NCBI RefSeq assembly: GCF_014529625.1
Contig: NZ_CP076039.1
Span: 744,001-808,000 of the forward strand
From: Candidatus Pelagisphaera phototrophica
Lineage (GTDB): Bacteria; Verrucomicrobiota; Verrucomicrobiia; Opitutales; Opitutaceae
Length of the DNA: 64,000 nucleotides
Direction of reading: 5' to 3'
The notes beneath the pieces were generated by a model that worked only from the letters and a program-made list of their open reading frames with translations, was not told where the DNA came from and did no database searches. Positions within the stretch are counted from its first letter, which is position 1. Each line of letters starts with the position of its first letter. Made by a program: the position numbers and the translations under genes. This document shows, one piece after another, positions 1-64,000 of the stretch.

Positions 1-1487
1 GATTTAAAAAGTTGCTTTCTAATTCCGCCAACCCAGGGAATTTGGCTGGCTCTGGCGGGGGTATTTGTGAAGTTTTTGGCCGGGTAATTGGTGTCGACAG
101 TCAGGGCCAATTTTTCGAGTATAAAAAAGGTGGGGACATTAGCGCTTTAGATATTTCACTACCGAACAACTATGCTTCGTTTGAATCCTACTTATCTCAA
201 GTACCAGATGCAGAAAATGACTGGCGCGGCGAACATATCCGAAAATATTTCAGAGTCCTCGGCATTAGAGCGAAGGATTTCGACGGCTCCGCGCATATCT
301 TCGTTACGTATTCCTTTTGGCATGAAGAGCAGAAATCAAAATCAATTCGCGTGGCTCGACTAGTACTAAAAGATTTTCAAGATTATTCTGCCGCTGTAGA
401 AAGCGTTTCATCAGACCGTTGGGAGGTCTTATATGATAGCAGCCCACTAATTCCCTTTTCCCTCAAAATCGGCGCCTCCTGGGAGGTGCCCTTTAATACG
501 AATCACTCCGGCGGAGGAATGGCACTCGACGGCGAGAACCACTTGATTGTCGGAATCGGAGATCACAATTACGATGGTATTTACAACGTTCCAGCTCCTC
601 AAGATGATGTCAGCAGCTACGGCAAGATCGTCAGAATTAATCTTACAACTCTCGAAAGTAGTCAACTGGTCAAAGGGGTGAGAAACCCACAAGGAATATT
701 TTTCGATCGCTATAAAAACCTTTGGTTCACCGATCAGGGTCCCAAGGGAGGCGACGAGCTTAATCTTGTCGAAACCAATGCCAATTACGGCTGGCCATTG
801 GTGACATATGGCACTCAATATTTTGAACACCAATGGCCACTTAACAAGAAACAAGGTCGTCATGAAGGATTTGTGGGCCCCATTTTTGCATGGGTCCCCT
901 CTATCGCAATTTCAGGTGGTATAGAAATTAAGGACTCTCCGATTCAATGGGACGGAGACCTGCTCGTAACATCTCTGGTCGCAGCACAGCTGTTAAGACT
1001 GCGACTTGTTGATGGGAAAGTAAAACTTGTTGAGCCCATAGATCTGGGCTATCGAGTGAGAGATCTTTTGCAGATGAGCGATGGCACTTTTCTAATTTGG
1101 ACAGACACCACGGCTTTTATTGAGCTGACGCCCAGTGACAATGAAATAAAAAAAGATCTCTTTGCAGGTTTGGTTTCTGATCAGGATAAACAGCTGAAGT
1201 TCAGAGAGTTAATGAGTGCTTGTCGACAATGCCATAGCTTCATTGGTAATTTCGATAAAAATAAATTGTCACTATGGCATGTTGTCGGTCGGGAAATAGC
1301 TTCTACAGGCTATCGAGGCTATTCAGATGCCCTTAAAGCTCACCGTGGTAGCTGGACCAAAGACAATCTTCGAGCTTTCTTGCGCGATTCATCGCAATTT
1401 GCTCCCGGTACGAGCATGCCGAGTTCACGAATAAACGATGAGGAAATGTTAGACTTAGTCGTTGCCTTTTTGGAACGATTGCAATGA
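1..1487 (+). CDS. PQQ-type sugar dehydrogenase fused to cytochrome c (5' partial)
   Basis: This is the 3' part of a glucose/sorbosone dehydrogenase-like protein that oxidises sugars with PQQ in the periplasm and passes electrons to a fused cytochrome c. The frame is open to the left window edge; the first usable start is a TTG at 12, so the true start is probably outside. The body has beta-propeller blades with family-typical segments: SGGGMALDG, LIVGIGDHNYDG, GKIVRINL, GVRNPQGIFFD, LWFTDQGP and NANYGWP. About residue 404 (counted from the TTG) there is a heme-binding CRQCH, with a likely Met ligand in GTSMPSSR near the end. The exact sugar cannot be told from sequence. About 260 bases with no clear gene follow before the first sulfatase. 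Confidence 0.85.
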   Translation, partial: FKKLLSNSANPGNLAGSGGGICEVFGRVIGVDSQGQFFEYKKGGDISALDISLPNNYASFESYLSQVPDAENDWRGEHIRKYFRVLGIRAKDFDGSAHIFVTYSFWHEEQKSKSIRVARLVLKDFQDYSAAVESVSSDRWEVLYDSSPLIPFSLKIGASWEVPFNTNHSGGGMALDGENHLIVGIGDHNYDGIYNVPAPQDDVSSYGKIVRINLTTLESSQLVKGVRNPQGIFFDRYKNLWFTDQGPKGGDELNLVETNANYGWPLVTYGTQYFEHQWPLNKKQGRHEGFVGPIFAWVPSIAISGGIEIKDSPIQWDGDLLVTSLVAAQLLRLRLVDGKVKLVEPIDLGYRVRDLLQMSDGTFLIWTDTTAFIELTPSDNEIKKDLFAGLVSDQDKQLKFRELMSACRQCHSFIGNFDKNKLSLWHVVGREIASTGYRGYSDALKAHRGSWTKDNLRAFLRDSSQFAPGTSMPSSRINDEEMLDLVVAFLERLQ

Positions 1488-1749
1488 ACCATCTTACGTT
1501 TACATTTCACTAGGTAGCTCAAGCTCGAGCCGGCGGTTGGTAGGTATCATGTTCTGATAGGGTCAACTACCGCGATAGGGTGTGTATTTGCTTCGCTCGT
1601 TGATGCGTCTCCATATCTAATCCTCGGTACAATACCGATAAGGAACAAGCACTGCGTTGTTAAATTTTGCTGTTGAAGTTCATATTCCATAGGCGTTTGT
1701 GGAAACTGATCGCTTGATTGCCAGAGACCTGACTTTAAGCTACCGCGTT

Positions 1750-3249
1750 ATGTCTAGTAACTTTTCGATCTTTGCCCACATCCAGACAACTATCCTATTT
1801 CTTGTTTCTGCCGTGTTCGCTTCTGCGGCCGACAAAGCGAACGTGCTGCTCCTTCTGGTAGACGACCTGAAACCGACTTTGGGGTGCTATGGAGACGAGG
1901 TCGCCGTCAGCCCGAACATAGACCGGCTGGCAGCGATGGGAATGCGATTCGATTTAGCTTACTGCAATCAATCTGTCTGCATGGCGTCGCGTTACAATTT
2001 GTTGCTGGGTAGCCGGTCTTCGTCGACAGGATTCTATTCGTTTGGGACCCAGTTTCGCGAGGTATATCCGGATGCGATTACGTTGCCCCAGCATTTCACC
2101 AATCATGGCTATGTGGCCCATTCCATGGGGAAGGTGTTTCATATCGGTCACGGCAATACAAACGATGATGCCTCCTGGAGTGTGCCGCACCTAAAGGACA
2201 AAGTGATCGAGTATTTGGTACCGGAAAGCAATTATCGTCAGCTGACCCGGGAAGAGGCGCTCTTCACAAATGAGTTCAGCAAACCGATCCGCAGCCTGCC
2301 GCGTGGAGCAGCCTGGGAAAGTCCTGACGTACTCGATGAAGCCTATGCCGATGGACGGATTGCCACTCATGCTATTGACCGTCTGCGTTCGCTATCCCAG
2401 GATTCGGATCAGCCCTTTTTCCTCGCCGTAGGATTCGTGCGTCCCCATTTGCCTTTTTCAGCACCCAAAAAGTATTGGGATATGTATGACAGGGATTCTT
2501 TGCCAATGCCGGAGTTTGAGGAGGCTCCGGAAGGAGCACCGGAGTTTGCCGTCAAAAGAGGAGGGGAGATAACGGCTTTCAAGCCCGTCCCAACGGATAC
2601 GGTTGTTTTTCAGGATGATCTTAAGCGTGACTTGATACACGGCTACTATGCGAGTGTCAGCTACATGGATGCTCAGTTGGGTAGAGTGCTAGACGAACTA
2701 GAGAAGCTCGGGCTCGATGATAATACGATCATCCTTCTGTGGGGAGATCATGGATGGCACTTGGGAGATCATGGATCTTGGACGAAACACTCGAATCATG
2801 AGCAAGCGAATCGGATCCCCATCATCATTTATGCACCAGGTGTAACTAAATCAGGGACAAGTACGCTTCAACTAGCGGAAACCGTGGATATTTATCCGAC
2901 CTTGTCGTCCCTGGCCGGGCTTCCTCAACCGGCAGCTCCGCAGCCAATTGATGGAGTGGATTTGACCCCGGTTCTTGAAAAACCAAAAAAACGTATACGT
3001 GAGTATGCCTACCATGCGTACAACAGAAGAGGCTACTTGGGAAGAGCGATAAGAACGGAGCGTTATCGCCTGGTCCAATGGGAGCCTCATTCTGTCGGGA
3101 AGACCGAGTATGAGCTTTACGATTACGAGAAGGATCCCTTGGAGACCAGAAATTTCGCAGATTCCAAACCGGATGTTCTCGCACGCATGATTAAGCTTTT
3201 AGACCAAGAACCTACGGCCAAGAAGCAAGTAGAGAAAAGACAGAGGTAG
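1750..3249 (+). CDS. Secreted sulfatase, iduronate-2-sulfatase-like
   Basis: A type I sulfatase that hydrolyses sulfate esters, probably on a polysaccharide fragment, outside the cytoplasm. The frame opens at a GTG at 1699, but the ATG at 1750 is preferred because it puts a signal peptide (hydrophobic segment, cut near ASA-A) at the N terminus; this gives 499 residues. The metal-binding LLVDDLKP follows at about residue 36. The catalytic motif is Cys77-M-A-S-R81, so Cys77 is the residue to be converted to formylglycine; Ala replaces the more common Pro. Later segments VGFVRPHLPF, WGDHGWHLGDHG and LYDYEKDPLE are typical of iduronate-2-sulfatase relatives. A second sulfatase follows after about 50 bases, so the two are probably co-transcribed. 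Substrate is inferred only at family level. Confidence 0.9.
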   Translation: MSSNFSIFAHIQTTILFLVSAVFASAADKANVLLLLVDDLKPTLGCYGDEVAVSPNIDRLAAMGMRFDLAYCNQSVCMASRYNLLLGSRSSSTGFYSFGTQFREVYPDAITLPQHFTNHGYVAHSMGKVFHIGHGNTNDDASWSVPHLKDKVIEYLVPESNYRQLTREEALFTNEFSKPIRSLPRGAAWESPDVLDEAYADGRIATHAIDRLRSLSQDSDQPFFLAVGFVRPHLPFSAPKKYWDMYDRDSLPMPEFEEAPEGAPEFAVKRGGEITAFKPVPTDTVVFQDDLKRDLIHGYYASVSYMDAQLGRVLDELEKLGLDDNTIILLWGDHGWHLGDHGSWTKHSNHEQANRIPIIIYAPGVTKSGTSTLQLAETVDIYPTLSSLAGLPQPAAPQPIDGVDLTPVLEKPKKRIREYAYHAYNRRGYLGRAIRTERYRLVQWEPHSVGKTEYELYDYEKDPLETRNFADSKPDVLARMIKLLDQEPTAKKQVEKRQR

Positions 3250-3297
3250 GGCCATTCGGGTAGTTTTTGATCGCTGCGAGCTGGGTCTCTCCTTCTC

Positions 3298-4761
3298 ATG
3301 GCTTTCATGCTTCGCTTTTCAGTTCTAATCTTCTTTGCCTCGTTCGTCTTCGATTGGGGTGGATCACTCTCGGCCTCCAAGCCGAATATCCTTTTTATCG
3401 TTAGCGACGACTTGACCGCCTGTTTGGGATCTTACGGGAACGAGATTTGCCAAACGCCAAATTTGGATCGGCTCGCAAGTGAAGGCGTTCAGTTTGATAG
3501 GGCCTACTGTCAGTATCCGGTTTGCGGGGCGTCTAGAGCTTCCTTTATGAGTGGGCTTTATCCCAAGCGTAATGGGATGATGGGCAACAGCTACACACTT
3601 GGCAGCTATCGAGCGATGAATCCGAAACTGGCGGATCACCCCAGTATTGGGGGCGTCTTGCGGCGTAATGGATATGTGTCTTTGCGAGTTTCAAAGATCT
3701 ATCACATGGGTGTTCCCGGAGGTATTGAAGCGGGTGAGCCAGGTGGAGATGATCCAGATTCATGGGATCGAGCGATCGACGTAATGGCGCCTGAAACGGC
3801 TAGTCCGGGAGTCCTTGAATTACTTTCGCCCAGAAGAACCCACTACGGATCGAATTTTGCTCGAATCATCGTTCCGAATGACGAAATCGAAACTCAAGCG
3901 GACGCGCTCACCGCGACACAAGCGATTGCGATTCTAGATAGCCGGGCGCGTGGGGGAGAATTCTCTAAGTTCATTCGCCCTGAAGAGCCCTTCTTTCTCG
4001 CAGTTGGATTTGTGCGCCCGCACGTACCGCTAGTCGCGCCGAAGTCGATGTTCGATCTGTACGATGAGAACAGTATCCCGCTGCCATATGTCCCGGAAGG
4101 TGACTTGGACGATCTGCCGGAACCTGCAGCTGCCATGGCCAATGAAGGGCGTTATTGGCTGACTGAGAAACAGCAGAAACAATCGATTGCCGCTTACTAC
4201 GCGAGTGTTACCTACATGGATCAGCAAGTGGGAAGGTTGCTCGATGCATTAGATCGATTGGGTCAGCGTGAAGATACTATCGTAATTTTCACCTCGGATC
4301 ATGGATACAATTTGGGCGAACACACCATGTGGCAGAAATTGAGCCTATTTGAAGAAAGTGCCCAAGTGCCTCTCCTGATCTCCGCCCCTGGTTTTGAGAA
4401 AGCGGCTGGGAAGAAAGCCCAAGGTCTGGTTGAGCTGGTGGACTTGTATCCAACTCTCTTGGATCTGGCGGGGCTTAAGGATAAAGCTCCCGCCAATCTG
4501 GATGGGATCAGCCTTCGGCCACTGCTGGATAACCCAGATTCCAAAGGGAAGAAGAAATTGGCGTATACGGTTACTCGAAGTTCCGGAGAATCAATCCGCA
4601 CGGATCGCTATCGCTACAATCGCTGGGGAGAGGAGGGCGAAGAGCTCTATGACCACCAGACGGACCCAAAGGAGTTCACGAATCTGGTGGGAATGGAGCA
4701 GCACTCGGATACGCTCAAGCGCATGAGAGCTTTGTTGGAAGCAAAAAACGAGGAGTTTTGA
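3298..4761 (+). CDS. Secreted sulfatase, iduronate-2-sulfatase-like (second of pair)
   Basis: A 487-residue type I sulfatase, paralogous to the gene just upstream. It has an N-terminal signal peptide (about residues 1-25), the metal-binding IVSDDLTA, and the catalytic motif Cys76-G-A-S-R80, again with Ala in place of Pro. Shared later motifs are VGFVRPHVPLVAPK, YYASVTYMDQQVGR, FTSDHGYNLGEH and LYDHQTDPKEFTNL. The short spacing to the first sulfatase suggests one transcript and perhaps two steps on the same sulfated glycan. No formylglycine-generating enzyme or anaerobic sulfatase maturase is present in the window, so activation must depend on a gene elsewhere. Confidence 0.9.
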   Translation: MAFMLRFSVLIFFASFVFDWGGSLSASKPNILFIVSDDLTACLGSYGNEICQTPNLDRLASEGVQFDRAYCQYPVCGASRASFMSGLYPKRNGMMGNSYTLGSYRAMNPKLADHPSIGGVLRRNGYVSLRVSKIYHMGVPGGIEAGEPGGDDPDSWDRAIDVMAPETASPGVLELLSPRRTHYGSNFARIIVPNDEIETQADALTATQAIAILDSRARGGEFSKFIRPEEPFFLAVGFVRPHVPLVAPKSMFDLYDENSIPLPYVPEGDLDDLPEPAAAMANEGRYWLTEKQQKQSIAAYYASVTYMDQQVGRLLDALDRLGQREDTIVIFTSDHGYNLGEHTMWQKLSLFEESAQVPLLISAPGFEKAAGKKAQGLVELVDLYPTLLDLAGLKDKAPANLDGISLRPLLDNPDSKGKKKLAYTVTRSSGESIRTDRYRYNRWGEEGEELYDHQTDPKEFTNLVGMEQHSDTLKRMRALLEAKNEEF

Positions 4762-4920
4762 ATTAGCGGTTGGATTTATTTCCGTGCGGGATCGCCCTGT
4801 GGCGTGAGCTTGGAGAGTGTATTCACCAAGAATCATTCTGCATTCGCTAAGGCTTGTTAACATCGGCCTGCCGGCCTAGTGTCCTCGCGTTGCGAGTTTA
4901 ATGGGTTTCCGCATGACGGG

Positions 4921-4968
4921 AAATAGGTGTTGTCAGTTAAACCTATTGGCCCGAGGGCCCACCTATTT
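4921..4968. repeat. 9-bp perfect inverted repeat with GC-rich inner hairpin
   Basis: AAATAGGTG at 4921-4929 is exactly complementary to CACCTATTT at 4960-4968. Inside lies a second stem, TGGCCC/GGGCCCA with one bulged base. It sits between the convergent 3' ends of the second sulfatase and folA, where a bidirectional terminator or intergenic palindrome would fit. It overlaps the dispersed repeat at 4942-5001. No U-tract is clear, so termination is an inference. Confidence 0.5.
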
Positions 4969-5001
4969 GCTCCGTAGGAACAACTAGCGAAGCGATGTTA
5001 A
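4942..5001. repeat. Dispersed intergenic repeat, copy A
   Basis: About 60 bases match 51877-51936 in the same orientation, with about 12 mismatches by eye. The 40 bases at 4962-5001 are the best conserved (35 of 40 identical) and end with GCGATGTTAA. The reverse complement of that end, TTAACATCG, occurs at 4857-4865, so the element may be bounded by an imperfect inverted repeat. Both copies lie between convergent genes. I recognise no transposase or named family. Confidence 0.55.
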
Positions 5002-5034
5002 TTTCAGCTTTTGGTTTCGCTTCTGCGAGGCCCA

Positions 5035-5508
5035 TTATTTCCGCAGATACTTTCGTATTTGGAATTCGGATTCGTCTCTGATTACTGAATCGAGTTGGAA
5101 TTGGTCTTCGAAATCCGGGAAGAAAGCATCACCTTCGACCTCTCGCTTGACTAGGGTCAGGTACAGCTCTTGGCAACGGGATAGTGCTTGTCGGTAGATC
5201 TCAGCGCCGCCGGAAATCCAGATGGGATCAGGGTAGTCTCGTTCGTCAATTGCTTCAAGACCGTCAAGAAGGTCTACACCGTCGGGTAAACTGGGCTGAG
5301 ATCGGCTAACAACCGCGGTCTTACGGCCAGGGAGAGGCCGGCCGATGCTGTCCCAAGTCTTACGTCCCATGACAAGTACGCCTCCCATCGTGGTTTCTTT
5401 GAACCACTTAAAGTCTTCAGGAATTCGCCATGGGATTTCGCTACCGTTTCCGATGACTCGGTTTTCGCTCATCGCGGCAATCGCTCGCCAAGTTTGGTTC
5501 TGAGTCAT
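5035..5508 (-). CDS. folA: Dihydrofolate reductase
   Basis: Reduces dihydrofolate to tetrahydrofolate with NADPH in the cytoplasm, restoring the cofactor consumed by thymidylate synthase. At 157 residues it is normal family length. Visible signatures are IAAMSENRVIG at the N terminus, IPWRIPEDFKWFK with the catalytic acid (Asp32), MGRKTWDSIG and RPLPGRKT for NADPH binding, and ISGGAEIYRQAL near the C terminus. It lies 22 bases downstream of thyA on the same strand, the common thyA-folA arrangement, and is the last gene of a likely four-gene minus-strand transcript. Confidence 0.96.
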   Translation of the reverse strand: MTQNQTWRAIAAMSENRVIGNGSEIPWRIPEDFKWFKETTMGGVLVMGRKTWDSIGRPLPGRKTAVVSRSQPSLPDGVDLLDGLEAIDERDYPDPIWISGGAEIYRQALSRCQELYLTLVKREVEGDAFFPDFEDQFQLDSVIRDESEFQIRKYLRK

Positions 5509-5530
5509 GGATATCAGTCGAACCTAGGTC

Positions 5531-6331
5531 TTAAACGGAAATCGGTGCTTTGATACTGGGATGGGGATCGTAGTCTACCAACTCAAAGTCATCGAAAGTG
5601 AAGTCCCCAATATTTTTGATATCCGGATTGATAAGCATGGTGGGCAGTTCTCTGGGATCGCGTTCAAGCTGGAGTTTGGCTTGATCCAGATGATTCTTAT
5701 ATAGATGGAGGTCTCCGAATGTATGCACGAACTCTCCCGCTTTCAAATCACAAGCTTGGGCGACCATAAGAGTCAGTAGCGCGTAGCTAGCGATATTGAA
5801 AGGAACTCCCAGAAAAAGGTCGGCACTCCTTTGGTAGAGCTGGCAGGACAGTTCGCCCCGTTCTGTATCAACATAGAATTGGAATAGGCTGTGGCAGGGA
5901 GGGAGGGCCATCAAATGAAGTTCGCCAGGATTCCATGCACTGACCATGAGTCGTCGGCTTGTGGGATTGGTCTTTATCTGGTCTATGACCTGCTCGATCT
6001 GGTTGATGCTTCCCCCTTCAGGTGTCTTCCAGTCGGTCCATTGGGCCCCGTAGACCCGTCCCAAGTTTCCATTCTCATCGGCCCACTCATCCCAAATGGT
6101 AACCCGGTTGTCGTTGAGATACTTTACGTTGGTATCACCTTTGAGGAACCAGAGCAATTCATGGATGATTGACCTCAGGTGAAGTTTCTTGGTGGTTAGG
6201 CAGGGAAATCCGTTTCGCAGATCAAATCGAGATTGAGCCCCAAAAACGGAGTAAGTTCCGGTTCCGGTCCGATCGTCGCGATAGTGCCCGTTGTTGAGGA
6301 CGTGTTGCAGCAGGTCGAGGTATTGCTTCAT
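5531..6331 (-). CDS. thyA: Thymidylate synthase
   Basis: Methylates dUMP to dTMP using methylene-tetrahydrofolate, producing dihydrofolate for the adjacent FolA. The 266 residues match the classical ThyA length. The start [12 protein letters not shown], the phosphate-binding RTGTGT, the catalytic nucleophile in [14 protein letters not shown] (Cys146, the same number as in E. coli) and NIASYALLT are all present. It is preceded by a small S4-domain gene (80-base gap) and followed by folA (22-base gap). Nothing unusual is seen. Confidence 0.97.
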
Positions 6332-6411
6332 GAATAGTTCAAAATTGTTTATGCTCTAGCTCTTAGCGTCGATGAAAATTCGATCCATCGCTGAAATTTG
6401 TGTGGCAGCTT

Positions 6412-6648
6412 CTATGAGGCGGTTGGCCCAGCGACCAAATACGAGCTTCCTTGATATTCGATCGTGTCGCCATGGGAGATCTTTCGACGTTTCCGCGTTT
6501 CGGTTTCCCCGTTCACTTTGACTAGCTCGTTTACGATGATCTGTTTGGCTTCGCCGCCGCTGGGAACCAGTCCTTCGAACTTTAGAATTTGGCAGAGTTC
6601 AATCACATCTGATTGAATCGTTATGGTGGTTGGCGAAAGGGAGGACAT
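6412..6648 (-). CDS. Small S4-domain RNA-binding protein (YbcJ-like)
   Basis: A 78-residue protein made almost entirely of one S4 RNA-binding fold: LCQILKFEGLVPSGGEAK, then VNELVKVNGE and the basic TRKRRKISHGD, ending in a beta turn. YbcJ-type proteins of this size are thought to bind structured RNA, perhaps in ribosome metabolism. It lies between a PDZ protein gene and thyA on the minus strand and may share their transcript. Its RNA target cannot be predicted. Confidence 0.85.
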   Translation of the reverse strand: MSSLSPTTITIQSDVIELCQILKFEGLVPSGGEAKQIIVNELVKVNGETETRKRRKISHGDTIEYQGSSYLVAGPTAS

Positions 6649-6694
6649 GCGATAGCCAACAGAGACCTCGCGAGCGGTTCTGTCGACAGGAAAC

Positions 6695-8083
6695 CTAATT
6701 TCGATCCGAAGATTCGAGAATGAGCAAGTCCCGCTCTACGATAGCTGAATGCTCTTCGAGCTGTCCGGTAGCTTGATTTTCTCTCAGAACGCGTATTTCA
6801 ACTTCTGATCCCGGGGTGCCGCGAAGGAGTCCGACGATATCCTGCATATTTCTACCGTAAAGATTGTGAGGGTCTTTGCCGGAGTCCTGTGCTTGTACGA
6901 TCAAATCTCCTGCTCGGAGATCGGTTGAAGCGAGTCCTCCTGTGGGCATGATGTCCGAGATTTTAGGAAAGCCGCTTTCCAATTTTAATACAGCTCCGAT
7001 TCCCTTTGGGGTGTTTTGGTATACGGCTTGCATGCCCGTGTCTCTCTCCTCGATGTCGGCAAGACTTTCTACCCAATCGAGAGCCTGGTCGGTCCCCTGT
7101 GCCGCAAGGGACGCCGATATCGCCTCGATTGCTAAACGCCGGTCTTCAGGATCTGTGAAGGTATCCAAAGATTGGATCATAGCATCCGAATCCTTTTGAG
7201 CCCAGCTATTGAGAATTTGATCTGCGGCGTTGGCGGGAAGGGTGTCCGGGTTTTCGGAGTACCAATCCCAGGCGCTTTTCGGATCCTGATTCGACCAATT
7301 GTTGACCAGGCTGTCTGCGAATCGGGACTTTTCCCAATCGGTCCATCCCTCGGCCATGGCTAATGTTTTGGTAGGATCGAAGTCGGGCATCAATGGGGAA
7401 AGTCGCGCTACGATCTCGGTTCGGCTTGGATGGCTGGAAAAGGCTTCCATCCAAGCGGAGTCGGTCGCAGGATCGGTGGACGATCGGGCTAGGACCGAAG
7501 CGAGTTCGGCTTCCAGTCCGTAACGCCCTTCAGATAAGCCGAGCACCCGCCTCAGCCGTCCCTCTTGCTCGCTCTCAGGAAGACTCTGGTCCACCGCCCA
7601 TTCGCCCACCAGGGCCTTTAACGCGAATTTGCGAGTCGTACCTGCTTGAGCGATTGCGATGGTTAGGGCATCCCGAGGTGAGCTGTTTTCGGCGATGAAC
7701 TTGAATAGTCCAGCGACGTAGAATATCTGTTCTCGCGGACTCATGGACTCCGCCTTTGAGAGAGCAGCATCGAAGTCGCTCTTTGCCTCCTCATAGCCGA
7801 TATTCCTGAAGTCGCTCGCCATCTCACTGACTCTATTAGATCGCTCGCGTGGGTTGAATAGGGAGTCATTCTGATCCGAAACGCTGGGCTGAGGTTTCGG
7901 AGAGATTGCTTCTTCTGGTTTCGGTGGGGCGATTGTAGAAGGAGATCCGGTTCCCTCACTGGCTATTTCTACCTTCTTAGCTCCTTGTTGGTATCCGAGG
8001 TAGTAGAGACCGAATCCTAATGCGATAGTCAGGATGGTTAAACCGATAACACGTAGCCTAGATTGAATGGAGATAGATCTCAT
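6695..8083 (-). CDS. Membrane-anchored protein with C-terminal PDZ domain
   Basis: About 462 residues. The frame begins with a GTG at 8089, but an ATG two codons later (8083) is preferred. A single hydrophobic segment near residues 10-35 suggests a membrane anchor or uncleaved signal. A linker rich in Pro, Ser and Glu follows, then a mostly helical region with repeated Trp-Ala and Trp-Tyr motifs (NWSNQDPKSAWDWY, ILNSWAQKDSDA). The last 100 residues look like a PDZ domain (GIGAVLKLESGFPKISDI, LRAGDLIVQAQ, IVGLLRGTPGSEVEIRVLR) as in C-terminal processing proteases, but no protease domain follows. The function is unknown; a periplasmic scaffold is one possibility. It heads the likely S4-thyA-folA transcript. 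Confidence 0.7.
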   Translation of the reverse strand: MRSISIQSRLRVIGLTILTIALGFGLYYLGYQQGAKKVEIASEGTGSPSTIAPPKPEEAISPKPQPSVSDQNDSLFNPRERSNRVSEMASDFRNIGYEEAKSDFDAALSKAESMSPREQIFYVAGLFKFIAENSSPRDALTIAIAQAGTTRKFALKALVGEWAVDQSLPESEQEGRLRRVLGLSEGRYGLEAELASVLARSSTDPATDSAWMEAFSSHPSRTEIVARLSPLMPDFDPTKTLAMAEGWTDWEKSRFADSLVNNWSNQDPKSAWDWYSENPDTLPANAADQILNSWAQKDSDAMIQSLDTFTDPEDRRLAIEAISASLAAQGTDQALDWVESLADIEERDTGMQAVYQNTPKGIGAVLKLESGFPKISDIMPTGGLASTDLRAGDLIVQAQDSGKDPHNLYGRNMQDIVGLLRGTPGSEVEIRVLRENQATGQLEEHSAIVERDLLILESSDRN

Positions 8084-8261
8084 GAGCACACGCTTTCTTT
8101 AAGCGATCCTTGGTTTAGTCAGTCCTTTTCAATATTTGTGCCGGAACACGGTTCATTTTCGGTGACAAGGTTTTCAATTGGCGCCTTGAAATATGAGTCA
8201 ACTCCTGCTGAACTCCATTCTACACCAGCTTACAAATGAGTCGCGGAACCCTTTTAAATTT

Positions 8262-10142
8262 ATGCTTAGACTAATAACCCTTCTTACGAGCCTAGCGCTG
8301 GCCTCCCATTTAGCGGCGCAAAAGCCAAACGTACTCTGGATTAGCTGTGAAGATATCAGTGCCCATTTGGGATGCTATGAAGACCCTCACGCCATCACTC
8401 CCAACTTGGACAAATTGGCTTCTGAAGGAGTGCGGTATACCCATGCATTTACGACAGCTGGTGTTTGCGCGCCTTGTCGCAGCGGAATCATAACCGGGAT
8501 GTATCAGACAACGCTCGGTACGCAGCACATGAGGGGTCACGCCCAGCTACCTCCGGAAGTTTTGCCCTTTCCCACCTATCTGCGAAAGGCCGGGTACTAT
8601 TGTACGAATAACAGTAAAGAGGACTATCAGTTTGCAACTCCTAAGAATGTCTGGGATGACTCCAGCAGAAAAGGCCATTGGCGCAATCGGAAGAATCCTG
8701 ACCAGCCATTCTTCTCTGTATTCAACTTTACAGGTTGCCACGAAAGCGGAATCGCTAGTGCCAGCAAGTACCAGGATGTAACAAAGGATTTAGACCCGAG
8801 TCAGCGGCAGCACGCTGATGGGCTCACTACATTTCCTCCCTACTATCCGGAAACGCCTGATTCTCGCGAAGACTGGAAACGTAATTACGAGCTTATTACG
8901 GCTATGGATGCTTGGGCAGGTGACCTGATTAGGCAACTTAAAGAAGATGGGCTATATGAGAATACGATCATTATGTATTGGTCTGACCACGGGGTGGGGT
9001 TGCCACGAGCCAAACGGTGGCTCTATGACTCGGGTACAAGAGTTCCTTTGATTGTCAGGATTCCAGAAGCGCTGCGAGAAAAGGGGCAGGGTAAGCCGGG
9101 AGATGTAACGGACCAACTGGTAAGCTCGATCGACTACGGGCCATCGGTGCTAAATCTAGCTGGTATTGAGATTCCTTCCCACGTTCAGGGGAAGGCATTC
9201 CTAGGCAAAAATTTGGGAACTCCCCGCGAATTTGTATTCGGAGCAAGAGATCGTATGGACGAGCGCTACGATATTATACGAATGGCGAGGGACAAGCGGT
9301 TCAAATACATAAGAAACTATGAGCCGCTAAAAACCTACTACCAATATATGAATACGCCTGAAAAGGGCAAGACGATGGCCGACTTGAGGCGACTTCATGA
9401 AGAAGGAAAATTGCCACCCGCTGCGGAGTACTATTTCTCACCCAGCAAACCTGTGGAAGAGCTTTATGACACGTGGAATGATCCCCATGAGATAAACAAT
9501 ATTGCGGAAGATCCAAAGCACACCAAGACCTTGAAGAAACTCCGCCAATCCCATTTGGACTGGGTAAAGAGTTCTCGGGATACCGGATTAATCGCGGAAC
9601 CCATACTGGTTGAGCGGGAAAAGAAGATTGGGCATCGTTTCGGCGTCCTCAGGCAGATAAGTGACGCTTCTTTTAACAACAGACTGGCGGATATTGCGGT
9701 TAAGGCCTCGGATGGGCCGAAAGCGCTCCCAGCTCTCATGGCAGGACTAAAGGATCCGGATGCTGCCATTCGATACTGGGGTGCAGTCGGAGTGGGAAAT
9801 ATTGGGCCAGCAGCGAGAAAAGCCGAGAGTGCCATTCGGATGGCTTTGTACGATGAATCATCCGTTGTCCGGACCGCGGCCGCAAGGGCGTTGTGTCGTT
9901 TGGGTCAGCCAAAGGATGCTCTTCCGGTGTTAGTGAAAGAACTGAATGTTGGAGAACAGTGGGAGCGCCTTCATGCCGCCATCGTACTCGATGAAATCGA
10001 AGAGATGGCTTGGCCTGTAGTCGCCAGTATGCATAAAGCACTAGAGCCTCGAGAAGATTTGTATGCAAATGGGAAATACGTTGTGCGAGTCATAAACAGA
10101 GCCCTGAATCAATTAGAGGGGACGGATCGAAAAGTGAATTGA
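8262..10142 (+). CDS. Secreted sulfatase with C-terminal HEAT repeats
   Basis: A heparan N-sulfatase (sulfamidase)-like type I sulfatase. The frame opens at 8193, but the ATG at 8262 gives a clear signal peptide (leucine-rich, ending LAAQ) and a 626-residue protein. The metal site is in WISCEDIS and the catalytic motif is Cys69-A-P-C-R73. MYWSDHGVGLPRAKRW and LYDTWNDPHEINN are typical of this subfamily. From about residue 480 the protein changes to helical HEAT-like repeats (KALPALMAGLKDPDAAIRYW, SSVVRTAAARALCRLG), probably a binding module. It opens a plus-strand set with a PHP-type phosphoesterase and a DUF1080 protein. The intergenic region to the divergent PDZ gene is only about 180 bases and must hold both promoters. 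Confidence 0.88.
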   Translation: MLRLITLLTSLALASHLAAQKPNVLWISCEDISAHLGCYEDPHAITPNLDKLASEGVRYTHAFTTAGVCAPCRSGIITGMYQTTLGTQHMRGHAQLPPEVLPFPTYLRKAGYYCTNNSKEDYQFATPKNVWDDSSRKGHWRNRKNPDQPFFSVFNFTGCHESGIASASKYQDVTKDLDPSQRQHADGLTTFPPYYPETPDSREDWKRNYELITAMDAWAGDLIRQLKEDGLYENTIIMYWSDHGVGLPRAKRWLYDSGTRVPLIVRIPEALREKGQGKPGDVTDQLVSSIDYGPSVLNLAGIEIPSHVQGKAFLGKNLGTPREFVFGARDRMDERYDIIRMARDKRFKYIRNYEPLKTYYQYMNTPEKGKTMADLRRLHEEGKLPPAAEYYFSPSKPVEELYDTWNDPHEINNIAEDPKHTKTLKKLRQSHLDWVKSSRDTGLIAEPILVEREKKIGHRFGVLRQISDASFNNRLADIAVKASDGPKALPALMAGLKDPDAAIRYWGAVGVGNIGPAARKAESAIRMALYDESSVVRTAAARALCRLGQPKDALPVLVKELNVGEQWERLHAAIVLDEIEEMAWPVVASMHKALEPREDLYANGKYVVRVINRALNQLEGTDRKVN

Positions 10143-10202
10143 ATCGAATACCTTCGCGAACAATTGTGAATTTTTGAAATGCATAGATTAGATTAGGCCC
10201 AA

Positions 10203-11486
10203 ATGGTAAAAGCTATAGTATTAGTTGGTGTAGCTCTTGGCATTTTTACGTGTAGTGGAGATGACCTTCAGTGGTATAAGGGGAATACCCATACGCACAC
10301 GTTCTGGTCTGATGGAGATGACTTTCCAGAGATGGTCGTGGATTGGTATAAAAATCATGGATATGATTTCTTGGTATTGTCGGACCACAATATCCTCTCG
10401 CGAGGAGAGAAATGGAAAGCGCTTCGTGCGGACCAAGCGAATGTCGCGATTGATAAGGCGGAAAAGCGTTGGGGTCGTGGACATGTGAGGACGCGGATCG
10501 TGGACGGAGCCAAGGAGGTTCGTCTGCTGCCGCTTAATGAGGTGCGTGACCTGTTGGAAGAACCAGGTAAGTTCATCATGATAGAGGGACTCGAAATGAC
10601 CACATCGAGGGAGGGATTAGCCGTTCATACGAATCCCATGAATGTGAGCGAGCTGCTAAGTGTCGATAGACAGAGCGAACGTAGCGTCGAACAAGAACTG
10701 GATATTCACTCGCATTTAGTGAATGGGCACTCTCGCTCAACGGGTAAGCCGGTGTTCTGGCAAGTGAATCACCCTAACTTTAAGTTTTCAATTACGGGCG
10801 AACAACTGGCTGATTTAGCGCTTCTAGACGGTGTTGAGATAATGAACTCAAGCTCTAACTGTTTCAATCTTGGTGATGGATCGCGGCCCTCGGTCGAGCG
10901 AGTTTGGGATATTGCTAACACCATTCGACTTAAAAGCGAGGGACTGCCGCCCATCTTTGGAACGGCGACTGACGATACGCACGACTATCACCGGGAAAAT
11001 CCAGTAGTCAATGGACCAGGAACTGCTTGGGTGATGGTGAGGGCCAAATCGCTGACGGCTGACTCAATTACCGGAGCCATGAAAGAAGGGGATTTCTACT
11101 CTAGCACCGGAGTTGTACTCAAAAGACTGGATTTCAGCACGTCGGATAAAACCTTTACGGTAGAAGTGGATGCTGAGCCAGGGGTTCAATATGAGATTGA
11201 GTTCAAGGGGTCGTTGTCTAAGGTGTCAATAGCGCATGAGCACGTTCCTGATGTGGTTGACGAGAAGGGAATTGAGCACCCGGTGACAGCCAACTATCTC
11301 GACCATAACATTGGCAAGACGTTCATGTCCAAAAAAGGAACACGGGCTACCTACCGATTAAAGGGAAACGAACTCTTTGTTCGGGCCGTTGTGCACAGTA
11401 ATGCCTCTCCATATTTTAAATACGATGAATATAGTGATTTTGAGAAGAAGGCTTGGACTCAGCCAGTTGGGTGGAAAATTGACTAA
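10203..11486 (+). CDS. Secreted PHP-domain phosphoesterase-like protein
   Basis: A 427-residue protein with a short signal peptide (residues 1-18) followed by a PHP-type metal-dependent hydrolase domain. The metal-binding motifs are visible: GNTHTHTFWSDG near residue 26, FLVLSDHN near residue 60, WQVNHPNFKFS in the middle and TATDDTHDYH near residue 260. The last 120 residues are beta-rich and may be an accessory domain. PHP proteins hydrolyse phosphate esters or act as nucleases; the substrate here is unknown. The next gene starts at the base after its stop codon, which indicates tight co-transcription with the DUF1080 gene. Confidence 0.8.
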   Translation: MVKAIVLVGVALGIFTCSGDDLQWYKGNTHTHTFWSDGDDFPEMVVDWYKNHGYDFLVLSDHNILSRGEKWKALRADQANVAIDKAEKRWGRGHVRTRIVDGAKEVRLLPLNEVRDLLEEPGKFIMIEGLEMTTSREGLAVHTNPMNVSELLSVDRQSERSVEQELDIHSHLVNGHSRSTGKPVFWQVNHPNFKFSITGEQLADLALLDGVEIMNSSSNCFNLGDGSRPSVERVWDIANTIRLKSEGLPPIFGTATDDTHDYHRENPVVNGPGTAWVMVRAKSLTADSITGAMKEGDFYSSTGVVLKRLDFSTSDKTFTVEVDAEPGVQYEIEFKGSLSKVSIAHEHVPDVVDEKGIEHPVTANYLDHNIGKTFMSKKGTRATYRLKGNELFVRAVVHSNASPYFKYDEYSDFEKKAWTQPVGWKID

Positions 11487-12206
11487 ATGGAGGGGATTGT
11501 TGTGAGAAGTTTGACATTTTGCTGCCTTTCGTTCCTCCTAGTCGGTGTGGCTGGAGGGTTCGATGCTCCTGAGTTCAAGTCTCTCTTCGATGGAAAGACA
11601 CTCAATGGGTGGATAAATGTGAATACAGGGCGTGAGACTTGGACCATTAAAAATGGGATTTTGGTTTGCAGTGGCGATCCGATCGGAGTGATGCGGTCGG
11701 AAAGGCAATACGAGAATTTCATATTAGAGATCGAATGGATGCACCTTGAGGCGGGTGGCAATTCTGGCGTTTTTGTGTGGAGTGAAGGAGAAGTGTACAC
11801 AGCAAACCGACTACCGAGTGGAGTTGAAGTCCAGATGCTCGAAAATGACTATCCGATTATCCATAATCGGGTAAGAGAATATGTGAGTGGAGAGCTTTTC
11901 GGAGCAGGAACAGTAACGACGATTCCAGATCACCCAAGAGGTAAGCGAAGTTCGTCCGTGGAATATCGCTGCAAGGGAAAAGGAGAGTGGAATCACTATC
12001 TCGTCGTCTGTGTGGATGGCGTTGTTAAGCTCTCGATTAACGGAAAGTTTGTGAACGGTGTGAGAGAGTCCTCAATTAAAAAGGGCTACCTCTGCCTGGA
12101 ATCGGAAGGTGCAGAGATTCACTTTCGGAACATTCGTATCATGGAGCTGCCTCCGGGGGTCATCCAGGAATCTGAGATTGCTCCTGTAGTTGGTGAGGAA
12201 AACTGA
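11487..12206 (+). CDS. Secreted DUF1080 (3-keto-disaccharide hydrolase-like) protein
   Basis: A 239-residue secreted protein with an N-terminal signal (about residues 1-23) and one DUF1080/LamG-like beta-sandwich. The opening [13 protein letters not shown] and then [28 protein letters not shown] and [10 protein letters not shown] are typical of this family. Members related to 3-keto-glycoside hydrolases act on oxidised disaccharides; many others are only predicted carbohydrate binders. It starts directly after the PHP gene stop (TAA then ATG), so translation is probably coupled. Activity is inferred only from family resemblance. Confidence 0.85.
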
Positions 12207-12318
12207 TAGGCGAATTCGGCGAGTTTAGTTCGGTTTGCGGCGATATTGAATCCAAGGTGTTCTTTTCTTGGCACCGATTCGGTTTCGTGCTGGTCTAGGA
12301 ACTGGGGGGCTATTCGTC

Positions 12319-15114
12319 ATGCTATCTGAATGTTACAGTTTACCCGGTTTTCGACGCCCATGCTCGAGGAGCTTTGCGTTAGGGCTATGGCTAGCAATGG
12401 GGGCATTTTCGCTTTTTGGAGCACCTAACGAGGGTGTATTCGATATTGAGGCAGCGCTCGAAGAACGATATATGGAAGCTTTGAACTTCCTCAATGTTGA
12501 AGACGAAGAGGCCCTTAAAAAGGCTCCGAGGCTTTTGAAAAAACTGGCTGTGTCGGGTCATGCCCGGTCGCAACATACCCTGGGAACGCTTTACCGGTAC
12601 GGTATTGGGGTGATTGAAAACAACAAGCAAGCGATCCGCTGGTACAAGGAAGCTTCGGAGCAGTCCCTTCCGGCAGCTATGCTGAGTTTGGCTGAGTCCT
12701 ACATAGAAGGCTTTGGGGTTGAAAAAGACTACCAGAAAGCCCGTTCTTTGCTCGAGACCCTGCTTAACCCTAACGCCACTTACGATGTGAGGGTGGAGGA
12801 GTTTGGTGTCCTTAGAAAAACCAAGTCGAGGGCGAGCTACTTGCTGGGCGTAATCTACTCGAGTGGTATCGAAGTAGAGATTGATATGTCAAAAGCGATC
12901 AAGCTCTTTGAAAAGGCAGCTCACACAGGAGACCAAGATGCTACGATGTATCTGGCGATTACCTACGCTGAAGGAAAAGAAGTAGAAAAAAGCATCGAGA
13001 AGGCCAAGGAGTACTTTGAATTGCTGGATCTCCAGTCATCAGATGCCCTCAGACGTTCATTGGACTTGGTCACTGTGCCGGGTGCTGATAATACCGAGAT
13101 AGAAAACTTGAAAGAGTACGGCGAGGAAATGCGGGCGGTGATTTCCCAGACGATCGTTGAGATGCAGACAGAATTTGCGAAGCAGGTCTTGTATTCAGAA
13201 GGAGAAGATTTTGATGCGGAGTTTGCCGCGGGGCTCTTGGAACTTGCGGCCAACGGAGGATACGCAGAAGCGCAATCAGAGTTGGCGGTCCTCTACTACC
13301 GTGGTCAGGGTGTTGAAAAGGACTCTGAAAGGGCAGTTCGTCTTATCGCACAAGCAGCAGAGCAGGGCTGGGTCATGGCCCAATACAACTTGGCAGTAAT
13401 GATCGAGGAAGGTAGGGCGGAAAAACAAGATAGATATCAGGCCAACAAGTTGCTTGAACTCGCCGCTAACCAAGGCCTCCTGGCAGCCCAATTGCTTCTT
13501 GATGGATCAGGCGAAAAGAGTGTTCTGAATTCAAGCGAAGCCAAAGAGTTGTGCATCGAACTAGCTGAGCGCAACGATGCTCGAGCGTTATATAGTTTGG
13601 CTCGTCGGAAGATGATGGGTTGGGTGATGGATATTGAGATGGATCGCGAGAAATTGGTAGAGCTGTTTAAGCAATCTGCTGAATCGGGGTATTCTCGTGC
13701 TCAATACACGATGGGAATGCTTCACATGACAGGCGAAGTTGTGGAACAGAATATAGAGACCGCCTTTTGGTGGCTGAAGAGTGCGGCAGCTCAAAATCAT
13801 CCATTAGCGCTCCATCACATCGGAATTTGCTACGCTCAGGGACTCGTTGTTGAGCCAGATATTGAACAAGCGTTTAACTATTTTTCCAGAAGTGCAGAAT
13901 TGGGTTTAGATGCGGCCAAAAACAGCCTTGCAGTATTTTACAATAACGGAATCCACGTTATCCAAAATGAGTGGAAGGCCAGTGAGCTATATCTTGAAGC
14001 GGCGGATAAAGGAGACCAGACCGCAGCGTACAATATAGGAAACTGCTATTTGGAGGGAAAGGGAGTAAGGCGGGATGTAGGAAAAGGACTTGAATGGATC
14101 GCGCGGTCTGCCGAGCAAGGGAACTTGATCGCATGCAGCCAGATGTCCCATATTTACGAGGAGGGGTTGCTGGTAGACTTCGATGCGGTCGAACTTGCTT
14201 ACTGGAGAGAGAAAGCCGCAGAGTTGGGGAGCCGACTTTCAATGAAGCAGACCGCAATGAACTATTTCTACGGTAAAGGGATTCCGAAAAATAGGGGCAA
14301 GGCGGCTTTTTGGATCACACAGTACATAAATAGTAATGGGCTAAGCGATACGAACAGGCTATCATTGGAAGGTGAGCACGAAAATTTTGCGGACGTACAA
14401 AAACTGCTTCCGCGGGACTACTCTGCCTTGATCGTGTATGCGGACCTGATGGCGGACGCAGATTGGTCGGGATATGACCCTAAAGAAGCGTATCGAATTC
14501 TCGATGACCTCGCAGTCAAAGGATTCAATGGAGCCCGTTTTCGATTAGCGAAATTACACATAAAAGGGGGTTTCGCTAAAGCGAATTCTAAAAAGGCATA
14601 TTCTATCTATAAATCACTCTTTGATGCGAATCGCAGCTCGGATTTAGAGATAGAAAAGAGTCTGGCTGGAAAGGCCGCTTACTATCTGAGTGGATGCTTT
14701 GCCGTTGGGATCGGCGTCAGGGCGAGTGAAGTCAAAGCGTTTAAATGGCTCGAAGAGTCAGCCTACTATGGGTATGGCCAGGCACAATACGAATTAGGGA
14801 AAAGAATTGTTTTCGAAAACGATCCAGGGAAGTTGAGCGAAGGGGTCAATTGGCTTATCGCGGCCGCCAATCAAGGACACAACGATTCCCATGTTGTTCT
14901 TGCGAAGCTGAATCTTGAAACCCCCATTCCCTCTCTGGATCAGGAAACAATCATTGTATGGCTCAAAGTTCTTGTGGATTCAGGATCGGGTGAGGCCCGA
15001 ACGCTTCTCAAGCGATACGGAGTCGAGTACAAGGTCCCGGTAACAAAGCCGCGGACCCCAAGGGATGATGAGGGAAAGGAAATCAACCCCTACGCCCCAA
15101 TTGAAGCCGCTTAG
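12319..15114 (+). CDS. Long secreted Sel1-repeat (SLR) protein
   Basis: The frame opens with a TTG at 12268, but the ATG at 12319 is more likely and gives about 931 residues. A hydrophobic segment (FALGLWLAMGAFSLFG) suggests export. The rest is a solenoid of about 36-residue Sel1 repeats, for example AAMLSLAESYIEGFGVEKDY, SQSELAVLYYRGQGVEKDSE and AQYTMGMLHMTGEVVEQNIE, almost to the C terminus. Sel1 proteins act as scaffolds for protein complexes; no enzyme domain is visible. Its 3' end overlaps by 4 bases the convergent broken histidine-kinase-like gene on the other strand. Confidence 0.85.
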   Translation: MLSECYSLPGFRRPCSRSFALGLWLAMGAFSLFGAPNEGVFDIEAALEERYMEALNFLNVEDEEALKKAPRLLKKLAVSGHARSQHTLGTLYRYGIGVIENNKQAIRWYKEASEQSLPAAMLSLAESYIEGFGVEKDYQKARSLLETLLNPNATYDVRVEEFGVLRKTKSRASYLLGVIYSSGIEVEIDMSKAIKLFEKAAHTGDQDATMYLAITYAEGKEVEKSIEKAKEYFELLDLQSSDALRRSLDLVTVPGADNTEIENLKEYGEEMRAVISQTIVEMQTEFAKQVLYSEGEDFDAEFAAGLLELAANGGYAEAQSELAVLYYRGQGVEKDSERAVRLIAQAAEQGWVMAQYNLAVMIEEGRAEKQDRYQANKLLELAANQGLLAAQLLLDGSGEKSVLNSSEAKELCIELAERNDARALYSLARRKMMGWVMDIEMDREKLVELFKQSAESGYSRAQYTMGMLHMTGEVVEQNIETAFWWLKSAAAQNHPLALHHIGICYAQGLVVEPDIEQAFNYFSRSAELGLDAAKNSLAVFYNNGIHVIQNEWKASELYLEAADKGDQTAAYNIGNCYLEGKGVRRDVGKGLEWIARSAEQGNLIACSQMSHIYEEGLLVDFDAVELAYWREKAAELGSRLSMKQTAMNYFYGKGIPKNRGKAAFWITQYINSNGLSDTNRLSLEGEHENFADVQKLLPRDYSALIVYADLMADADWSGYDPKEAYRILDDLAVKGFNGARFRLAKLHIKGGFAKANSKKAYSIYKSLFDANRSSDLEIEKSLAGKAAYYLSGCFAVGIGVRASEVKAFKWLEESAYYGYGQAQYELGKRIVFENDPGKLSEGVNWLIAAANQGHNDSHVVLAKLNLETPIPSLDQETIIVWLKVLVDSGSGEARTLLKRYGVEYKVPVTKPRTPRDDEGKEINPYAPIEAA

Positions 15115-16100
15115 GTTTCTTCGGTCACGTAACGGTAGTGCATGCGTAATTCGGTTTCCGATGGCATATCGACGTCAATTTTCCGATCAAGCGCGGAAGT
15201 GATTCGGTTTGTCTGGCTTTCGTCCATCTCTCCGTATGCGAGCGGTTTTCCCTTCGAATCGACAGCGAACGTAATGTGATCGTCCTTACGAGAAACGCGT
15301 AGCTTCACACTGCCTTCCTTCCATTGGTAAATGGCGATTTCGAGAAGTTTGCTTAAGACGCTTTCGAGAAGTTCTTCATCAACTTCAGCATCGATAAAGT
15401 CCTCGAGGTCTGCTTCGACGCTGATCTTCTCGACCTCTTGAGCGTAGTCATTTACTAGTTCGAAAACTAAAGCTGGAAGGGCCGAAAGGGACTCTGGGTC
15501 TGGTTGATATTGGTTTTGGGACTCGACTTCTGCAGCCTCTTCAATAAAAAGTTCGGCAGTAGCCCGGTTGCTGATCTCATTAGGGGAGTTTTCTATTTCC
15601 AAGTTGTCCTCAGCTTTAGCGGAAAAATATTCTTCAGGAGAGATAGGTTGAAGCGTGAATGACGGCTTCTCTACCTCCTTACCCGACTTTTCTTCCTCAG
15701 TGAGGGACTCGATGAATTCTAAGATTTCCTTCGAGTGATCGTCTTCTTCATTTTGGGTTTCATCCTTTTTAAAATCGAAAGGAACATCGTCTCCAATGAG
15801 GACTTCACCGGAAGGTTCCTTCAAAGCAGGCTCTTTCGATATCCTTTTTTTCGGTCTCAAAAGGTAGCAGACTACCTGGATCGACGCCCTCAAGGATTGA
15901 GGATTCAAGGTCACTCTGCTCCCGAATCTTGGAAATTTCCTCACTTATTCGGGCGAGTGGAAGCTCATTCCAATTTTATTCAAGTCTTCTGGAGAGATCG
16001 TTAATGAGATTGGTTGGCGTTTCGATCTGCTGCAAAAGATTGGGTATCCAGATAGCGCGGGCAGATGCCTCGGAAACCGCTTTCTCAACTTGGGAGTAGA
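15111..16100 (-). pseudogene. Degenerate histidine-kinase-like gene, nonsense codon plus frameshift
   Basis: The minus-strand frame 15111-15944 (277 codons) covers only the 3' part. Upstream of a 7-base A run (T7 on the plus strand, 15845-15851) the protein-like frame shifts and continues as ISEEISKIREQSDLES. Still further up, across an in-frame TAA at 15976-15978, it reads QQIETPTNLINDLSRRL, preceded by a helix SQVEKAVSEASARA. That segment matches the HisKA dimerisation box (consensus HE-I-x-T-P-x-N) with Gln in place of the phospho-accepting His. Near 15300-15360 a weak HATPase N-box-like segment (EELLESVLSKLLEIAIYQW) can be seen. No start codon is visible before the gtrA stop. Sequencing error could explain the frameshift but less easily both lesions. 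Confidence 0.6.
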
Positions 16101-16106
16101 TTTCCT

Positions 16107-16517
16107 CTAATCTGCTTTGTCGTTTGGGTTTGGCTCAGCAAAAACAAACCATTTTTGACCAATAAAGTTCCAGCAAGCCCAAGCAAACGTTGCAGTAAGA
16201 AAGGCCGGTTCAGAGGTTTGGTCCAAGGCGATGGTCGCGTCGTAGATCACGCTGTTTAATATCCATCCGGTCAGATATACGATCGCGAATCGAATGGGCT
16301 CGCTTGCATTAAAGACGCGGTGGCGAAAGGTGAAATACTTGTGGGCGAAAAATCCCCAAATTGAAACGCAAGCAAAACTGATTCTTTTCGCCCACGATCC
16401 GTCTATATCTAACTGATTCGAGAGAAATAAGTAGACACCGGCATCGATCGCGAAAGCAATTCCACTGACCAAGATGAATCGCAGGATTTGGGAAACTATA
16501 TTGCGGCTGGCGGTCAT
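16107..16517 (-). CDS. GtrA-family membrane protein
   Basis: A 136-residue protein with four predicted transmembrane helices. It starts with ILRFILVSGIAFAIDAGVYL, which is characteristic of GtrA. Typical segments are KRISFACVSIWGFFAHKYFTFRH (the conserved Phe-rich turn after helix two) and the C-terminal WNFIGQKWFVF. GtrA proteins are thought to help move lipid-linked sugars across the inner membrane for cell-surface glycan modification. No glycosyltransferase gene is adjacent here. The broken histidine-kinase-like gene begins just after its stop on the same strand. Confidence 0.85.
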   Translation of the reverse strand: MTASRNIVSQILRFILVSGIAFAIDAGVYLFLSNQLDIDGSWAKRISFACVSIWGFFAHKYFTFRHRVFNASEPIRFAIVYLTGWILNSVIYDATIALDQTSEPAFLTATFAWACWNFIGQKWFVFAEPNPNDKAD

Positions 16518-16727
16518 CTAAACGTCGGATTAACGTCTGGTCGAGTGAGCAATAATGGGGGGTTAAGGCGAGGCAAATGTTTTTTCGTTTCTGGGCCTTG
16601 CTGAAGTAAATGGCCTCAATTCGCTGTAGTTGTGGACCCCGATCGCTCAGTGACTATAGACTTGCGGCTGTGAGAATCGGAGCGACAATCCGACGTTACC
16701 AGAATTCCCGATCGAATAAAACGAAAC

Positions 16728-17273
16728 ATGAGCGAGAAAATATTGATTATCACAGGTGACGGTGGAGAGAGTTACGAAGTTTTGTACGCATTGCACCGAT
16801 TTCGAGAAGCGAATTTCGTGACGGAGATTGCCGCTCCGCGTAAGCGAGCTTTGAACCTTGTTCTTCACGATTTTGCTCTAGGCTGGGATACCTACATTGA
16901 AAGGCCGGGCTACGGGGCAGACTCAGATCTTACTTTTCCTGAAGTTGTGGTCGATGATTACTTCGCAGTGATGCTAATCGGTGGAAGGGCTCCTGAGTAT
17001 TTGAGAAATGATCCCAAGGTACTCGAGATCGTAAAGGAATTCCATGCCAAGGGGAAGTGGATCTACAGCATCTGCCACGGCATACAGATTCTCGCTACGG
17101 CGGGGCTTCTCAACGAATCAAACATTACTTGTTACGAGCATTGCCGACCTGAAGCAGAAGCTGCGGGAGGAAAGTGGATCAAAGAGGAAGCGACCATAGA
17201 CGGAAAAATAATCAGTGCTCAAACATGGCTGTCGCATCCTGATTTCTACCGCCTCATTTTTCAGAACATCTAG
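16728..17273 (+). CDS. DJ-1/PfpI family protein
   Basis: A 181-residue single-domain protein of the DJ-1/PfpI glutamine amidotransferase-like superfamily. Glu14 lies in TGDGGESYEV and the nucleophile is Cys116-His117 in WIYSICHGIQILA, at the usual elbow. VMLIGGRAPEYLR and ISAQTWLSHPDF are also family-like. Relatives include proteases, chaperones and glyoxalase/deglycase enzymes acting in protein or carbonyl stress; the exact role cannot be assigned. It stands alone between convergent and divergent neighbours. Confidence 0.88.
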   Translation: MSEKILIITGDGGESYEVLYALHRFREANFVTEIAAPRKRALNLVLHDFALGWDTYIERPGYGADSDLTFPEVVVDDYFAVMLIGGRAPEYLRNDPKVLEIVKEFHAKGKWIYSICHGIQILATAGLLNESNITCYEHCRPEAEAAGGKWIKEEATIDGKIISAQTWLSHPDFYRLIFQNI

Positions 17274-17306
17274 GAGGGAGGAGGCTCTTTTTTGATGCGA
17301 GAGCGC

Positions 17307-17618
17307 CTAATTCTCGTTTGGATTTTTTTCGCTTGAGGTCTCGGATTCCTCTTCCGTTTCAAACGGCATGCCATCGAAGGAATAGTTTGAAGCGATTCGC
17401 TCGTAACGGCGAACCCGTTTGAAAAATCGTCCGGCAAGACCTCCAAAAACAAGGCCGAACGCGACGCCAAGTCCCAGGCTCATGACTGGTTTGGCCCCCA
17501 TATTGGAGGCGGCCACCATACCAACTCCAATACCGATGATCATGCCAAAATTCATCCCGATCGGCGCAGCCATTTTGCGTCGTTTTCGAGACAAGCGCTC
17601 CTTAGAGCGGTCGGACAT
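17307..17618 (-). CDS. Small glycine-rich two-helix membrane protein, unknown function
   Basis: About 103 residues from the preferred ATG at 17618 (an upstream GTG-type start would add 8). A basic N terminus (DRSKERLSRKRRK) is followed by two adjacent hydrophobic segments rich in glycine (MNFGMIIGIGVGMVAAS and MSLGLGVAFGLVFGGLAG), resembling a glycine zipper. The cytoplasmic or periplasmic tail is acidic. I do not recognise the family. It is transcribed convergently with the DJ-1 gene, whose stop lies about 34 bases away. Confidence 0.55.
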   Translation of the reverse strand: MSDRSKERLSRKRRKMAAPIGMNFGMIIGIGVGMVAASNMGAKPVMSLGLGVAFGLVFGGLAGRFFKRVRRYERIASNYSFDGMPFETEEESETSSEKNPNEN

Positions 17619-17899
17619 ATGAACTATGAGGAGATCATCCATTATCAGCGAATGCGTTTACGGAAAATTTACTTTAACATACCCGGATGGATTGTCCATC
17701 GGGAAAGTGCCGGTTCCTGCTATCAGGAAAATTCTCAGGTAGTACCCTTGCTGCCGGCTGCAGAAATTCGAGACGGATTATGGGCTCGACTTTTTATTGT
17801 AAGAAAATTCTTTAAAAAATGGGAAATTTGAGATCGAGACGTCGTTCAAGGCGATGGAATTTTGAAAAACGTAGACAGATATTTCGCTGATTCAAAGTC

Positions 17900-18553
17900 G
17901 TGAAGAATGGTAAATACAAGGGGTCTCAATGGGAAACGCGGCGCGAAATTCTCGGAAAGCTGAAAATGCGCGGTGCATTGCCTAGTTCCACTATGGCTGA
18001 AGAACTAGGAATTTCCTCTATGGCGGTTCGTCAGCACCTGCAAGATTTGCAAAATGAAGGTGACGTCCTGTCGAGTGACGTTTCGGGCGGTAAAGGACGG
18101 CCTACCAAGTATTGGGAGCTAACTGATCATGCGTCCCGTCATTTTACGGATAGTCACAGAGATTTAATTCTCGATTTGCTTGAGAATATGAAGCACTCTT
18201 TGGGTCCGGAAGGCATGGATCGACTCTTAGAAAAGAGAGGCGAAGGGCAGATTGAAACTTACAAGGCAAGAGTCGACCCATTGACTAGCCTGTTAGCGAA
18301 AGTCGAGGGCCTCGCTCGAATCCGCTCAGAGGAAGGTTATATGGCGGAAGTGCAAGCGGGCGGGGATGATACCTGCTACCTGATCGAAAATCACTGCCCC
18401 ATTTGCGCTGCGGCCGAGAGCTGTGCCGGATTATGCGCAACGGAATTGGAAGTTTTTCGAAAGACGCTGGGTGATGAGGTGAAAGTGGAGAGAACTGAGT
18501 ACCTCCTAAATGATTCTCGTCGATGCGTCTATCGGATTCGACCTAGTCCCTGA
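17900..18553 (+). CDS. SufR-like Fe-S sensing transcriptional regulator
   Basis: A 217-residue regulator starting at a GTG. Residues 11-75 form a winged helix-turn-helix (TRREILGKLKMRG, MAEELGISSMAVRQHL, a basic wing GGKGRPTKYWEL). The C-terminal half carries a cysteine set resembling the cluster ligands of SufR: Cys159, Cys166 and Cys169 in ENHCPICAA, Cys175, Cys179 and Cys209. SufR-type proteins bind a 4Fe-4S cluster and repress suf genes for Fe-S assembly. No suf genes are in the window, so its target is elsewhere or different. The 280 bases upstream contain only an unconvincing 70-codon frame. Confidence 0.8.
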   Translation: MKNGKYKGSQWETRREILGKLKMRGALPSSTMAEELGISSMAVRQHLQDLQNEGDVLSSDVSGGKGRPTKYWELTDHASRHFTDSHRDLILDLLENMKHSLGPEGMDRLLEKRGEGQIETYKARVDPLTSLLAKVEGLARIRSEEGYMAEVQAGGDDTCYLIENHCPICAAAESCAGLCATELEVFRKTLGDEVKVERTEYLLNDSRRCVYRIRPSP

Positions 18554-18850
18554 ACACGATTCGAAACCTATCAATTCACACTCTGCCCAAAACATCGTTT
18601 TGAGGACCTTTGTGAGCGATTTGCTCACGAAATCGCGCAATTTTTCAGTGGTAACGGAATGGGACATCGAAAATGCGATATCGAGCAGTTTCTAGCTACG
18701 AGCTCCTTGAGAAGCCTCCTTCAATCGAGGCGCTGATTCCAGCAAAGAGCGTAAGGCCCAAGAAGTGGATGTCCGGATCTTTGGGGATTTAATCTGAAAA
18801 TTTCGGGACGTCGTTGGAATGGGAATGTCCTAAATTTTTTGGACCGTGGT
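18554..18850. other. Intergenic region without a supported gene
   Basis: Nearly 300 bases between the convergent sufR-like and mgtE genes. A hairpin GTGAGC-N5-GCTCAC at 18612-18628 is followed a few bases later by a T-rich stretch, so it may act as a weak terminator for the regulator gene. Short open frames occur but have no start signal or recognisable similarity. Confidence 0.4.
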
Positions 18851-20191
18851 CTAGAGGCTATAGGTGCTTATGGCGATTGTGGCGAAACTTAGGAATAAGA
18901 AAAAGCCGATTATATCGGTCGCGGTAGTAACCATTATGGAGGACGCGAGAGCAGGATCGACTTTTAAGGCGCGCAGGCTAATCGGCACCATAACTCCGGC
19001 AACAGCGGAAGCGATCATGTTGAGTAGCATCGCAGCGCATACAACCACCCCAAGGACTGGTTTCCCTATCCAGAGCCACGATGCAAGCCCGGCGATTCCA
19101 CCAATGGCTAGGCCGTTGATACAGCCGGTGAAGAGTTCTTTGATGAGGAGTTGCCTCCATTCCTTGTTCTCGATTTCGCCGAGCGCCAGAGACCGCACAA
19201 CGATTGTCAGGGTTTGATTGCCCGCGTTGCCGCCAAGCAACCCGATTATTGGAAGAAAGAAAGCGAGTATGGCGTACTTCTCTAGGGCGGGTTCGAAAAG
19301 GGAAATGACCCAGGCGATGCAGAATCCCGTGCACAAATTGACGCAAAGCCAAGGGAGTCGATTGCGGACCGATTGAGGCCAAGCGGTGAATGCAGACTCA
19401 TCTCCAGAGATCCCTACCATGCGCTGCATGTCTTCGGTAGCCTCCTCTTGAACGACATCGAGCACATCGTCCGAAGTAACACGTCCAATGAGAATCCCCT
19501 CGTCGTCTACAACGGGAAGCGAACTGTAGTTATACTTCTGGAAAAGATTCGCGATTTCCTCCTGGTCTGCCGTGACTGGGACTGACCCGACTTCCCTTAC
19601 CATGACTTGGTTGGCTTCCCGTCGGAGATCCCCGAATAGAAGGTCTCTCAAGCGGAGAACGCCTTTTAGCTGACCCGATTCGTTAGTTACGTAGACATAA
19701 ATCGCGCTGTCGTCTTCCTGGTCCTCATCTTGTCGGATCGCTTCTCTTGCCTCTCCAAGGGTGAGGTTTTCGCCAATCGCGTGGAGCTCCTTCTGCATGA
19801 TTCCGCCAGCAGAGTCTTCCGGGTACTCCATCAGGTCGGAGATCTCCGCCACTTCCTCATCAGGAAGTTGCTCCATGATATCGTGAAGCCGGTCTGGCGA
19901 AACATCGCTCAGCGCATCCGCAGCGTCGTCGGACAACATTTCGGGTATAATCTCGCTTACCCGTTCGAGCCGCATGTTTTCCATCAGTTCCGTTTGGAGC
20001 TCCTGTGGAAGTTCGGTTATGACGTCGGCGGTGACCTCGTCGCTAAGGGAGCGGAAAATTTCTCTTATATCGTCTAGCTCCAGATTCTCTATCTCGGCTG
20101 CGATATCGCTAGGATGCATGTCCTTCAGACGGTTGGATCGGAGGGATGATGCCACGGGCTCTGCCGTATTGTAGTCATCCTGTTCCGTCAT
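18851..20191 (-). CDS. mgtE: Magnesium transporter MgtE
   Basis: A 446-residue inner-membrane Mg2+ channel/transporter. The order of domains is standard: an acidic helical MgtE N domain (residues 20-125, MHPSDIAAEIENL, ILDELPQE-like repeats), two CBS domains (about 130-250, with IYVYVTNESGQLKGVLRLRD and YNYSSLPVVDDEGILIGRV), then five membrane helices beginning with RLPWLCVNL and including GGNAGNQTLTIVVRSLALGEI, the signature of the pore. MgtE channels open when cytoplasmic Mg2+ is low. It is a single gene between the sufR-like gene and a divergent hydrolase. Confidence 0.95.
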   Translation of the reverse strand: MTEQDDYNTAEPVASSLRSNRLKDMHPSDIAAEIENLELDDIREIFRSLSDEVTADVITELPQELQTELMENMRLERVSEIIPEMLSDDAADALSDVSPDRLHDIMEQLPDEEVAEISDLMEYPEDSAGGIMQKELHAIGENLTLGEAREAIRQDEDQEDDSAIYVYVTNESGQLKGVLRLRDLLFGDLRREANQVMVREVGSVPVTADQEEIANLFQKYNYSSLPVVDDEGILIGRVTSDDVLDVVQEEATEDMQRMVGISGDESAFTAWPQSVRNRLPWLCVNLCTGFCIAWVISLFEPALEKYAILAFFLPIIGLLGGNAGNQTLTIVVRSLALGEIENKEWRQLLIKELFTGCINGLAIGGIAGLASWLWIGKPVLGVVVCAAMLLNMIASAVAGVMVPISLRALKVDPALASSIMVTTATDIIGFFLFLSFATIAISTYSL

Positions 20192-20305
20192 TTGGTTAGT
20201 TGTAGGGATTCGCGGATCAGCTTCAAGTCGCCTGTTCCATAAAATGGAAAAAAGTCAACCGGGTGAACGGTTCAGTGTAGAGACGATATCCGGGGAATTC
20301 GCGAC

Positions 20306-21328
20306 TTGCACCGCGTGGATGATCCTTCTCTTTTAATTGCCGTGCCGCTATCCGAAGCATCCACATACACGGCTCCTTGGTTTCTTCCCAGCGCTCATTG
20401 GCAGACGATTCTTCCCAATGTCACCAGGCGAAGAATACGGGTCGAGTATAGACGCGAAAGATTCGAATTACCCGACTCCGATTTCATGGATCTGGATTGG
20501 CTAGAATCAAACCCAGTCCACAATGAGGTGCGTTGCTGCATAATTCTCCATGGCCTGGAAGGGGACAGCCATGCACCCTACGTGAAGTCAATGGCCCAGT
20601 CTTTTCACAGATCAGGCTATTCGGTGGGAGCCTTGAATTTGAGGGGTTGTAGTGGGAAGCCCAATCGCCTGAAGCGGTTTTACCATAGTGGGGATACAGA
20701 AGGACTGGCCTTTGTTCTGGATCAAGTTAGCGCGCGATACGACCGGATTTCTCTAGTAGGCTTCAGCCTCGGTGGGAATGTGTTGCTAAAGTATTTAGGT
20801 GAAGACTCTGCCAGAGTCCCAAAATCTGTCCGTTCTGCCGCGGCCTTTAGTGTGCCCTGTGACTTGGCGGGGGCGGCCGACTGTTTAGCGGAATCGCGAA
20901 ACGCTTTTTACATGAAACGATTTATTAAGCTTCTCGGGGCGAAACTAAGAGAAAAGGAGAAAAAATATCAGGAATACGAATACGAAGAGGGGCATTCTGA
21001 GATGAAGTCGTTTCACGAATTCGACAACGTTTACACGGCACGTCTAAATGGATTTCGTGACGCGATCGACTATTGGAGCCAATCAAGTTGCAAGCAGTAT
21101 TTGAATCGACTGGATCGCCCGGCTTTATTAGTGAATGCTAGGAATGATCCGTTCCTCTCGGATTCCTGCTTCCCCCGCGAGATTGCCCAATCTAGCTCTC
21201 TCTTCCATCTAGAGATTCCGGGATCAGGAGGGCACTGTGGGTTCCCGGGTCGCAAGGCACCCGAGGGCTACTGGCATGAACGCCGTGCGCTATCGTTTTT
21301 CGCAGCACAAGGGAACCGCGGATTCTAA
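20306..21328 (+). CDS. YheT-like alpha/beta hydrolase
   Basis: A 340-residue hydrolase of the YheT/EMB8 group, probably a carboxylesterase of unknown substrate. The family-typical N terminus APWFLPSAHWQTILPN is present. The oxyanion region is CCIILHGLEGDSHAPYVKSM, the nucleophile elbow is LVGFSLGGNVLLKYLGE, and the late His is in GSGGHCGFPG. The start is taken as the TTG at 20306; no better codon is near. Its 3' end overlaps by 4 bases the convergent SRAP gene. Confidence 0.85.
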   Translation: MHRVDDPSLLIAVPLSEASTYTAPWFLPSAHWQTILPNVTRRRIRVEYRRERFELPDSDFMDLDWLESNPVHNEVRCCIILHGLEGDSHAPYVKSMAQSFHRSGYSVGALNLRGCSGKPNRLKRFYHSGDTEGLAFVLDQVSARYDRISLVGFSLGGNVLLKYLGEDSARVPKSVRSAAAFSVPCDLAGAADCLAESRNAFYMKRFIKLLGAKLREKEKKYQEYEYEEGHSEMKSFHEFDNVYTARLNGFRDAIDYWSQSSCKQYLNRLDRPALLVNARNDPFLSDSCFPREIAQSSSLFHLEIPGSGGHCGFPGRKAPEGYWHERRALSFFAAQGNRGF

Positions 21329-22062
21329 AACCCCATATCGAGCTGGGTGCTTGCTTCAACCTGGGGTGGCTCGATGCATTCGGGCGAATCGTTTTGGTTG
21401 TTGTTCACAATTGGATTGACCGGCCGGCATTGCATTCGGTCGGAACTTATCGCGGCGAAAAAATTAAATCGAGACTCCGTTTCGATGGTTTCGGGATTTC
21501 CATCCAGCCACTCGTGGGCTCCCTCGTCCTGAAGTATGACCGGCATGCGATCATGAATCTTTGAGGCGAGAGCGTTGGCCTGAGTGGTTAGAATGGCAAA
21601 GCTCTCAGAGGAATTGCCGGCTGGATCGTGCCAGGTTTCCCAAATGCCAGCCATATAGAATAACACCTCGTCCTTGAGCTGGAGATAGTAGGGCTGGTTA
21701 ATGCGCCGTTGACGCTTCCACTCGTAGTACCCGTCCGCAGGCACAAGGCAACGTCGTCGCTGATAGGCCGCCTTGAAACTCGGTTTGTCTGCGATTGTTT
21801 CCGAACGGGCATTTATGAGGAGAGAAGTGGTCGAACCGGATTTTGACCAACTGGGAACGAGCCCCCAACGCATTTCGTTCGCGGTCAATTTACCCGCCTC
21901 TAAGTCTTTCCTAATGACAAGATTGTTTTGGGTTGGAGCGATATTGTAGCGGGCCTTGAATGAATATTCTTTGCTGCCACTCGGTGAAGGAAAACTTATT
22001 TTCCCCTTATTGTCGCTTCCGATCGAGATCGGTTTCTTGACCAATGTATAACGCCCGCACAT
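21325..22062 (-). CDS. SRAP/HMCES-family abasic-site protein (YedK-like)
   Basis: A SOS-response-associated peptidase-domain protein that crosslinks to abasic sites in single-stranded DNA and shields them during replication. The frame is open upstream to 22122, but the ATG at 22062 is chosen because it puts the catalytic cysteine at position 2 (Met-Cys-Gly-Arg-Tyr). Other conserved segments are YNIAPTQNNLVI, MRWGLVPSW, LINARSET, RCLVPADGYYEW and IHDRMPVIL with the active-site His. The length, about 245 residues, is typical. Its 3' end overlaps the convergent hydrolase gene by 4 bases. Confidence 0.92.
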   Translation of the reverse strand: MCGRYTLVKKPISIGSDNKGKISFPSPSGSKEYSFKARYNIAPTQNNLVIRKDLEAGKLTANEMRWGLVPSWSKSGSTTSLLINARSETIADKPSFKAAYQRRRCLVPADGYYEWKRQRRINQPYYLQLKDEVLFYMAGIWETWHDPAGNSSESFAILTTQANALASKIHDRMPVILQDEGAHEWLDGNPETIETESRFNFFAAISSDRMQCRPVNPIVNNNQNDSPECIEPPQVEASTQLDMGF

Positions 22063-22144
22063 CTTCTCCCAAAATGTATGAAACGCTGGCCTTTGACAAG
22101 GCGTGTGTCGGAGGTTTCGCAATGTTTACCAATTAATTGAAACT

Positions 22145-22768
22145 ATGAACATCCTCATCATAGGGGCCGTTTTCGCGGTGCTTCTTCTTATCGTCCCTCG
22201 CCTGCTGGGACGTTCTAGAGAGGCGATGCTGGCCCAGTACGAGATCATGGAGAAGCGTTTTCGGCTGCAGCGAAAAATCTATCCGAGCAAGTGGGGGAAA
22301 GGGATCGGGGAGCGGTACGCTCTATTCGGCGATTTTCATGGGTATCCGATTAGCTTGTACGACCATTATCGTGGGAGCGGCCAGTCCAAGAAGACCTGGA
22401 CTTCTTTGACGTTAGAGATGCTTTTTGCGGGGGAGTTGGAGATTCTCCTTGAAACAGTCGAAGGTGATCGTGGAGCACGTTTTGCTAGAGGTGACTCATT
22501 GATGCGAGTTGATGCTGGATTGGAAAACTTTGAAGTCTACACGAATTCTAATACGATTATCGAATCGTTGCTCAACAAATCCACCTGCGAGCAAATCACT
22601 GAATTCAAAGGGGTGGGGTGCTTTCGGCTTTCGAAAGGATTTTTCGAATACCGGGAGTGCGGTCAAATGGGAAACGCCGCGATGCGAATCCGCTTTCAGG
22701 AGGCATTGAAAATCCAAGCGGATCTCGGCGACCGCCTTTCTGAGCTTAAGGTAGTCCGAGACGATTAG
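22145..22768 (+). CDS. Hypothetical protein with N-terminal membrane helix
   Basis: About 207 residues from the ATG at 22145 (an earlier start at 22103 is less likely). One hydrophobic segment (residues 2-19, ILIIGAVFAVLLLIVPRLL) anchors it, followed by a basic, mixed alpha/beta domain containing RFLQRKIYPSKWGKG-like and YGLFGDFHGYPISLYDHYRG-like segments. I do not recognise the family. It is divergent from the SRAP gene and convergent with the MalY/PatB-like gene. Confidence 0.6.
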   Translation: MNILIIGAVFAVLLLIVPRLLGRSREAMLAQYEIMEKRFRLQRKIYPSKWGKGIGERYALFGDFHGYPISLYDHYRGSGQSKKTWTSLTLEMLFAGELEILLETVEGDRGARFARGDSLMRVDAGLENFEVYTNSNTIIESLLNKSTCEQITEFKGVGCFRLSKGFFEYRECGQMGNAAMRIRFQEALKIQADLGDRLSELKVVRDD

Positions 22769-22785
22769 AAAAACGCGTTCCCCAC

Positions 22786-23931
22786 CTAGCGCAGCGCGTC
22801 GACCGCTTTTTCCATTCGTTCGAGCCCTTCCTTCAAGGTTAAGCGGGAGCATCCGAAGTTGAGCCTAACGTGACCGGGACTATCGAAGAAAGCTCCGTCG
22901 GTAAGCCCAACTCCGTACGATTCAAAATGCGCCACGGGATCACTCAAATCGAAGGCGGTCACGTCCAACCAAGAAAGATAAGTCGCTTCATGCTGGTAGA
23001 CTCCAATTTCTGGAATGCGCTCTTTTACGAAAGAGTGGATACAATCCCGATTGGCTCCGAGATAGCGGAGGAGCTCTTCTCGCCAGGGACCGCCATCCCG
23101 ATAAGCTGCTTCACAGGCAGTATAGCCGAGATTGTTGACCTCAGCCATGATCCCTCGAGTCGCAGAATTGAACCGATGGCGAAGACCCTTATCGGGGATA
23201 ATGGCCAGCGAACATCCCAGTCCCGCTAAATTGTAGGTCTTGCTCGGAGCGATTAGGGTGAAGGAGTTTTTCGAAACCTCCTCTGACAATGTGGCAATGG
23301 GTGTGTGGGACCGTCCATCGAGCAATAGCTCGCAATGGATTTCATCGGAACATAGGATTAAGTTGTGACGTTGGCAAAACGCGGCGACCGCTTCTAGCTC
23401 TGATCGGTCGAATACGCGGGCACACGGGTTGTGTGGATTACAGAAAAAGAACATCCTGGTTTGCGAATCGACGGCCGCTTCCATCGCCTCCCAGTCAATC
23501 ACCCATTTGTCTCCGTCCAGAGCCATTTTCGCTTTAGTAACGGATCGATTCTGAAAACGAGGGCCGAGGAGAAAGGGAGGGTAGATGGGGGTCGTAGTCA
23601 GGATTTTTTCGCCAGGTTCCGCAAAGGCCCGACTAGTAATGTTGAGCCCTACGACCAATCCGGGCAGCCAGACTAGCCATTCCTCTTCTACTGCCCAGTC
23701 ATAGTTGCGCTGCAGCATCCCGATGACCGCTTCGATCGTATCTCTCTCCGGACGGGCGTAGCCGAAGATGCCGTGATCGATTCGTTCGTGCAAGGCTTGC
23801 AAGACGGGTTCTGGGGCCTTGAAGTCCATGTCGGCTACCCACATGGGCAAGATGTCCTGGCCCGCGTACTTATGCCATTTCTGGCTATCAGTGTGGCGGC
23901 GTTCGTGTACTTGGTCGAATATCGAGTCCAT
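22786..23931 (-). CDS. MalY/PatB-type PLP-dependent C-S lyase or aminotransferase
   Basis: A fold-type I PLP enzyme of about 381 residues, starting at the ATG at 23931 (an upstream in-frame start at 23961 lacks similarity). The N terminus RRHTDSQKWHKY and DILPMWVADMDFKAPEPV is the PatB/MalY signature. FFCNPHNPCARVF and CSDEIHCELLLDG are cofactor-binding, and the Schiff-base Lys lies in IAPSKTYNLAGL. PatB enzymes cleave cystathionine or other cysteine conjugates to pyruvate, ammonia and a thiol. Exact activity is inferred. Confidence 0.9.
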   Translation of the reverse strand: MDSIFDQVHERRHTDSQKWHKYAGQDILPMWVADMDFKAPEPVLQALHERIDHGIFGYARPERDTIEAVIGMLQRNYDWAVEEEWLVWLPGLVVGLNITSRAFAEPGEKILTTTPIYPPFLLGPRFQNRSVTKAKMALDGDKWVIDWEAMEAAVDSQTRMFFFCNPHNPCARVFDRSELEAVAAFCQRHNLILCSDEIHCELLLDGRSHTPIATLSEEVSKNSFTLIAPSKTYNLAGLGCSLAIIPDKGLRHRFNSATRGIMAEVNNLGYTACEAAYRDGGPWREELLRYLGANRDCIHSFVKERIPEIGVYQHEATYLSWLDVTAFDLSDPVAHFESYGVGLTDGAFFDSPGHVRLNFGCSRLTLKEGLERMEKAVDALR

Positions 23932-24241
23932 CGTGTGGGATTTGCGGCAAGAAAGAGCCATGCTTGCCAGAGTTCAATCTCTTAAAAGAGCAACTGTGTC
24001 ATCAGTTCTGCAAGCGGTAGCATTCTAGAAGCGTCTGGTTGAAAAATGAATTCGGAGAAATCCGAAGTACCCGATTGATGGACCAGACGTTCTTGCCAAC
24101 TGATGTGTCGAGGTACAGATCCCGCGTATAATGGTTTTATCTAATTGATTAACAAAGTCTTAAGGACAATATTAATTGGTATCATTTGTGCACAATAGGT
24201 ATTATCAATCCTATTAACAAATTCAAAATGAGGAGGAATAC
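23932..24241. promoter_or_regulatory. AT-rich region upstream of the hsp20 pair, possible promoter and operator
   Basis: About 310 bases without a gene. A perfect TATAAT occurs at 24127-24132 in CGCGTATAATGG, with no convincing -35. Downstream, an inverted repeat AATAGG-N10-CCTATT lies at 24194-24215, between two copies of (g/t)ATTAACAAA. The segment is more AT-rich than the neighbouring genes. A good ribosome-binding site (AGGAGGA) ends it, just before the ATG at 24242. No heat-shock CIRCE or sigma-32 box was recognised. Confidence 0.4.
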
Positions 24242-24681
24242 ATGAAATACTTAAGTCCGTTTAATTCAAGATATGGAATCACCCCGTTTTCAGGACATTA
24301 GTTTATGAATCTGGAAAAGGAGTTCGAAAAGCTTTTTGGCAGCTTGCCGAGTCTTTTCGATGTTGGCAGTGAATGGATCCCTGAAGGCGGAGGCCTGTTG
24401 CTGAGCCCACGGTGGTACGAGAATGACGATTCGTTTGTCGTTCAACTCGAGCTTCCTGGAATCGAGCCCAAAGACGTATCTCTGGAAGTAGGCGACAACG
24501 CGCTCAGGCTTTCTGCGGAAAGGAAAACGCGGTCCAGCAAAGACGGTTCGGAAAGCACTCTTTCTCGATCCCAGAGGTTTTGGATGCCGACAAGGTGGAA
24601 GCAGGCTACGAAGATGGGGTATTGAGCGTGACCTTCCCCAAAACGGAGGTGCTCAAACCGTGTAAGATCAAAATTAAATAA
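24242..24681 (+). pseudogene. Hsp20 small heat-shock gene, nonsense codon and frameshift
   Basis: A small heat-shock chaperone gene that is broken twice. From the ATG at 24242, which has a good AGGAGG site, the frame reads 19 codons and hits TAG at 24299-24301. The same frame continues at an ATG at 24305 as MNLEKEFEKLFGSL and into the alpha-crystallin domain (RWYENDDSFVVQLELPGI, DVSLEVGDNALRLSAERK). Around 24550-24570 the coding frame shifts, after which it reads SIPEVLDADKVEAGYEDGVL and ends KTEVLKPCKIKIK with TAA at 24681. Both halves are needed for the normal fold. The short opening frame could instead be a leader peptide. Confidence 0.7.
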
Positions 24682-24704
24682 CAACAAAAACAGGAGGAAG
24701 CGAA

Positions 24705-24880
24705 ATGACTTTATTGAATGTATTTAAACCATCCTCGGCTGCGGGTTGCCCCCAACCGAGCTCGAATGACGAATCTGAGGATATCACATACGTACGGCCC
24801 AGGTATGAAATTACAGAAGATGACCATGCTTTTTGTGTCGACGTGGACTTGCCCGGAGTGGGCAGGGAAGCCGGCGTTTT
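24705..24880 (+). pseudogene. Second hsp20 gene, truncated after the first third
   Basis: Starts at an ATG with an AGGAGG ribosome-binding site 23 bases after the first hsp20. Residues 29-56 (YVRPRYEITEDDHAFCVDVD, LPGVGRE) match the start of an alpha-crystallin domain. Similarity then ends abruptly; the frame runs on to 25034 through the 5' region of the mscS-like gene with unrelated hydrophobic sequence. The simplest reading is a deletion that joined the hsp20 5' end to the mscS upstream region. Together with the previous gene it forms a decayed tandem pair. Confidence 0.65.
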
Positions 24881-24960
24881 TTGTTTTACGTTCCAGACGT
24901 GGTGGATCTGGTGTTGCTTTTGCTTCGAGGGGCTGTTTGAAGTTAGACTTTCTTTTATCC

Positions 24961-26235
24961 ATGAAAAACTATCACTTAGTCTGGCTTTCACTTGTATCGC
25001 TTTGTTTTGGACAGTTCCTCTTGGGACAAGATGACGGAGGCGAAAATGCGGTTCAAGCGGCTGAATCGGTAAGCGCCTCCAGTTCTGGACAGAGTGAGTT
25101 TACGTCGATTCGAGATGAGACGAGGACGATGCTCTCAGAAATTTTTCAAGAGGAAATGGGAGAGAATTCGTGGGTGCGGCTCTTAGTGAGCTTTGTAATT
25201 ATTCTCCTGACCTACATGGCCCGGAAAATCGTAGGATACCTGTTTGAAAACTGGTTGCATCGAATTGCGGAAAAGACGTCGTGGGAATTTGACGACAGAA
25301 TGATCCCTGCGATGCGGGGACCTGTGGGGTGGATGGTTTTCGCCATTGGGTTGTTTATCGCTCTCACTGTACTGAATCTGTCGCCGGAGTGGGATAAGGC
25401 GATCTTACTAGGTGTTAAGGCGGCAACGATGACAATTGTCTTCTGGGGAATTTTGCGAGGGGTAGACGTGTTTGCGGAAACGATGATGGGTTTGGCGAAG
25501 CGGCGCGATATGGCGGTTCACGGATTTATACCGCTAATACAAAAAGCGACTCGCACCTTTTTGTTCATCGTTGCGGTTATTCTGGTGGTGCAGAACTTGG
25601 GCTATTCTGTCAGTTCGCTCCTTGCGGGATTGGGAATCGGCGGACTGGCAGTGGCCTTGGCGGCTCAGGAAACGCTGGGCAATTTCTTTGGTTCGGTCTC
25701 GCTTGTGGCAGACCGCCCTTTCCGAGTCGGGGACTGGATTCAAGTCGGCAGCAAAGTCGATGGAGATGTTGAGGAGATCGGGCTCCGTTCCACGAAAGTA
25801 AGGACCTGGTCAAAATCCCTCATGTCGATTCCGAACAAGGTATTGGCCAACGAAATTATCGAGAACTGGAGCAAGATGCCCAAGCGGCGGGTAAAGCAGT
25901 ACATTGGTGTCACTTACAGTACGCCGGCTGACGCAATGCACGATTTGGTTGAGGACATTAAGGAGTTACTGAGGGAAGACGAAGGCGTCCAACAGGACTT
26001 CATTCTCGTGAACTTTACCGATTTTGGTGATAGCTCGCTGCAAATCCTTGTCTATTACTTCACCAGTACCACGGCCTGGCTCGCCCACATGGACATTCGG
26101 CAGCGGATAAACATCAAAATCATGAAAGCGGTCGAAGTTCGCGGCGCATCGATGGCCTTTCCAACTCGTTCACTGCAATTTGAAGGGGATATCGCCGAGC
26201 GAATCGCGGACGGATTGGGATCTAAAGCGGATTAA
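24961..26235 (+). CDS. Small-conductance mechanosensitive channel, MscS family
   Basis: A 424-residue inner-membrane channel that opens under membrane tension and releases solutes after osmotic downshock. The frame is open from 24718, but the ATG at 24961 gives a signal peptide ending LLGQ and is preferred. A short periplasmic segment, several membrane helices (from about residue 75) and the pore helix SSLLAGLGIGGLAVALAAQETLGNFFGS follow, then the beta domain DRPFRVGDWIQVG and a cytoplasmic vestibule with SIPNKVLANEIIENWS. It has one more N-terminal helix set than E. coli MscS. The 5' untranslated region is joined to the truncated hsp20. Confidence 0.9.
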   Translation: MKNYHLVWLSLVSLCFGQFLLGQDDGGENAVQAAESVSASSSGQSEFTSIRDETRTMLSEIFQEEMGENSWVRLLVSFVIILLTYMARKIVGYLFENWLHRIAEKTSWEFDDRMIPAMRGPVGWMVFAIGLFIALTVLNLSPEWDKAILLGVKAATMTIVFWGILRGVDVFAETMMGLAKRRDMAVHGFIPLIQKATRTFLFIVAVILVVQNLGYSVSSLLAGLGIGGLAVALAAQETLGNFFGSVSLVADRPFRVGDWIQVGSKVDGDVEEIGLRSTKVRTWSKSLMSIPNKVLANEIIENWSKMPKRRVKQYIGVTYSTPADAMHDLVEDIKELLREDEGVQQDFILVNFTDFGDSSLQILVYYFTSTTAWLAHMDIRQRINIKIMKAVEVRGASMAFPTRSLQFEGDIAERIADGLGSKAD

Positions 26236-26290
26236 GTTAAGGTCTGTAGCAAGCTATGTACAATAGATTGGCCAGCACTCCCTTGGGAAG

Positions 26291-26953
26291 CTAGCGGGAT
26301 TCAAACGCGGATTTCTTGACGGCGGACTCGATTTGTTCGCACGTAAACAATCCTAGTCGATGCGTCTCGCTGAAATGTAGTTTCTCAGCCGGAGTTTCGA
26401 TATGGTAGTCAATTTGCAGGACTGAAACGCTCCCATCGGTGCTGGCTTGCCGCGCCTGTAGGATCTTGACCTTGGATTTCTCGTCAAAGCTTTCGTTTGC
26501 GTCTACTATTTCCGGCTTCCATTTATCGGGCTCGACCCAAGGTTCCAGGATGAGCCAGCCGCCGGGTTTTAGGTGTCATGCCACGTAAGAAAGGGCAGAT
26601 TCTAATCCTGTGGTCGTTTCCGAATAGCCGATTAAACTGAAAAGGCAGGTGATGGCGTCGTATTGCTTTGGAAGCGTAAAGGACCCCATATCGGCCCTGG
26701 TGAACTCCCCTCCCGGGTTCTTAGATTGGGCGATCTCGACGAAATTTGGTTCTAGGTCGATCCCATCGACGGAGTAACCATAGGTTTCAGTCAGAATGCG
26801 AGCGCGTTCGCCGGTCCCACAAGCGACATCAAGGATGTCTTTTGGCTGAGTCTCGAATTTCTCCAGTATGTAAGCGATCCGCTCTGCTTCGGCGGGGTAG
26901 TCTCTGATTGATCGATAGTGGAAATCGTACCATCTCGCGAATTGAGCGTACAT
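26291..26953 (-). pseudogene. Class I SAM methyltransferase with internal TGA stop
   Basis: From the ATG at 26953 the frame encodes a class I methyltransferase: MYAQFARWYDFHY, the SAM-binding motif I ILDVACGTGERARIL, the acidic VDGIDLEPNF and FTRADMGSFTLP. After SALSYVA a TGA stands at 26576-26578. Without any frameshift the same frame continues HLKPGGWLILEPWVEPDKW, LQIDYHIETPAEKLHFSETH and LFTCEQIESA to TAG at 26291-26293, giving a normal length of about 220 residues. LKPGGWL is the usual post-motif II segment, and Arg (CGA) is the usual residue at the stop position, so one C-to-T change explains it. Confidence 0.75.
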
Positions 26954-27062
26954 GCACAGGCTAAGATTTCCTTCGGGACAGGGTCCGAGCAATTCAATTT
27001 GAAAGAATGCTCAAATATGATCGCGCTTACCGAGCTTTTGATGCTCGTAATGAGCGATAATT

Positions 27063-27113
27063 TCCCCTAATAACCGTTTTTTTTCAGAGGGGTCTATCGC
27101 GCTGAAACGGTTT
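27063..27113 (+). promoter_or_regulatory. Crossing inverted repeats in the yejA leader
   Basis: CCCCT at 27064-27068 can pair with AGGGG at 27088-27092, and AACCGTTT at 27072-27079 with AAACGGTT at 27105-27112. The two pairings cross, so they would be mutually exclusive or form a pseudoknot. A third hairpin, CGAGC-N7-GCTCG, lies at 27031-27047. All are within 130 bases upstream of the yejA-like start. Function as a leader RNA is an inference. Confidence 0.35.
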
Positions 27114-27156
27114 GAAGAACTCAATCGTCATACCGATGTCCTGAATTGACTGAATC

Positions 27157-28962
27157 ATGTTTGAAAATTCGATAATTAACCGGAAACCTTTTCGCTTGGC
27201 CTCTTGCATACTAATGATGGGTCAGGTGTTATTATTTTTATGCTCGAATGCGCTTGCCGCGGTTTACCCCGGTCCGAATTGGAAAGACGATTACGACCCT
27301 ATCGCTAGTCCTGACGCGATCATTGGCGGCAAGTTTAAGATGGTGTTGGGACCCTATCCAAGCAGCTTTAATTTGTATACGAACTACACTTCCCAGAGCC
27401 TGGCTGTATTCAGTTTGCTGTACGATGGCTTGTTTGACGTGCATCCCTTGACTCTGGTTTGGTCTCCGCGTTTAGCTAGCTCGATTGAGGTTTCCGACGA
27501 TCAGTTGACGTTCACGATCCATCTCGATTCGAATGCCGTTTGGAGTGATGGCGAGCCAATTACTTCGCAAGATTTCTTGTTCACCTGGGAAACCATCCTA
27601 GACCCGAAAAGCCTTGCGGGTGTTCACAAGCATTCGTTGGAAAAATTCGGAATTCCTGATTTGATTGATGAAAAGACGATTCGGCTAAAGGCGGATAAAG
27701 TTGATTGGAGCAATATGGTATCACTGGCTTCCTTCGTTATTCTGCCTAAGCACCATTTCGAAGGGCTTGATTTCAATGACCAGGACTTTGAATTCCCGAT
27801 TGTCTCTGGGCTGTACAAGATTTCTGAAATGAAGGAAGGGAGTTACCTTCGAATGGAACGCCGAAGCGACTGGTGGTTGGAGGACCAGAAGCGATTCATA
27901 GGGACAGATAATTTTCAAACCATCGAGTTCCGGTTCTATGCGACGCGCGATCTAATGTGGGAGGCCTTCAAGACGGGCGACGTAGATACATTTGCCTACG
28001 CGACGGCTCAAATTTGGAATGAAGACGCGAAAGGCGAGTTATTCGACAAGCACTGGATTGCGAAGCACAAAATTTACAACCAAGCGCCAATAGGTATACA
28101 GGGTTTTCCCATGAATATGCGAAAGGCGCCGTTCGATGATATCCGAGTGCGTAAAGCAATGGCCCATATGCTTGATCGCCGAACGATTAATAAGACGATG
28201 CTGTTTGGTGACTATTTCATGCAGAACTCAATATACCATGATCTTTATGGCGAAGATCATCCGAACACCAATTTGCAGTTCGAGTATGAGCCCGAAACAG
28301 CGAGGAAGCTCCTAGATGAGGCGGGTTGGAAAGCTAATCCGGACACGGGTATCTTGGAAAAGGATGGAGAGCCTTTTGTATTTACGTTTTTGGGACGAAG
28401 CCCTGATTTCAACAAGTATTTAGTCATTTACCAAGAGGCACTCAAAGATGTGGGCATCGAGATGAGAATTCAGGAAAAGGACTGGGCGGCTTGGACCAAA
28501 GACATGGACGAGTTCAACTATGAGATGACACTGGCGGCTTGGGGCGCTCCTATCTTTCGTTCCCCGGAGGGGATGTGGCATTCAAGAGAAGCCGATAGAA
28601 AGTCGAGCAACAACATTTATGGATTCAAAAATGCCAAAGTAGATCAGCTGATCGAAAAACAGCTCAAGGAATTCGATATTGGCAAGCGAATGGAGATTCT
28701 TCGTGAGATTGATCACTTGATTCAACTCGAAATGCCGATGGTGATGATATGGATGATCGACTTTCAGCGAATCATGTACTGGAACAAGTTTGGGACTCCG
28801 GAAACGGTCTATGACAAATTTAATGACGAGGCGTCCGCTTTGCATTATTGGTGGGCTGACCCAGATTTACAGGCAGACTTCGAATCAGCTAAGGCGAATG
28901 GCGAGGGGCTCCCGCCAACGTCAGATACGATCGTCTTCGACGAGATATTCTCTGAAAACTAG
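27157..28962 (+). CDS. yejA: Extracellular peptide-binding protein, YejA-like (SBP family 5)
   Basis: A 601-residue substrate-binding protein with an N-terminal signal peptide (about residues 1-34, cut after NALA). The family-5 SBP fold is recognised by LVWSPRLASSIEVSDDQLTFTIHL, WSDGEPITSQDFLFTWE, PFDDIRVRKAMAHMLDRRTI and LLDEAGWKANPDTGI. RFYATRDLMWEAFKTGDVD is typical of the YejA branch, which in enterobacteria feeds the importer of peptides and microcin C. It is the first of four genes (A, B, E, F order) on one strand with short or overlapping junctions. Confidence 0.92.
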   Translation: MFENSIINRKPFRLASCILMMGQVLLFLCSNALAAVYPGPNWKDDYDPIASPDAIIGGKFKMVLGPYPSSFNLYTNYTSQSLAVFSLLYDGLFDVHPLTLVWSPRLASSIEVSDDQLTFTIHLDSNAVWSDGEPITSQDFLFTWETILDPKSLAGVHKHSLEKFGIPDLIDEKTIRLKADKVDWSNMVSLASFVILPKHHFEGLDFNDQDFEFPIVSGLYKISEMKEGSYLRMERRSDWWLEDQKRFIGTDNFQTIEFRFYATRDLMWEAFKTGDVDTFAYATAQIWNEDAKGELFDKHWIAKHKIYNQAPIGIQGFPMNMRKAPFDDIRVRKAMAHMLDRRTINKTMLFGDYFMQNSIYHDLYGEDHPNTNLQFEYEPETARKLLDEAGWKANPDTGILEKDGEPFVFTFLGRSPDFNKYLVIYQEALKDVGIEMRIQEKDWAAWTKDMDEFNYEMTLAAWGAPIFRSPEGMWHSREADRKSSNNIYGFKNAKVDQLIEKQLKEFDIGKRMEILREIDHLIQLEMPMVMIWMIDFQRIMYWNKFGTPETVYDKFNDEASALHYWWADPDLQADFESAKANGEGLPPTSDTIVFDEIFSEN

Positions 28963-28983
28963 ATCAGCGAGCCTCTCGTCATA

Positions 28984-30024
28984 ATGACCGGTCGAACCGC
29001 CTACTTTACACGAAGAATTTTACTTATCATTCCGACGTTTATCGGGATTACGCTTACTTCCTTCTTGCTGTGCCAATTTGTGCCGGGAGGGCCAGTGGAG
29101 CAGGCAATGCTAAAGATGCGTGGCGACTCAAGTGGCACTGACGGAGCTCTCGGATCACAGGAGATTTCGGAGGCGCAAAGAGAAGCCCTTCGAGAGCACT
29201 TCGGCTTTGATAAACCCCTGATTCGGCGATATTGGGATTGGCTTGTCGTCAACAAACTCGGCATGACTGTCGATTCTTACGTTTACAGCCATAAAACCGT
29301 TGGAAGCCTCATTTTTGAGCGGTTTCCAGTTTCTCTCACATTCGGGATCACGGGGTTTATCCTAACCTATTTGATATGCATTCCTCTGGGAATCGCGAAA
29401 GCTCTCAGGGATGGCGGCGTGTTTGATTTGATATCAAGTTTCGTAGTATTTATTGGATACGCAATACCCTCATTCGCGTTTGGAATGTTGCTAAAAATGT
29501 TCTTTTCCGGAACAGTGGACAATTTCTGGGACATTTTTCCAATTGGTGGCTTTCGTTCAGACGGATGGGAAGAGTATAGTTTCTGGGCGAAGGTGAAAGA
29601 CCAGTTCATGCACATGTTCCTGCCCGTGCTTTGCTATGTGATCGGCAATTTTGCGGTGCTCACGATGTTGATGAAGAACTCGCTAATGGAGCAGATCAGT
29701 CAAGATTACGTGAGAACAGTGGTGGCACGAGGTGGAACAATGGGGACAGCAGTTTGGCGACATGCGTTTCGAAATGCCATGATTCCAATTGCGACCGGAT
29801 TTGGAGGAGTTTTATCCATACTGTTCGCAGGATCAGTATTGATCGAGCGCGTATTCAATATTCCAGGTATCGGATTGCTGAGCTTAGAGGCGATTGTAAG
29901 CCGCGACTACATGGTGTTTATGGGCGTCCTCGCTTTGACCTCAATCGTGGCTTTGCTCGGGCGAATCATATCCGACTTCTGTTACGTGCTTATCGACCCT
30001 AGGATTTCATTTTCTAGCGAGTAA
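28984..30024 (+). CDS. yejB: Peptide ABC transporter permease, YejB-like
   Basis: A 346-residue inner-membrane permease. It begins YFTRRILLIIPTFIGITLTS and has FVPGGPVEQAM just after the first helix, as in OppB/YejB. Further membrane helices and the EAA-type loop that contacts the ATPase (QDYVRTVVARGGTMGTAVWRH) follow, with IERVFNIPGIGLLS near the end. It starts 21 bases after yejA and ends 6 bases before the yejE-like gene. Confidence 0.93.
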   Translation: MTGRTAYFTRRILLIIPTFIGITLTSFLLCQFVPGGPVEQAMLKMRGDSSGTDGALGSQEISEAQREALREHFGFDKPLIRRYWDWLVVNKLGMTVDSYVYSHKTVGSLIFERFPVSLTFGITGFILTYLICIPLGIAKALRDGGVFDLISSFVVFIGYAIPSFAFGMLLKMFFSGTVDNFWDIFPIGGFRSDGWEEYSFWAKVKDQFMHMFLPVLCYVIGNFAVLTMLMKNSLMEQISQDYVRTVVARGGTMGTAVWRHAFRNAMIPIATGFGGVLSILFAGSVLIERVFNIPGIGLLSLEAIVSRDYMVFMGVLALTSIVALLGRIISDFCYVLIDPRISFSSE

Positions 30025-30030
30025 AATCGT

Positions 30031-31629
30031 ATGTGGAAACCCAAACTAAATCCGGTTACTGAAAGAAGGCTGCGTCGTTTTAAGTCTATCAAGCGGTCCT
30101 ACTATTCTTTCTGGATCTTGATTGGCCTTTATGCACTTAGTCTAATTTCGGAAGTTGTAAGCAACGAAAAGCCACTGGTGGTTCGGTCTGATGGTGAGTG
30201 GCGATTCCCAATTCTCTTTTTTTATCCAGATAATTTGTTTACTGACAGTGGATTGTATACAAGACCAGACTACAAACTGATAAATCAATTACCAAAGTTT
30301 GCAGAATCCGAGGAGAATTTTATGATTTTCCCGTTGATTCCCTATGGTCCCTATGAAACGATTTCTGCAGACAGTATCGAATTAGATGATGTCGTTTACG
30401 TTAGTGTTAACCGGAAACAACTTGTAGGTTCGCTCAATGTAGACTCTGAAATGAAAATCAGCCGATCCAATGCAGGAGCCGGTTTTTTTGCTGTTGAAAG
30501 CGAGAGGGATCTAAGAGGCCGACCTGTGCAGGATGGTATGAGGCTTTCATCAGAATTTCTGTCAGCTATCGACGCTCGGTTCGCGAACGAATTGGAATTA
30601 GCTTCACTTGATGAGGAATTAACCACTTTAGAAGGAATGGCTGTAAAGGCGAGCCTGTCGGCTTTTAGTCCTAGGTCCCGGCCCCCGAGCTCGGTCAGGA
30701 TCACACTACGAGAAGAAATCGGAGATAGTGATCCCCTAAAATGGGCTTTTAGGGGAAATGGGACTGAACCTACTAATAGAGACCGTTTCTGGGGCGAGCT
30801 CGATTCAGAAATAAAGTCTAAAATATCGGCTTCTGCCGCGAGAGTGGGGCGAGAGCGAGTCGATGATCAGGCATTTGAATGGGAAGGAAAAACCTACTCG
30901 GTCCGTTTCGATAAGGAGATCGTTCGCTTTCCTTTCCGCCCTGTAGGCAATCACTATCTCGGGCTGGATAGCAGTGGTAGAGATGTCTTGACCAGAATAT
31001 TCTATGGGCTGCGTATTTCACTGAACTTTGGGCTGGCTCTCGTCATCGGAACAATGATATTGGGTGTAATTATTGGAGGACTACAAGGGTATAAGGGAGG
31101 ACTTTTTGATTTGGGAGGTCAGAGACTCATTGAAATCTGGGAATCCCTTCCTTTCCTTTATATTATGATCTTTATGGGGTCTGTTTTTGGAAGAGGCTTT
31201 ATACTACTTCTAATTGTTTACGGGGTGTTCAACTGGATATCGATTTCCTACTACATTCGCGGCGAATTCTTAAAGCTTCGCAAACAACCCTTTGTTGAGG
31301 CTGCCCATTGCCTAGGCCTTCCGGGTTGGAAGATTATGTCGAGACATATTTTGCCGAACTCTCTCGTTCCAATCATAACCTTCTTCCCTTTCTATTTGGT
31401 GGGAGCGATCTTCTCCTTGTCCGCTCTTGACTATCTTGGATTTGGACTCCCTCCTCCAACCCCGAGTTGGGGCGAGTTGCTTTCACAGGCACAGGAATTT
31501 AGGTCTGCGTGGTGGTTGGTTACCTACCCAACTGCAACACTCATCCTTGTAATCCTGTTGGGCGTCTTTATTGGCGAGGGTGTTCGAGCTGCCTTCGATC
31601 CGCGGGTAAACAGTCGTTTCGAATCATGA
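30031..31629 (+). CDS. yejE: Peptide ABC transporter permease, YejE-like, with large periplasmic insert
   Basis: The second permease, recognised by the N terminus (RRLRRFKSIKRSYYSFWIL, SEVVSNEKPLVVRSDGEWRF) and by LGLDSSGRDVLTRIFYGLRIS, IEIWESLPFLYIMI, the EAA loop EAAHCLGLPGWKIMSRHILP and DYLGFGLPPPTPSWGELL. At 532 residues it is much longer than E. coli YejE (341 residues). The extra, about 185 residues, lies between roughly residues 110 and 295 in the extracytoplasmic loop after helix one, between FPLIPYGPYE and FPFRPVGNHYLG. Its stop overlaps the start of yejF in ATGA. Confidence 0.9.
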   Translation: MWKPKLNPVTERRLRRFKSIKRSYYSFWILIGLYALSLISEVVSNEKPLVVRSDGEWRFPILFFYPDNLFTDSGLYTRPDYKLINQLPKFAESEENFMIFPLIPYGPYETISADSIELDDVVYVSVNRKQLVGSLNVDSEMKISRSNAGAGFFAVESERDLRGRPVQDGMRLSSEFLSAIDARFANELELASLDEELTTLEGMAVKASLSAFSPRSRPPSSVRITLREEIGDSDPLKWAFRGNGTEPTNRDRFWGELDSEIKSKISASAARVGRERVDDQAFEWEGKTYSVRFDKEIVRFPFRPVGNHYLGLDSSGRDVLTRIFYGLRISLNFGLALVIGTMILGVIIGGLQGYKGGLFDLGGQRLIEIWESLPFLYIMIFMGSVFGRGFILLLIVYGVFNWISISYYIRGEFLKLRKQPFVEAAHCLGLPGWKIMSRHILPNSLVPIITFFPFYLVGAIFSLSALDYLGFGLPPPTPSWGELLSQAQEFRSAWWLVTYPTATLILVILLGVFIGEGVRAAFDPRVNSRFES

Positions 31630-33266
31630 TGCCTGAAACTGAAAATTTGCTAGAGGTCAGAAACCTGTCGGTCGAGTTCAAGACTGAGGAAACGATCGTG
31701 CGTGCGGTCGACAATCTCAGTTTTGATTTAAAGCAAGGAGAGATACTCGGAATCGTTGGCGAGTCGGGTAGTGGGAAATCTGTTACTGGTATGAGTCTTG
31801 TACGACTGATTCCGGATCCAATTGGAAAAATTGTCTCAGGAACGGCTAACTTTTGCGGTACAGATTTACTCCAGATGCCAATTGATGAATTGAAAAAAAT
31901 CCGAGGAGAAGAAATAGGCATCATTTTCCAGGAGCCCATGACCGCCTTGTCACCCTTGGTGAAAGTAGGAAAACAAATTGTAGAGACGTTACAATTGCAT
32001 CGAGACATTTCAAAGGAAGAAGCGTGGGGAGTCGGTATAGAATGGCTCAAAAAAGTGGGTATTCCTGAACCCGAAGAACGGATGCACTCTTTCCCTTTTG
32101 AGTTTTCGGGTGGGATGCGTCAAAGGGTCATGATTGCTCTCGTGCTCATGTTGGAGCCTTCGGTTATAATTGCTGACGAGCCCACCACTGCTCTGGACGT
32201 AACCACTCAGCTTCAGATTTTCGAATTAATTCTTAGGATCAGAAAAGAGGAAAGCTCCATAATCTTTATTACCCACGATATGGGGGTCATCTGGCAGCTT
32301 TGTGATCGGGTGATGGTTATGGAGAAGGCTAAGAAAGTGGAAGAGGGAGCGCTTCGGGACCTGTTCGCCTCACCGGAAGAGGAATACACAAAGGTCCTGT
32401 TAGCTTCAGTTCCCCGTCTGACGGATGAGGCGAAAGTATGTGATTTAGAAAAAGAAACCCCCTTGGTTGAAGTTCGAAATTTGCGGACATGGTTCCCTAT
32501 CAAGAAAGGAATCTTTTCCAAAACCGTGGGTCATGTGAAGGCAGTTGACGATCTCTCTTTGGATATATTTCCGGGGGAAACACTGGCCGTGGTAGGCGAG
32601 TCTGGTAGTGGTAAAAGTACACTAGGACGAACCATTCTGGGGTTAGAGAGAGCGACTTCGGGTGATATTGCTTATCGCGGAAATTCACTGATTGGGCTGA
32701 ACAGAAAAGAGTTTCTTCCATTCAGGAAAAATTTGCAGATCATTTTTCAAGATCCGTTTAGCTCACTCAATCCACGTATGACAATACTGGATATTCTAAC
32801 CGAAGGGATGGAGGAGCATGGGATGCTGAAGGGAGAGCCCAAGCAAGAACTTGCAGTGCGTTTATTGGAAGAAGTGCAGCTCGAAGCTGACCACATTTTT
32901 AGGTATCCCCATGAATTCAGTGGAGGACAACGGCAGCGTATCTGTATTGCGAGAGTGCTTTCTCTCAAACCAGAGCTGATTATTTGCGACGAAGCGGTGA
33001 GTGCCTTGGATGTTACTATTCAAGCGCAAGTGATTGAGCTTTTGATGAAGCTTCAGGAGAATTATGGCCTTTCCTACATGTTCATCTCTCACGACTTGAG
33101 TGTAGTGAAGAAAATTTCTGACCGGACGGTGGTGATGAAGTCCGGAAGTATCGTTGAGCAAGGACAGACAGCGGAAGTGATTGGAAATCCTAAGCACGAA
33201 TACACACAATCGCTACTCAACGCAGTCCCCATTCCCGGCGAAGAGTCTTGTCGCCTGGCAGTGTAG
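31626..33266 (+). CDS. yejF: Duplicated ABC ATPase, YejF-like
   Basis: A 546-residue ATPase with two full nucleotide-binding domains, powering the YejABE importer. The ORF is open from 31509, but the ATG at 31626 overlaps the yejE stop (ATGA) and is the expected start. Domain one: Walker A GESGSGKS, signature FSGGMRQR, Walker B VIIADEPTTALD. Domain two: Walker A GESGSGKSTLG, signature FSGGQRQR, Walker B LIICDEAVSALD. Both domains therefore look active. The typical end of an oligopeptide-type domain (HEYTQSLLNAVP) is present. Confidence 0.94.
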   Translation: MMPETENLLEVRNLSVEFKTEETIVRAVDNLSFDLKQGEILGIVGESGSGKSVTGMSLVRLIPDPIGKIVSGTANFCGTDLLQMPIDELKKIRGEEIGIIFQEPMTALSPLVKVGKQIVETLQLHRDISKEEAWGVGIEWLKKVGIPEPEERMHSFPFEFSGGMRQRVMIALVLMLEPSVIIADEPTTALDVTTQLQIFELILRIRKEESSIIFITHDMGVIWQLCDRVMVMEKAKKVEEGALRDLFASPEEEYTKVLLASVPRLTDEAKVCDLEKETPLVEVRNLRTWFPIKKGIFSKTVGHVKAVDDLSLDIFPGETLAVVGESGSGKSTLGRTILGLERATSGDIAYRGNSLIGLNRKEFLPFRKNLQIIFQDPFSSLNPRMTILDILTEGMEEHGMLKGEPKQELAVRLLEEVQLEADHIFRYPHEFSGGQRQRICIARVLSLKPELIICDEAVSALDVTIQAQVIELLMKLQENYGLSYMFISHDLSVVKKISDRTVVMKSGSIVEQGQTAEVIGNPKHEYTQSLLNAVPIPGEESCRLAV

Positions 33267-33374
33267 GCCTCAATCCGAAACCATTAGTTCAGCTCTTTGG
33301 CTTTAAAGGTTTATGAGCGAAAGCGCTGGGGTTGAGGCTTGGTGGATTTGGTGAACTCGTTTTATTGTGAACGG

Positions 33375-34577
33375 TTAGGTTCTGAAAAGGATTTGCTCTC
33401 GCTGGAAAAAGGATGCGGCGAGCCTCATGGCGAGGAACGCGTAGAGAAACGAAGTTGCCAGTGAGATGCCGAAGTAGAGAGTGTCGAATAGGTCCCCAAA
33501 AATCTGCTTCATGGTGAGCGATATGTTCAATATCGGGACGAATGCAGTGCAGATATGGGATTCTGCTCCCAGCACAGTCGAAAGCACAGCGGGAAGAATC
33601 ACTACCGCGAAAAAGGGGAGGATGTAAGTTTGGGCCTCCTTTTGGTTACGGGCGAAACTGGAAATAACCAAAAGTAGAGAGGAGGTGAATAGCGCTAGAG
33701 GTATTACAATGAGCATCATCCAGACTACTGAGATAAAGTTGATTGAGATACTGTCTCCGACCAGTTTCTTAAAAAACTCGAGCCCGAAAGCGATAGGGGC
33801 GATGATTCCGGTAATGGCACAGCAGGATGCGATGAAGCTTATAGTCAGGATTGTCAGAAGCTTGCCCGTGACGATTTCGTATCGGGATGCGGGTGACACT
33901 AGCAGTGTTTCCATCGTACCTCGCTCTTTCTCTCCAGCACAGAGATCGAACGCGGTTTGAATTCCGCCGAACGCTGCGCTCATAACTATGATGTAGGGCA
34001 GGAAAAGTCCGAGAACGAATGAACCCGCCGAGGAGCCCGCGGCGATGTTGGTTATCTCAACTTTAGTTGGCTTTGCAAAGTTTTCAGATAGACTGGCGGC
34101 TTCGATCCGATCCGCTAGGGCTTCTTTGTCGAATTTTCCAATAAAGTTCCTGAGCCGGGCCTGTGCGAATTGCGAGTTCTCGTTGGCAAAGTTGTAGAGT
34201 ATTTCTAGAGGAGCAGAATTGTTGGAGGAGAACTCGGTCTGGGCGTTTTCACGAACAATGAGAGCCGCTCTAATCGTCCGGTCTTCGATCGCTTGCTTGG
34301 CGGCCTCACGTGAATCGATTTGATGGGCGTTGAAACCTTCATCCGTTTTAAGCCGTTTGACGAGTTCGGGGAAGGCCGATTGCTCCACGATTCCGACTTC
34401 AACGATAGAGGCTTGTTTTTCGATTTCCTTTTTGCCGGCAAAAAAGAGAACAGTGCCAATGAGAAGAGGCGTGACGAGTAATGGTGAAACGATCACGCCG
34501 AGAATAACCCGTTTGTCACGAAGTGTTTCCCGTATTTCTTTTAAAAATACTGTAGATGTTAGAGACGGTCTAGACAT
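33375..34577 (-). CDS. ABC-2 type permease, NatB-like
   Basis: About 400 residues, from the ATG at 34577 (an earlier start at 34595 is possible). The first helix follows VFLKEIRETLRDKRVILG, the standard NatB/ABC-2 opening. A long extracytoplasmic domain (residues 50-180) follows and then five further helices, with CAGEKERGTMETLLVSPASR as the coupling segment. NatAB-type pumps export sodium ions or small molecules; the cargo here is unknown. It overlaps the upstream ATPase gene by 8 bases, so the two are translated together. Confidence 0.88.
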   Translation of the reverse strand: MSRPSLTSTVFLKEIRETLRDKRVILGVIVSPLLVTPLLIGTVLFFAGKKEIEKQASIVEVGIVEQSAFPELVKRLKTDEGFNAHQIDSREAAKQAIEDRTIRAALIVRENAQTEFSSNNSAPLEILYNFANENSQFAQARLRNFIGKFDKEALADRIEAASLSENFAKPTKVEITNIAAGSSAGSFVLGLFLPYIIVMSAAFGGIQTAFDLCAGEKERGTMETLLVSPASRYEIVTGKLLTILTISFIASCCAITGIIAPIAFGLEFFKKLVGDSISINFISVVWMMLIVIPLALFTSSLLLVISSFARNQKEAQTYILPFFAVVILPAVLSTVLGAESHICTAFVPILNISLTMKQIFGDLFDTLYFGISLATSFLYAFLAMRLAASFFQREQILFRT

Positions 34578-35319
34578 TTTCTGTCTCCATTCCATTTACA
34601 ATTTTCAGGAAGGCTTTCTCGATTGAGGTTTCGCCTGTCTGGGCGTGCAGATCCCGAACACTTCCCTCGGCTGCAATAATTCCTTTGTGAACGATCGCGA
34701 CGTGGTCGCAAAGACGCTCAACTTCACTCATGATGTGAGTGGAAAACACGACGGTCAGTGAATCAGTGCGGCACTGTTCGATAAATGCCATGATTGTTTG
34801 CGAAGTCATCACATCGAGGCCGTTGGTGGGTTCGTCAAAGATCATGACGGGTGGACTGTGCACTATGGAGCGTGCTATGGAGACTCGCTGCTTCTGACCC
34901 GTAGAGAGCTTGTCACAACGGGCGTTCTGGAATTCGCCGATTTCGAGGCGCTCTACGAGCTCGTTGATCCGGCTAGTCAGTTCGGGGCCGCTCATTCCGT
35001 TGAGTTTACCGAAATATTGGATCATCTCGCGAGCGCTCAAGCGGCCATAAAGAGCGGTGCTCCCGGACAGGAACCCGATATTTCGCCGCACCTCCTGAGG
35101 ATCATCCCTAATGCTGAAACCCGCGATGGTCGCGGTTCCTCTCGTCGGTTCGAGAAGTGTAGCTAGCATTCGGAGGGTAGTGGTCTTCCCGGCACCGTTT
35201 GCCCCGAGGAGGCCGAAGATTTTTCCAGGGTCGCTAGTTAGGCTGACATTGGAGACCGCTTTAACGAGGCCGCGTTTCTTATCACGAAAGGTTTTGGTGA
35301 GGTTTTCGGCGACTATCAC
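34570..35319 (-). CDS. ABC transporter ATP-binding protein, NatA-like
   Basis: A 249-residue ATPase partner of the ABC-2 permease gene that overlaps its 3' end. Walker A is GANGAGKTTTLR, the signature is LSTGQKQRVSIAR and Walker B is VMIFDEPTNGLD; ATIAGFSIRDDPQEVRRNIG is typical of the NatA/drug-exporter group. The gene is divergent from ribB; the region between them (35320-35758) must contain its promoter. Confidence 0.93.
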   Translation of the reverse strand: MIVAENLTKTFRDKKRGLVKAVSNVSLTSDPGKIFGLLGANGAGKTTTLRMLATLLEPTRGTATIAGFSIRDDPQEVRRNIGFLSGSTALYGRLSAREMIQYFGKLNGMSGPELTSRINELVERLEIGEFQNARCDKLSTGQKQRVSIARSIVHSPPVMIFDEPTNGLDVMTSQTIMAFIEQCRTDSLTVVFSTHIMSEVERLCDHVAIVHKGIIAAEGSVRDLHAQTGETSIEKAFLKIVNGMETENV

Positions 35320-35758
35320 GGTTTTCGGCGTGTTGTTTGCAGTGAGAAAGGTACGTTCGAGAAGTATTATCGAGAAAAAAGCGTTATTGAAGCTATCTCC
35401 GATAGAATTGTTTTCGTCTGATTTTGGTAGAGCTTTAAGTTGTTGGTAGATAATCTGATAGTCTAATAGGCTTACGCTTGGATACCGGTCTCTAGGGTGT
35501 GATTTGCCTGTCTGATGAGTGATTTCCGCAGAAAAACGAAAAAAAGTGAGTGCCTTTACCCAAGGAAACAGGAATTTGCACCGACATACCGATCACGAAG
35601 AGTTTTATAAGACGTTTTTGTATTTTTGATATTGTTCCTACAATTAGATGGATTGTTAAAAGACAGGGCTTTTGGACGAGGCCCTGCTTTTTTATGCCCG
35701 GATCACTTGCGGGAATCCGGTGTATCGAGTTGTCATTGCTGAGACTTGCGTTTCACTG
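35320..35758. other. Long natA-ribB intergenic region with a terminator hairpin
   Basis: About 440 bases between divergent genes. No FMN riboswitch (RFN) motifs were found by eye; only a short AGGGTGTGATT near 35495 recalls one. A strong intrinsic-terminator-like hairpin lies at 35661-35693, about 65 bases before the ribB start. One frame (35550-35759) is open for about 70 codons but runs through the hairpin and has no similarity I can name. The region may hold a leader or a small RNA read on the plus strand. Confidence 0.45.
35661..35693 (+). terminator. Intrinsic-terminator-like hairpin upstream of ribB
   Basis: AAAGACAGGGC, an 11-base loop, GCCCTG, then C and six T. The stem CAGGGC/GCCCTG is at 35664-35669 and 35681-35686, followed by the U-tract at 35688-35693. 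It has all parts of a rho-independent terminator on the plus strand, but no plus-strand gene lies upstream for more than 2 kb; the nearest ends at 33266. It may end a small RNA or attenuate ribB transcription. Confidence 0.65.
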
Positions 35759-36862
35759 ATGGCCAGAATGAGTCAGATCGAAGAAGAAATAGCGTTCGAT
35801 AGTGTCGAGGAGGCAATTGAGGAAATTGCTGCGGGTCGGCCCGTTATCGTGACGGATGACGAGTCGCGAGAGAACGAGGGCGATCTCATCGTCGCGGCTT
35901 CAAAAGTGACTCCGGAGGTGGTGAACATGATGATTCAGCACGCTCGAGGGCTCATTTGCGCCCCTTGCACAGGCCACCACTTGCAGCGGCTCGGAATCAA
36001 TCGAATGGTGGATGAAAACCGGGAGGCCCACAAGACCGATTTTACCATATCCATCGATGCGGCGGATGGTATTACCACGGGAATCAGCGCTTATGACCGA
36101 TTTCGTACGCTCCAGCTTTTGGGAAATCCTGATACATCTCCCGATGAATTCGTCCAGCCTGGCCACATATTTCCGCTTAAAGCAAGGGATGGAGGTGTCC
36201 TTGAGCGAGCGGGTCATACGGAAGCGGCGATTGATCTGGCTTCACTAGCGGGACTTTTCCCTTGTGCGGCCATCTGCGAGATTCTAAACGACGACGGTTC
36301 GATGGCCCGGATTCCTGAGCTTTGTGTGTTCAAGGAGAAGTTTGGGCTCAAAATGATTTCGATCGCGGCCTTGATTGAGTATCGTCGCAAGCGCGACAAA
36401 CTCGTGGATGAGGTAAGTGAATTGCCGTTTGAGAGTGAGTTCGGATCTTTTCGTCTTAAGGTTTTTCGGAGTAAGCTCGACCACGTTGAGCACTATGCGT
36501 TGCTTTCTGGAGAGATTGGTCCTTCGCCGACCCTGGTACGTGTGCATGCAGAGAATCTATTCACGGATCTGTTTCGAAAAACCGGAGGACGGGGAAGCGA
36601 CGGGCTGCAAAGGGCGCTGACCCGCGTTGGCAAGGAGGGATGCGGAGCGGTTGTTTTTATTAGTCGTCCAGACAACGGACTTTCTCAGATCGACAATTCA
36701 GCCGGAAAGACCGGAGACATGGGACTGCGTGACTATGGGATAGGAGCCCAAATTCTTGTGGCGCTTGGGCTAGAGAAAATCCGCCTTCTCTCGAATACCA
36801 GTCGTAACGTGGTCGGATTAGACGGTTACGGCCTCGAAATTGTGGAGCAGGTCTCATTGTAA
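35759..36862 (+). CDS. ribB: 3,4-dihydroxy-2-butanone-4-phosphate synthase with degenerate RibA domain
   Basis: Makes the four-carbon precursor of riboflavin from ribulose-5-phosphate. The ORF is open from 35672, but the ATG at 35759 (367 residues) is the sensible start. The RibB domain (residues 10-205) is complete: DDESRENEGD at 33-42, GLICAPC, TDFTISIDA, TTGISAYDR, GHTEAAIDLA. The C-terminal part aligns with GTP cyclohydrolase II, but the three zinc-binding cysteines are missing (RVHAENLFTDLF at about residue 261 instead of the Cys-bearing motif), and the EGRGIGL region reads SRPDNGLSQ. It is therefore probably monofunctional RibB. ribH follows 103 bases later. Confidence 0.92.
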   Translation: MARMSQIEEEIAFDSVEEAIEEIAAGRPVIVTDDESRENEGDLIVAASKVTPEVVNMMIQHARGLICAPCTGHHLQRLGINRMVDENREAHKTDFTISIDAADGITTGISAYDRFRTLQLLGNPDTSPDEFVQPGHIFPLKARDGGVLERAGHTEAAIDLASLAGLFPCAAICEILNDDGSMARIPELCVFKEKFGLKMISIAALIEYRRKRDKLVDEVSELPFESEFGSFRLKVFRSKLDHVEHYALLSGEIGPSPTLVRVHAENLFTDLFRKTGGRGSDGLQRALTRVGKEGCGAVVFISRPDNGLSQIDNSAGKTGDMGLRDYGIGAQILVALGLEKIRLLSNTSRNVVGLDGYGLEIVEQVSL

Positions 36863-36965
36863 CAAAGGCCGTGCCCAGCGGCCGAATTGAGATTAATCCG
36901 AATTCCTACTTTACATGGCTGGGTAACGGGCTCATTCCCGTGTCTCTTCTCACCTTGTTCTTAAT

Positions 36966-37436
36966 ATGAGCCGCTTATCGCCAGAACCTTCCAATATTGA
37001 CGGATCCGATTTTAGGGTCGCGATTGTCGCTGCTCGTTATAACCAGATTTATGTGGATGGTCTATTGTTCGGGGTTCAGGCGGCCTTGGCGAAAGCGGGT
37101 GTCTTGGAAGAGAAAATTATTGTCGAGCGGGTGCCGGGATCAAACGAGCTTCCTATCGCTGCACAACTCATGGCAGGCAAAGCGTATTTCGACGCGATCA
37201 TTGCTTTGGGTGTTATCATAGCGGGTGGCACAAAGCATTTTGAGTTGGTGGCGGATTCCTCGAATATCGGCTTGCAGCAAGTGGCGTTGGAGTCGGGTAT
37301 TCCGCTCGTGAATGGCGTAATTGTTGGGGACAACGAGGATCAGGTGAAAGAACGTTGTGTGGGACCGATTCCCAAGGGAACGGAGTTTGGGCAATGCGCT
37401 CTCGAAATGGCGCAGTTGCGTCGCGACTACAGGTAA
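36966..37436 (+). CDS. ribH: 6,7-dimethyl-8-ribityllumazine synthase
   Basis: Condenses the RibB product with the ribityl-diaminouracil intermediate to form lumazine, the last precursor of riboflavin. The 156 residues match the family. VAIVAARYN is the N-terminal strand, VERVPGSNELPIAAQLM corresponds to the VPGAFEIP region, and the catalytic His is in AGGTKHFELVA. GIPLVNGVIVGDNEDQ replaces the usual VLTTDTEEQ, a mild divergence. In the 103-base gap from ribB two small hairpins are visible (GGCCG/CGGCC at 36867-36883; ACGGG/CCCGT at 36926-36941). nusB starts 5 bases after its stop. Confidence 0.94.
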   Translation: MSRLSPEPSNIDGSDFRVAIVAARYNQIYVDGLLFGVQAALAKAGVLEEKIIVERVPGSNELPIAAQLMAGKAYFDAIIALGVIIAGGTKHFELVADSSNIGLQQVALESGIPLVNGVIVGDNEDQVKERCVGPIPKGTEFGQCALEMAQLRRDYR

Positions 37437-37441
37437 CAGTC

Positions 37442-37891
37442 ATGTCAGAAGTCAAAAAACCGCAACGACGACTGTGCCGCATCGCTTGCATGCAGTACCT
37501 TTACTCGTGGTTGATCAACCATCCCGAAGACATTAATGAAGATCTCAGAGTTTTCTACGAAGACCAGGAGGAGGAACGAGATTACTACGCATTCGCTGAC
37601 GAGCTTATCTTTGGCGTGATCGAAAATCTAGATGCGATCGACGATAAGATAAAAGAAATCGCGAACAATTGGGATTTCGATCGAATTGCCAAAATCGATC
37701 TATCGATATTGAGAATGGCGATCTACGAACTGCTTTTGCGAAAGGATATTCCTCCAGTGGTCACAATCAATGAGGCGATCGATCTGAGCAAAATGTATTC
37801 CTCGGAGGAGTCGCGTCGATTCGTAAATGGAATACTCGACAAGCTTCGTGGGCAGTTGAACCGGCCGTCGAGACAGGCGAGTTGGGATTGA
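37442..37891 (+). CDS. nusB: Transcription antitermination factor NusB
   Basis: Binds boxA RNA with NusE (ribosomal S10) and supports antitermination of rRNA operons. The ATG at 37442 lies 5 bases after ribH and gives 149 residues; a longer frame from 37355 would overlap ribH. Conserved parts are RRLCRIACMQYLYSW at the N terminus, then NWDFDRIAKIDLSILRMAIYELL and VTINEAIDLSKMYSSEESRRFVNGILDKL at the C terminus. The ribH-nusB neighbourhood is a common bacterial arrangement. Confidence 0.94.
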   Translation: MSEVKKPQRRLCRIACMQYLYSWLINHPEDINEDLRVFYEDQEEERDYYAFADELIFGVIENLDAIDDKIKEIANNWDFDRIAKIDLSILRMAIYELLLRKDIPPVVTINEAIDLSKMYSSEESRRFVNGILDKLRGQLNRPSRQASWD

Positions 37892-37953
37892 GCATCAAGT
37901 TAGCTGAAATTCGGTATTGGCCGGGTCAGAAAAATCTCTAATTCGATTAGACT

Positions 37954-38886
37954 ATGCTATCGCTTTTTAAGAAATTCAAAGAGGGGCTCTCGAAATCCGC
38001 CAAGAATATCGCTGACAAGACAGGCGGGATCTTCCGTCGCGCGAAGCTAGATGCATCGACTATCGAGGAATTAGAAGAAGCGCTCTATGGAGCAGATTTT
38101 GGATACGAGACGACAGAAGAAATCGTTGAAGAAACGAAAGAGGCTTACCGGAAAGACAGGGAACTGCGCGGTCAGGATGTAGCGAAAATCGGATCATCTG
38201 TCCTTAGGCGCGTTTTAGATGGCTCGGAGGGAACGATCGAGTTTAAGGATGACCGGCCCACGGTGATCTGTCTGATTGGGGTAAATGGGTCTGGAAAGAC
38301 CACCACGACCGCGAAACTGGGGAGCCAATGCAAGGCCGAGGGAAGAGAAGTTCTGGTGGCGGCCTGCGACACGTTTCGAGCCGCGGCCATTGAGCAGTTG
38401 AAAGAGTGGACGAACCGATTGGACCTAGAGATCGTTTCCGGTGAACGTGGCGCAGATGCGGCGGCCGTTGCCTACGATGCGTGGCAGGCTGCCAAGAGCC
38501 GAAGAAAGGACACGTTGATCATCGACACGGCGGGTCGTTTGCATACGAAGAGCAATTTGATGGATGAGCTGGCCAAGATTAGGCGTGTATTGCAAAAACG
38601 CGATGAATCGGCACCGCATTACAGCCTTTTGGTGGTTGATGGGAGTTTAGGGTCAAACTCCATTGAGCAAGCTCGTGTTTTTCACGAGAAATTTGGTCTC
38701 GATGGACTGATTGTGACTAAGCTAGACGGGACGAGCAGAGGAGGTTCTCTTGTAGGAATATACCGTGAGTTGAAATTGCCAATTTACTTTTTGGGTTTTG
38801 GTGAGAAGGCTGAGGATTTACAGGCGTACCAGATCGACAATTACGTCGATGCGGTGTTCGGAGTGGAAGAGGAAGTCTCTGCCTGA
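37954..38886 (+). CDS. ftsY: Signal recognition particle receptor FtsY
   Basis: The membrane-associated GTPase that receives SRP-bound ribosomes. At 310 residues it is short for the family because it lacks the long acidic N-terminal domain. The NG domain is complete: a helical N part (residues 1-85), G1 GVNGSGKTTTTAKLG near residue 109, DTFRAAAIEQL, IIDTAGRLHTKSNLMDEL, TKLDGTSRGG and the C-terminal FLGFGEKAEDLQ. The G-domain segment usually written LDATTGQN reads VDGSLGSNS, a substitution. It ends the ribB-ribH-nusB-ftsY cluster. Confidence 0.95.
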   Translation: MLSLFKKFKEGLSKSAKNIADKTGGIFRRAKLDASTIEELEEALYGADFGYETTEEIVEETKEAYRKDRELRGQDVAKIGSSVLRRVLDGSEGTIEFKDDRPTVICLIGVNGSGKTTTTAKLGSQCKAEGREVLVAACDTFRAAAIEQLKEWTNRLDLEIVSGERGADAAAVAYDAWQAAKSRRKDTLIIDTAGRLHTKSNLMDELAKIRRVLQKRDESAPHYSLLVVDGSLGSNSIEQARVFHEKFGLDGLIVTKLDGTSRGGSLVGIYRELKLPIYFLGFGEKAEDLQAYQIDNYVDAVFGVEEEVSA

Positions 38887-38910
38887 GTCGTTGGGGAAAG
38901 CTCTTGATAT

Positions 38911-38941
38911 AAAAACTGCCTCGGCTGCGAAAAGCGGAGGC
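38911..38941 (-). terminator. Intrinsic terminator of the DUF481 gene
   Basis: Read on the minus strand, GCCTC pairs with GAGGC across an inner stem and a TTTTC-containing loop (38918-38941), followed by a run of five T (38911-38915). It lies about 25 bases past the stop of the DUF481 gene and 25 bases past ftsY, so it may serve both convergent transcripts. Confidence 0.65.
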
Positions 38942-38965
38942 GTTGGGAAAGGGGTGTTGATGCAA

Positions 38966-40006
38966 CTACTGCCAGTTCAGCACGAGGCGAATGTAGTAGG
39001 TGGTATCGAGTTCCTTCTTTCCGCTCAGATCCGCGTCACTGTCACAGTCATTAGCGAAACCTAGTCGGACGCTGTATTGATCAGCCTTGAGAGGAAGATC
39101 GAGAGCGGTGTCTTGGTAGAGGCGGAAACTGCCAAAGTCTTCAATGGTAGGCGTAAACTTGATACGATTGACCAACGTACCCCACGTGAGCGTTTCCTTG
39201 TGCTCGAGACCGAAGTCTAGACTGGCGGCGTTTAGCTGCTCGCGGATCGGGGTGGAGAAATCGCTGTATTCCTCAAACCGATAGCCGACACCACCGCGAA
39301 TGTTGAGGAATCTAGAATCGGATTTAGTTATCGTATATCCGAAACCGCCTGCCGTTGTGACGAACAAATCTGTGCCCTTGATAACATCGCGTCCTAGTTC
39401 GCTGCTGACATACCAGTTCCACTCGTCGTTGATCTGGTTCGAGTAGTCTACCCCTACCCGAGCATCATCGGCGCTCTTAATCCCGTCGGTTTCTTCGAAA
39501 TTTGCCCTTGTAAAGAAAGACAGCCTATCATCCGGCCCGTTTAAGGTGGCTCGGAAGCTCATTCCGAATCCAGTGCTGGATTTGTTCCCGCTTTTGCCTG
39601 CGAGGTCGAAAGCCGCTAGGTAAGCCCAACTGCGGCGCATTTTCTTTTCGGTGGGACTCATGCTTCCGATCTGCCAGCTTTCTTTGACATTGGAAACAGA
39701 GGTAGTCATTCTGCCTTTTTCGGTCGTGACTTTCAGAGATCCGTCATCAGAGCCGGTGATTTTTCCTGAGAACGAGGCACCACCCTCAATCGAAACAAAA
39801 ATAGGATCGTCGGTGGTCATTTGTTCGACTTGGGTTTGGTCGACCACTATGTCTCCCGCAAAATCGGTCGATATTTTTATCTTTCCGCCGTCGATTTCCT
39901 GGATTTTACCTACGATTTTGGAGCCAGATTTAGTGACGATGACGTCGCCGATCGAAGATACCACAAACAGGGCGAAGGCCGCTATTGAAGCTAATAGTTT
40001 ATTCAT
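38966..40006 (-). CDS. DUF481 outer-membrane beta-barrel protein
   Basis: A 346-residue secreted protein, taken from the ATG at 40006, which gives a signal peptide (MNKLLASIAAFALFVVSSIG); the frame is open further up but without similarity. Residues 20-130 form a beta-rich N-terminal part with repeated KSGSKIVGKIQEIDGG-like and ASFSGKITGSDDGSL-like segments, as in SHD/Sm-like periplasmic domains. The rest has the alternating strands of the DUF481 barrel (SWAYLAAFDLAG, TFFTRANFEE-like, ending YYIRLVLNWQ with a C-terminal aromatic). Its function is unknown. About 280 bases without a gene separate it from divergent cysE. Confidence 0.8.
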   Translation of the reverse strand: MNKLLASIAAFALFVVSSIGDVIVTKSGSKIVGKIQEIDGGKIKISTDFAGDIVVDQTQVEQMTTDDPIFVSIEGGASFSGKITGSDDGSLKVTTEKGRMTTSVSNVKESWQIGSMSPTEKKMRRSWAYLAAFDLAGKSGNKSSTGFGMSFRATLNGPDDRLSFFTRANFEETDGIKSADDARVGVDYSNQINDEWNWYVSSELGRDVIKGTDLFVTTAGGFGYTITKSDSRFLNIRGGVGYRFEEYSDFSTPIREQLNAASLDFGLEHKETLTWGTLVNRIKFTPTIEDFGSFRLYQDTALDLPLKADQYSVRLGFANDCDSDADLSGKKELDTTYYIRLVLNWQ

Positions 40007-40285
40007 ACTTATTATTTGATTGTCAAAATTGAGTGATTCCATCCCAGCTAGGGTTTTCGATTTGACACAACCGAATGTACTAGAGGTCACAAATCATTGT
40101 TCCATGAGCCTACTTTTCTCAATTCTATTAGTGAAAGTCGACCGACGATAGATTGAACCAGTGCTTTGCAATAAAATATTGACGGGGAGAGTTTTCGAAC
40201 AAAACAGTTTCGAGATTGATTTGCATTGGCGCTCGATGTTCCAGTGCATACGGTCCAAGGTCATTGTTGAGATACAAATTTTAAT

Positions 40286-41101
40286 ATGGACGCTCTAAGT
40301 AACATAATCTGGGAGTCTCTTCGCAAGGAGGCGGATCAGTCGACGAAAGATGAGCGTCTCCTCGTTGCCTATCTCGAAGAAACGGTATTAGGGCAAAATT
40401 CGTTTGAAGCCGCTCTCAGCTACACACTCGCCTCTAAAATGCGGGATGACATCCTCCCCAGCATCACTTTGAGGGATCTGTTTTTTCAAATCCTCGAATT
40501 GGAAAAGGGGCTTCGAGAGTGCATTCTCATAGATCTGCAAGCGGTTAAAGAGCGGGATCCAGCGGCAGGCGGATACCTCTCACCCTTCCTTTTCTTTAAG
40601 GGATTCCATGCTCTGTCTGCGTATCGCTTCGCTCACTACCTTTGGTACGAGGATCGTAAAACCCTTGCTTTGTATCTACAGAGCTTGATTTCGAAAGTAT
40701 TCGGAGTGGACATACATCCTGCGGCGACAATCGGTCATGGAATACTCATAGACCACGCAACAGGGGTGGTAATTGGTGAAACGGCCGTTGTAGGGAACAA
40801 CGTTTCGCTGCTGCACGGAGTCACTTTAGGTGGAACCGGAAAAGAGAGAGGGGATCGGCACCCTAAGGTAGGTGACGGGGTCTTGATCGCTGCGGGAGCA
40901 AAAGTCCTTGGTAATATCAAAATTGGTGAGGGAGCGAAAATTGGGGCGGGTAGTGTGGTGCTCCACAGCGTTAAAGCGCACGGCACCGTTGTTGGCGTTC
41001 CCGCCAAAAATATTGGGACATGCAAAGAGGCGACGCCTGCTCTGGGAATGAACCAGCAGCTCGGGAAGGGCAATGTTTCAGGTTTCGATCCTGGAATCTA
41101 G
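40286..41101 (+). CDS. cysE: Serine O-acetyltransferase
   Basis: Acetylates serine to O-acetylserine, the first step of cysteine synthesis. The 271 residues include a helical N-terminal SATase domain (residues 5-105) and a left-handed beta-helix of hexapeptide repeats. The catalytic-site segments are GIEIHPAATIG-like (VFGVDIHPAATIGHGILIDH), VIGETAVVGNNVSLLHGVTLGG and RHPKVGDGVLIAAGAKVLG. The C-terminal tail, which binds cysteine for feedback inhibition in relatives, is present but divergent. It is followed by aroC after 77 bases. Confidence 0.95.
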   Translation: MDALSNIIWESLRKEADQSTKDERLLVAYLEETVLGQNSFEAALSYTLASKMRDDILPSITLRDLFFQILELEKGLRECILIDLQAVKERDPAAGGYLSPFLFFKGFHALSAYRFAHYLWYEDRKTLALYLQSLISKVFGVDIHPAATIGHGILIDHATGVVIGETAVVGNNVSLLHGVTLGGTGKERGDRHPKVGDGVLIAAGAKVLGNIKIGEGAKIGAGSVVLHSVKAHGTVVGVPAKNIGTCKEATPALGMNQQLGKGNVSGFDPGI

Positions 41102-41178
41102 GTCTTTAAGGTTTCTGCCTGGATATCTAGAGCAAGATTTTCCTTTATTCGTTCGGGTCAGCTCGTAGGGTCGTCGCT

Positions 41179-42267
41179 ATGCCTAATACTTTCGGCAAAC
41201 TATTTTCGATTAGCACCTGGGGTGAAAGCCATGGAGGAGCTGTGGGCGTTGTCGTGGATGGGTGCCCTCCAAACCTGTCGATAACGGCTGAGGAAATTCA
41301 GCTCGAGTTAGACCGGAGGCGGCCAGGCCAGAGTGATATCGTCACGCCTCGAAAAGAGTTGGACAAGGTTCAGATACTATCTGGAGTGTATGCGGGCCGT
41401 ACGACGGGAACCCCGATTTCCATGTTGGTCTTCAACAAAGATCATCGCCCAGAAGCGTATGCTGAAATGAAGGAAAAGTTTAGGCCTTCCCACGCTGACT
41501 ACACTTATCAAACGAAGTTTGGACATCGAGATCCGGAAGGAGGGGGCCGCTCTTCTGCCCGTGAGACAATCGGGCGGGTTGCCGCGGGAGCCATAGCGAA
41601 GAAGATTCTTGGTCTTGCCGTTGGAGTTGAAACGATTGCCTACGTGAAGCGGATTCAGGATATCGAGATGCCCGAAGATGCCGATGTATCCCTCGAACTG
41701 ATCGAGGCAAGTGCGGTTCGATGCCCACATGCAGGCACGGCCCAAGCAATGATCGACCGAATCCGTGAGGTGCGAAGCCAAGGCGATTCCGTGGGCGGCG
41801 TCATCGAATGTTTGATACGCAATTTGCCGGTTGGGCTCGGTGAGCCGGTGTTTGACCGATTTGAGGCGGATTTAGCGAAGGCGATGCTTTCCCTTCCTGC
41901 CACCAAAGGGTTTGAAGTGGGGAGTGGGTTCTCGGGGACAAGACTGTCGGGCTCCGAGCACAATGACCACTTCGAGATTCGAGACGGCCGAGTTCGAACA
42001 AAGACAAACCGTTCGGGGGGAATTCAAGGGGGAATTACGAATGGGGAGGAAGTCCGTTTTCGCGTTGCTTTCAAACCAACGGCAACACTTCTTCAGTCGC
42101 AGCCGACAGTGAACAAAGATGGGAATGAGACCGAACTGAAGGCTCGAGGGCGACATGATCCGTGCGTTTTGCCGCGAGCCGTCCCGATTGTTGAAGCGAT
42201 GGCTAATCTAGTGACGATTGATCATTGGATGCGTCAGCATGCGCAAAATCGCTTGTTCTCATTTTAA
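41179..42267 (+). CDS. aroC: Chorismate synthase
   Basis: Converts EPSP to chorismate with reduced FMN as the last step of the shikimate pathway. The 362 residues are normal length. Signatures are [18 protein letters not shown] at the N terminus, [15 protein letters not shown], the phosphate/FMN segment [14 protein letters not shown] and [21 protein letters not shown], and [17 protein letters not shown] near the end. Nothing unusual is seen. Confidence 0.97.
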
Positions 42268-42301
42268 CCTTCCGAGAATATAGCGTCAGTATTTCGGGTA
42301 T

Positions 42302-43081
42302 ATGTCGGAACGGTTTGTCTACCTTATTTTGGGTTCTCGTGGCGGTGGCCGCTCCTCGGTTGTTTCAGATCTTGTAGATTTTGGACTGGATTCTTCTAAC
42401 GGATCTCAGGTTTTCATTTCGGAAGATGATGCGGCTCACCGGGAGTCAGTGCTCCCTATTCGTCACGCCCTCTGCGAACAGAAGCGGTATTTGTGGAAGG
42501 GTGCTGACGAAGGCGTTATTGTGGAAGCTTCAAGTGAAACGGTTTTTGTTGTCGCAGATGGGATCTCGGATCCAGCGGATTTTGTAGAAGCTTTTTTCAA
42601 CTGGCTACAAGGATCGGATTACGAATTGGGTCGGATAATAACCATAGCCGATTGCAATCGGATACAGCAGGAACGAAAGCTGCTTCAATGGTATGATTGT
42701 TGTATCCATTTTTCCGATGTTGTTTTACTTAGTAATAGGAGCGAGGTTTCAAGCAAGTGGATTGACGAGTTTCAAGATCGGTACCTAAAAGATTACTACC
42801 CTTGCCTGTTTGTGTTTGTTAAGAAGGGCCGCCTTCCCAATCCGTCATTGGTTCTCGAGCCAGAAGCACGACGGATTTCCAAACTCTTCGATGAAGCAGA
42901 TGAATATGTTTTCCTTGATGATGAGGATGAGGAAGAGGTTGATGAGGAAGACGAACCTGCTGCGGGAGATCCTTCGAAGGACCCCTTTCTCGCTAAGCTT
43001 GGAAACGGACGAAGAAGCCTGGCTTTGCCGAATATCCGAAACCTGATTGTTTCGGAAGACGATACTCTAGCCGGGGATTGA
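42302..43081 (+). CDS. CobW/G3E-like P-loop protein with altered Walker A, acidic tail
   Basis: A 259-residue cytoplasmic protein that looks like a diverged CobW-type (G3E) nucleotide-binding protein. The N terminus YLILGSRGGGRSSVVSDLVD has the position of a Walker A loop, but the Lys is replaced by Arg. VFVVADGISDPADFVEAFFNW and GRIITIADCNRIQQ resemble the later CobW strands. No zinc-binding CxCC motif is seen. A run of Asp/Glu (about residues 200-222) leads to a short C-terminal tail. Whether it binds GTP is open. Its last 15 bases overlap the convergent oxidoreductase gene. Confidence 0.6.
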   Translation: MSERFVYLILGSRGGGRSSVVSDLVDFGLDSSNGSQVFISEDDAAHRESVLPIRHALCEQKRYLWKGADEGVIVEASSETVFVVADGISDPADFVEAFFNWLQGSDYELGRIITIADCNRIQQERKLLQWYDCCIHFSDVVLLSNRSEVSSKWIDEFQDRYLKDYYPCLFVFVKKGRLPNPSLVLEPEARRISKLFDEADEYVFLDDEDEEEVDEEDEPAAGDPSKDPFLAKLGNGRRSLALPNIRNLIVSEDDTLAGD

Positions 43082-44134
43082 AGGGGCTGAAAGAAGGACT
43101 TTTTTGGAGTCGTTTTTCGCGCTTTCGTAGATTGCATTGATGAGCGCAACGGCCTTGCGTGCTTCTGTCGCGTCTACGATTGGAGAACGGTTCTCCTGAA
43201 TGGCTTTCACTACATCTTCAAAATTGAGCTGGTGACCCGAGAAATCGATGGCACTCGGATCGTTCGCTCCAATTCCTTTGGTTCCCGTTTTCACCATGAG
43301 CTCAGAGCGAATGCGATCGTCCTCAGACGTTTCTTCTTTGAATTCCCAAACTCGAAATTTGTCGTCGGCGAGGAAAGCAGATCCTTCGCTCCCGCAAATC
43401 TGCACCTCAGCGGAATGCCCGTCTTTCGACCAGCAGGCAGTCGAGCCTTGGATGACTCCGCGAGCGCCGCTTTCGAATTCGAGCATGGCAACTGCAGTGT
43501 CTTCGACTTCGATCCGTTCGTGAGCTAACGTCGCTGTGGATGCAGTGACGGATTTAACCGGCCCTGCAACGTAGAGTAGTTGGTCGATTGCGTGAATTGA
43601 CTGGTTCATGAGCGCTCCGCCACCATCTAGTGCCCAGGTGCCGCGCCATTGGCCGGAATCATAGTAGTCCTGATCTCGATACCATTTGATATAGGCATCA
43701 GCTAGAGAAATCTGGCCGAATCGGCCTTTGTCGACGGCCTTTTTCAGTGCGACAAGCCCGGGATTAAAACGCCTATTGAAAATGCCGGATATAGTAACGC
43801 CATTCTCCTTTCCGGCAGCGGCCATCTCGTCGACGCGATCCGTTGTGATTTCCAATGGCTTTTCACAAATAACATGTTTGCCCGCCCTCGCTACCGCTAT
43901 CGCCGGTTCTAGATGCGCCCCAGACGGCGTGGCTATCGTGACGATCTCCAGTTCCGGGTCGGCTAGAAACGCATCCAAATCGTTGCTGGCGGCACAGCCG
44001 AACTCGTCAGCGATCGCTTTTGAGCTCTTCGGATTGCGACTATAGACGGAATGCAGTTCGGAGCCCGCCATGGCCTCGATCGCCTTGGCGTGAAACTTCG
44101 CGATCATTCCAGATCCAATGATACCGAATTTCAT
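43067..44134 (-). CDS. Gfo/Idh/MocA family NAD(P)-dependent oxidoreductase
   Basis: A 355-residue dehydrogenase acting on a sugar or sugar-like substrate. The Rossmann domain begins [20 protein letters not shown] (residues 2-21), with EIVTIATPSGAH and the family-typical ICEKPLEI. The C-terminal alpha/beta domain contains WALDGGGALMNQSIHAIDQLL, the usual substrate-site segment. It is the last gene of a minus-strand operon and overlaps the transporter gene by 4 bases. Its substrate is unknown, but the operon suggests a polyol, inositol-like compound or oxidised sugar. Confidence 0.9.
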   Translation of the reverse strand: MKFGIIGSGMIAKFHAKAIEAMAGSELHSVYSRNPKSSKAIADEFGCAASNDLDAFLADPELEIVTIATPSGAHLEPAIAVARAGKHVICEKPLEITTDRVDEMAAAGKENGVTISGIFNRRFNPGLVALKKAVDKGRFGQISLADAYIKWYRDQDYYDSGQWRGTWALDGGGALMNQSIHAIDQLLYVAGPVKSVTASTATLAHERIEVEDTAVAMLEFESGARGVIQGSTACWSKDGHSAEVQICGSEGSAFLADDKFRVWEFKEETSEDDRIRSELMVKTGTKGIGANDPSAIDFSGHQLNFEDVVKAIQENRSPIVDATEARKAVALINAIYESAKNDSKKVLLSAPSIPG

Positions 44135-45741
44135 GATTCGCGTTCGTTTTTGAGAAACGAGTAAATTCCTATGATGAACAGAATTGCGAGGAGGACGAGA
44201 CCTGCCGCAGGTATCATCCCGTGCCAGTCTCTCATGTGAGACTTCCCGTAGAGGACCCAGACTGAGCCGATAGTGGCGACGCCGGTGGCAAATCCCATGA
44301 GAACGTTCCAGATAATGCGGGTGGTACCTTCCGGTCGGTTCTCACCGAGCACCTTCTTGGAATTCATCATCAGGAAGAAAGTAAAATAGGCGATTGGGAT
44401 TAGGGAGCCGCCGATTACAGAGGTTGGAATAGCCAAGGCAGCCGCGGCCGCACCGGTCCATACAAAGGGACCAGCGAATCCGGCAATACCGGAAACGGCA
44501 CACCCAATGTAGTGTGCATTCTTATCGCCGCGTTTCCCGAGTAGCTCCTGAAAGGCGAGCCCGTTGATCAGCATGAGAATGATGATCGTAGATACAGCCA
44601 TTCCGAGGACGCCGAGTCCGAAAATGGTTTGGGAGACGACCTTGCCTGCGAGCGGCTCGAGAGTGGTGGCCAACTGGAAATTGTCTCGTTTGACCAAGCT
44701 GAGTGCCAGCTCAAGGTCGGCGGCGTTGGTCGTTCCGGGATGGGCTTCCTGGAGTTGGGCGAGCGTTCCGGCTGCGACGGGAGAGTTGGGGTCGACGTCG
44801 CCGATTTTTGTGTGGAACTGGGAGGCAGCGGCGATGACGACGCAGCTGGTCGCTAGAAAGAAAGGAATGAAAAGGCCAATGGACAGGTCGAATATCGAGA
44901 AGGAGCGATGGGTCTTCCCCCAGCTCTTTTTGAGCAATGAGTAAGGGAGCAGCCAGGTCATGTTGATTCCTACGGCAGTACCAAAGGCGGCGATGATGAT
45001 GTCCCTTTGGTCAGTAATGATTTTGGCGGTCCACCAGTCGGGGTGGCTGGATGCGGCAATGAGATCGGCGTAACCTGCCGCGGGAGAGATGAGTAGTTTG
45101 GGATTAGGGATTAAGCCGCCGAAAAGAGAGCCCCATTGAATGCCTCCCGTTGTCGCTAGTGTGATGACGACTAGAATGAAGGAGATAACGATCATGCCGA
45201 CCATGACCTTGATAATTCGGTCGAAGGTCCTGGCCCCCTTGCCTTCGGATTCGTAGAGGACGTTGATGGCGAATCCGATCGTTAGGAGAATTAGGCATAT
45301 GATAGCGGTCGAGGTGTTGCTGTCGCCCACGAAGGGCAGCAGGTTTTGCTGGATGGCGGCGCGGCCGAGGTTGAACTGGGGCATGCACCAGACGATATTG
45401 GCCATTATGGTGGCGATCATCCAGGCCCAGCCCAGAGCGGGGGAAAGGTGAGTGTTGACGAGCCCAAAGGGCGCTTTCTCGGTCGAGAGGGTGACGTAGG
45501 CGATGGCCGAGAGCATTATGATTCCGCAGATCATCGCGAGAGGTTGCAGCCAGAGGAGCCCGAAGCCTGCGATCACACCCAGGTAGAGGGCTCCGGCGAG
45601 CGAGCCGCCGCCGAGGGTGATGGCGCCTTGGAGCCAACCCGGACCGGATAGTTTGGTGAAAATTCCCAGCCTTTTGATTAGGGGGGAGGCTTCTGCTTCG
45701 GCGATTAAGGCGGCTTCGCGATTTGATTCTTCTGTGCTCAT
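44131..45741 (-). CDS. Nramp-superfamily transporter lacking the metal-binding motifs
   Basis: A 536-residue inner-membrane protein with about 11-12 helices and the Nramp/LeuT-type fold. The opening [20 protein letters not shown] (residues 31-50) aligns with helix one of Nramp, but the DPGN metal ligands are replaced by GGGS-type sequence. In helix six, [15 protein letters not shown] (about residues 254-267) has no MPHN. Without those ligands transport of Mn or Fe is unlikely. The gene overlaps by 4 bases both the isomerase-like gene upstream and the Gfo/Idh gene downstream, which points to an organic substrate of the same pathway. Confidence 0.85.
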
Positions 45742-46565
45742 AGGGAGGGGGTGCTTTTGAATGCTTTTTTGAGGTTTTGTAGACTTTCCTTGGCAATATT
45801 CTCGGCGCCAGGGGAGTAGTCAAAGACTTCGACGGAAACCCACCGGTCGTAGCCGGCGTTGTCGAGGGCGTCTGCGATGGGTTGAAATTCTAGGTCGCCC
45901 ATACCGGGACCCAGGAGATTCGGATCGTTGGCGTGGAAGTGAATTGTGTAGTCGCGGCTCGAATCGATGATTTCGGGAATCGATCCAGGCTCAGCGGACA
46001 TGGCCTTAACATCGAGATGCAGGCGGATGTTTGGGTGGTTGATCTTGTCTATCAACTTAATCGTCTCTGCCGCGGAAGTTAGGAAATTCGTCTCGTTCTG
46101 TCCAAGCGGTTCCATGGCGATGGATACGGCGAGCGTCGCACAATGTTCGCCAAGCGAGCGAAGTAGATCAGCGGCTCGGTTGGCCGCATCATCGTAGGAA
46201 TCATTTGTATTCAGATTTCGTTGCTTGGGACTCCCCCAAACCATCACTTTACCGCCCATCGCAGCACAGAGGTCGGCTAGGTGCTTTCCGAAGTCGAGAG
46301 TCTTTTGGCGAACCGCTGAATCAGGGGTCGTCAAATGCATTCCTTCCGGTTTGACGAGGAGCCAGTGGAGTCCGACGACTTCGAGGCCATGCTCTCGAAC
46401 GATGTTACCCATGGACTTTGCTTCAAGTATCGTCAGGTCACGTGGGTCCTCATTCAGCGTAAACGGAGCAATCTCGAGCCCTTGATACCCTGTATCGAAA
46501 GCGCTGGCACACGTGTCGCTCAGGCTCCAGCCTTGGTAAGTTTCGTTACAAATAGCGAATTTCAT
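45738..46565 (-). CDS. Sugar phosphate isomerase/epimerase-like TIM barrel
   Basis: A 275-residue xylose-isomerase-like TIM barrel. The frame is open to 46721, but the ATG at 46565 starts the fold ([19 protein letters not shown]). Metal-ligand segments are [41 protein letters not shown] (Glu), [10 protein letters not shown] (Asp), IHFHANDPN (His) and WVSVEVFDY (Glu) near the end. Members isomerise or epimerise keto-sugars or cleave related compounds. Start and stop overlap the neighbouring transporter gene in ATGA, so translation is coupled. Confidence 0.88.
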
Positions 46566-46593
46566 ATCGGATAGCCTTATAGGGCGGGAGAGA

Positions 46594-47370
46594 CTATTCA
46601 AAAAAGGTCTGAGTATTGGTTTTAGATTCTGGCGCCCAGATCTTGATACTATCGACCCAACCGATGTCGTCGAAAGAGCCAAATCCGATGAATCCCTGCT
46701 CGAATGGCACGTCGTCAGCAATCATTATGGGAGTGAGCATATCATCGAAGTATAGAGCGACAGTGCTCTTCGCCACATCGCGGACTATGCGAATCTTACG
46801 CCAAACATTGACTCCCCAGTCTACTCCCACGGTCCGGAAGTCTGTGATGGGAGTTCGGGGCGACTCGTTAACGACGAAAACATTGTGAGCGTTGTTGTCA
46901 CCTGTCTTCGCTACGTGGATATATATGTAGTGAGCGGGATCTTGGAAACCGAAGAAAAAGCAATGGTCTCTATGAGCGTACCCTCCCGCTTTGGTGGGGT
47001 CTGGATTTTCCTTCATGAACTGGGCAATTGGAGTGCCTTTGACGCCACTTTGAAGGATAGCCACTTCGAGAACAAAGCTTCCAAAAGTCTTCCCTTTAAT
47101 TAGGGCGATATTCAGGGGCGAACGGTGTGGGGGCTCGTACTTGCTCTTACCTTCGAGGGCCAGAAACTGTTTACCCTTTTTCTTTTTTAGTACCCAAGCA
47201 GACGAGTCCGTCATCATGAAGTCGTCATACGAATTTTTGGAGTTGAAGGATTGTTCGTATTGGAGGGCGTAGCCTTCAGGAAGCTCTACAGCGGATAGGG
47301 AAACAAGAGAGATGAGCCCGATGAAGAGGCAGGTCACCTGGTGGAGTTGATTAGTGGTGGGTGCGGTCAT
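46594..47370 (-). CDS. Secreted DUF1080/LamG-like carbohydrate-active protein
   Basis: A 258-residue secreted protein with a signal peptide (about residues 1-28) and a single beta-sandwich. The segments [61 protein letters not shown] and [20 protein letters not shown] are typical of DUF1080/concanavalin-like domains. It is first in the four-gene minus-strand operon and probably releases or binds the sugar that the transporter, isomerase and dehydrogenase then use. Activity is inferred. About 225 bases without a gene lie between it and the divergent SDR start. Confidence 0.75.
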
Positions 47371-47595
47371 GAAGGGATAGAGATGGCAGTGTTGGGAAGG
47401 AAGTTAGGACGGCTCGTTACCCGAATGCAAATGATAAACCCCAAAATCACACACCTGTAGGGTTTTTGTTGGGGAGGGGTCGTGTTGGAAGCCGAACCAA
47501 GAGAGTTTACCGTTTGAGCACGTCGCTCGACTGTTTCAGTTAATTTGAGCGGTATGAGGTTGCTGATTTTTGATTGGACGCCATCAAGGAAAGGC

Positions 47596-48381
47596 ATGGA
47601 TACAGAGCTGAAGGGCAAGGTTGTGATCGTCACGGGAGGCAATAAAGGAATTGGCGAAGGGATATCCCGTTCGTTCGCGGCGGAGGGAGCCATCGTTGTG
47701 GTATTCGGTCGCAATCGGGAAGAGGGGGAGACCTTTTGCGAGGCTCTGCGATCGGAAGGGGCACAAGCGGCTTTCCGGTTGGCAGAATTGACCAGAGAGT
47801 CGGAGGTGTTCGCGGCCGTCTCCCAGACGCTGGAGGAATTTGGACGTATCGATGTGCTGGTTAACAACGCCGGCGTGAATGACGGAGTGGATTTGATGGC
47901 CAGTGTAGAGGCGTTTCGCGGTTCGCTGGAAAAGAACCTAACGCAGTGCTACGCCTTGGTGCACCATTGTTTGGACGCTTTGAAGGCGAGCCGAGGCAAT
48001 ATTGTAAACATTGGTTCCAAGGTTGCGGAAACCGGGCAAGGAGGAACCTCGGGATACGCGGCGTCCAAGGGAGGCCTGAATGCGCTTACTCGGGAGTGGG
48101 CTCTGGATTTGGCGGGCGACGGCATCCGCGTCAATTGCGTCATTCCCGCTGAGGTGATGACCCCGCTTTACGAGCGGTGGATCGCGCAGCAGTCGGATCC
48201 GAAAGGCGATTTGAAGGCGATCTGCGATTCGATCCCGTTAGAGAAGCGGATGACGACGATCGAGGAAATCGGAGACACTGTGGTTTTTGTAGCGTCGCCT
48301 AAGTCCTCGCACACGACTGGGCAGATTTTGTATGTGGATGGGGGCTACACCCATATCGACAGACGGTTCACAACTGATTAA
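47596..48381 (+). CDS. Short-chain dehydrogenase/reductase
   Basis: A 261-residue classical SDR from the ATG at 47596 (the frame opens earlier at 47545). The cofactor motif is TGGNKGIGEG (residues 12-21), NNAG lies in VLVNNAGVNDG, and the catalytic Ser, Tyr and Lys appear in NIGSKVAETG and SGYAASKGG. The C-terminal GQILYVDGGYTH is normal. It resembles sugar (fucose-type) or glucose dehydrogenases, but the substrate is not certain. It is divergent from the transporter operon and may act on the same sugar. Confidence 0.9.
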   Translation: MDTELKGKVVIVTGGNKGIGEGISRSFAAEGAIVVVFGRNREEGETFCEALRSEGAQAAFRLAELTRESEVFAAVSQTLEEFGRIDVLVNNAGVNDGVDLMASVEAFRGSLEKNLTQCYALVHHCLDALKASRGNIVNIGSKVAETGQGGTSGYAASKGGLNALTREWALDLAGDGIRVNCVIPAEVMTPLYERWIAQQSDPKGDLKAICDSIPLEKRMTTIEEIGDTVVFVASPKSSHTTGQILYVDGGYTHIDRRFTTD

Positions 48382-48412
48382 TCTGATATTGGTAAATGGG
48401 CGCTCGGCCCAG

Positions 48413-48441
48413 CGGCAGGCTCTGGGTGGTGAGCTCTGCCG
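48413..48441. terminator. Strong hairpin between convergent genes
   Basis: CGGCAGGCTC pairs with GAGCTCTGCCG with one bulged T and an 8-base loop. It lies between the SDR stop and the convergent TIM-barrel gene stop. No U-tract follows on either strand, so a role in termination or RNA stability is only inferred. Confidence 0.45.
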
Positions 48442-48467
48442 AACCAAGATCGCGTGCTGCCTGAACC

Positions 48468-49385
48468 TTAAGCCAGTTCGCCAACAACGTGTTCGATCAG
48501 TCGCTTAGTCGCTAGGATACCTTTAACGGGGTCTACGCCATGACCTTCGAATTCGATCCCAATGGAGCCCTTGAATCCTGAGTCCAGGACAATCTTCATC
48601 ATCCGCCTGTAGTCGATATTGGTTTCGTTACCTTCGCTGTCGAATTCCTTGGACTTTGCACAGACGATTTTGGCATAGGGCATGAGTTCTTCAACTCCCC
48701 TATAGGGATCGTACCCATGAAAATTCTGAAAGTCGGGCAAGGTGCCGCAGTTTCGCTTCTCGACCTTACTCATGACATCGGCGAGCCACTTTCCGTTGCT
48801 GGAGAATCCACCGTGATTTTCGACTAGGATATTCATCCCAAAAGGGGTGGCGACATCGCAAAGCTGTCGTAGACCATCTATCGCATACTTCTTTTGTTCC
48901 TCGAAGTCTCCGTCGGACCGGCAGTCGACGCGTATCGCATTTCCGCCGAGCAAGCGAACCGCCTCCATCCAAGGAATATAGCCCTCTACAGCATTGTAAC
49001 GCGTTGATGAGTCCGGAGAATCGAGAGCAACATCCGACCGGCAAAGCATCATTGTGCAAGTGGCTCCGACATCGTTGCTTCGTTGTTTCAATTCTCGGAA
49101 GAAACGCGTGTCTCTCACTTTGTCTAGAATATGCCCATTGAAGTACTCCAAAGCGGTGATTCCAGTGCCTTCGACGACGGTTTTTGGAAAATCTAGGATG
49201 TCAAAGGTCCCGTCTCTAAGTTGCCGATTGAAGGAATACTGTTGGACTGCTAGGGTGAGCCCATTGGATGCGAGAGTACCTTTGGCTTGAAGAAACTGGG
49301 GAAGGGCAAGGGTTCCTGCTCCAACGGCGAGCTGCTTTATCGTCTCGCGACGGTTGAGCAAATTTGGGGTGTGATTCTTGGACAT
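48468..49385 (-). CDS. Tat-exported sugar isomerase-like TIM barrel
   Basis: A 305-residue xylose-isomerase-like TIM barrel carrying an N-terminal twin-arginine signal (NRRETIKQLAVGAGTLALP), so it is expected outside the cytoplasm. ALEYFNGHILDKVRD, IRVDCRSDGDFEEQKK, NILVENHGGFSSN (Glu-Asn) and SIGIEFEGHGVD carry the likely metal ligands. Exported TIM barrels of this group are frequent in PVC bacteria, often with oxidoreductases, but have few proven activities. Confidence 0.85.
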   Translation of the reverse strand: MSKNHTPNLLNRRETIKQLAVGAGTLALPQFLQAKGTLASNGLTLAVQQYSFNRQLRDGTFDILDFPKTVVEGTGITALEYFNGHILDKVRDTRFFRELKQRSNDVGATCTMMLCRSDVALDSPDSSTRYNAVEGYIPWMEAVRLLGGNAIRVDCRSDGDFEEQKKYAIDGLRQLCDVATPFGMNILVENHGGFSSNGKWLADVMSKVEKRNCGTLPDFQNFHGYDPYRGVEELMPYAKIVCAKSKEFDSEGNETNIDYRRMMKIVLDSGFKGSIGIEFEGHGVDPVKGILATKRLIEHVVGELA

Positions 49386-49447
49386 GGATTAAAGACTGAT
49401 CAAAATATAGATCTCAGCAATTCCTTTTCTCAGACAAACGGGAACAT

Positions 49448-51148
49448 TCACATTGCCAGTATTTTAGCCGACATAGGCTCCTTCTGAGGAAATAGCTTCT
49501 CGATGGTCATGAGTGACAGGGTGAGAAAGGAAGGAAGAAAGATTAATGTGACGAAGGTTGAAAACATTAGGCCGAAAAGGACAATTGCACCGACCCCGCG
49601 GTAAAGTTCCGTTCCCGCTCCAGGGAAGACGACTAATGGGGCGATCCCGAATACGGTTGTTGTCGTGGACATCAAAATTGGACGGATTCTTGATAGAGTG
49701 GCAGCGTGAATGGATTCGGAGATGCTTATACCTGCCCTGAGGCTGTCGATCGTTTTGCTGACGATGAGTATTGGATTGTTAACTACGGTCCCAAGTAGTA
49801 TAAGAAATCCAAGCATCGTTATCATGTCGAAAGGCTGCTGAATGGGTTTAAGTCCAAAGAAGCTGAATATAAATCCGGAAGCGTTTAAAAGCCACAGCCC
49901 GGCGATCCCTCCGGCGATCCCAATAGGCACAGTCGCCAGGATGATGAATGGAAATCCCCAGTGGGAAAAGACTGCTGCGAGCAGGAGATAGGAGAGAACG
50001 ACCGCGATTAGAAAGTTGCCAATCAAGGCCTCGCGGGTTTTTTGAAGTTGATCGCCCGCACCCGTAACATCGACTATGACGTTTGAATCGATTTCACCTT
50101 GGTCCCGTAAATGGTTGACGATTTCGTTTCGAACGATCTCGACAGCATCCTCCAGAGCGATTGACCGAGGAGGGATGATATTCAAGGTAACCGTCCGTTC
50201 TCCGTTCAGGCGACGAATAGACGAAGTATCCACTTTTTCCACAAGGTCCGCAACCGCATCGACTGAGACGATGCCTCCTGCGGGTGCGTACAAGGGTAGA
50301 TTTGCCAATTCATCTAGGCTTCCTATCTCTCCGTCACGACTGTAGAGAAATACATCTATACGTTGCCCATCTAGGAGAAACTCGTCCACATAAGCACCGT
50401 CGGTGAGAGCAGACAAGGCGAAGCCAAACGACTGGTTCGTGAATCCCAGTTCGGCGGCTCGATCCCAATTGGGGCGAATTTCCACCATGGGTTGTTGCAG
50501 GCTCAATGCGGAAGGTTCGGAGTTTACCTGAGGTGAATCGAGTACCTCGAATGCTCTTCGATAGGCCTTGTCGGCGACAGTGTAAATTATGGAAAGATCC
50601 GCTCCACTTATATCGAGATTTACGCTACGAGAACCTCCGTCGTTGCTGGAAATGATCGATCCTCGACTATTGAAATTTCTTATGCCCGGAAATTTCTCAA
50701 AGTAGTTGGAAAACACATCGCTGAGTTCATCGATGCGTGTAGGATCTTCGCATTCAGCTACGATTTGTATCATCCCAGTCCTCAAAATCATCAGCATTCG
50801 GGCAATCGGGGGAACGTCTCTTTTGAGGTGGACTTCGCTGTCAGGATTGAGCCGGTTCATGTAAGGGACGAAATAATCATTCACCTCTCGGGCAATTTCG
50901 TCCATCGTCTCAATATTATATCCGGGAGGCATTATAAGCCGCGAGAAAATCTTAGCTTCTTCTCCCTCCGGAAGATACTCGGCAGAAGGGGTTAGCGTAT
51001 AGATGATCAGAAAGCTTAGCCCCACGGTCGTCAGGGCTCCTGCTAAAGCTCGTTTCCAGGAATAGGAGATTTTTCGGACAGATTGATCGAAGAATGTGAA
51101 TACCTTAGAAGGTGACTTTCGCTTCGATTCGCTACTGATCGGGTCTCT
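49448..51148 (-). pseudogene. RND efflux transporter, C-terminal half only
   Basis: The reading frame covers only the second half of an RND (hydrophobe/amphiphile) pump: helix seven in ALTTVGLSFLIIYTLTPS, the second porter domain (FSRLIMPPGYNIETM, QQPMVEIRPNWDRAAELGF) and helices eight to twelve (GTVVNNPILIVSKTIDSLRAG, RIRPILMSTTTTVFGIAPL). In the same frame protein-like sequence continues upstream of the GTG at 51025 (SKVFTFFDQSVRKISYSW) to an in-frame TAA at 51149-51151. The N-terminal half of about 450-500 residues is absent, and no membrane-fusion or outer-membrane partner is near. It looks like a 5'-deleted remnant. Confidence 0.75.
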
Positions 51149-51200
51149 TTATGCGATGAGTCGCTTGGAGGATGGAACGCAAGATAAGTGATCCTGAGCC

Positions 51201-51629
51201 TTGTGTCTCTTGAATGAAAAATATAAGTCCATAAATGTGAAAATTCTGTATCAACGTAATTCATCGTCGCACGAGAGGAAGAGATTAGGCCCCTATGAAA
51301 TCGAATCCTTGATCGCTCCGGGTCAGGAGGGGCAGTTCACTGCTTATCGTGTAAGGGTTGAAGCAGGCCAAGAAACGAGTGAGAGCTATCACAAAATCGC
51401 CGAGGAATGCTATTATGTTGTCAGTGGGACCGGAAAGGCGATACTAGATGATTCTGAATACGAGTTAAACCCCGGAGATTTTCTGCGTTTGCCACCAGGA
51501 ACGCGGCACAAGTTTGTCACGAGCGACTCCCCGCTCGAAATGCTGGACATCCATTCCCCTGGCTCGCGGCCGGATCGGGATGTGTATTTTGTGGGTGAGA
51601 CACCGGAAGGGTTTACCTCGAAAGAATAG
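51201..51629 (+). CDS. Small cupin-domain protein
   Basis: Up to 142 residues; the start is uncertain (TTG at 51201 or GTG at 51237). One cupin beta-barrel is visible: VEAGQETSESYHKIAEECYYVVSG with first-motif ligands, and ELNPGDFLRLPPGTRHKFV with the second-motif His. Cupins of this type are often mannose-6-phosphate isomerase-like or dioxygenase-like; the activity is unknown. Its start region lies against the truncated RND remnant on the opposite strand, so it may have been brought here by the same rearrangement. Confidence 0.75.
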   Translation: MCLLNEKYKSINVKILYQRNSSSHERKRLGPYEIESLIAPGQEGQFTAYRVRVEAGQETSESYHKIAEECYYVVSGTGKAILDDSEYELNPGDFLRLPPGTRHKFVTSDSPLEMLDIHSPGSRPDRDVYFVGETPEGFTSKE

Positions 51630-51950
51630 ATTGGGGGTCCTCAAGAGAATTTTTAGCCGCGAGCAATAGCTCTTTTGCGGGTCAAAGCCTCTCGTGGGTG
51701 GCAGCAGAGGTTGCTGAATACGATAGGGCCGAAGTCGCGCTGTCGACCATAGGCTGGGTTGGAGAGCTCAGATATCGACCGCTCGGGAAGAAAGTTTATG
51801 GTCCAGATCGTTGACATGCTATCGGAGGACTGGGCCAGCCTTCCCTACCTAAATTCGGCATTCGTCAATCTGAAAATCTATGGGCTCGAAGAGACACCCA
51901 TTTGTTCCGCAGGAACAACAAGCTAAGCGATGTTAAAATTTATTTCCCCA
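51630..51950. other. Intergenic region holding dispersed repeat copy B
   Basis: About 320 bases between convergent genes with no supported coding frame. The only recognised content is the repeat at 51877-51936. No clear terminator U-tract is visible. Confidence 0.5.
51877..51936. repeat. Dispersed intergenic repeat, copy B
   Basis: Matches 4942-5001 in the same orientation, best over 51897-51936 (35 of 40 identical). It contains a perfect hairpin GTTCC-GCA-GGAAC near 51904-51916; in copy A one base of that stem differs. As in copy A the element lies just past the stop of a minus-strand gene and faces a plus-strand gene end. Confidence 0.55.
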
Positions 51951-52631
51951 CTACCAAGGTGCCTTGTCGACTCGGAGAAACTTCAAAACTTCAGGGGGTG
52001 GACCGTCGAACTTGGCCAAGGCGACGTTGCCGACGTAGCCGACTTCTCGAGCGCCTTCGTTGGTGGTGTAGTAGCCGCCCATGCTTAGGTCACGGTATTT
52101 GGCGAAGAACTCAGCCGCATTCTTGTATCTACGTTTCGCTTTCGGGAGGTAGCAAATGTCGTCGCATATTTTGGTCTGCTGCGCCTCCGAGAGATCGTAA
52201 AACGGTTTTTTGAAACGCTTTTGAGACTCGTCGTTGATCCACTTGAGTCCAGGGAGAATGACTTCGCGGTCGCTAACCTGAGCCGGGTAGGGGGCGCTTA
52301 CCCATTCGTCGATAAAGTCGGGTACCTTCAGTTCGCTGGCACTGGGGGAGTCGCCTGTTCTCGGAAGAATGACGTCTGAAAGGGCAGTGACCGTCTTTAG
52401 TTGTTCCGCATTTAGAATACGTTCCCAGGGAGGACTCTCGGGTATAACGAGATTTGGATCGGAACCATAGCCTTGAGGGGTGGAGATGGATGGACCGGAT
52501 TGTCCGAAGGACCCCGTGTTCAGAAATGGAACGGTGGCGGACGCGGTGAGCATCCATTTGATCGCGGATCGGCGATCCATGCGCTTGGATTCGACTAGCT
52601 CACGACGAGTAGATTCGTTTAGGGTATCCAT
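51951..52631 (-). CDS. Gluconate 2-dehydrogenase subunit 3 family protein
   Basis: A 226-residue small subunit that accompanies a GMC-type flavoprotein. A twin-arginine signal (DRRSAIKWMLTASATVPFL) is present after a short leader, so the complex is exported folded. LKTVTALSDVILPRTGDSPSA and VPDFIDEWVSAPYP are characteristic of this family. It starts one base after the GMC gene stop, so the two are an operon; the subunit probably carries the flavoprotein across the membrane. A cytochrome c subunit, the usual third component, is not adjacent. Confidence 0.9.
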   Translation of the reverse strand: MDTLNESTRRELVESKRMDRRSAIKWMLTASATVPFLNTGSFGQSGPSISTPQGYGSDPNLVIPESPPWERILNAEQLKTVTALSDVILPRTGDSPSASELKVPDFIDEWVSAPYPAQVSDREVILPGLKWINDESQKRFKKPFYDLSEAQQTKICDDICYLPKAKRRYKNAAEFFAKYRDLSMGGYYTTNEGAREVGYVGNVALAKFDGPPPEVLKFLRVDKAPW

Positions 52632-52632
52632 A

Positions 52633-54435
52633 TTAAATGTTTCCTTTCTTCATTTCATCCATCATGTAGTCGGCGGATCGCCAGGCGAGGGCCATAATGG
52701 TTAGGGTTGGGTTCTTGTCGGCGTTGGAGCAGAAGGGGCCTCCGTCAGTGATGAATAGATTTTTGACGTCCCAAGTTTGACTGTATTCATTGCATACGGT
52801 CGTTTTTGGATTGTCTCCCATAATCGTTCCGCCGACTTCGTGGATGATCAATCCGCCAGGGAGAATCGCTTTCTTCCCGGTCGTATCAACTTCGTCTCTG
52901 ATCGTCCCACCCATCTCTGTAATTAGCTCGGCAAAGGTTTTATGCATGTGAGCCGCTTGCCTGATTTCGTAATCGCTCCATTTCCAATGAAACTTAGCAA
53001 CTGGAATACCCCACTTGTCCGTTACTTTATCGTCGATTTCCAAATAGCAGTCATCGTTCGGTACCATTTCCCCGCGGCCGGCGTAGCTCATGAAGCTGCC
53101 GTAAAAGCGTCGAGCGTCCTCCTTCAATTGCTTCCCGTAACTGCCTTCCGTATAATCTTCGAGTCCGTTAAACGTTCCGACTCTTGGGGTGCCGCGACTG
53201 CCTCCCATTTCGATGTGGTAACCTCTTGGGAAGTCTAATTTACCCGCTAACTGTTCTTTGTAGAGCCACCAAGGTACATAGGAATGGCTTCCGCCCGCGC
53301 CGTCTTCATTGTGTGGCGGCATATTTTCCCAGGCGGGAATTTGCCCTCCGAGCCCAGCACCCACCGTATCCATAATATATTTTCCCACTTTCCCAGAGGA
53401 ATTAGCGATGCCGTTGGGAAAAAGCGCACTCTTGGAATTAAGCATAATACGAGCCGATTCGCACGAACTGGCAGCCAGAGCTACGATCTTCCCTTTGACC
53501 GAGTAGTCGAGCCCCGTGGTCTTATCGATAAAATTGACTCCAGTCGCCTTTCCAGCAGCGTCGATTTCGACCTCGCGGGCCATAGCGTCGGTGATGATGT
53601 CCAGATTCCCTGTTGCGAGGGCCGGTGGTATGTGGACAGTAGTCGATTGGTAATTGGCCTTAATCGAGCAACCACGCCCGCAAGGGGTTGCCCAGAAGCA
53701 AGCAAGGCGCTGTTCCATTTCCTGAGCGAGAATCCGGGCGGCTTTGGGATTATTTGGATGCAGCCACTTTGGGATCTTCTTTGAATTGAGTCGCTCGCTG
53801 AGAACCGCACGGTGGATGGGGATGACGGGTATACCCAGTTTCTGGGCATGTTTGCGGGTGTAAATCTCGCTGGCACGAGCCTTGGGCGGAGGTTGGAGAA
53901 CGCCCTCAGGCGAGTTGGGAGTGTTTTCTAGTCCTTCGTTGCTTCCGTAGACGCCGATCAGGGATTCTACTTTGTCGTAATAGGGTTCCACATCCGAGTA
54001 GGCGATGGGCCAGTCGATACCCACGCCGTCGCGGCTCTTGCCCTTGAAATCGTATTCTCCGTTGCGAAGCGAAATACGGCCCCAGTGATTGGTCCGTCCC
54101 CCGAGCATGCGAGCTCGCCACCACCAGAATTGCTCTTCTGACTTTTCGGAAGCATTGGTGTAGGGTTCGTGTGGGACTTTCCATCCACCATCGATGGTAG
54201 CATCGTAGAACCCGAAAGGCTTTTCAGGAGTGCCGCTGTCCCTTAAAGGCGCTTGGTGGCGCGTCTGGAACATGGGGGTCTCCTTAACCGGATCGTAGTT
54301 ACGCCCCGCTTCCAGCATGAGGACTTTAGCGCCATCCATAGCGAGTGTATAGGCGGTCTGTCCGCCAGCAGCTCCTGATCCAACGACAATGACGTCGTAT
54401 TCCGGCTTCGTTTTTCCTGCGTTAATGTGAGGCAT
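52633..54435 (-). CDS. GMC-family sugar/alcohol oxidoreductase
   Basis: A 600-residue FAD-dependent dehydrogenase. The dinucleotide fold opens YDVIVVGSGAAGGQTAYTL (residues 14-32) and VLMLEAGRNYDP; RMLGGRTNHWGRISLR is the GMC signature region. Near the C terminus IIHEVGGTIMGDNPKTTVCN holds the catalytic His, followed by NLFITDGGPFCSNADKNPTLTIMALA. No signal peptide is seen, consistent with transport on the Tat-carrying small subunit encoded next. Likely substrates are gluconate, other aldonates, sugars or polyols. Confidence 0.92.
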   Translation of the reverse strand: MPHINAGKTKPEYDVIVVGSGAAGGQTAYTLAMDGAKVLMLEAGRNYDPVKETPMFQTRHQAPLRDSGTPEKPFGFYDATIDGGWKVPHEPYTNASEKSEEQFWWWRARMLGGRTNHWGRISLRNGEYDFKGKSRDGVGIDWPIAYSDVEPYYDKVESLIGVYGSNEGLENTPNSPEGVLQPPPKARASEIYTRKHAQKLGIPVIPIHRAVLSERLNSKKIPKWLHPNNPKAARILAQEMEQRLACFWATPCGRGCSIKANYQSTTVHIPPALATGNLDIITDAMAREVEIDAAGKATGVNFIDKTTGLDYSVKGKIVALAASSCESARIMLNSKSALFPNGIANSSGKVGKYIMDTVGAGLGGQIPAWENMPPHNEDGAGGSHSYVPWWLYKEQLAGKLDFPRGYHIEMGGSRGTPRVGTFNGLEDYTEGSYGKQLKEDARRFYGSFMSYAGRGEMVPNDDCYLEIDDKVTDKWGIPVAKFHWKWSDYEIRQAAHMHKTFAELITEMGGTIRDEVDTTGKKAILPGGLIIHEVGGTIMGDNPKTTVCNEYSQTWDVKNLFITDGGPFCSNADKNPTLTIMALAWRSADYMMDEMKKGNI

Positions 54436-54584
54436 TTTAAAGGATAAAGGGTGAAAATGGGAATCGAGTAGTGAGAAGAACTCGGAATTGGTTTAGGGTT
54501 AAGTCTGGGGTGCAGACGTTCTCTGGCAAGAGATGATTAGATAGAATATTCAGTGTCCGTTTCTTGGTGAATGTCTATTGCTTC

Positions 54585-54706
54585 TTGGGGAGAGCTCGGC
54601 ACGAGGGCCGCTTCCTGTACAACCGACGCGGCGTGGTGTGAACGACAGCCCTCCCGCACAAGTGCGGCTCGTTGGGCAGTCGCAACCAGTCTATGCGACT
54701 CCCCAA
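54585..54706. other. Compact multi-stem intergenic element, candidate structured RNA
   Basis: A GC-rich 122-base block closed by an 8-base perfect stem TTGGGGAG (54585-54592) / CTCCCCAA (54699-54706). Inside are AGTCGCA/TGCGACT (54678-54684 with 54694-54700), CCGCAC-AA-GTGCGG (54655-54668), GAGGGC/GCCCTC (54603-54608 with 54648-54653) or alternatively GCCGC/GCGGC (54607-54611 with 54628-54632), and CTCG-GCA-CGAG (54595-54605). It lies in the 287-base gap between the PhoD-like gene and the downstream GMC gene, both on the minus strand. I recognise no riboswitch or intron class. It could be a leader, a processed spacer RNA or a mobile palindrome. Confidence 0.5.
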
Positions 54707-54722
54707 AAGACAAATGCTCTCG

Positions 54723-57275
54723 CTATCTTGGAGTCTGATTATCCCGTTTTTTCAGTTCCTTACTCTGGATGTCTCGGATGAGGATAGTGTAGGTGGCGGA
54801 CTTGTCGAAGACCTTTGGGGAGAGTGCCTCCTCATCTTTTACGGGTAGGGTGTATTCAATTTCACCTGTCGATTCGTTGATAACCTGGATGCTGGTTGCC
54901 GCATCTGGAACTTTCAATTCGGCCAAGTGTCCTGCGGCTTTCCGGCCGTATTGCTTTTCCACGCCGATGTTAACCGGCCAACCGAAATATTGTCCTCGAT
55001 TATTCTGAGGGGTCCAGTTTTCATCAGGTCCCCAGTTTTCCACGACAGTTTCGAGGGTGTCTTTCTTAAATCGAATGATTCCATAACCGCTTCCGGTTCC
55101 CCGAAGTCTCTCGATCATGGTGTTGTCAGATGGCTGAAATTCGGGGTTGTAGGTATCAGGACGATTATTGACCGCCCAGACATTGACTTTGTTGCGGAAG
55201 CTGTCGAGAAACTCGCCGGTGTATTCAGGAAATCCTGGCTGGCGATTCTTGCCAGGCTCGATTGGGTCCCAAAGCCGTTTGTATCCATTGGCAATGCCAG
55301 GGGGGGCGAAAGACCAGCCGGAGTCGTTCCAGTCGTCAATGCCATGGTGAGTTAGAGTGCCCACATGCTGGTCACCGTGAATCATGATGGCGTGGGCTCT
55401 GCGAATGATTTCCAGAGCCCGACTGCGCCCACTTTGAGGCCAGCCATTGGAGTCGAGATCTGCGGCAAGACGGCTATTGGGTCCACCATGTGTTGTGGCG
55501 ACGGAGCCGAAAGGCGATTGGGACAGCACCGCCTTCATCTGGTCATTTTTCCAGTCATTGGCCCAATGCTCGAGGAACGTTAATTGGCGTTCTCCAAGAA
55601 GTCTAAGTCCCGGCTTGTCCAACTGAGTCGTGTCGTAGTCTGGATCCATGACATGGTCGAGGCGGGAGCTGCCGCCGACCGGTTCGTCGAGAACATCGCC
55701 AGGAGACGATTTAAACTTGCGGTCTTCCAGTATGGCGAAGCTTACGCCTCCCACGTTGAGTTCCGTATAGTAAACGGTTATCCCTTGTTTGACAGGAGTC
55801 GGGTTAAACGGGTCTGGCAAGTGGGAAACCTGCGTTCGTTGAACCATGTTCACGAATTTCGGGTGCATGTTGTAGCCCCCGAAGCTGCTAGTCGACTTGG
55901 CTTCCTTAGGCATTGCAGCGCCCCCTTGGCCCCAAATGTTGCCATGATAAACGTCGTGGTCGTCCGGAATGATGACCGAGGGGCGGTCTTTCAGAACATC
56001 GCGAAAGCTCCATCCGAAGAGCCAGTATTTCTGCAGGTAGTTGAGCGAGGCACGAGGAACATCTGCTTCGGAGCGAGTCCGCACGACGTTGTAGCCGGCG
56101 ACACTTTCGTAAATCTGGTCTCCTGCGAAAAAGACGAGATCCGGATTTTGGGCTTTGATGCTCTCGTAGATGTACTGATTCGGGAAAGCGTAGTCGACCA
56201 TACACGATAGGGCGGCGAGTTTGATTTCCGGTTGGTCGGTAGGATTTTTGCGGATACGGCCCTCCCAATAATCGGTTTTCGAACCGTCCGCAGTTTCGTA
56301 TTCAAAACTCAATCGATAGTCCGTATCTTTTGCGCTATCCCAAGATTCAATACGAAAATGGGAGGTGCGAGAAAGCGGGTCGTAGGCACTTCTTCCAACC
56401 GGCTTCCACTGGCCATCCTTTTTTAGAGATAGAATGACCGTTTTGTTTTCGCCACTGCCTACGGGAGCGACGTGAGCGGTCATTTTTAGGATATTTTCAT
56501 GGAGGGTGTACTGGGACCATAGGAGCGGTCCGAAACGCTGCTCCTCTCTGCTAGTGATTTTGTCCCCTGAGACTTCCCAATCTGTGAACCAGAAGCGGTA
56601 GTCGCCGTTTGAACCGGCACGTCGGGAGGCGTTGGACTGGCCGCTGTTGTCAATGGGGCCCGCGAACAAGCCGATATTGCCAATGAGTGGGTCGCTTTTT
56701 ATCGTAGCGGAAAAGCGGCCAACAACCCGGGCCGGACGCTTTCCAGATGCTGCTAGCAGAGTTGCAGTGGCATTGGATCCAACGCAATCGATTTGGATAT
56801 CGAGCTGGAGATCGTCTAGTAATTTGGGATCAATAGCCTTGGGTGAAAATTTGTTTCCAATGAATAGTTTTCCTTCCGTGGTGACGCCCGCGTTGACGCC
56901 GCTACTGCCAAACAGATTAGAGCGGTATTCTTCTGGCATCGCCCCGACTACCGCGAAACGAAATCCAACCGCTCCTAGGCCTTCTTCCTTGGATTGGTCG
57001 CGAAGGGAACCGGCACGCACTTTCATGTTAAAGCGGCCGTTGCCGGGTTTCATTTGGTGGGTGAGGAGTTGAAGGTCATGCCCCCGACCCCCTTGAGTGA
57101 TCTCGACGCGTCCTTCGGAAAGCTGCCAATCCATCATTGGCGTGGTCCAGATTTCCGGGGCGACCCAGGGCCGAGTGACGTTGTCGGGAAGATTGAGAGA
57201 GTAGTCAGCCGCTTGGAGAGTGGTTGAGAGTGTTAGCACAATTGCAGCAAGAGCAGTCAGGGATGCAGGCTTCAT
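54723..57275 (-). CDS. Secreted PhoD-like phosphatase/phosphodiesterase
   Basis: An 850-residue secreted protein with a signal peptide (residues 1-22, ending LQAA). Residues 25-240 form a beta-sandwich of LamG/DUF1080 type (VTRPWVAPEIWTTPMMDWQL, YRFWFTDWEVSG). A fibronectin-like N domain and the PhoD metallophosphatase domain follow, with metal ligands in PDLVFFAGDQIYE, PDDHDVYHGNIWGQGGA and IMIHGDQHVGTLTHHG. Relatives are alkaline phosphatase D phosphodiesterases; in PVC bacteria they sit near sulfatases. A sulfatase precedes it and GMC genes follow on the same strand. Confidence 0.88.
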   Translation of the reverse strand: MKPASLTALAAIVLTLSTTLQAADYSLNLPDNVTRPWVAPEIWTTPMMDWQLSEGRVEITQGGRGHDLQLLTHQMKPGNGRFNMKVRAGSLRDQSKEEGLGAVGFRFAVVGAMPEEYRSNLFGSSGVNAGVTTEGKLFIGNKFSPKAIDPKLLDDLQLDIQIDCVGSNATATLLAASGKRPARVVGRFSATIKSDPLIGNIGLFAGPIDNSGQSNASRRAGSNGDYRFWFTDWEVSGDKITSREEQRFGPLLWSQYTLHENILKMTAHVAPVGSGENKTVILSLKKDGQWKPVGRSAYDPLSRTSHFRIESWDSAKDTDYRLSFEYETADGSKTDYWEGRIRKNPTDQPEIKLAALSCMVDYAFPNQYIYESIKAQNPDLVFFAGDQIYESVAGYNVVRTRSEADVPRASLNYLQKYWLFGWSFRDVLKDRPSVIIPDDHDVYHGNIWGQGGAAMPKEAKSTSSFGGYNMHPKFVNMVQRTQVSHLPDPFNPTPVKQGITVYYTELNVGGVSFAILEDRKFKSSPGDVLDEPVGGSSRLDHVMDPDYDTTQLDKPGLRLLGERQLTFLEHWANDWKNDQMKAVLSQSPFGSVATTHGGPNSRLAADLDSNGWPQSGRSRALEIIRRAHAIMIHGDQHVGTLTHHGIDDWNDSGWSFAPPGIANGYKRLWDPIEPGKNRQPGFPEYTGEFLDSFRNKVNVWAVNNRPDTYNPEFQPSDNTMIERLRGTGSGYGIIRFKKDTLETVVENWGPDENWTPQNNRGQYFGWPVNIGVEKQYGRKAAGHLAELKVPDAATSIQVINESTGEIEYTLPVKDEEALSPKVFDKSATYTILIRDIQSKELKKRDNQTPR

Positions 57276-57425
57276 GATTGGTGATTGGATTTAAAGTACG
57301 AAATTTGGCTCAGAAGGAATTGGTTTTTTAGCAACGTTTCGTTGTCGCTTGATTGTCTATGGAAACTAGCGACAGGAATTTAGCGTCGCGGGGCAAGATA
57401 AGTAAGGAGGGGTGAATTATTCATT

Positions 57426-57502
57426 ATGGTAGGGCTGACTATCCTTAGTCGGTAGTTTTGTTTACTCGTATTGTGGCTGCTTAGGATAAGCGGCCCTGCC
57501 AT
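57426..57502. repeat. Paired palindromic element (REP-like or structured RNA)
   Basis: An outer stem of ten pairs, ATGGTAGGGC (57426-57435) with GCCCTGCCAT (57493-57502), one being G-T, encloses two perfect hairpins: GACTA-TCCT-TAGTC (57437-57450) and GCTTA-GGA-TAAGC (57479-57491). The two loops, TCCT and GGA, are complementary. The two halves look like inverted copies of one short unit (taGGGC-T-stem-GG). It lies between the phoD-like gene start and the upstream sulfatase stop, both on the minus strand. Confidence 0.6.
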
Positions 57503-57531
57503 AAAAAACCGGGACTTTTTGGGAATTGTCA

Positions 57532-58911
57532 TTATTTCGGGGAGTTTCGACTATGGCGGAGGTCTGCCTCGAGCTCGGTTTGCTGACCTTGGTCACCATT
57601 GGCCTCCATCCAGGCGAGGAGTTCGGATCGAAGTCTTTTCTTGATGTCAGCGTATTCAGGATTTGAGGCGAGGCTATTCCATTCGTGATAGTCCTCCTCG
57701 ATAAAGTAGAGTTCTTCTTCCGGGCGAAAGTGGTATCGCCTTACTTTTTCCGCGGCGTCGGGATCATACTCCGCTTTCCTTTTCCACGAGTTGAAGACCT
57801 GAGCTTCCCCCCATTTGGTGTCCTCAGGAATGGTGACTACATTCTCGAATTTCACTTCGGGAGTGAAGTTCCAGATGTACTTGTATTTTAATGACCGGAC
57901 AGAACGAATTCCAAAATGGTCGGGCGCGTTGATGATGCCTCGGGTCGTCATTTCTGAGAAAACGTATTTCTTGTGCGCGACTGCTTGGCCCGCGAAAAGC
58001 GGCAAGAGGCTTTTGCCATCCAGGACGGGTGCGGGTACCCCGCCGCCAGCCTCTACGAACGTAGGCACAATATCAGCGTATTCTATCAGTGCTTCGCAAA
58101 CGGAGCCGGGCTCGATTTTTCCGGGCCATCGAGCGATGAAGCCAGTTTGCAGCCCGGCGTCGTAGAGGGTCCATTTGGCGAAAGGCAGGCTGGACCCTTG
58201 CTCGGTAGTGGCGATGAAAAGCGTATCGTCGACGAGGTCATACTTGGAAATCAAATCGAGGGCCTGCCCAACCTGTCCATCGAAGTAAGTCGTTTCGGCC
58301 AGGTAGCGAACCAAGGCGTCTCGCGTTTCCGGCGTATCGACAAAGGTATAGGGCAGCTGAATATCCTCGGCCGAGTACTGGCTGGGGTCGCCTTTGTCCC
58401 AAGGGGCGTGGGGTTCGTTGGAAGTGAGGAAGAGGCAGAAGGGGGTATTCTCCTGCTGGCACGACTTGATGAACGCTTCGACGGCCTCGAAGTCCGGATT
58501 GGATCCTTGGCTCAAGTACTCGAAAGGAAAGGCTGACTGCGGTTTGATGTGCGTTTTGCCACTGAGTGCGACCCGATAGCCGAGCGATTCGAGGTATTGG
58601 ACGATACTTTGGGTTCCCGGGTAGACGAAGGTGTGATTCGGGTAGGCACCGGTTTTTACGGGAGACTGTCCAGTGTACAAGTTATGGCGGGTGGGTGAGC
58701 AAGTGGGAGCGGCTTGGAAGCAATTGGTGAACCGCATGCCTTCTTTAGCCAGTCCGTCCATGTGGGGGGTGATGGCCTGGCCTCCATAGCAGCCTACATC
58801 GAAGTGGCTCAAATCATCCGCGAGTACCAAGACGAAATTGGGCTTATTCTTGGAGGCGACCAGGCCTGCGAAGATTTGAGAAAAAAGAAAAAGGGCGAGT
58901 GCGGATCTCAT
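57532..58911 (-). CDS. Secreted sulfatase with CSPTR motif
   Basis: A 459-residue type I sulfatase with a short signal peptide (about residues 1-19). The metal site is LVLADDLSHFD near residue 28 and the catalytic motif is Cys71-S-P-T-R75, the classical formylglycine sequence. FLTSNEPHAPW, FIATTEQGSSLPFAKWTLYDAG and ELYFIEEDYHEWNSLASN are typical of N-sulfoglucosamine sulfohydrolase-like enzymes. It is first of a minus-strand series with the PhoD-like and GMC genes, and divergent from the DUF1549/DUF1553 gene, sharing a region of about 180 bases. Confidence 0.9.
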   Translation of the reverse strand: MRSALALFLFSQIFAGLVASKNKPNFVLVLADDLSHFDVGCYGGQAITPHMDGLAKEGMRFTNCFQAAPTCSPTRHNLYTGQSPVKTGAYPNHTFVYPGTQSIVQYLESLGYRVALSGKTHIKPQSAFPFEYLSQGSNPDFEAVEAFIKSCQQENTPFCLFLTSNEPHAPWDKGDPSQYSAEDIQLPYTFVDTPETRDALVRYLAETTYFDGQVGQALDLISKYDLVDDTLFIATTEQGSSLPFAKWTLYDAGLQTGFIARWPGKIEPGSVCEALIEYADIVPTFVEAGGGVPAPVLDGKSLLPLFAGQAVAHKKYVFSEMTTRGIINAPDHFGIRSVRSLKYKYIWNFTPEVKFENVVTIPEDTKWGEAQVFNSWKRKAEYDPDAAEKVRRYHFRPEEELYFIEEDYHEWNSLASNPEYADIKKRLRSELLAWMEANGDQGQQTELEADLRHSRNSPK

Positions 58912-59095
58912 GATATTATCTAAAAAGCGAAAACGGGGATAGTAAGCGATAAATGACTTATGAGGGTTCTGTCTATCGAAACTATGTTAACTTGTCAAAA
59001 AGGGCACTTGCGAGTGGCCGCAAACTCCCCAAATGTGCTGTCCACCGCCGGTTCCTTTGCGGGAACTAGTAATACCTTGGACAATTTTCTGCTTT

Positions 59096-62000
59096 ATGAG
59101 CTCAACCTGGACCTTTCGTCAAAACGTAAAAAGCGTAAGGCTCGCCCTTCTAGGTGCGGCGTCTGCCTGCGCTTTTGCGCTCGTTTCGAAGGGAGAAGCG
59201 ATCGATTTCAATCGAGACATCCTTCCCGTGCTCTCTGACAAATGTTTCAAGTGTCATGGTCCCGATGAAGAGTTCCGCGAGGCAGACTTGAGGCTAGACA
59301 CGAGGGATGGGGCGACTGCGGATCTGGGTGACGGTTACTTTGCTATTGTTCCCGGCAATCCGAGCGAGAGTGAGGTAGTTTGGAGGATCAATGCGGACGA
59401 CGAGGAGGACTTGATGCCTCCTAGGGACTCAAATCTGTCACTCTCGCCCGAAGAGAAGGAGCGAATTAGCCAATGGATTGCGGAAGGGGCAGAGTGGAAG
59501 AACCACTGGTCGTTCGAGCCAGTAGTGAGGCGGGAGCTTCCGAAGGTTGAGGATTCGGAATGGAGCCGTAACGGAATTGACCGATTTGTGCTCGCCCGGC
59601 TGGAGGAAGAGGGAATTAAACCATCTCCCGAAGCGGAAAAGGAGACCCTGATTCGCCGATTGAGTCTCGATTTGACGGGTTTGCCGCCGACCCCTGAAGA
59701 AGTGGACCAGTTCTTGGGCGAGGACTCCCCTGATGCATACGAACGATTGGTGGACCGTTTATTGGCCTCGCCTCGTTATGGAGAGACAATGGCGTTGCCT
59801 TGGTTGGACGCCGCCCGGTATGCGGATACCGATGGCTACCAGAATGATGGCCCGCGTGAAATGTGGCGCTGGCGGGACTGGGTGATTGATGCCTATAATC
59901 AGAACAAGCCGTTCGATGAATTCACGATAGAGCAACTAGCGGGAGACTTGCTGCCTAACCCGAATCTGGATCAAGTCATAGCGACAGGGTTTAATCGAAA
60001 TCACAGGTACAATTCTGAAGCTGGAATCGTATTCGAGGAGTTCCGCTTAGAGAACGCCGTGGATAGGGTGGACACTGCCTCCACCGTTTGGATGGGGCTG
60101 ACGATGGGCTGTGCTCGTTGTCATGACCACAAGTATGACCCGATCAGCACCAAGGAGTACTATCAGCTCATTTCCTATTTCAATAGCATCCCCGAGTCGG
60201 GCCGGGCAAAAAAGTTCGGCAACTCGGAACCTTGGATCCTATCTCCAACCAAGAGTCAGCTCGATGAATTGGTTCGCAAGGATGCGGCGATCGAGAGTGC
60301 TCGAGACGCTTTAGAAAAACAGGAAAACGAATGGTCCAGGGTTCAAGCTCTTTGGGAAGCGAATGGTTCCGAGGCGAGTCGTGAATCCGAGCTACTGAAG
60401 CAAGGACGCACGTTTGCCTACAGTTTCGATGGAAACGAAGCATCGGTATCCGTTATGAAAGGGCAGCCTTGTTTCGGTAAGGGCATTTCCGGTACAGCGG
60501 CGACTTTCGATGGGGAAAGCAGTTTTGCCGTTGAGAGCGAAGGAACGTTTGCCAGTGAGCATCAATTTAGTGTGAGTTTCTGGGTCAAGCCGGATTCGGT
60601 AGATGAAGGGGTAATATTGTCGCGGCAAGACGACAACCAAAAGCGTCCGGGAATCGCAGCGGAATTTAAGGACGGACATTTACAGTTCTATATCATCACG
60701 CGATGGATAGCAGGGGTTGGCGCTATCGAAACTCTGGAAAAATGGCCTCCCGGAGAATGGATGCATGTCGCTCTAGTTAATGACGGAACCAAGCGAGCGC
60801 AGGGCATGCACATATTTGTAAATGGCAAACGGGCGGATACGCGGATTCTGCATAATTCCAATAGTAACGACGGGCAGTACGCAAAGAAGGCTCAATTCCG
60901 TATTGGCGGGGGAGTATTTGGGGCCGATTTCCAGGGACAGATCGATGAATTGAGGATCTACACACGGGAGTTGTGGAACGACGAAATCGCGATTTTGGCG
61001 GAATCCTTGGGTATTCGAGAGATCGCTTTGAAGAAGCAATCGCAGCGTTCTGTTTCAGAAAGCGCAAAGCTGCGTGCCTACTATATGGAGAATGAATCGC
61101 CGCAGAATTTCAGAGTCTTGTATTCAAGGCTGATTGACGCACGAGCAGATAGAACGGTCTACTACGATTCACTTCCGACTACCATGATTATGCAGGAGTT
61201 GCCGGAGCCAAGAGAGACCTTTGTGCGTAAGCGTGGGGTCTACAACCAATTTGGCGAGAAGGTAGAACGGAAACTTCCCGCGGCGATTTCGGGCTCGGAG
61301 CAAAAATTTTTGCCGAATCGCTTGGGTCTGGCTCAATGGCTTGTGAACGGCGAACATCCTCTGACTGGGCGGGTAGCGGCCAATCGATACTGGCTCAAGT
61401 ATTTTGGGAGAGGTTTGGTCAAGACGGCGGAAGACTTTGGTATTCAGGGTGAGCGACCTAGCCATCCTGAATTGTTGGATTGGCTTGCGGACGAGTTTGT
61501 CCGCTTGAATTGGGACGTCAAAGCGATGCAAAAGCTGATCGTTACCAGCGCGACCTATCGACAATCGTCGAGAATGGGTCCCGGTTTGCGAGAGCGCGAT
61601 CCCGCGAATATCCTCTTGGCGAGAGGGCCTCGCGAGCGGCTTTCTTCTCACGCAACCCGAGATCAAGCCTTGGCGGTGAGCGGCTTGTTGGTTGAGAAAA
61701 TAGGGGGTCCCTCGGTTAGTCCCTACCAGCCAGACCGGTTTTGGGAATTATTGAGTAATATGAAATACAAGCAATCTTCGGGTGAGGATTTATACCGAAG
61801 AAGTTTGTACACAATCTGGAAGCGCACGATTCCTCCCCCTTCCATGGCTGTGCTGGACGCAGCGGACCGTGAGTCTTGCATCGTTTCGACCAAGAGAACG
61901 AATACCCCATTACAGGCTCTTGCCATGCTGAATGAAAAGGCATTTGTCGAAGCGGCTCGAAACTTTGGGCAGCGAATTTTGCTCGAAGGAGGAGATTCTA

Positions 62001-62251
62001 TTGAATCGCAAGTGGAGTTTGCCTTTCGTTCGGTGACGGGCCGTTACCCGAGTGAGCGAGAGCACACACTGCTTTACGATGCGTATCGAGAGTATAACGA
62101 CGAGTTTAATGGCGAGCTAGGTGAGGCCCATAAATTTATACGAATTGGGGAATCGGAAATCGACGAAAGGCTGGACCCCACGCAGCTTGCTGCTGCAACT
62201 ACCTTTGCCAATGTGCTTTTGAATTTGGACGAAGTGATAACGAAGGAGTAG
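59096..62251 (+). CDS. Planctomycetal cytochrome C, DUF1549 and DUF1553 protein with LamG insert
   Basis: A secreted protein of about 1051 residues from the ATG at 59096. After a signal segment come: a PSCyt1 domain with heme motif Cys50-F-K-C-H54 (DRDILPVLSDKCFKCHGP-like), DUF1549 (about 145-350, LPGLPPTPEEVDQFL-like, MALPWLDAARYADTDGYQND, GCARCHDHKYDPI with a second CxxCH), a coiled segment, a LamG/concanavalin domain (about 450-650, FSVSFWVKPDSV, DELRIYTRELW), and DUF1553 (from about 740, LTGRVAANRYWLKYFGRGLV, RTNTPLQALAMLNEKAFVE). Its biochemical role is unproven; these proteins travel with DUF1501 and sulfatases in PVC bacteria. Confidence 0.9.
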   Translation: MSSTWTFRQNVKSVRLALLGAASACAFALVSKGEAIDFNRDILPVLSDKCFKCHGPDEEFREADLRLDTRDGATADLGDGYFAIVPGNPSESEVVWRINADDEEDLMPPRDSNLSLSPEEKERISQWIAEGAEWKNHWSFEPVVRRELPKVEDSEWSRNGIDRFVLARLEEEGIKPSPEAEKETLIRRLSLDLTGLPPTPEEVDQFLGEDSPDAYERLVDRLLASPRYGETMALPWLDAARYADTDGYQNDGPREMWRWRDWVIDAYNQNKPFDEFTIEQLAGDLLPNPNLDQVIATGFNRNHRYNSEAGIVFEEFRLENAVDRVDTASTVWMGLTMGCARCHDHKYDPISTKEYYQLISYFNSIPESGRAKKFGNSEPWILSPTKSQLDELVRKDAAIESARDALEKQENEWSRVQALWEANGSEASRESELLKQGRTFAYSFDGNEASVSVMKGQPCFGKGISGTAATFDGESSFAVESEGTFASEHQFSVSFWVKPDSVDEGVILSRQDDNQKRPGIAAEFKDGHLQFYIITRWIAGVGAIETLEKWPPGEWMHVALVNDGTKRAQGMHIFVNGKRADTRILHNSNSNDGQYAKKAQFRIGGGVFGADFQGQIDELRIYTRELWNDEIAILAESLGIREIALKKQSQRSVSESAKLRAYYMENESPQNFRVLYSRLIDARADRTVYYDSLPTTMIMQELPEPRETFVRKRGVYNQFGEKVERKLPAAISGSEQKFLPNRLGLAQWLVNGEHPLTGRVAANRYWLKYFGRGLVKTAEDFGIQGERPSHPELLDWLADEFVRLNWDVKAMQKLIVTSATYRQSSRMGPGLRERDPANILLARGPRERLSSHATRDQALAVSGLLVEKIGGPSVSPYQPDRFWELLSNMKYKQSSGEDLYRRSLYTIWKRTIPPPSMAVLDAADRESCIVSTKRTNTPLQALAMLNEKAFVEAARNFGQRILLEGGDSIESQVEFAFRSVTGRYPSEREHTLLYDAYREYNDEFNGELGEAHKFIRIGESEIDERLDPTQLAAATTFANVLLNLDEVITKE

Positions 62252-62257
62252 AACGAA

Positions 62258-63766
62258 ATGGAAAATCACGATAATCATTCCTGCCGCTCGCTTGTTGATG
62301 GCGAGTGTCATAACTATTCACGGCTTTCCGATAATCCGCTTACGATGACTCGTCGCCAGTTTTTCGGGAAGTCGGCAAAGGGGTTGGGGGGTGTTGCCTT
62401 GGCCTCCATGCTGAATGAGAATCTCTTCTCCGCTAATTCCCCCGTCGGCGGTCTTCCCGGATTTCCCAATTTCGCTCCCAAGGCCAAACGAATTATTTAT
62501 CTTTTCCAATCCGGTGGCCCTTCGCAGATCGACATGTTCGATTATAAGCCGAATTTGAATGAGGTCCACGGTCAGGAGGTTCCTGATTCTGTCTTCAATG
62601 GGCAACGTCTCACCGGTATGACAGCGGGCCAGACGTCCTTTCCGGTGGCACGGTCTATCTACAATTTCGAACAGGTTGGACAGAGCGGCAATTGGTTGAA
62701 TACCGATCTCATGCCCCATATGGCGAAAGTAGCGGATGAGATGTGCATCATTAAATCGATGTACACGGAAGCCATTAACCACGATCCTGCGATCACATTT
62801 TTCCAATCAGGCTTCCAGCTGGCAGGCCGCCCTAGCATTGGTGCTTGGCTATCCTATGGACTGGGTAGCATGAATGAGGATTTGCCAGCATTTGTAGCCA
62901 TGACCTCCAGTGGTTCAGGTACAGGGGGACAACCTCTTTACGACCGGTTGTGGGGTGCGGGGTTTTTGCCTTCTAAGCACCAGGGGGTGAAGTTTTCAGG
63001 AGGGAAAGATCCCGTCCTGTACTTGAATAATCCGGACGGAATGAGCTCGAAACTTCGCCGGAAGACTTTGGATCACATCGCAGCGATGAATCAGATGAAA
63101 TTCGATGATTATGGTGATCCCGAGATTGAGACACGAATTTCTCAGTACGAGATGGCGTTTCGGATGCAGACGTCGGTGCCTGAGCTGACCGATGTTTCAT
63201 CCGAACCGGACAGCACCTTCGAGCTCTACGGTGAAGATGCGCGGAAACCGGGAACGTATGCCAACAACTGCCTGCTGGCCCGTCGCTTAGCGGAGCGTGA
63301 CGTCCGGTTTATACAGCTGTTTCATAGAGGGTGGGATGCCCACAACAACCTCCCGAACGTAAAGAAACGCCAGTGCGGGTCCACTGATCAGGCCTCTGCC
63401 GGTTTGATCCAGGATCTTAAACAGCGAGGCTTACTCAAGGATACGCTTGTTATTTGGGGAGGGGAGTTTGGCCGGACGGTGTATTGCCAGGATGAATTGA
63501 CTGACAAAACCTATGGTCGAGATCATCATCCTCGTTGTTTTAGTATGTTCATGGCAGGTGGCGGATCGAATCCGGGAATGAGCTATGGGGAGACGGATGA
63601 TTTCAGCTACAATATTGCCAAAGACCCCGTAAGCGTCCATGATCTCCATGCGACTATTCTTCACATGCTGGGGGTCGACCATAAGAAGCTCACCTATAAG
63701 TTCCAAGGCCGGCATTACAGGCTTACCGACGTTCACGGAAAAGTTATCAAGCCGTTGTTAGCGTGA
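62258..63766 (+). CDS. DUF1501 secreted protein (Tat signal)
   Basis: A 502-residue protein with a twin-arginine signal (MTRRQFFGKSAKGLGGVALA, about residues 30-49) after a short leader. It belongs to the sulfatase-fold DUF1501 family: KRIIYLFQSGGPSQIDMFDYKP, LMPHMAKVADEMCIIKSMYTEA, NHDPAITFFQSG, VIWGGEFGRTVYCQ and GRDHHPRCFSMFMAGGG carry likely metal ligands. It starts 6 bases after the DUF1549/DUF1553 stop and is almost always found as its partner. The pair may process sulfated or other polymers at the surface. Confidence 0.92.
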   Translation: MENHDNHSCRSLVDGECHNYSRLSDNPLTMTRRQFFGKSAKGLGGVALASMLNENLFSANSPVGGLPGFPNFAPKAKRIIYLFQSGGPSQIDMFDYKPNLNEVHGQEVPDSVFNGQRLTGMTAGQTSFPVARSIYNFEQVGQSGNWLNTDLMPHMAKVADEMCIIKSMYTEAINHDPAITFFQSGFQLAGRPSIGAWLSYGLGSMNEDLPAFVAMTSSGSGTGGQPLYDRLWGAGFLPSKHQGVKFSGGKDPVLYLNNPDGMSSKLRRKTLDHIAAMNQMKFDDYGDPEIETRISQYEMAFRMQTSVPELTDVSSEPDSTFELYGEDARKPGTYANNCLLARRLAERDVRFIQLFHRGWDAHNNLPNVKKRQCGSTDQASAGLIQDLKQRGLLKDTLVIWGGEFGRTVYCQDELTDKTYGRDHHPRCFSMFMAGGGSNPGMSYGETDDFSYNIAKDPVSVHDLHATILHMLGVDHKKLTYKFQGRHYRLTDVHGKVIKPLLA

Positions 63767-63810
63767 CTTTTCTGGAAATATCGGACCTACTTGCTGACAT
63801 TAATTAAACT

Positions 63811-64000
63811 ATGAGACTCAGTACACGATTCATCTTCGGCTTTTTCGGCCTCTTATCCCTAGGCACGCTGTTGTCGGGAGCGGGCCCGAATATAGTGATC
63901 ATCCTCGTAGATGATATGGGTTATGGCGATTTAGGTTGCTACAATCAGGATTCCAAAATCCCTACACCTAATATCGACCGTCTGGCAAGTGAGGGTATGC
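63811..64000 (+). CDS. Secreted arylsulfatase-like protein (3' partial)
   Basis: The start of a sulfatase that runs off the right edge. From the ATG at 63811 it encodes a signal peptide (about residues 1-23, [17 protein letters not shown]), then [20 protein letters not shown] with the calcium-binding Asp pair, and [12 protein letters not shown], typical of arylsulfatase A-like enzymes. The catalytic Cys region lies outside. It follows DUF1501 after 44 bases, completing a DUF1549/1553-DUF1501-sulfatase operon. Confidence 0.88.

Follow-up and report, generated by a model that had tools for sequence, protein, structure and literature searches.

Metal transporters of the SLC11/Nramp family (MntH, DMT1) carry, according to the motif passages of PMC8806188, a DxxN signature in TM1 and an A/CxxM signature in TM6, and the Nramp-related Mg2+ transporters (NRMTs) have the Nramp fold outside canonical Slc11 and the signature DxxG-TxxA/T; an M-box riboswitch is described upstream of only a subset of NRMT genes. 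Other PF01566 proteins, the orphan outgroup or 'Nramp-related' proteins, are described in passages of PMC10606218, PMC9606685, PMC4072509 and PMC12873925 as orphan or paraphyletic and as lacking the metal-binding and most of the proton-path residues, and a passage of PMC4072509 suggests that the outgroup may connect, in evolution, transporters of non-metal substrates with those of divalent metals. The 3-ketoglycoside and levoglucosan-type pathways use Gfo/Idh dehydrogenases and TIM-barrel enzymes, as does the locus described here, but the passages on them in PMC9007349, PMC7676230 and PMC10066097 mention no Nramp-type carrier. Among the papers listed in searches of the open-licence literature, as judged by titles and the beginnings of abstracts, none proposed that a PF01566 protein takes a sugar or sugar acid as its substrate.

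The window, that is, the whole 64,000-nucleotide stretch of DNA that was analysed, encodes a PF01566 carrier that appears from its sequence to fall among these poorly understood 'Nramp-related' proteins. We consider it likely to be a secondary carrier with the LeuT/Nramp fold, a putative importer of a sugar acid (hexuronate or hexonate) or keto-sugar, feeding a Gfo/Idh oxidoreductase and a TIM-barrel enzyme. The genes concerned are the following.

18851-20191: MgtE
43067..44134, minus strand: Gfo/Idh/MocA oxidoreductase, directly downstream of the carrier, 355 aa (PF22725, PF02894, PF01408)
44131..45741, minus strand: Nramp-superfamily (PF01566) carrier, metal ligands absent, 536 aa (PF01566 match, ligand alignment, AF2 model)
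45738..46565, minus strand: TIM-barrel sugar epimerase/isomerase (PF01261, 131.6 bits)
46594..47370, minus strand: probable secreted jelly-roll protein at the operon head, 258 aa (model fold; no Pfam or NCBIfam family)
47602..48381, plus strand: divergent SDR, L-fucose dehydrogenase model (NF052481 FucosDh, 363.8 bits, cut-off 300)

The minus-strand order is head gene (47370-46594), TIM barrel (46565-45738), carrier (45741-44131) and Gfo/Idh (44134-43067). The head and TIM-barrel genes are 28 bases apart, and the carrier gene overlaps both the epimerase-like gene and the Gfo/Idh gene by 4 bases; the original prediction had given the same coordinates, frames and overlaps, which re-reading of the sequence bore out. 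The TIM-barrel gene starts with ATG at 46565, and its family scans were run on 45738-46562, with the Met omitted. Head gene, TIM barrel and carrier are conserved in five distinct close relatives (L040, L083, L084, L085 and L086; L041 duplicates the stretch of L085 and was not counted separately), and the Gfo/Idh gene comes next in L040, L083 and L086, L084 and L085 ending at the contig end. The divergent L-fucose dehydrogenase-like SDR possibly belongs to the same catabolic region. Promoter and terminator counts showed no excess over shuffles.

The carrier scored 81.1 bits against PF01566 (gathering cut-off 29.8), placing it in the superfamily, and 29 bits, below the cut-off of 50, against the curated NCBI model for SLC11 metal transporters (NF037982). 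A phmmer search of PDB sequences with the single carrier sequence gave no match at E 1, and a profile of 27 relatives was required to reach them; this profile aligned GGGS to the DPGN of human NRAMP2 without gaps, in a weak match (E 0.0097). In a MAFFT alignment that set the window carrier and 16 relatives beside E. coli MntH and nine Nramps bearing DPGN, GGGS stood at DPGN and GIN at MPH throughout, except that two of the relatives had GAGS instead of GGGS. GGGS corresponds to residues 44-47 of the window carrier, in TM1, and its TM6 reads AVGINM. Among the 93 non-redundant loci sampled, TM1 contained T[LI]GGGS in 90 (GSGS or GAGS in the other three) and TM6 contained A[VI]GINM in all 93, and the strings DP[GS][NG] or MPH were found anywhere in the ORF, whatever their position, in two. 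The DxxN and A/CxxM signature, as given in PMC8806188, is absent from the window carrier and its relatives, and no acidic residue of the carrier aligned with the Glu column of TM3, where the alignment is gappy. These results indicate that the metal ligands are absent across the clade and, in the aligned rows, have not moved to other positions, in agreement with the original prediction of an Nramp-superfamily protein without metal ligands. Ligands at shifted positions, which would have contradicted it, were rejected by both the profile and the MAFFT alignments.

The AF2 model of the carrier (pLDDT 84, pTM 0.85) gave a predicted LeuT/Nramp fold, seen in the model and not in a solved structure, with helix breaks at 44-45 (TM1) and 255-258 (TM6). 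Fold comparison, a check proposed with the original prediction, found solved Nramps to be closest, the best match being DraNramp (6d91; Z 36.4, rmsd 2.5 over 391 residues). Amino-acid and cation-chloride carriers came next among non-Nramp folds (AdiC, Z 24.7), and NKCC1/NCC-type carriers appeared from rank 24 on in the first comparison. Ser384 in TM8 of the carrier is nearly invariant and is reminiscent of a Na2 site as in LeuT, to which it may correspond. The carrier is thus like SLC11/Nramp proteins in Pfam family, predicted fold, the GPG at the start of TM1 and the breaks in TM1 and TM6, but differs in having GGGS and GIN for DPGN and MPH and in a sugar-catabolic rather than metal context. 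EleNRMT (7qia) resembles the model with Z 28.7, but the NRMT signature described in PMC8806188 is missing from the carrier, which has no Asp at that column. The orphan outgroup, compared by its description in the passages cited above, shares the lack of metal-binding residues in a PF01566 protein, but those passages of PMC10606218, PMC9606685, PMC4072509 and PMC12873925 mention no sugar context.

Since the closest solved folds are metal Nramps, the carrier could still move a divalent metal, either hydrated or coordinated through backbone carbonyls, and supply it to the neighbouring enzymes, some of which are metal enzymes. TIM-barrel epimerases are metal-dependent, and a nickel-pincer epimerase is found in some relatives. 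This explanation is nevertheless improbable, because the carrier has lost the ligand residues Asp, Asn and Met, including the Asp kept in NRMTs, and because the window already encodes MgtE (18851-20191). No Rfam family, M-box included, was found at gathering score in positions 38000-52000 of the window (14 kb) or in nine related loci, and a Mg riboswitch was set aside for these stretches.

The solved proteins nearest to the Gfo/Idh protein were 3q2k (1e-55), DgpA (1.3e-29) and glucuronide-3-dehydrogenase (3.6e-23). It scored below the cut-off of the IolG model (151.3 bits, cut-off 355) and far below that of the levoglucosan dehydrogenase model (116.8 bits, cut-off 650). For the TIM barrel the nearest NCBIfam model was IolO 5-keto-L-gluconate epimerase, at 114.7 bits also below its cut-off (300), and the nearest solved protein was TM_0416 (2zvr, 1.2e-19). 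The head gene product has an N-terminus that looks signal-like by eye; its low-confidence model (pLDDT 64) folds as a ConA-like jelly roll and is closest to 1oq1 (Z 15.6). It had been labelled DUF1080-like (PF06439), a label that its sequence does not support: searches of Pfam and NCBIfam gave no hit at E 0.1, hhalign against the PF06439 neighbours of relatives gave a probability of 0.7% on thin alignments, and the head gene profile found nothing useful among PDB sequences (best E 0.99).

The relationship of the Gfo/Idh protein to DgpA and glucuronide-3-dehydrogenase raises a narrower form of our proposal, in which the carrier imports specifically a C3-oxidised (3-keto) sugar that is produced extracytoplasmically, and that the Gfo/Idh enzyme re-reduces and the TIM barrel epimerises. 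PF06439 (3-keto-disaccharide hydrolase) genes next to some carriers, a further likeness to 3-ketoglycoside pathways, are consistent with it (7 of 111 close neighbours; a profile of PF06439 neighbours matched in 14 of 93 loci). We regard this sub-case as possible but doubtful, since enzymes related to the Gfo/Idh protein catalyse a variety of reactions, the sequence of the head gene in the window does not place it in PF06439, and the other 79 of 93 loci gave no match to that profile in the stretch examined.

The sample for the gene-neighbourhood survey drew on a tblastn scan that kept the best 80 of 549 confirmed loci, and is therefore weighted towards close relatives. In all, the window and 120 further loci were examined; ten loci had no carrier ORF (L066, L069, L070, L075-L079, L091 and L157), L075-L079 being paralogue regions of the window's own genome and L091 and L157 having a tblastn match that ORF picking missed. 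Carrier fragments shorter than 450 aa (L067, L068) were also excluded, leaving 109 loci, or 93 after removal at an identity of at least 92%. Gfo/Idh neighbours were counted from profiles, as the gene table from simple ORF picking undercounts them. Of the 82 loci in which at least 600 bp follow the carrier, 33 had a Gfo/Idh gene on the same strand no more than 250 bp downstream and none had one there on the opposite strand; in the remaining 49 the Gfo/Idh gene was not immediately downstream. Of 52 Gfo/Idh-profile stretches above 60 bits in 1.43 Mb, 36 sit directly downstream of the carrier. A TIM-barrel gene directly preceded the carrier in 13 of 89 loci. Same-strand neighbours at most 250 bp away (112 found and 111 scanned, the neighbour in L140 being left out for masked letters) included 31 Gfo/Idh, 10 PF01261 TIM-barrel, 7 PF06439 and 5 sulfatase genes. 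The isomerase and Gfo/Idh partners expected from the original prediction are therefore recurrent, but 43 of 93 rows have none of the tracked partners.

No metal-homeostasis family occurred among the 25 families listed of the 60 in this tally, which speaks against metal transport and led us to reject a canonical metal-gene context; homologues lying mostly beside metal-homeostasis genes, a finding that would have undone the original prediction, were not observed. Together with GGGS in 90 of 93 loci and the Gfo/Idh linkage, the survey supports a non-metal branch of PF01566 with a catabolic partner set. Among cultured relatives, Haloferula luteola YC6886 (L105) has the set. On a quick carrier tree with long-branch warnings, Gfo/Idh linkage recurs in 39 of 85 scored rows, with 12 changes. 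This recurrence bears on a further explanation, namely that some other organic solute, or else an inorganic ion, is the substrate and that the sugar linkage is a gene-order accident in some lineages. The rows without tracked partners and the second place of amino-acid and cation-chloride carriers in the fold comparison would fit it, but we judge it unlikely, as the linkage recurs over the tree and the Gfo/Idh gene retains an adjacent carrier when the carrier family changes.

Such a change was observed in related genomes, where an MFS carrier takes the place of the Nramp-fold carrier beside the same Gfo/Idh gene. Among 387 genomes of the window's phylum, 28 have the carrier, 29 the Gfo/Idh orthologue and 20 both (Fisher 1.8e-20, kinship ignored); the 28 were assigned to the carrier clade from 34, G035, G087, G101, G114, G127 and G383 being excluded for a best piece below 150 bits. 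An MFS organic-solute carrier was present in eight of the nine genomes with the Gfo/Idh orthologue and no carrier (G215 has neither) and in none of the 20 with both (E 1e-40), a difference with p 2.1e-6, kinship ignored. The thresholds, at least 390 bits for Gfo/Idh and at least 370 for MFS, were chosen after viewing the score gaps (393 to 342 and 371 to 244). The MFS gene adjoins the Gfo/Idh gene in five of the nine, divergently in L181-L184 and on the same strand in L187, and is present without adjoining it in G251, G265 and G313. One or both epimerases known from carrier loci occur in four of the five adjoining loci; L187, in which MFS replaces the carrier, has Gfo/Idh, a hexonate epimerase and a mannonate oxidoreductase above cut-off, and a gluconokinase profile match. 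The MFS genes scanned, from three of the five loci, matched PF07690 and PF00083, and their nearest models, TIGR00895 and TIGR00891, were both far below cut-off. On a Gfo/Idh tree, also quick and with long-branch warnings, and omitting rows below 200 bits or 200 residues, partner type changes five times. Eight of the 28 carrier genomes have no close Gfo/Idh orthologue; three of these have a more distant one downstream (L055-L057), and one of the eight, G066, has both carrier and MFS. Replacement by MFS organic-anion/sugar carriers, unrelated in fold and family, and not by a metal carrier also argues against metal transport. Because the range of solutes transported by MFS families is wide, the swap limits the substrate class only loosely.

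More specific indications came from relatives that adjoin what looks, by sequence, like a complete glucuronate-to-6-phosphogluconate gene set. Profile matches to glucuronate isomerase, D-mannonate oxidoreductase and hexonate epimerase were found in the carrier loci L048-L051 and L061, to gluconokinase in L048-L051 and to 6-phosphogluconate dehydrogenase in L061. NCBIfam cut-offs were exceeded for the isomerase in L048, L061 and L065, the oxidoreductase in L048, L051 and L061, the epimerase in L048, gluconokinase in L065 and 6-phosphogluconate dehydrogenase in L061. The SDRs that resemble mannonate oxidoreductase in L047 and L065 fell below the cut-off (243.5 and 238.4 against 281). An opposite-strand gene separates the glucuronate genes from the carrier in L048-L050, and in L051 the glucuronate genes are on the other strand. 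In the window's own genome glucuronate isomerase is present but not next to the carrier, no UxuA was found, and the hexonate-epimerase model gave 174 bits, below its cut-off of 500, so the relatives' full route is not shown for this organism.

The clearest contexts, with glucuronate, mannonate and gluconate enzymes, point to sugar acids or keto-sugars over polyols or inositol; of the substrates first proposed, a sugar-derived compound holds up, and a polyol or inositol-like one is less indicated. The substrate may differ between lineages, the window having an L-fucose dehydrogenase-like gene beside the set. Loss of the metal ligands, sugar-breakdown clusters that include the Gfo/Idh linkage, and the MFS swap suggest that the carrier probably imports a sugar-derived compound and not a metal, as the original prediction held. 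A small sugar-derived compound would be released outside the cytoplasm, taken inward by the Nramp-fold carrier, in which the glycine-rich breaks of TM1 (44-45) and TM6 (255-258) may form an organic-solute pocket, and passed to the two enzymes encoded alongside the carrier, the Gfo/Idh oxidoreductase and the TIM-barrel epimerase.

With somewhat less assurance, we lean towards regarding the whole PF01566 clade, which occurs in 28 of the 387 genomes sampled from the window's phylum and also in records from Planctomycetota, as dedicated sugar-acid/keto-sugar importers repeatedly exchanged with MFS. If so, the Nramp superfamily would not be metal-only, and the 'Nramp-related' proteins would include a living link from organic-solute LeuT-fold carriers to metal transporters. 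The clade offers a testable substrate class, defined partner enzymes and a natural control, MFS in the carrier's place. A PF01566 match alone is insufficient for annotation as a metal transporter.

Nine loci, from an Akkermansiaceae-type group and for the most part lacking sugar partners, have a divergent UbiA prenyltransferase gene upstream of the carrier, in a position that the same-strand tally of 111 neighbours omits. It can be counted in favour of a divalent-metal carrier: the position is no evidence for a sugar and may hint at haem or metal assembly. By eye, the UbiA-bearing loci also hold genes resembling those of cytochrome-oxidase/haem assembly. The 43 rows without tracked partners, which count against our proposal, include a Planctomycetota clade of ten: upstream of the carrier, eight of its rows have a pyridine-nucleotide reductase gene; downstream, six have a gene for a class II tRNA synthetase; and four have both.

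The transporter gene occupies the third position of an operon read head to tail on the minus strand:

47370-46594, minus strand: 258-aa protein, N-terminus signal-like when read by eye; operon head (ORF)
46565-45738, minus strand: TIM-barrel protein, the epimerase (ORF and family)
45741-44131, minus strand: transporter (PF01566)
44134-43067, minus strand: Gfo/Idh oxidoreductase (ORF and family)

These coordinates agree with the 4-base overlaps proposed between the transporter gene and both the TIM-barrel and the Gfo/Idh genes. The first three genes are retained in five distinct close relatives, and the fourth also in those whose contig extends far enough. The head gene had been described as DUF1080-like (PF06439), an assignment that sequence tests did not support; its predicted model is a jelly roll of low confidence. 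A convergent gene (42302-43081), whose CobW-type match is borderline (21.0 versus 20.7 bits), shares 15 bases with the end of the Gfo/Idh gene.

The transporter scored 81.1 bits against PF01566 (cut-off 29.8) and 29 bits against the NCBI curated Nramp model, below its cut-off of 50. Its structure was predicted with AlphaFold2 using 27 sequences as input, and the model was confident (pLDDT 84, pTM 0.85), with helix breaks in TM1 at 44-45 and in TM6 at 255-258. The top structural match was DraNramp 6d91 (Z 36.4, rmsd 2.5 over 391 residues); EleNRMT gave Z 28.7-28.9, the first non-Nramp match was AdiC (Z 24.7), and Nramps also headed the Foldseek ranking. Since the PF01566 score and the best structural matches of the model both point to Nramps, the predicted protein is Nramp-like in family and fold.

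The metal ligands, on the other hand, are missing, as the original prediction had maintained. In the clade profile GGGS lies opposite the DPGN of human NRAMP2 with no gap, and a joint alignment of the clade with E. coli MntH and nine DPGN-bearing Nramps placed GGGS in the DPGN columns and GIN in the MPH columns. GGGS follows T[LI] in 90 of 93 non-redundant relatives, the other three having GSGS or GAGS, and A[VI]GINM is present in all 93. Canonical Slc11 proteins are characterized by DxxN with A/CxxM, and NRMT Mg2+ transporters, which retain the Asp, by DxxG-TxxA/T (PMC8806188), whereas the carrier clade matches neither pattern. Besides Slc11 and NRMT, four other papers recognize within PF01566 a set of proteins lacking the metal motifs, described as an 'orphan' outgroup or as paraphyletic and Nramp-related (PMC10606218, PMC9606685, PMC4072509, PMC12873925); the carrier clade was compared with these last by their published description. 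No paper listed in the literature searches put forward, in its title or abstract opening, a sugar as the substrate of a protein of this kind.

Three further Nramp-related paralogues of the window's genome (G000:C1:2081647, 596893 and 1017534; loci L076, L077 and L078) carry GSGE, GSGE and GNGE, respectively, in place of DPGN in TM1, and sulfatase-like genes, recognized by eye, lie near all three. The genome also contains an interrupted PF01566 gene (G000:C1:3240569-3241552, locus L001; L075 7938-8978) that scores 133.8 bits, above the window transporter, with a TIM-barrel isomerase-like gene upstream on the same strand (L075 9438-10295).

Gene neighbourhoods were compared in 93 non-redundant loci drawn from a phylum survey (match in 34 of 387 genomes) and from a scan of named genomes (the best 80 out of 549 loci confirmed); these best 80 include an Opitutales UBA5694 record whose transporter homologue is 97% identical to that of the window. 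The isomerase and Gfo/Idh partners recurred in part of the sample: among the 82 loci with 600 bp or more of downstream sequence, 33 had a same-strand Gfo/Idh gene no further than 250 bp downstream, none had one there on the other strand and 49 had none directly downstream; a window-type epimerase was directly upstream in 13/89. On the carrier tree, 39 of the 85 rows scored show Gfo/Idh linkage, which changes state 12 times. The same-strand neighbours within 250 bp (n = 111) included Gfo/Idh (31), TIM barrel PF01261 (10), 3-keto-disaccharide hydrolase PF06439 (7) and sulfatases (5), and no metal-homeostasis family was among the 25 families listed of 60; on this tally the homologues do not lie mostly beside metal-homeostasis genes.

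Of the 387 genomes, 29 have a close Gfo/Idh orthologue (threshold 390 bits; the best score below it is 342), 28 have the carrier and 20 have both. In five of the nine genomes with the orthologue and no carrier, an MFS carrier (at least 370 bits, next 244; both thresholds were set after the score gap was seen) stood beside the Gfo/Idh gene, divergently in L181-L184 and on the same strand in L187; the three of these five proteins that were scanned match PF07690 and PF00083. One or both of the epimerases known from carrier loci are likewise present in L181-L184; in L187 the hexonate epimerase and mannonate oxidoreductase scores exceed their cut-offs, and gluconokinase is matched by profile. A genome-wide search found the MFS in 8/9 genomes with Gfo/Idh and no carrier versus, at E 1e-40, 0/20 with both (Fisher 2.1e-6, which overstates the number of independent events because the genomes are related). 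The MFS gene is away from the Gfo/Idh gene in three of these eight genomes (G251, G265 and G313), and in G215 neither carrier nor MFS was found. The exchange occurs within two genera (g46 and g48) and one family (f40), and the Gfo/Idh tree requires 5 changes of partner type. Only G066 has both carrier and MFS, and the close Gfo/Idh orthologue is missing from it. Loci L201-L205, from five genomes of the family to which the window belongs, combine the MFS with a more distant Gfo/Idh paralogue; thus MFS and Gfo/Idh are themselves a recurrent pair.

Five carrier loci (L048-L051 and L061) gave profile matches for glucuronate isomerase, D-mannonate oxidoreductase and nickel-pincer hexonate epimerase. 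NCBIfam scores were 594.6 (L048) and 636 (L061) for the isomerase (cut-off 387), 358.7 (L048), 362.8 (L051) and 429.6 (L061) for the oxidoreductase (cut-off 281) and 591 (L048) for the epimerase (cut-off 500); the corresponding SDRs of L047 and L065, at 243.5 and 238.4, fell under the oxidoreductase cut-off. A gluconokinase profile match was also present in L048-L051, the NCBIfam model scoring 172.8 in the related locus L065 (cut-off 113.75), and L061 has a 6-phosphogluconate dehydrogenase (749.5, cut-off 426.7). In L061, L047 and L065 carrier and set share a strand; in L048-L050 a gene on the opposite strand separates them, and in L051 the set lies on the strand opposite to the carrier. According to PMC11770544, enzymes of the LarA type are able to convert D-gluconate and D-mannonate into each other; on this basis we infer from the family names a route from D-glucuronate through fructuronate, mannonate and gluconate to 6-phosphogluconate. 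In L048-L051, L061 and L187 mannonate apparently reaches gluconate via the nickel-pincer hexonate epimerase, with gluconokinase. The window's genome has a glucuronate isomerase; no UxuA and no hexonate epimerase over cut-off were found in it.

Several observations count against the sugar-import reading: the 49/82 loci with no Gfo/Idh gene directly downstream, the failure to find UxuA or an over-cut-off hexonate epimerase in the window's genome, the orthology thresholds set after the score gaps were seen, the head gene's lack of a PF06439 match and the Planctomycetota neighbourhoods described below. Two more points slightly lower its odds. No tracked partner was seen in 43/93 rows, nearly half of the relatives, and in nine loci of an Akkermansiaceae-type group (L096, L097, L102, L103, L104, L107 and L114, also L093 and L095) a UbiA prenyltransferase gene lies divergently upstream of the carrier (one UbiA scanned), outside the neighbour-family tally, which counted the same strand only. 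A DUF420 gene follows further on in 7/9 (one scanned). We take this neighbourhood to resemble cytochrome-oxidase or haem assembly, a possible context for the carrier there. In 8 of the 10 rows of a Planctomycetota clade a pyridine-nucleotide reductase gene lies upstream of the carrier, in 6 the downstream side has a gene for a class II tRNA synthetase, and 4 have both. In the Planctomycetota loci L123, L133, L135 and L143 the carrier has the reductase gene nearby upstream and, downstream, a tRNA synthetase gene of class II (D, K, N), and none of the tracked catabolic partners was seen.

The best-supported reading is that the carrier would be a LeuT-type alternating-access importer of a sugar acid or keto-sugar. 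Its glycine-rich TM1 and TM6 breaks would leave space for an organic solute at the site that holds metal in Nramps, and the cargo, with import as the putative direction, would pass to the oxidoreductase and epimerase encoded alongside. Among PDB entries, the closest to the Gfo/Idh protein are 3q2k and 3q2i, titled only oxidoreductase and dehydrogenase, which we take to be UDP-GlcNAcA 3-dehydrogenases; DgpA and inositol dehydrogenase come next and glucuronide-3-dehydrogenase lower down. For the epimerase the closest are TM_0416 and tagatose 3-epimerases. Judged by these relatives, the pair may carry out C3 chemistry on hexoses or hexuronates, with no single substrate fixed. A divergent SDR beside the operon (47602-48381) scored 363.8 with the L-fucose dehydrogenase model (cut-off 300), and candidate cargoes are a free uronate, a 3-keto sugar or, in the window, an L-fucose-related compound. 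Next to the operon (48468-49385) a TIM-barrel protein of PF01261 is encoded whose N-terminus looks signal-like by eye, and the window encodes sulfatases at 3298-4761 and 8193-10142; together with the SDR these hint at use of fucose or sulfated polysaccharide.
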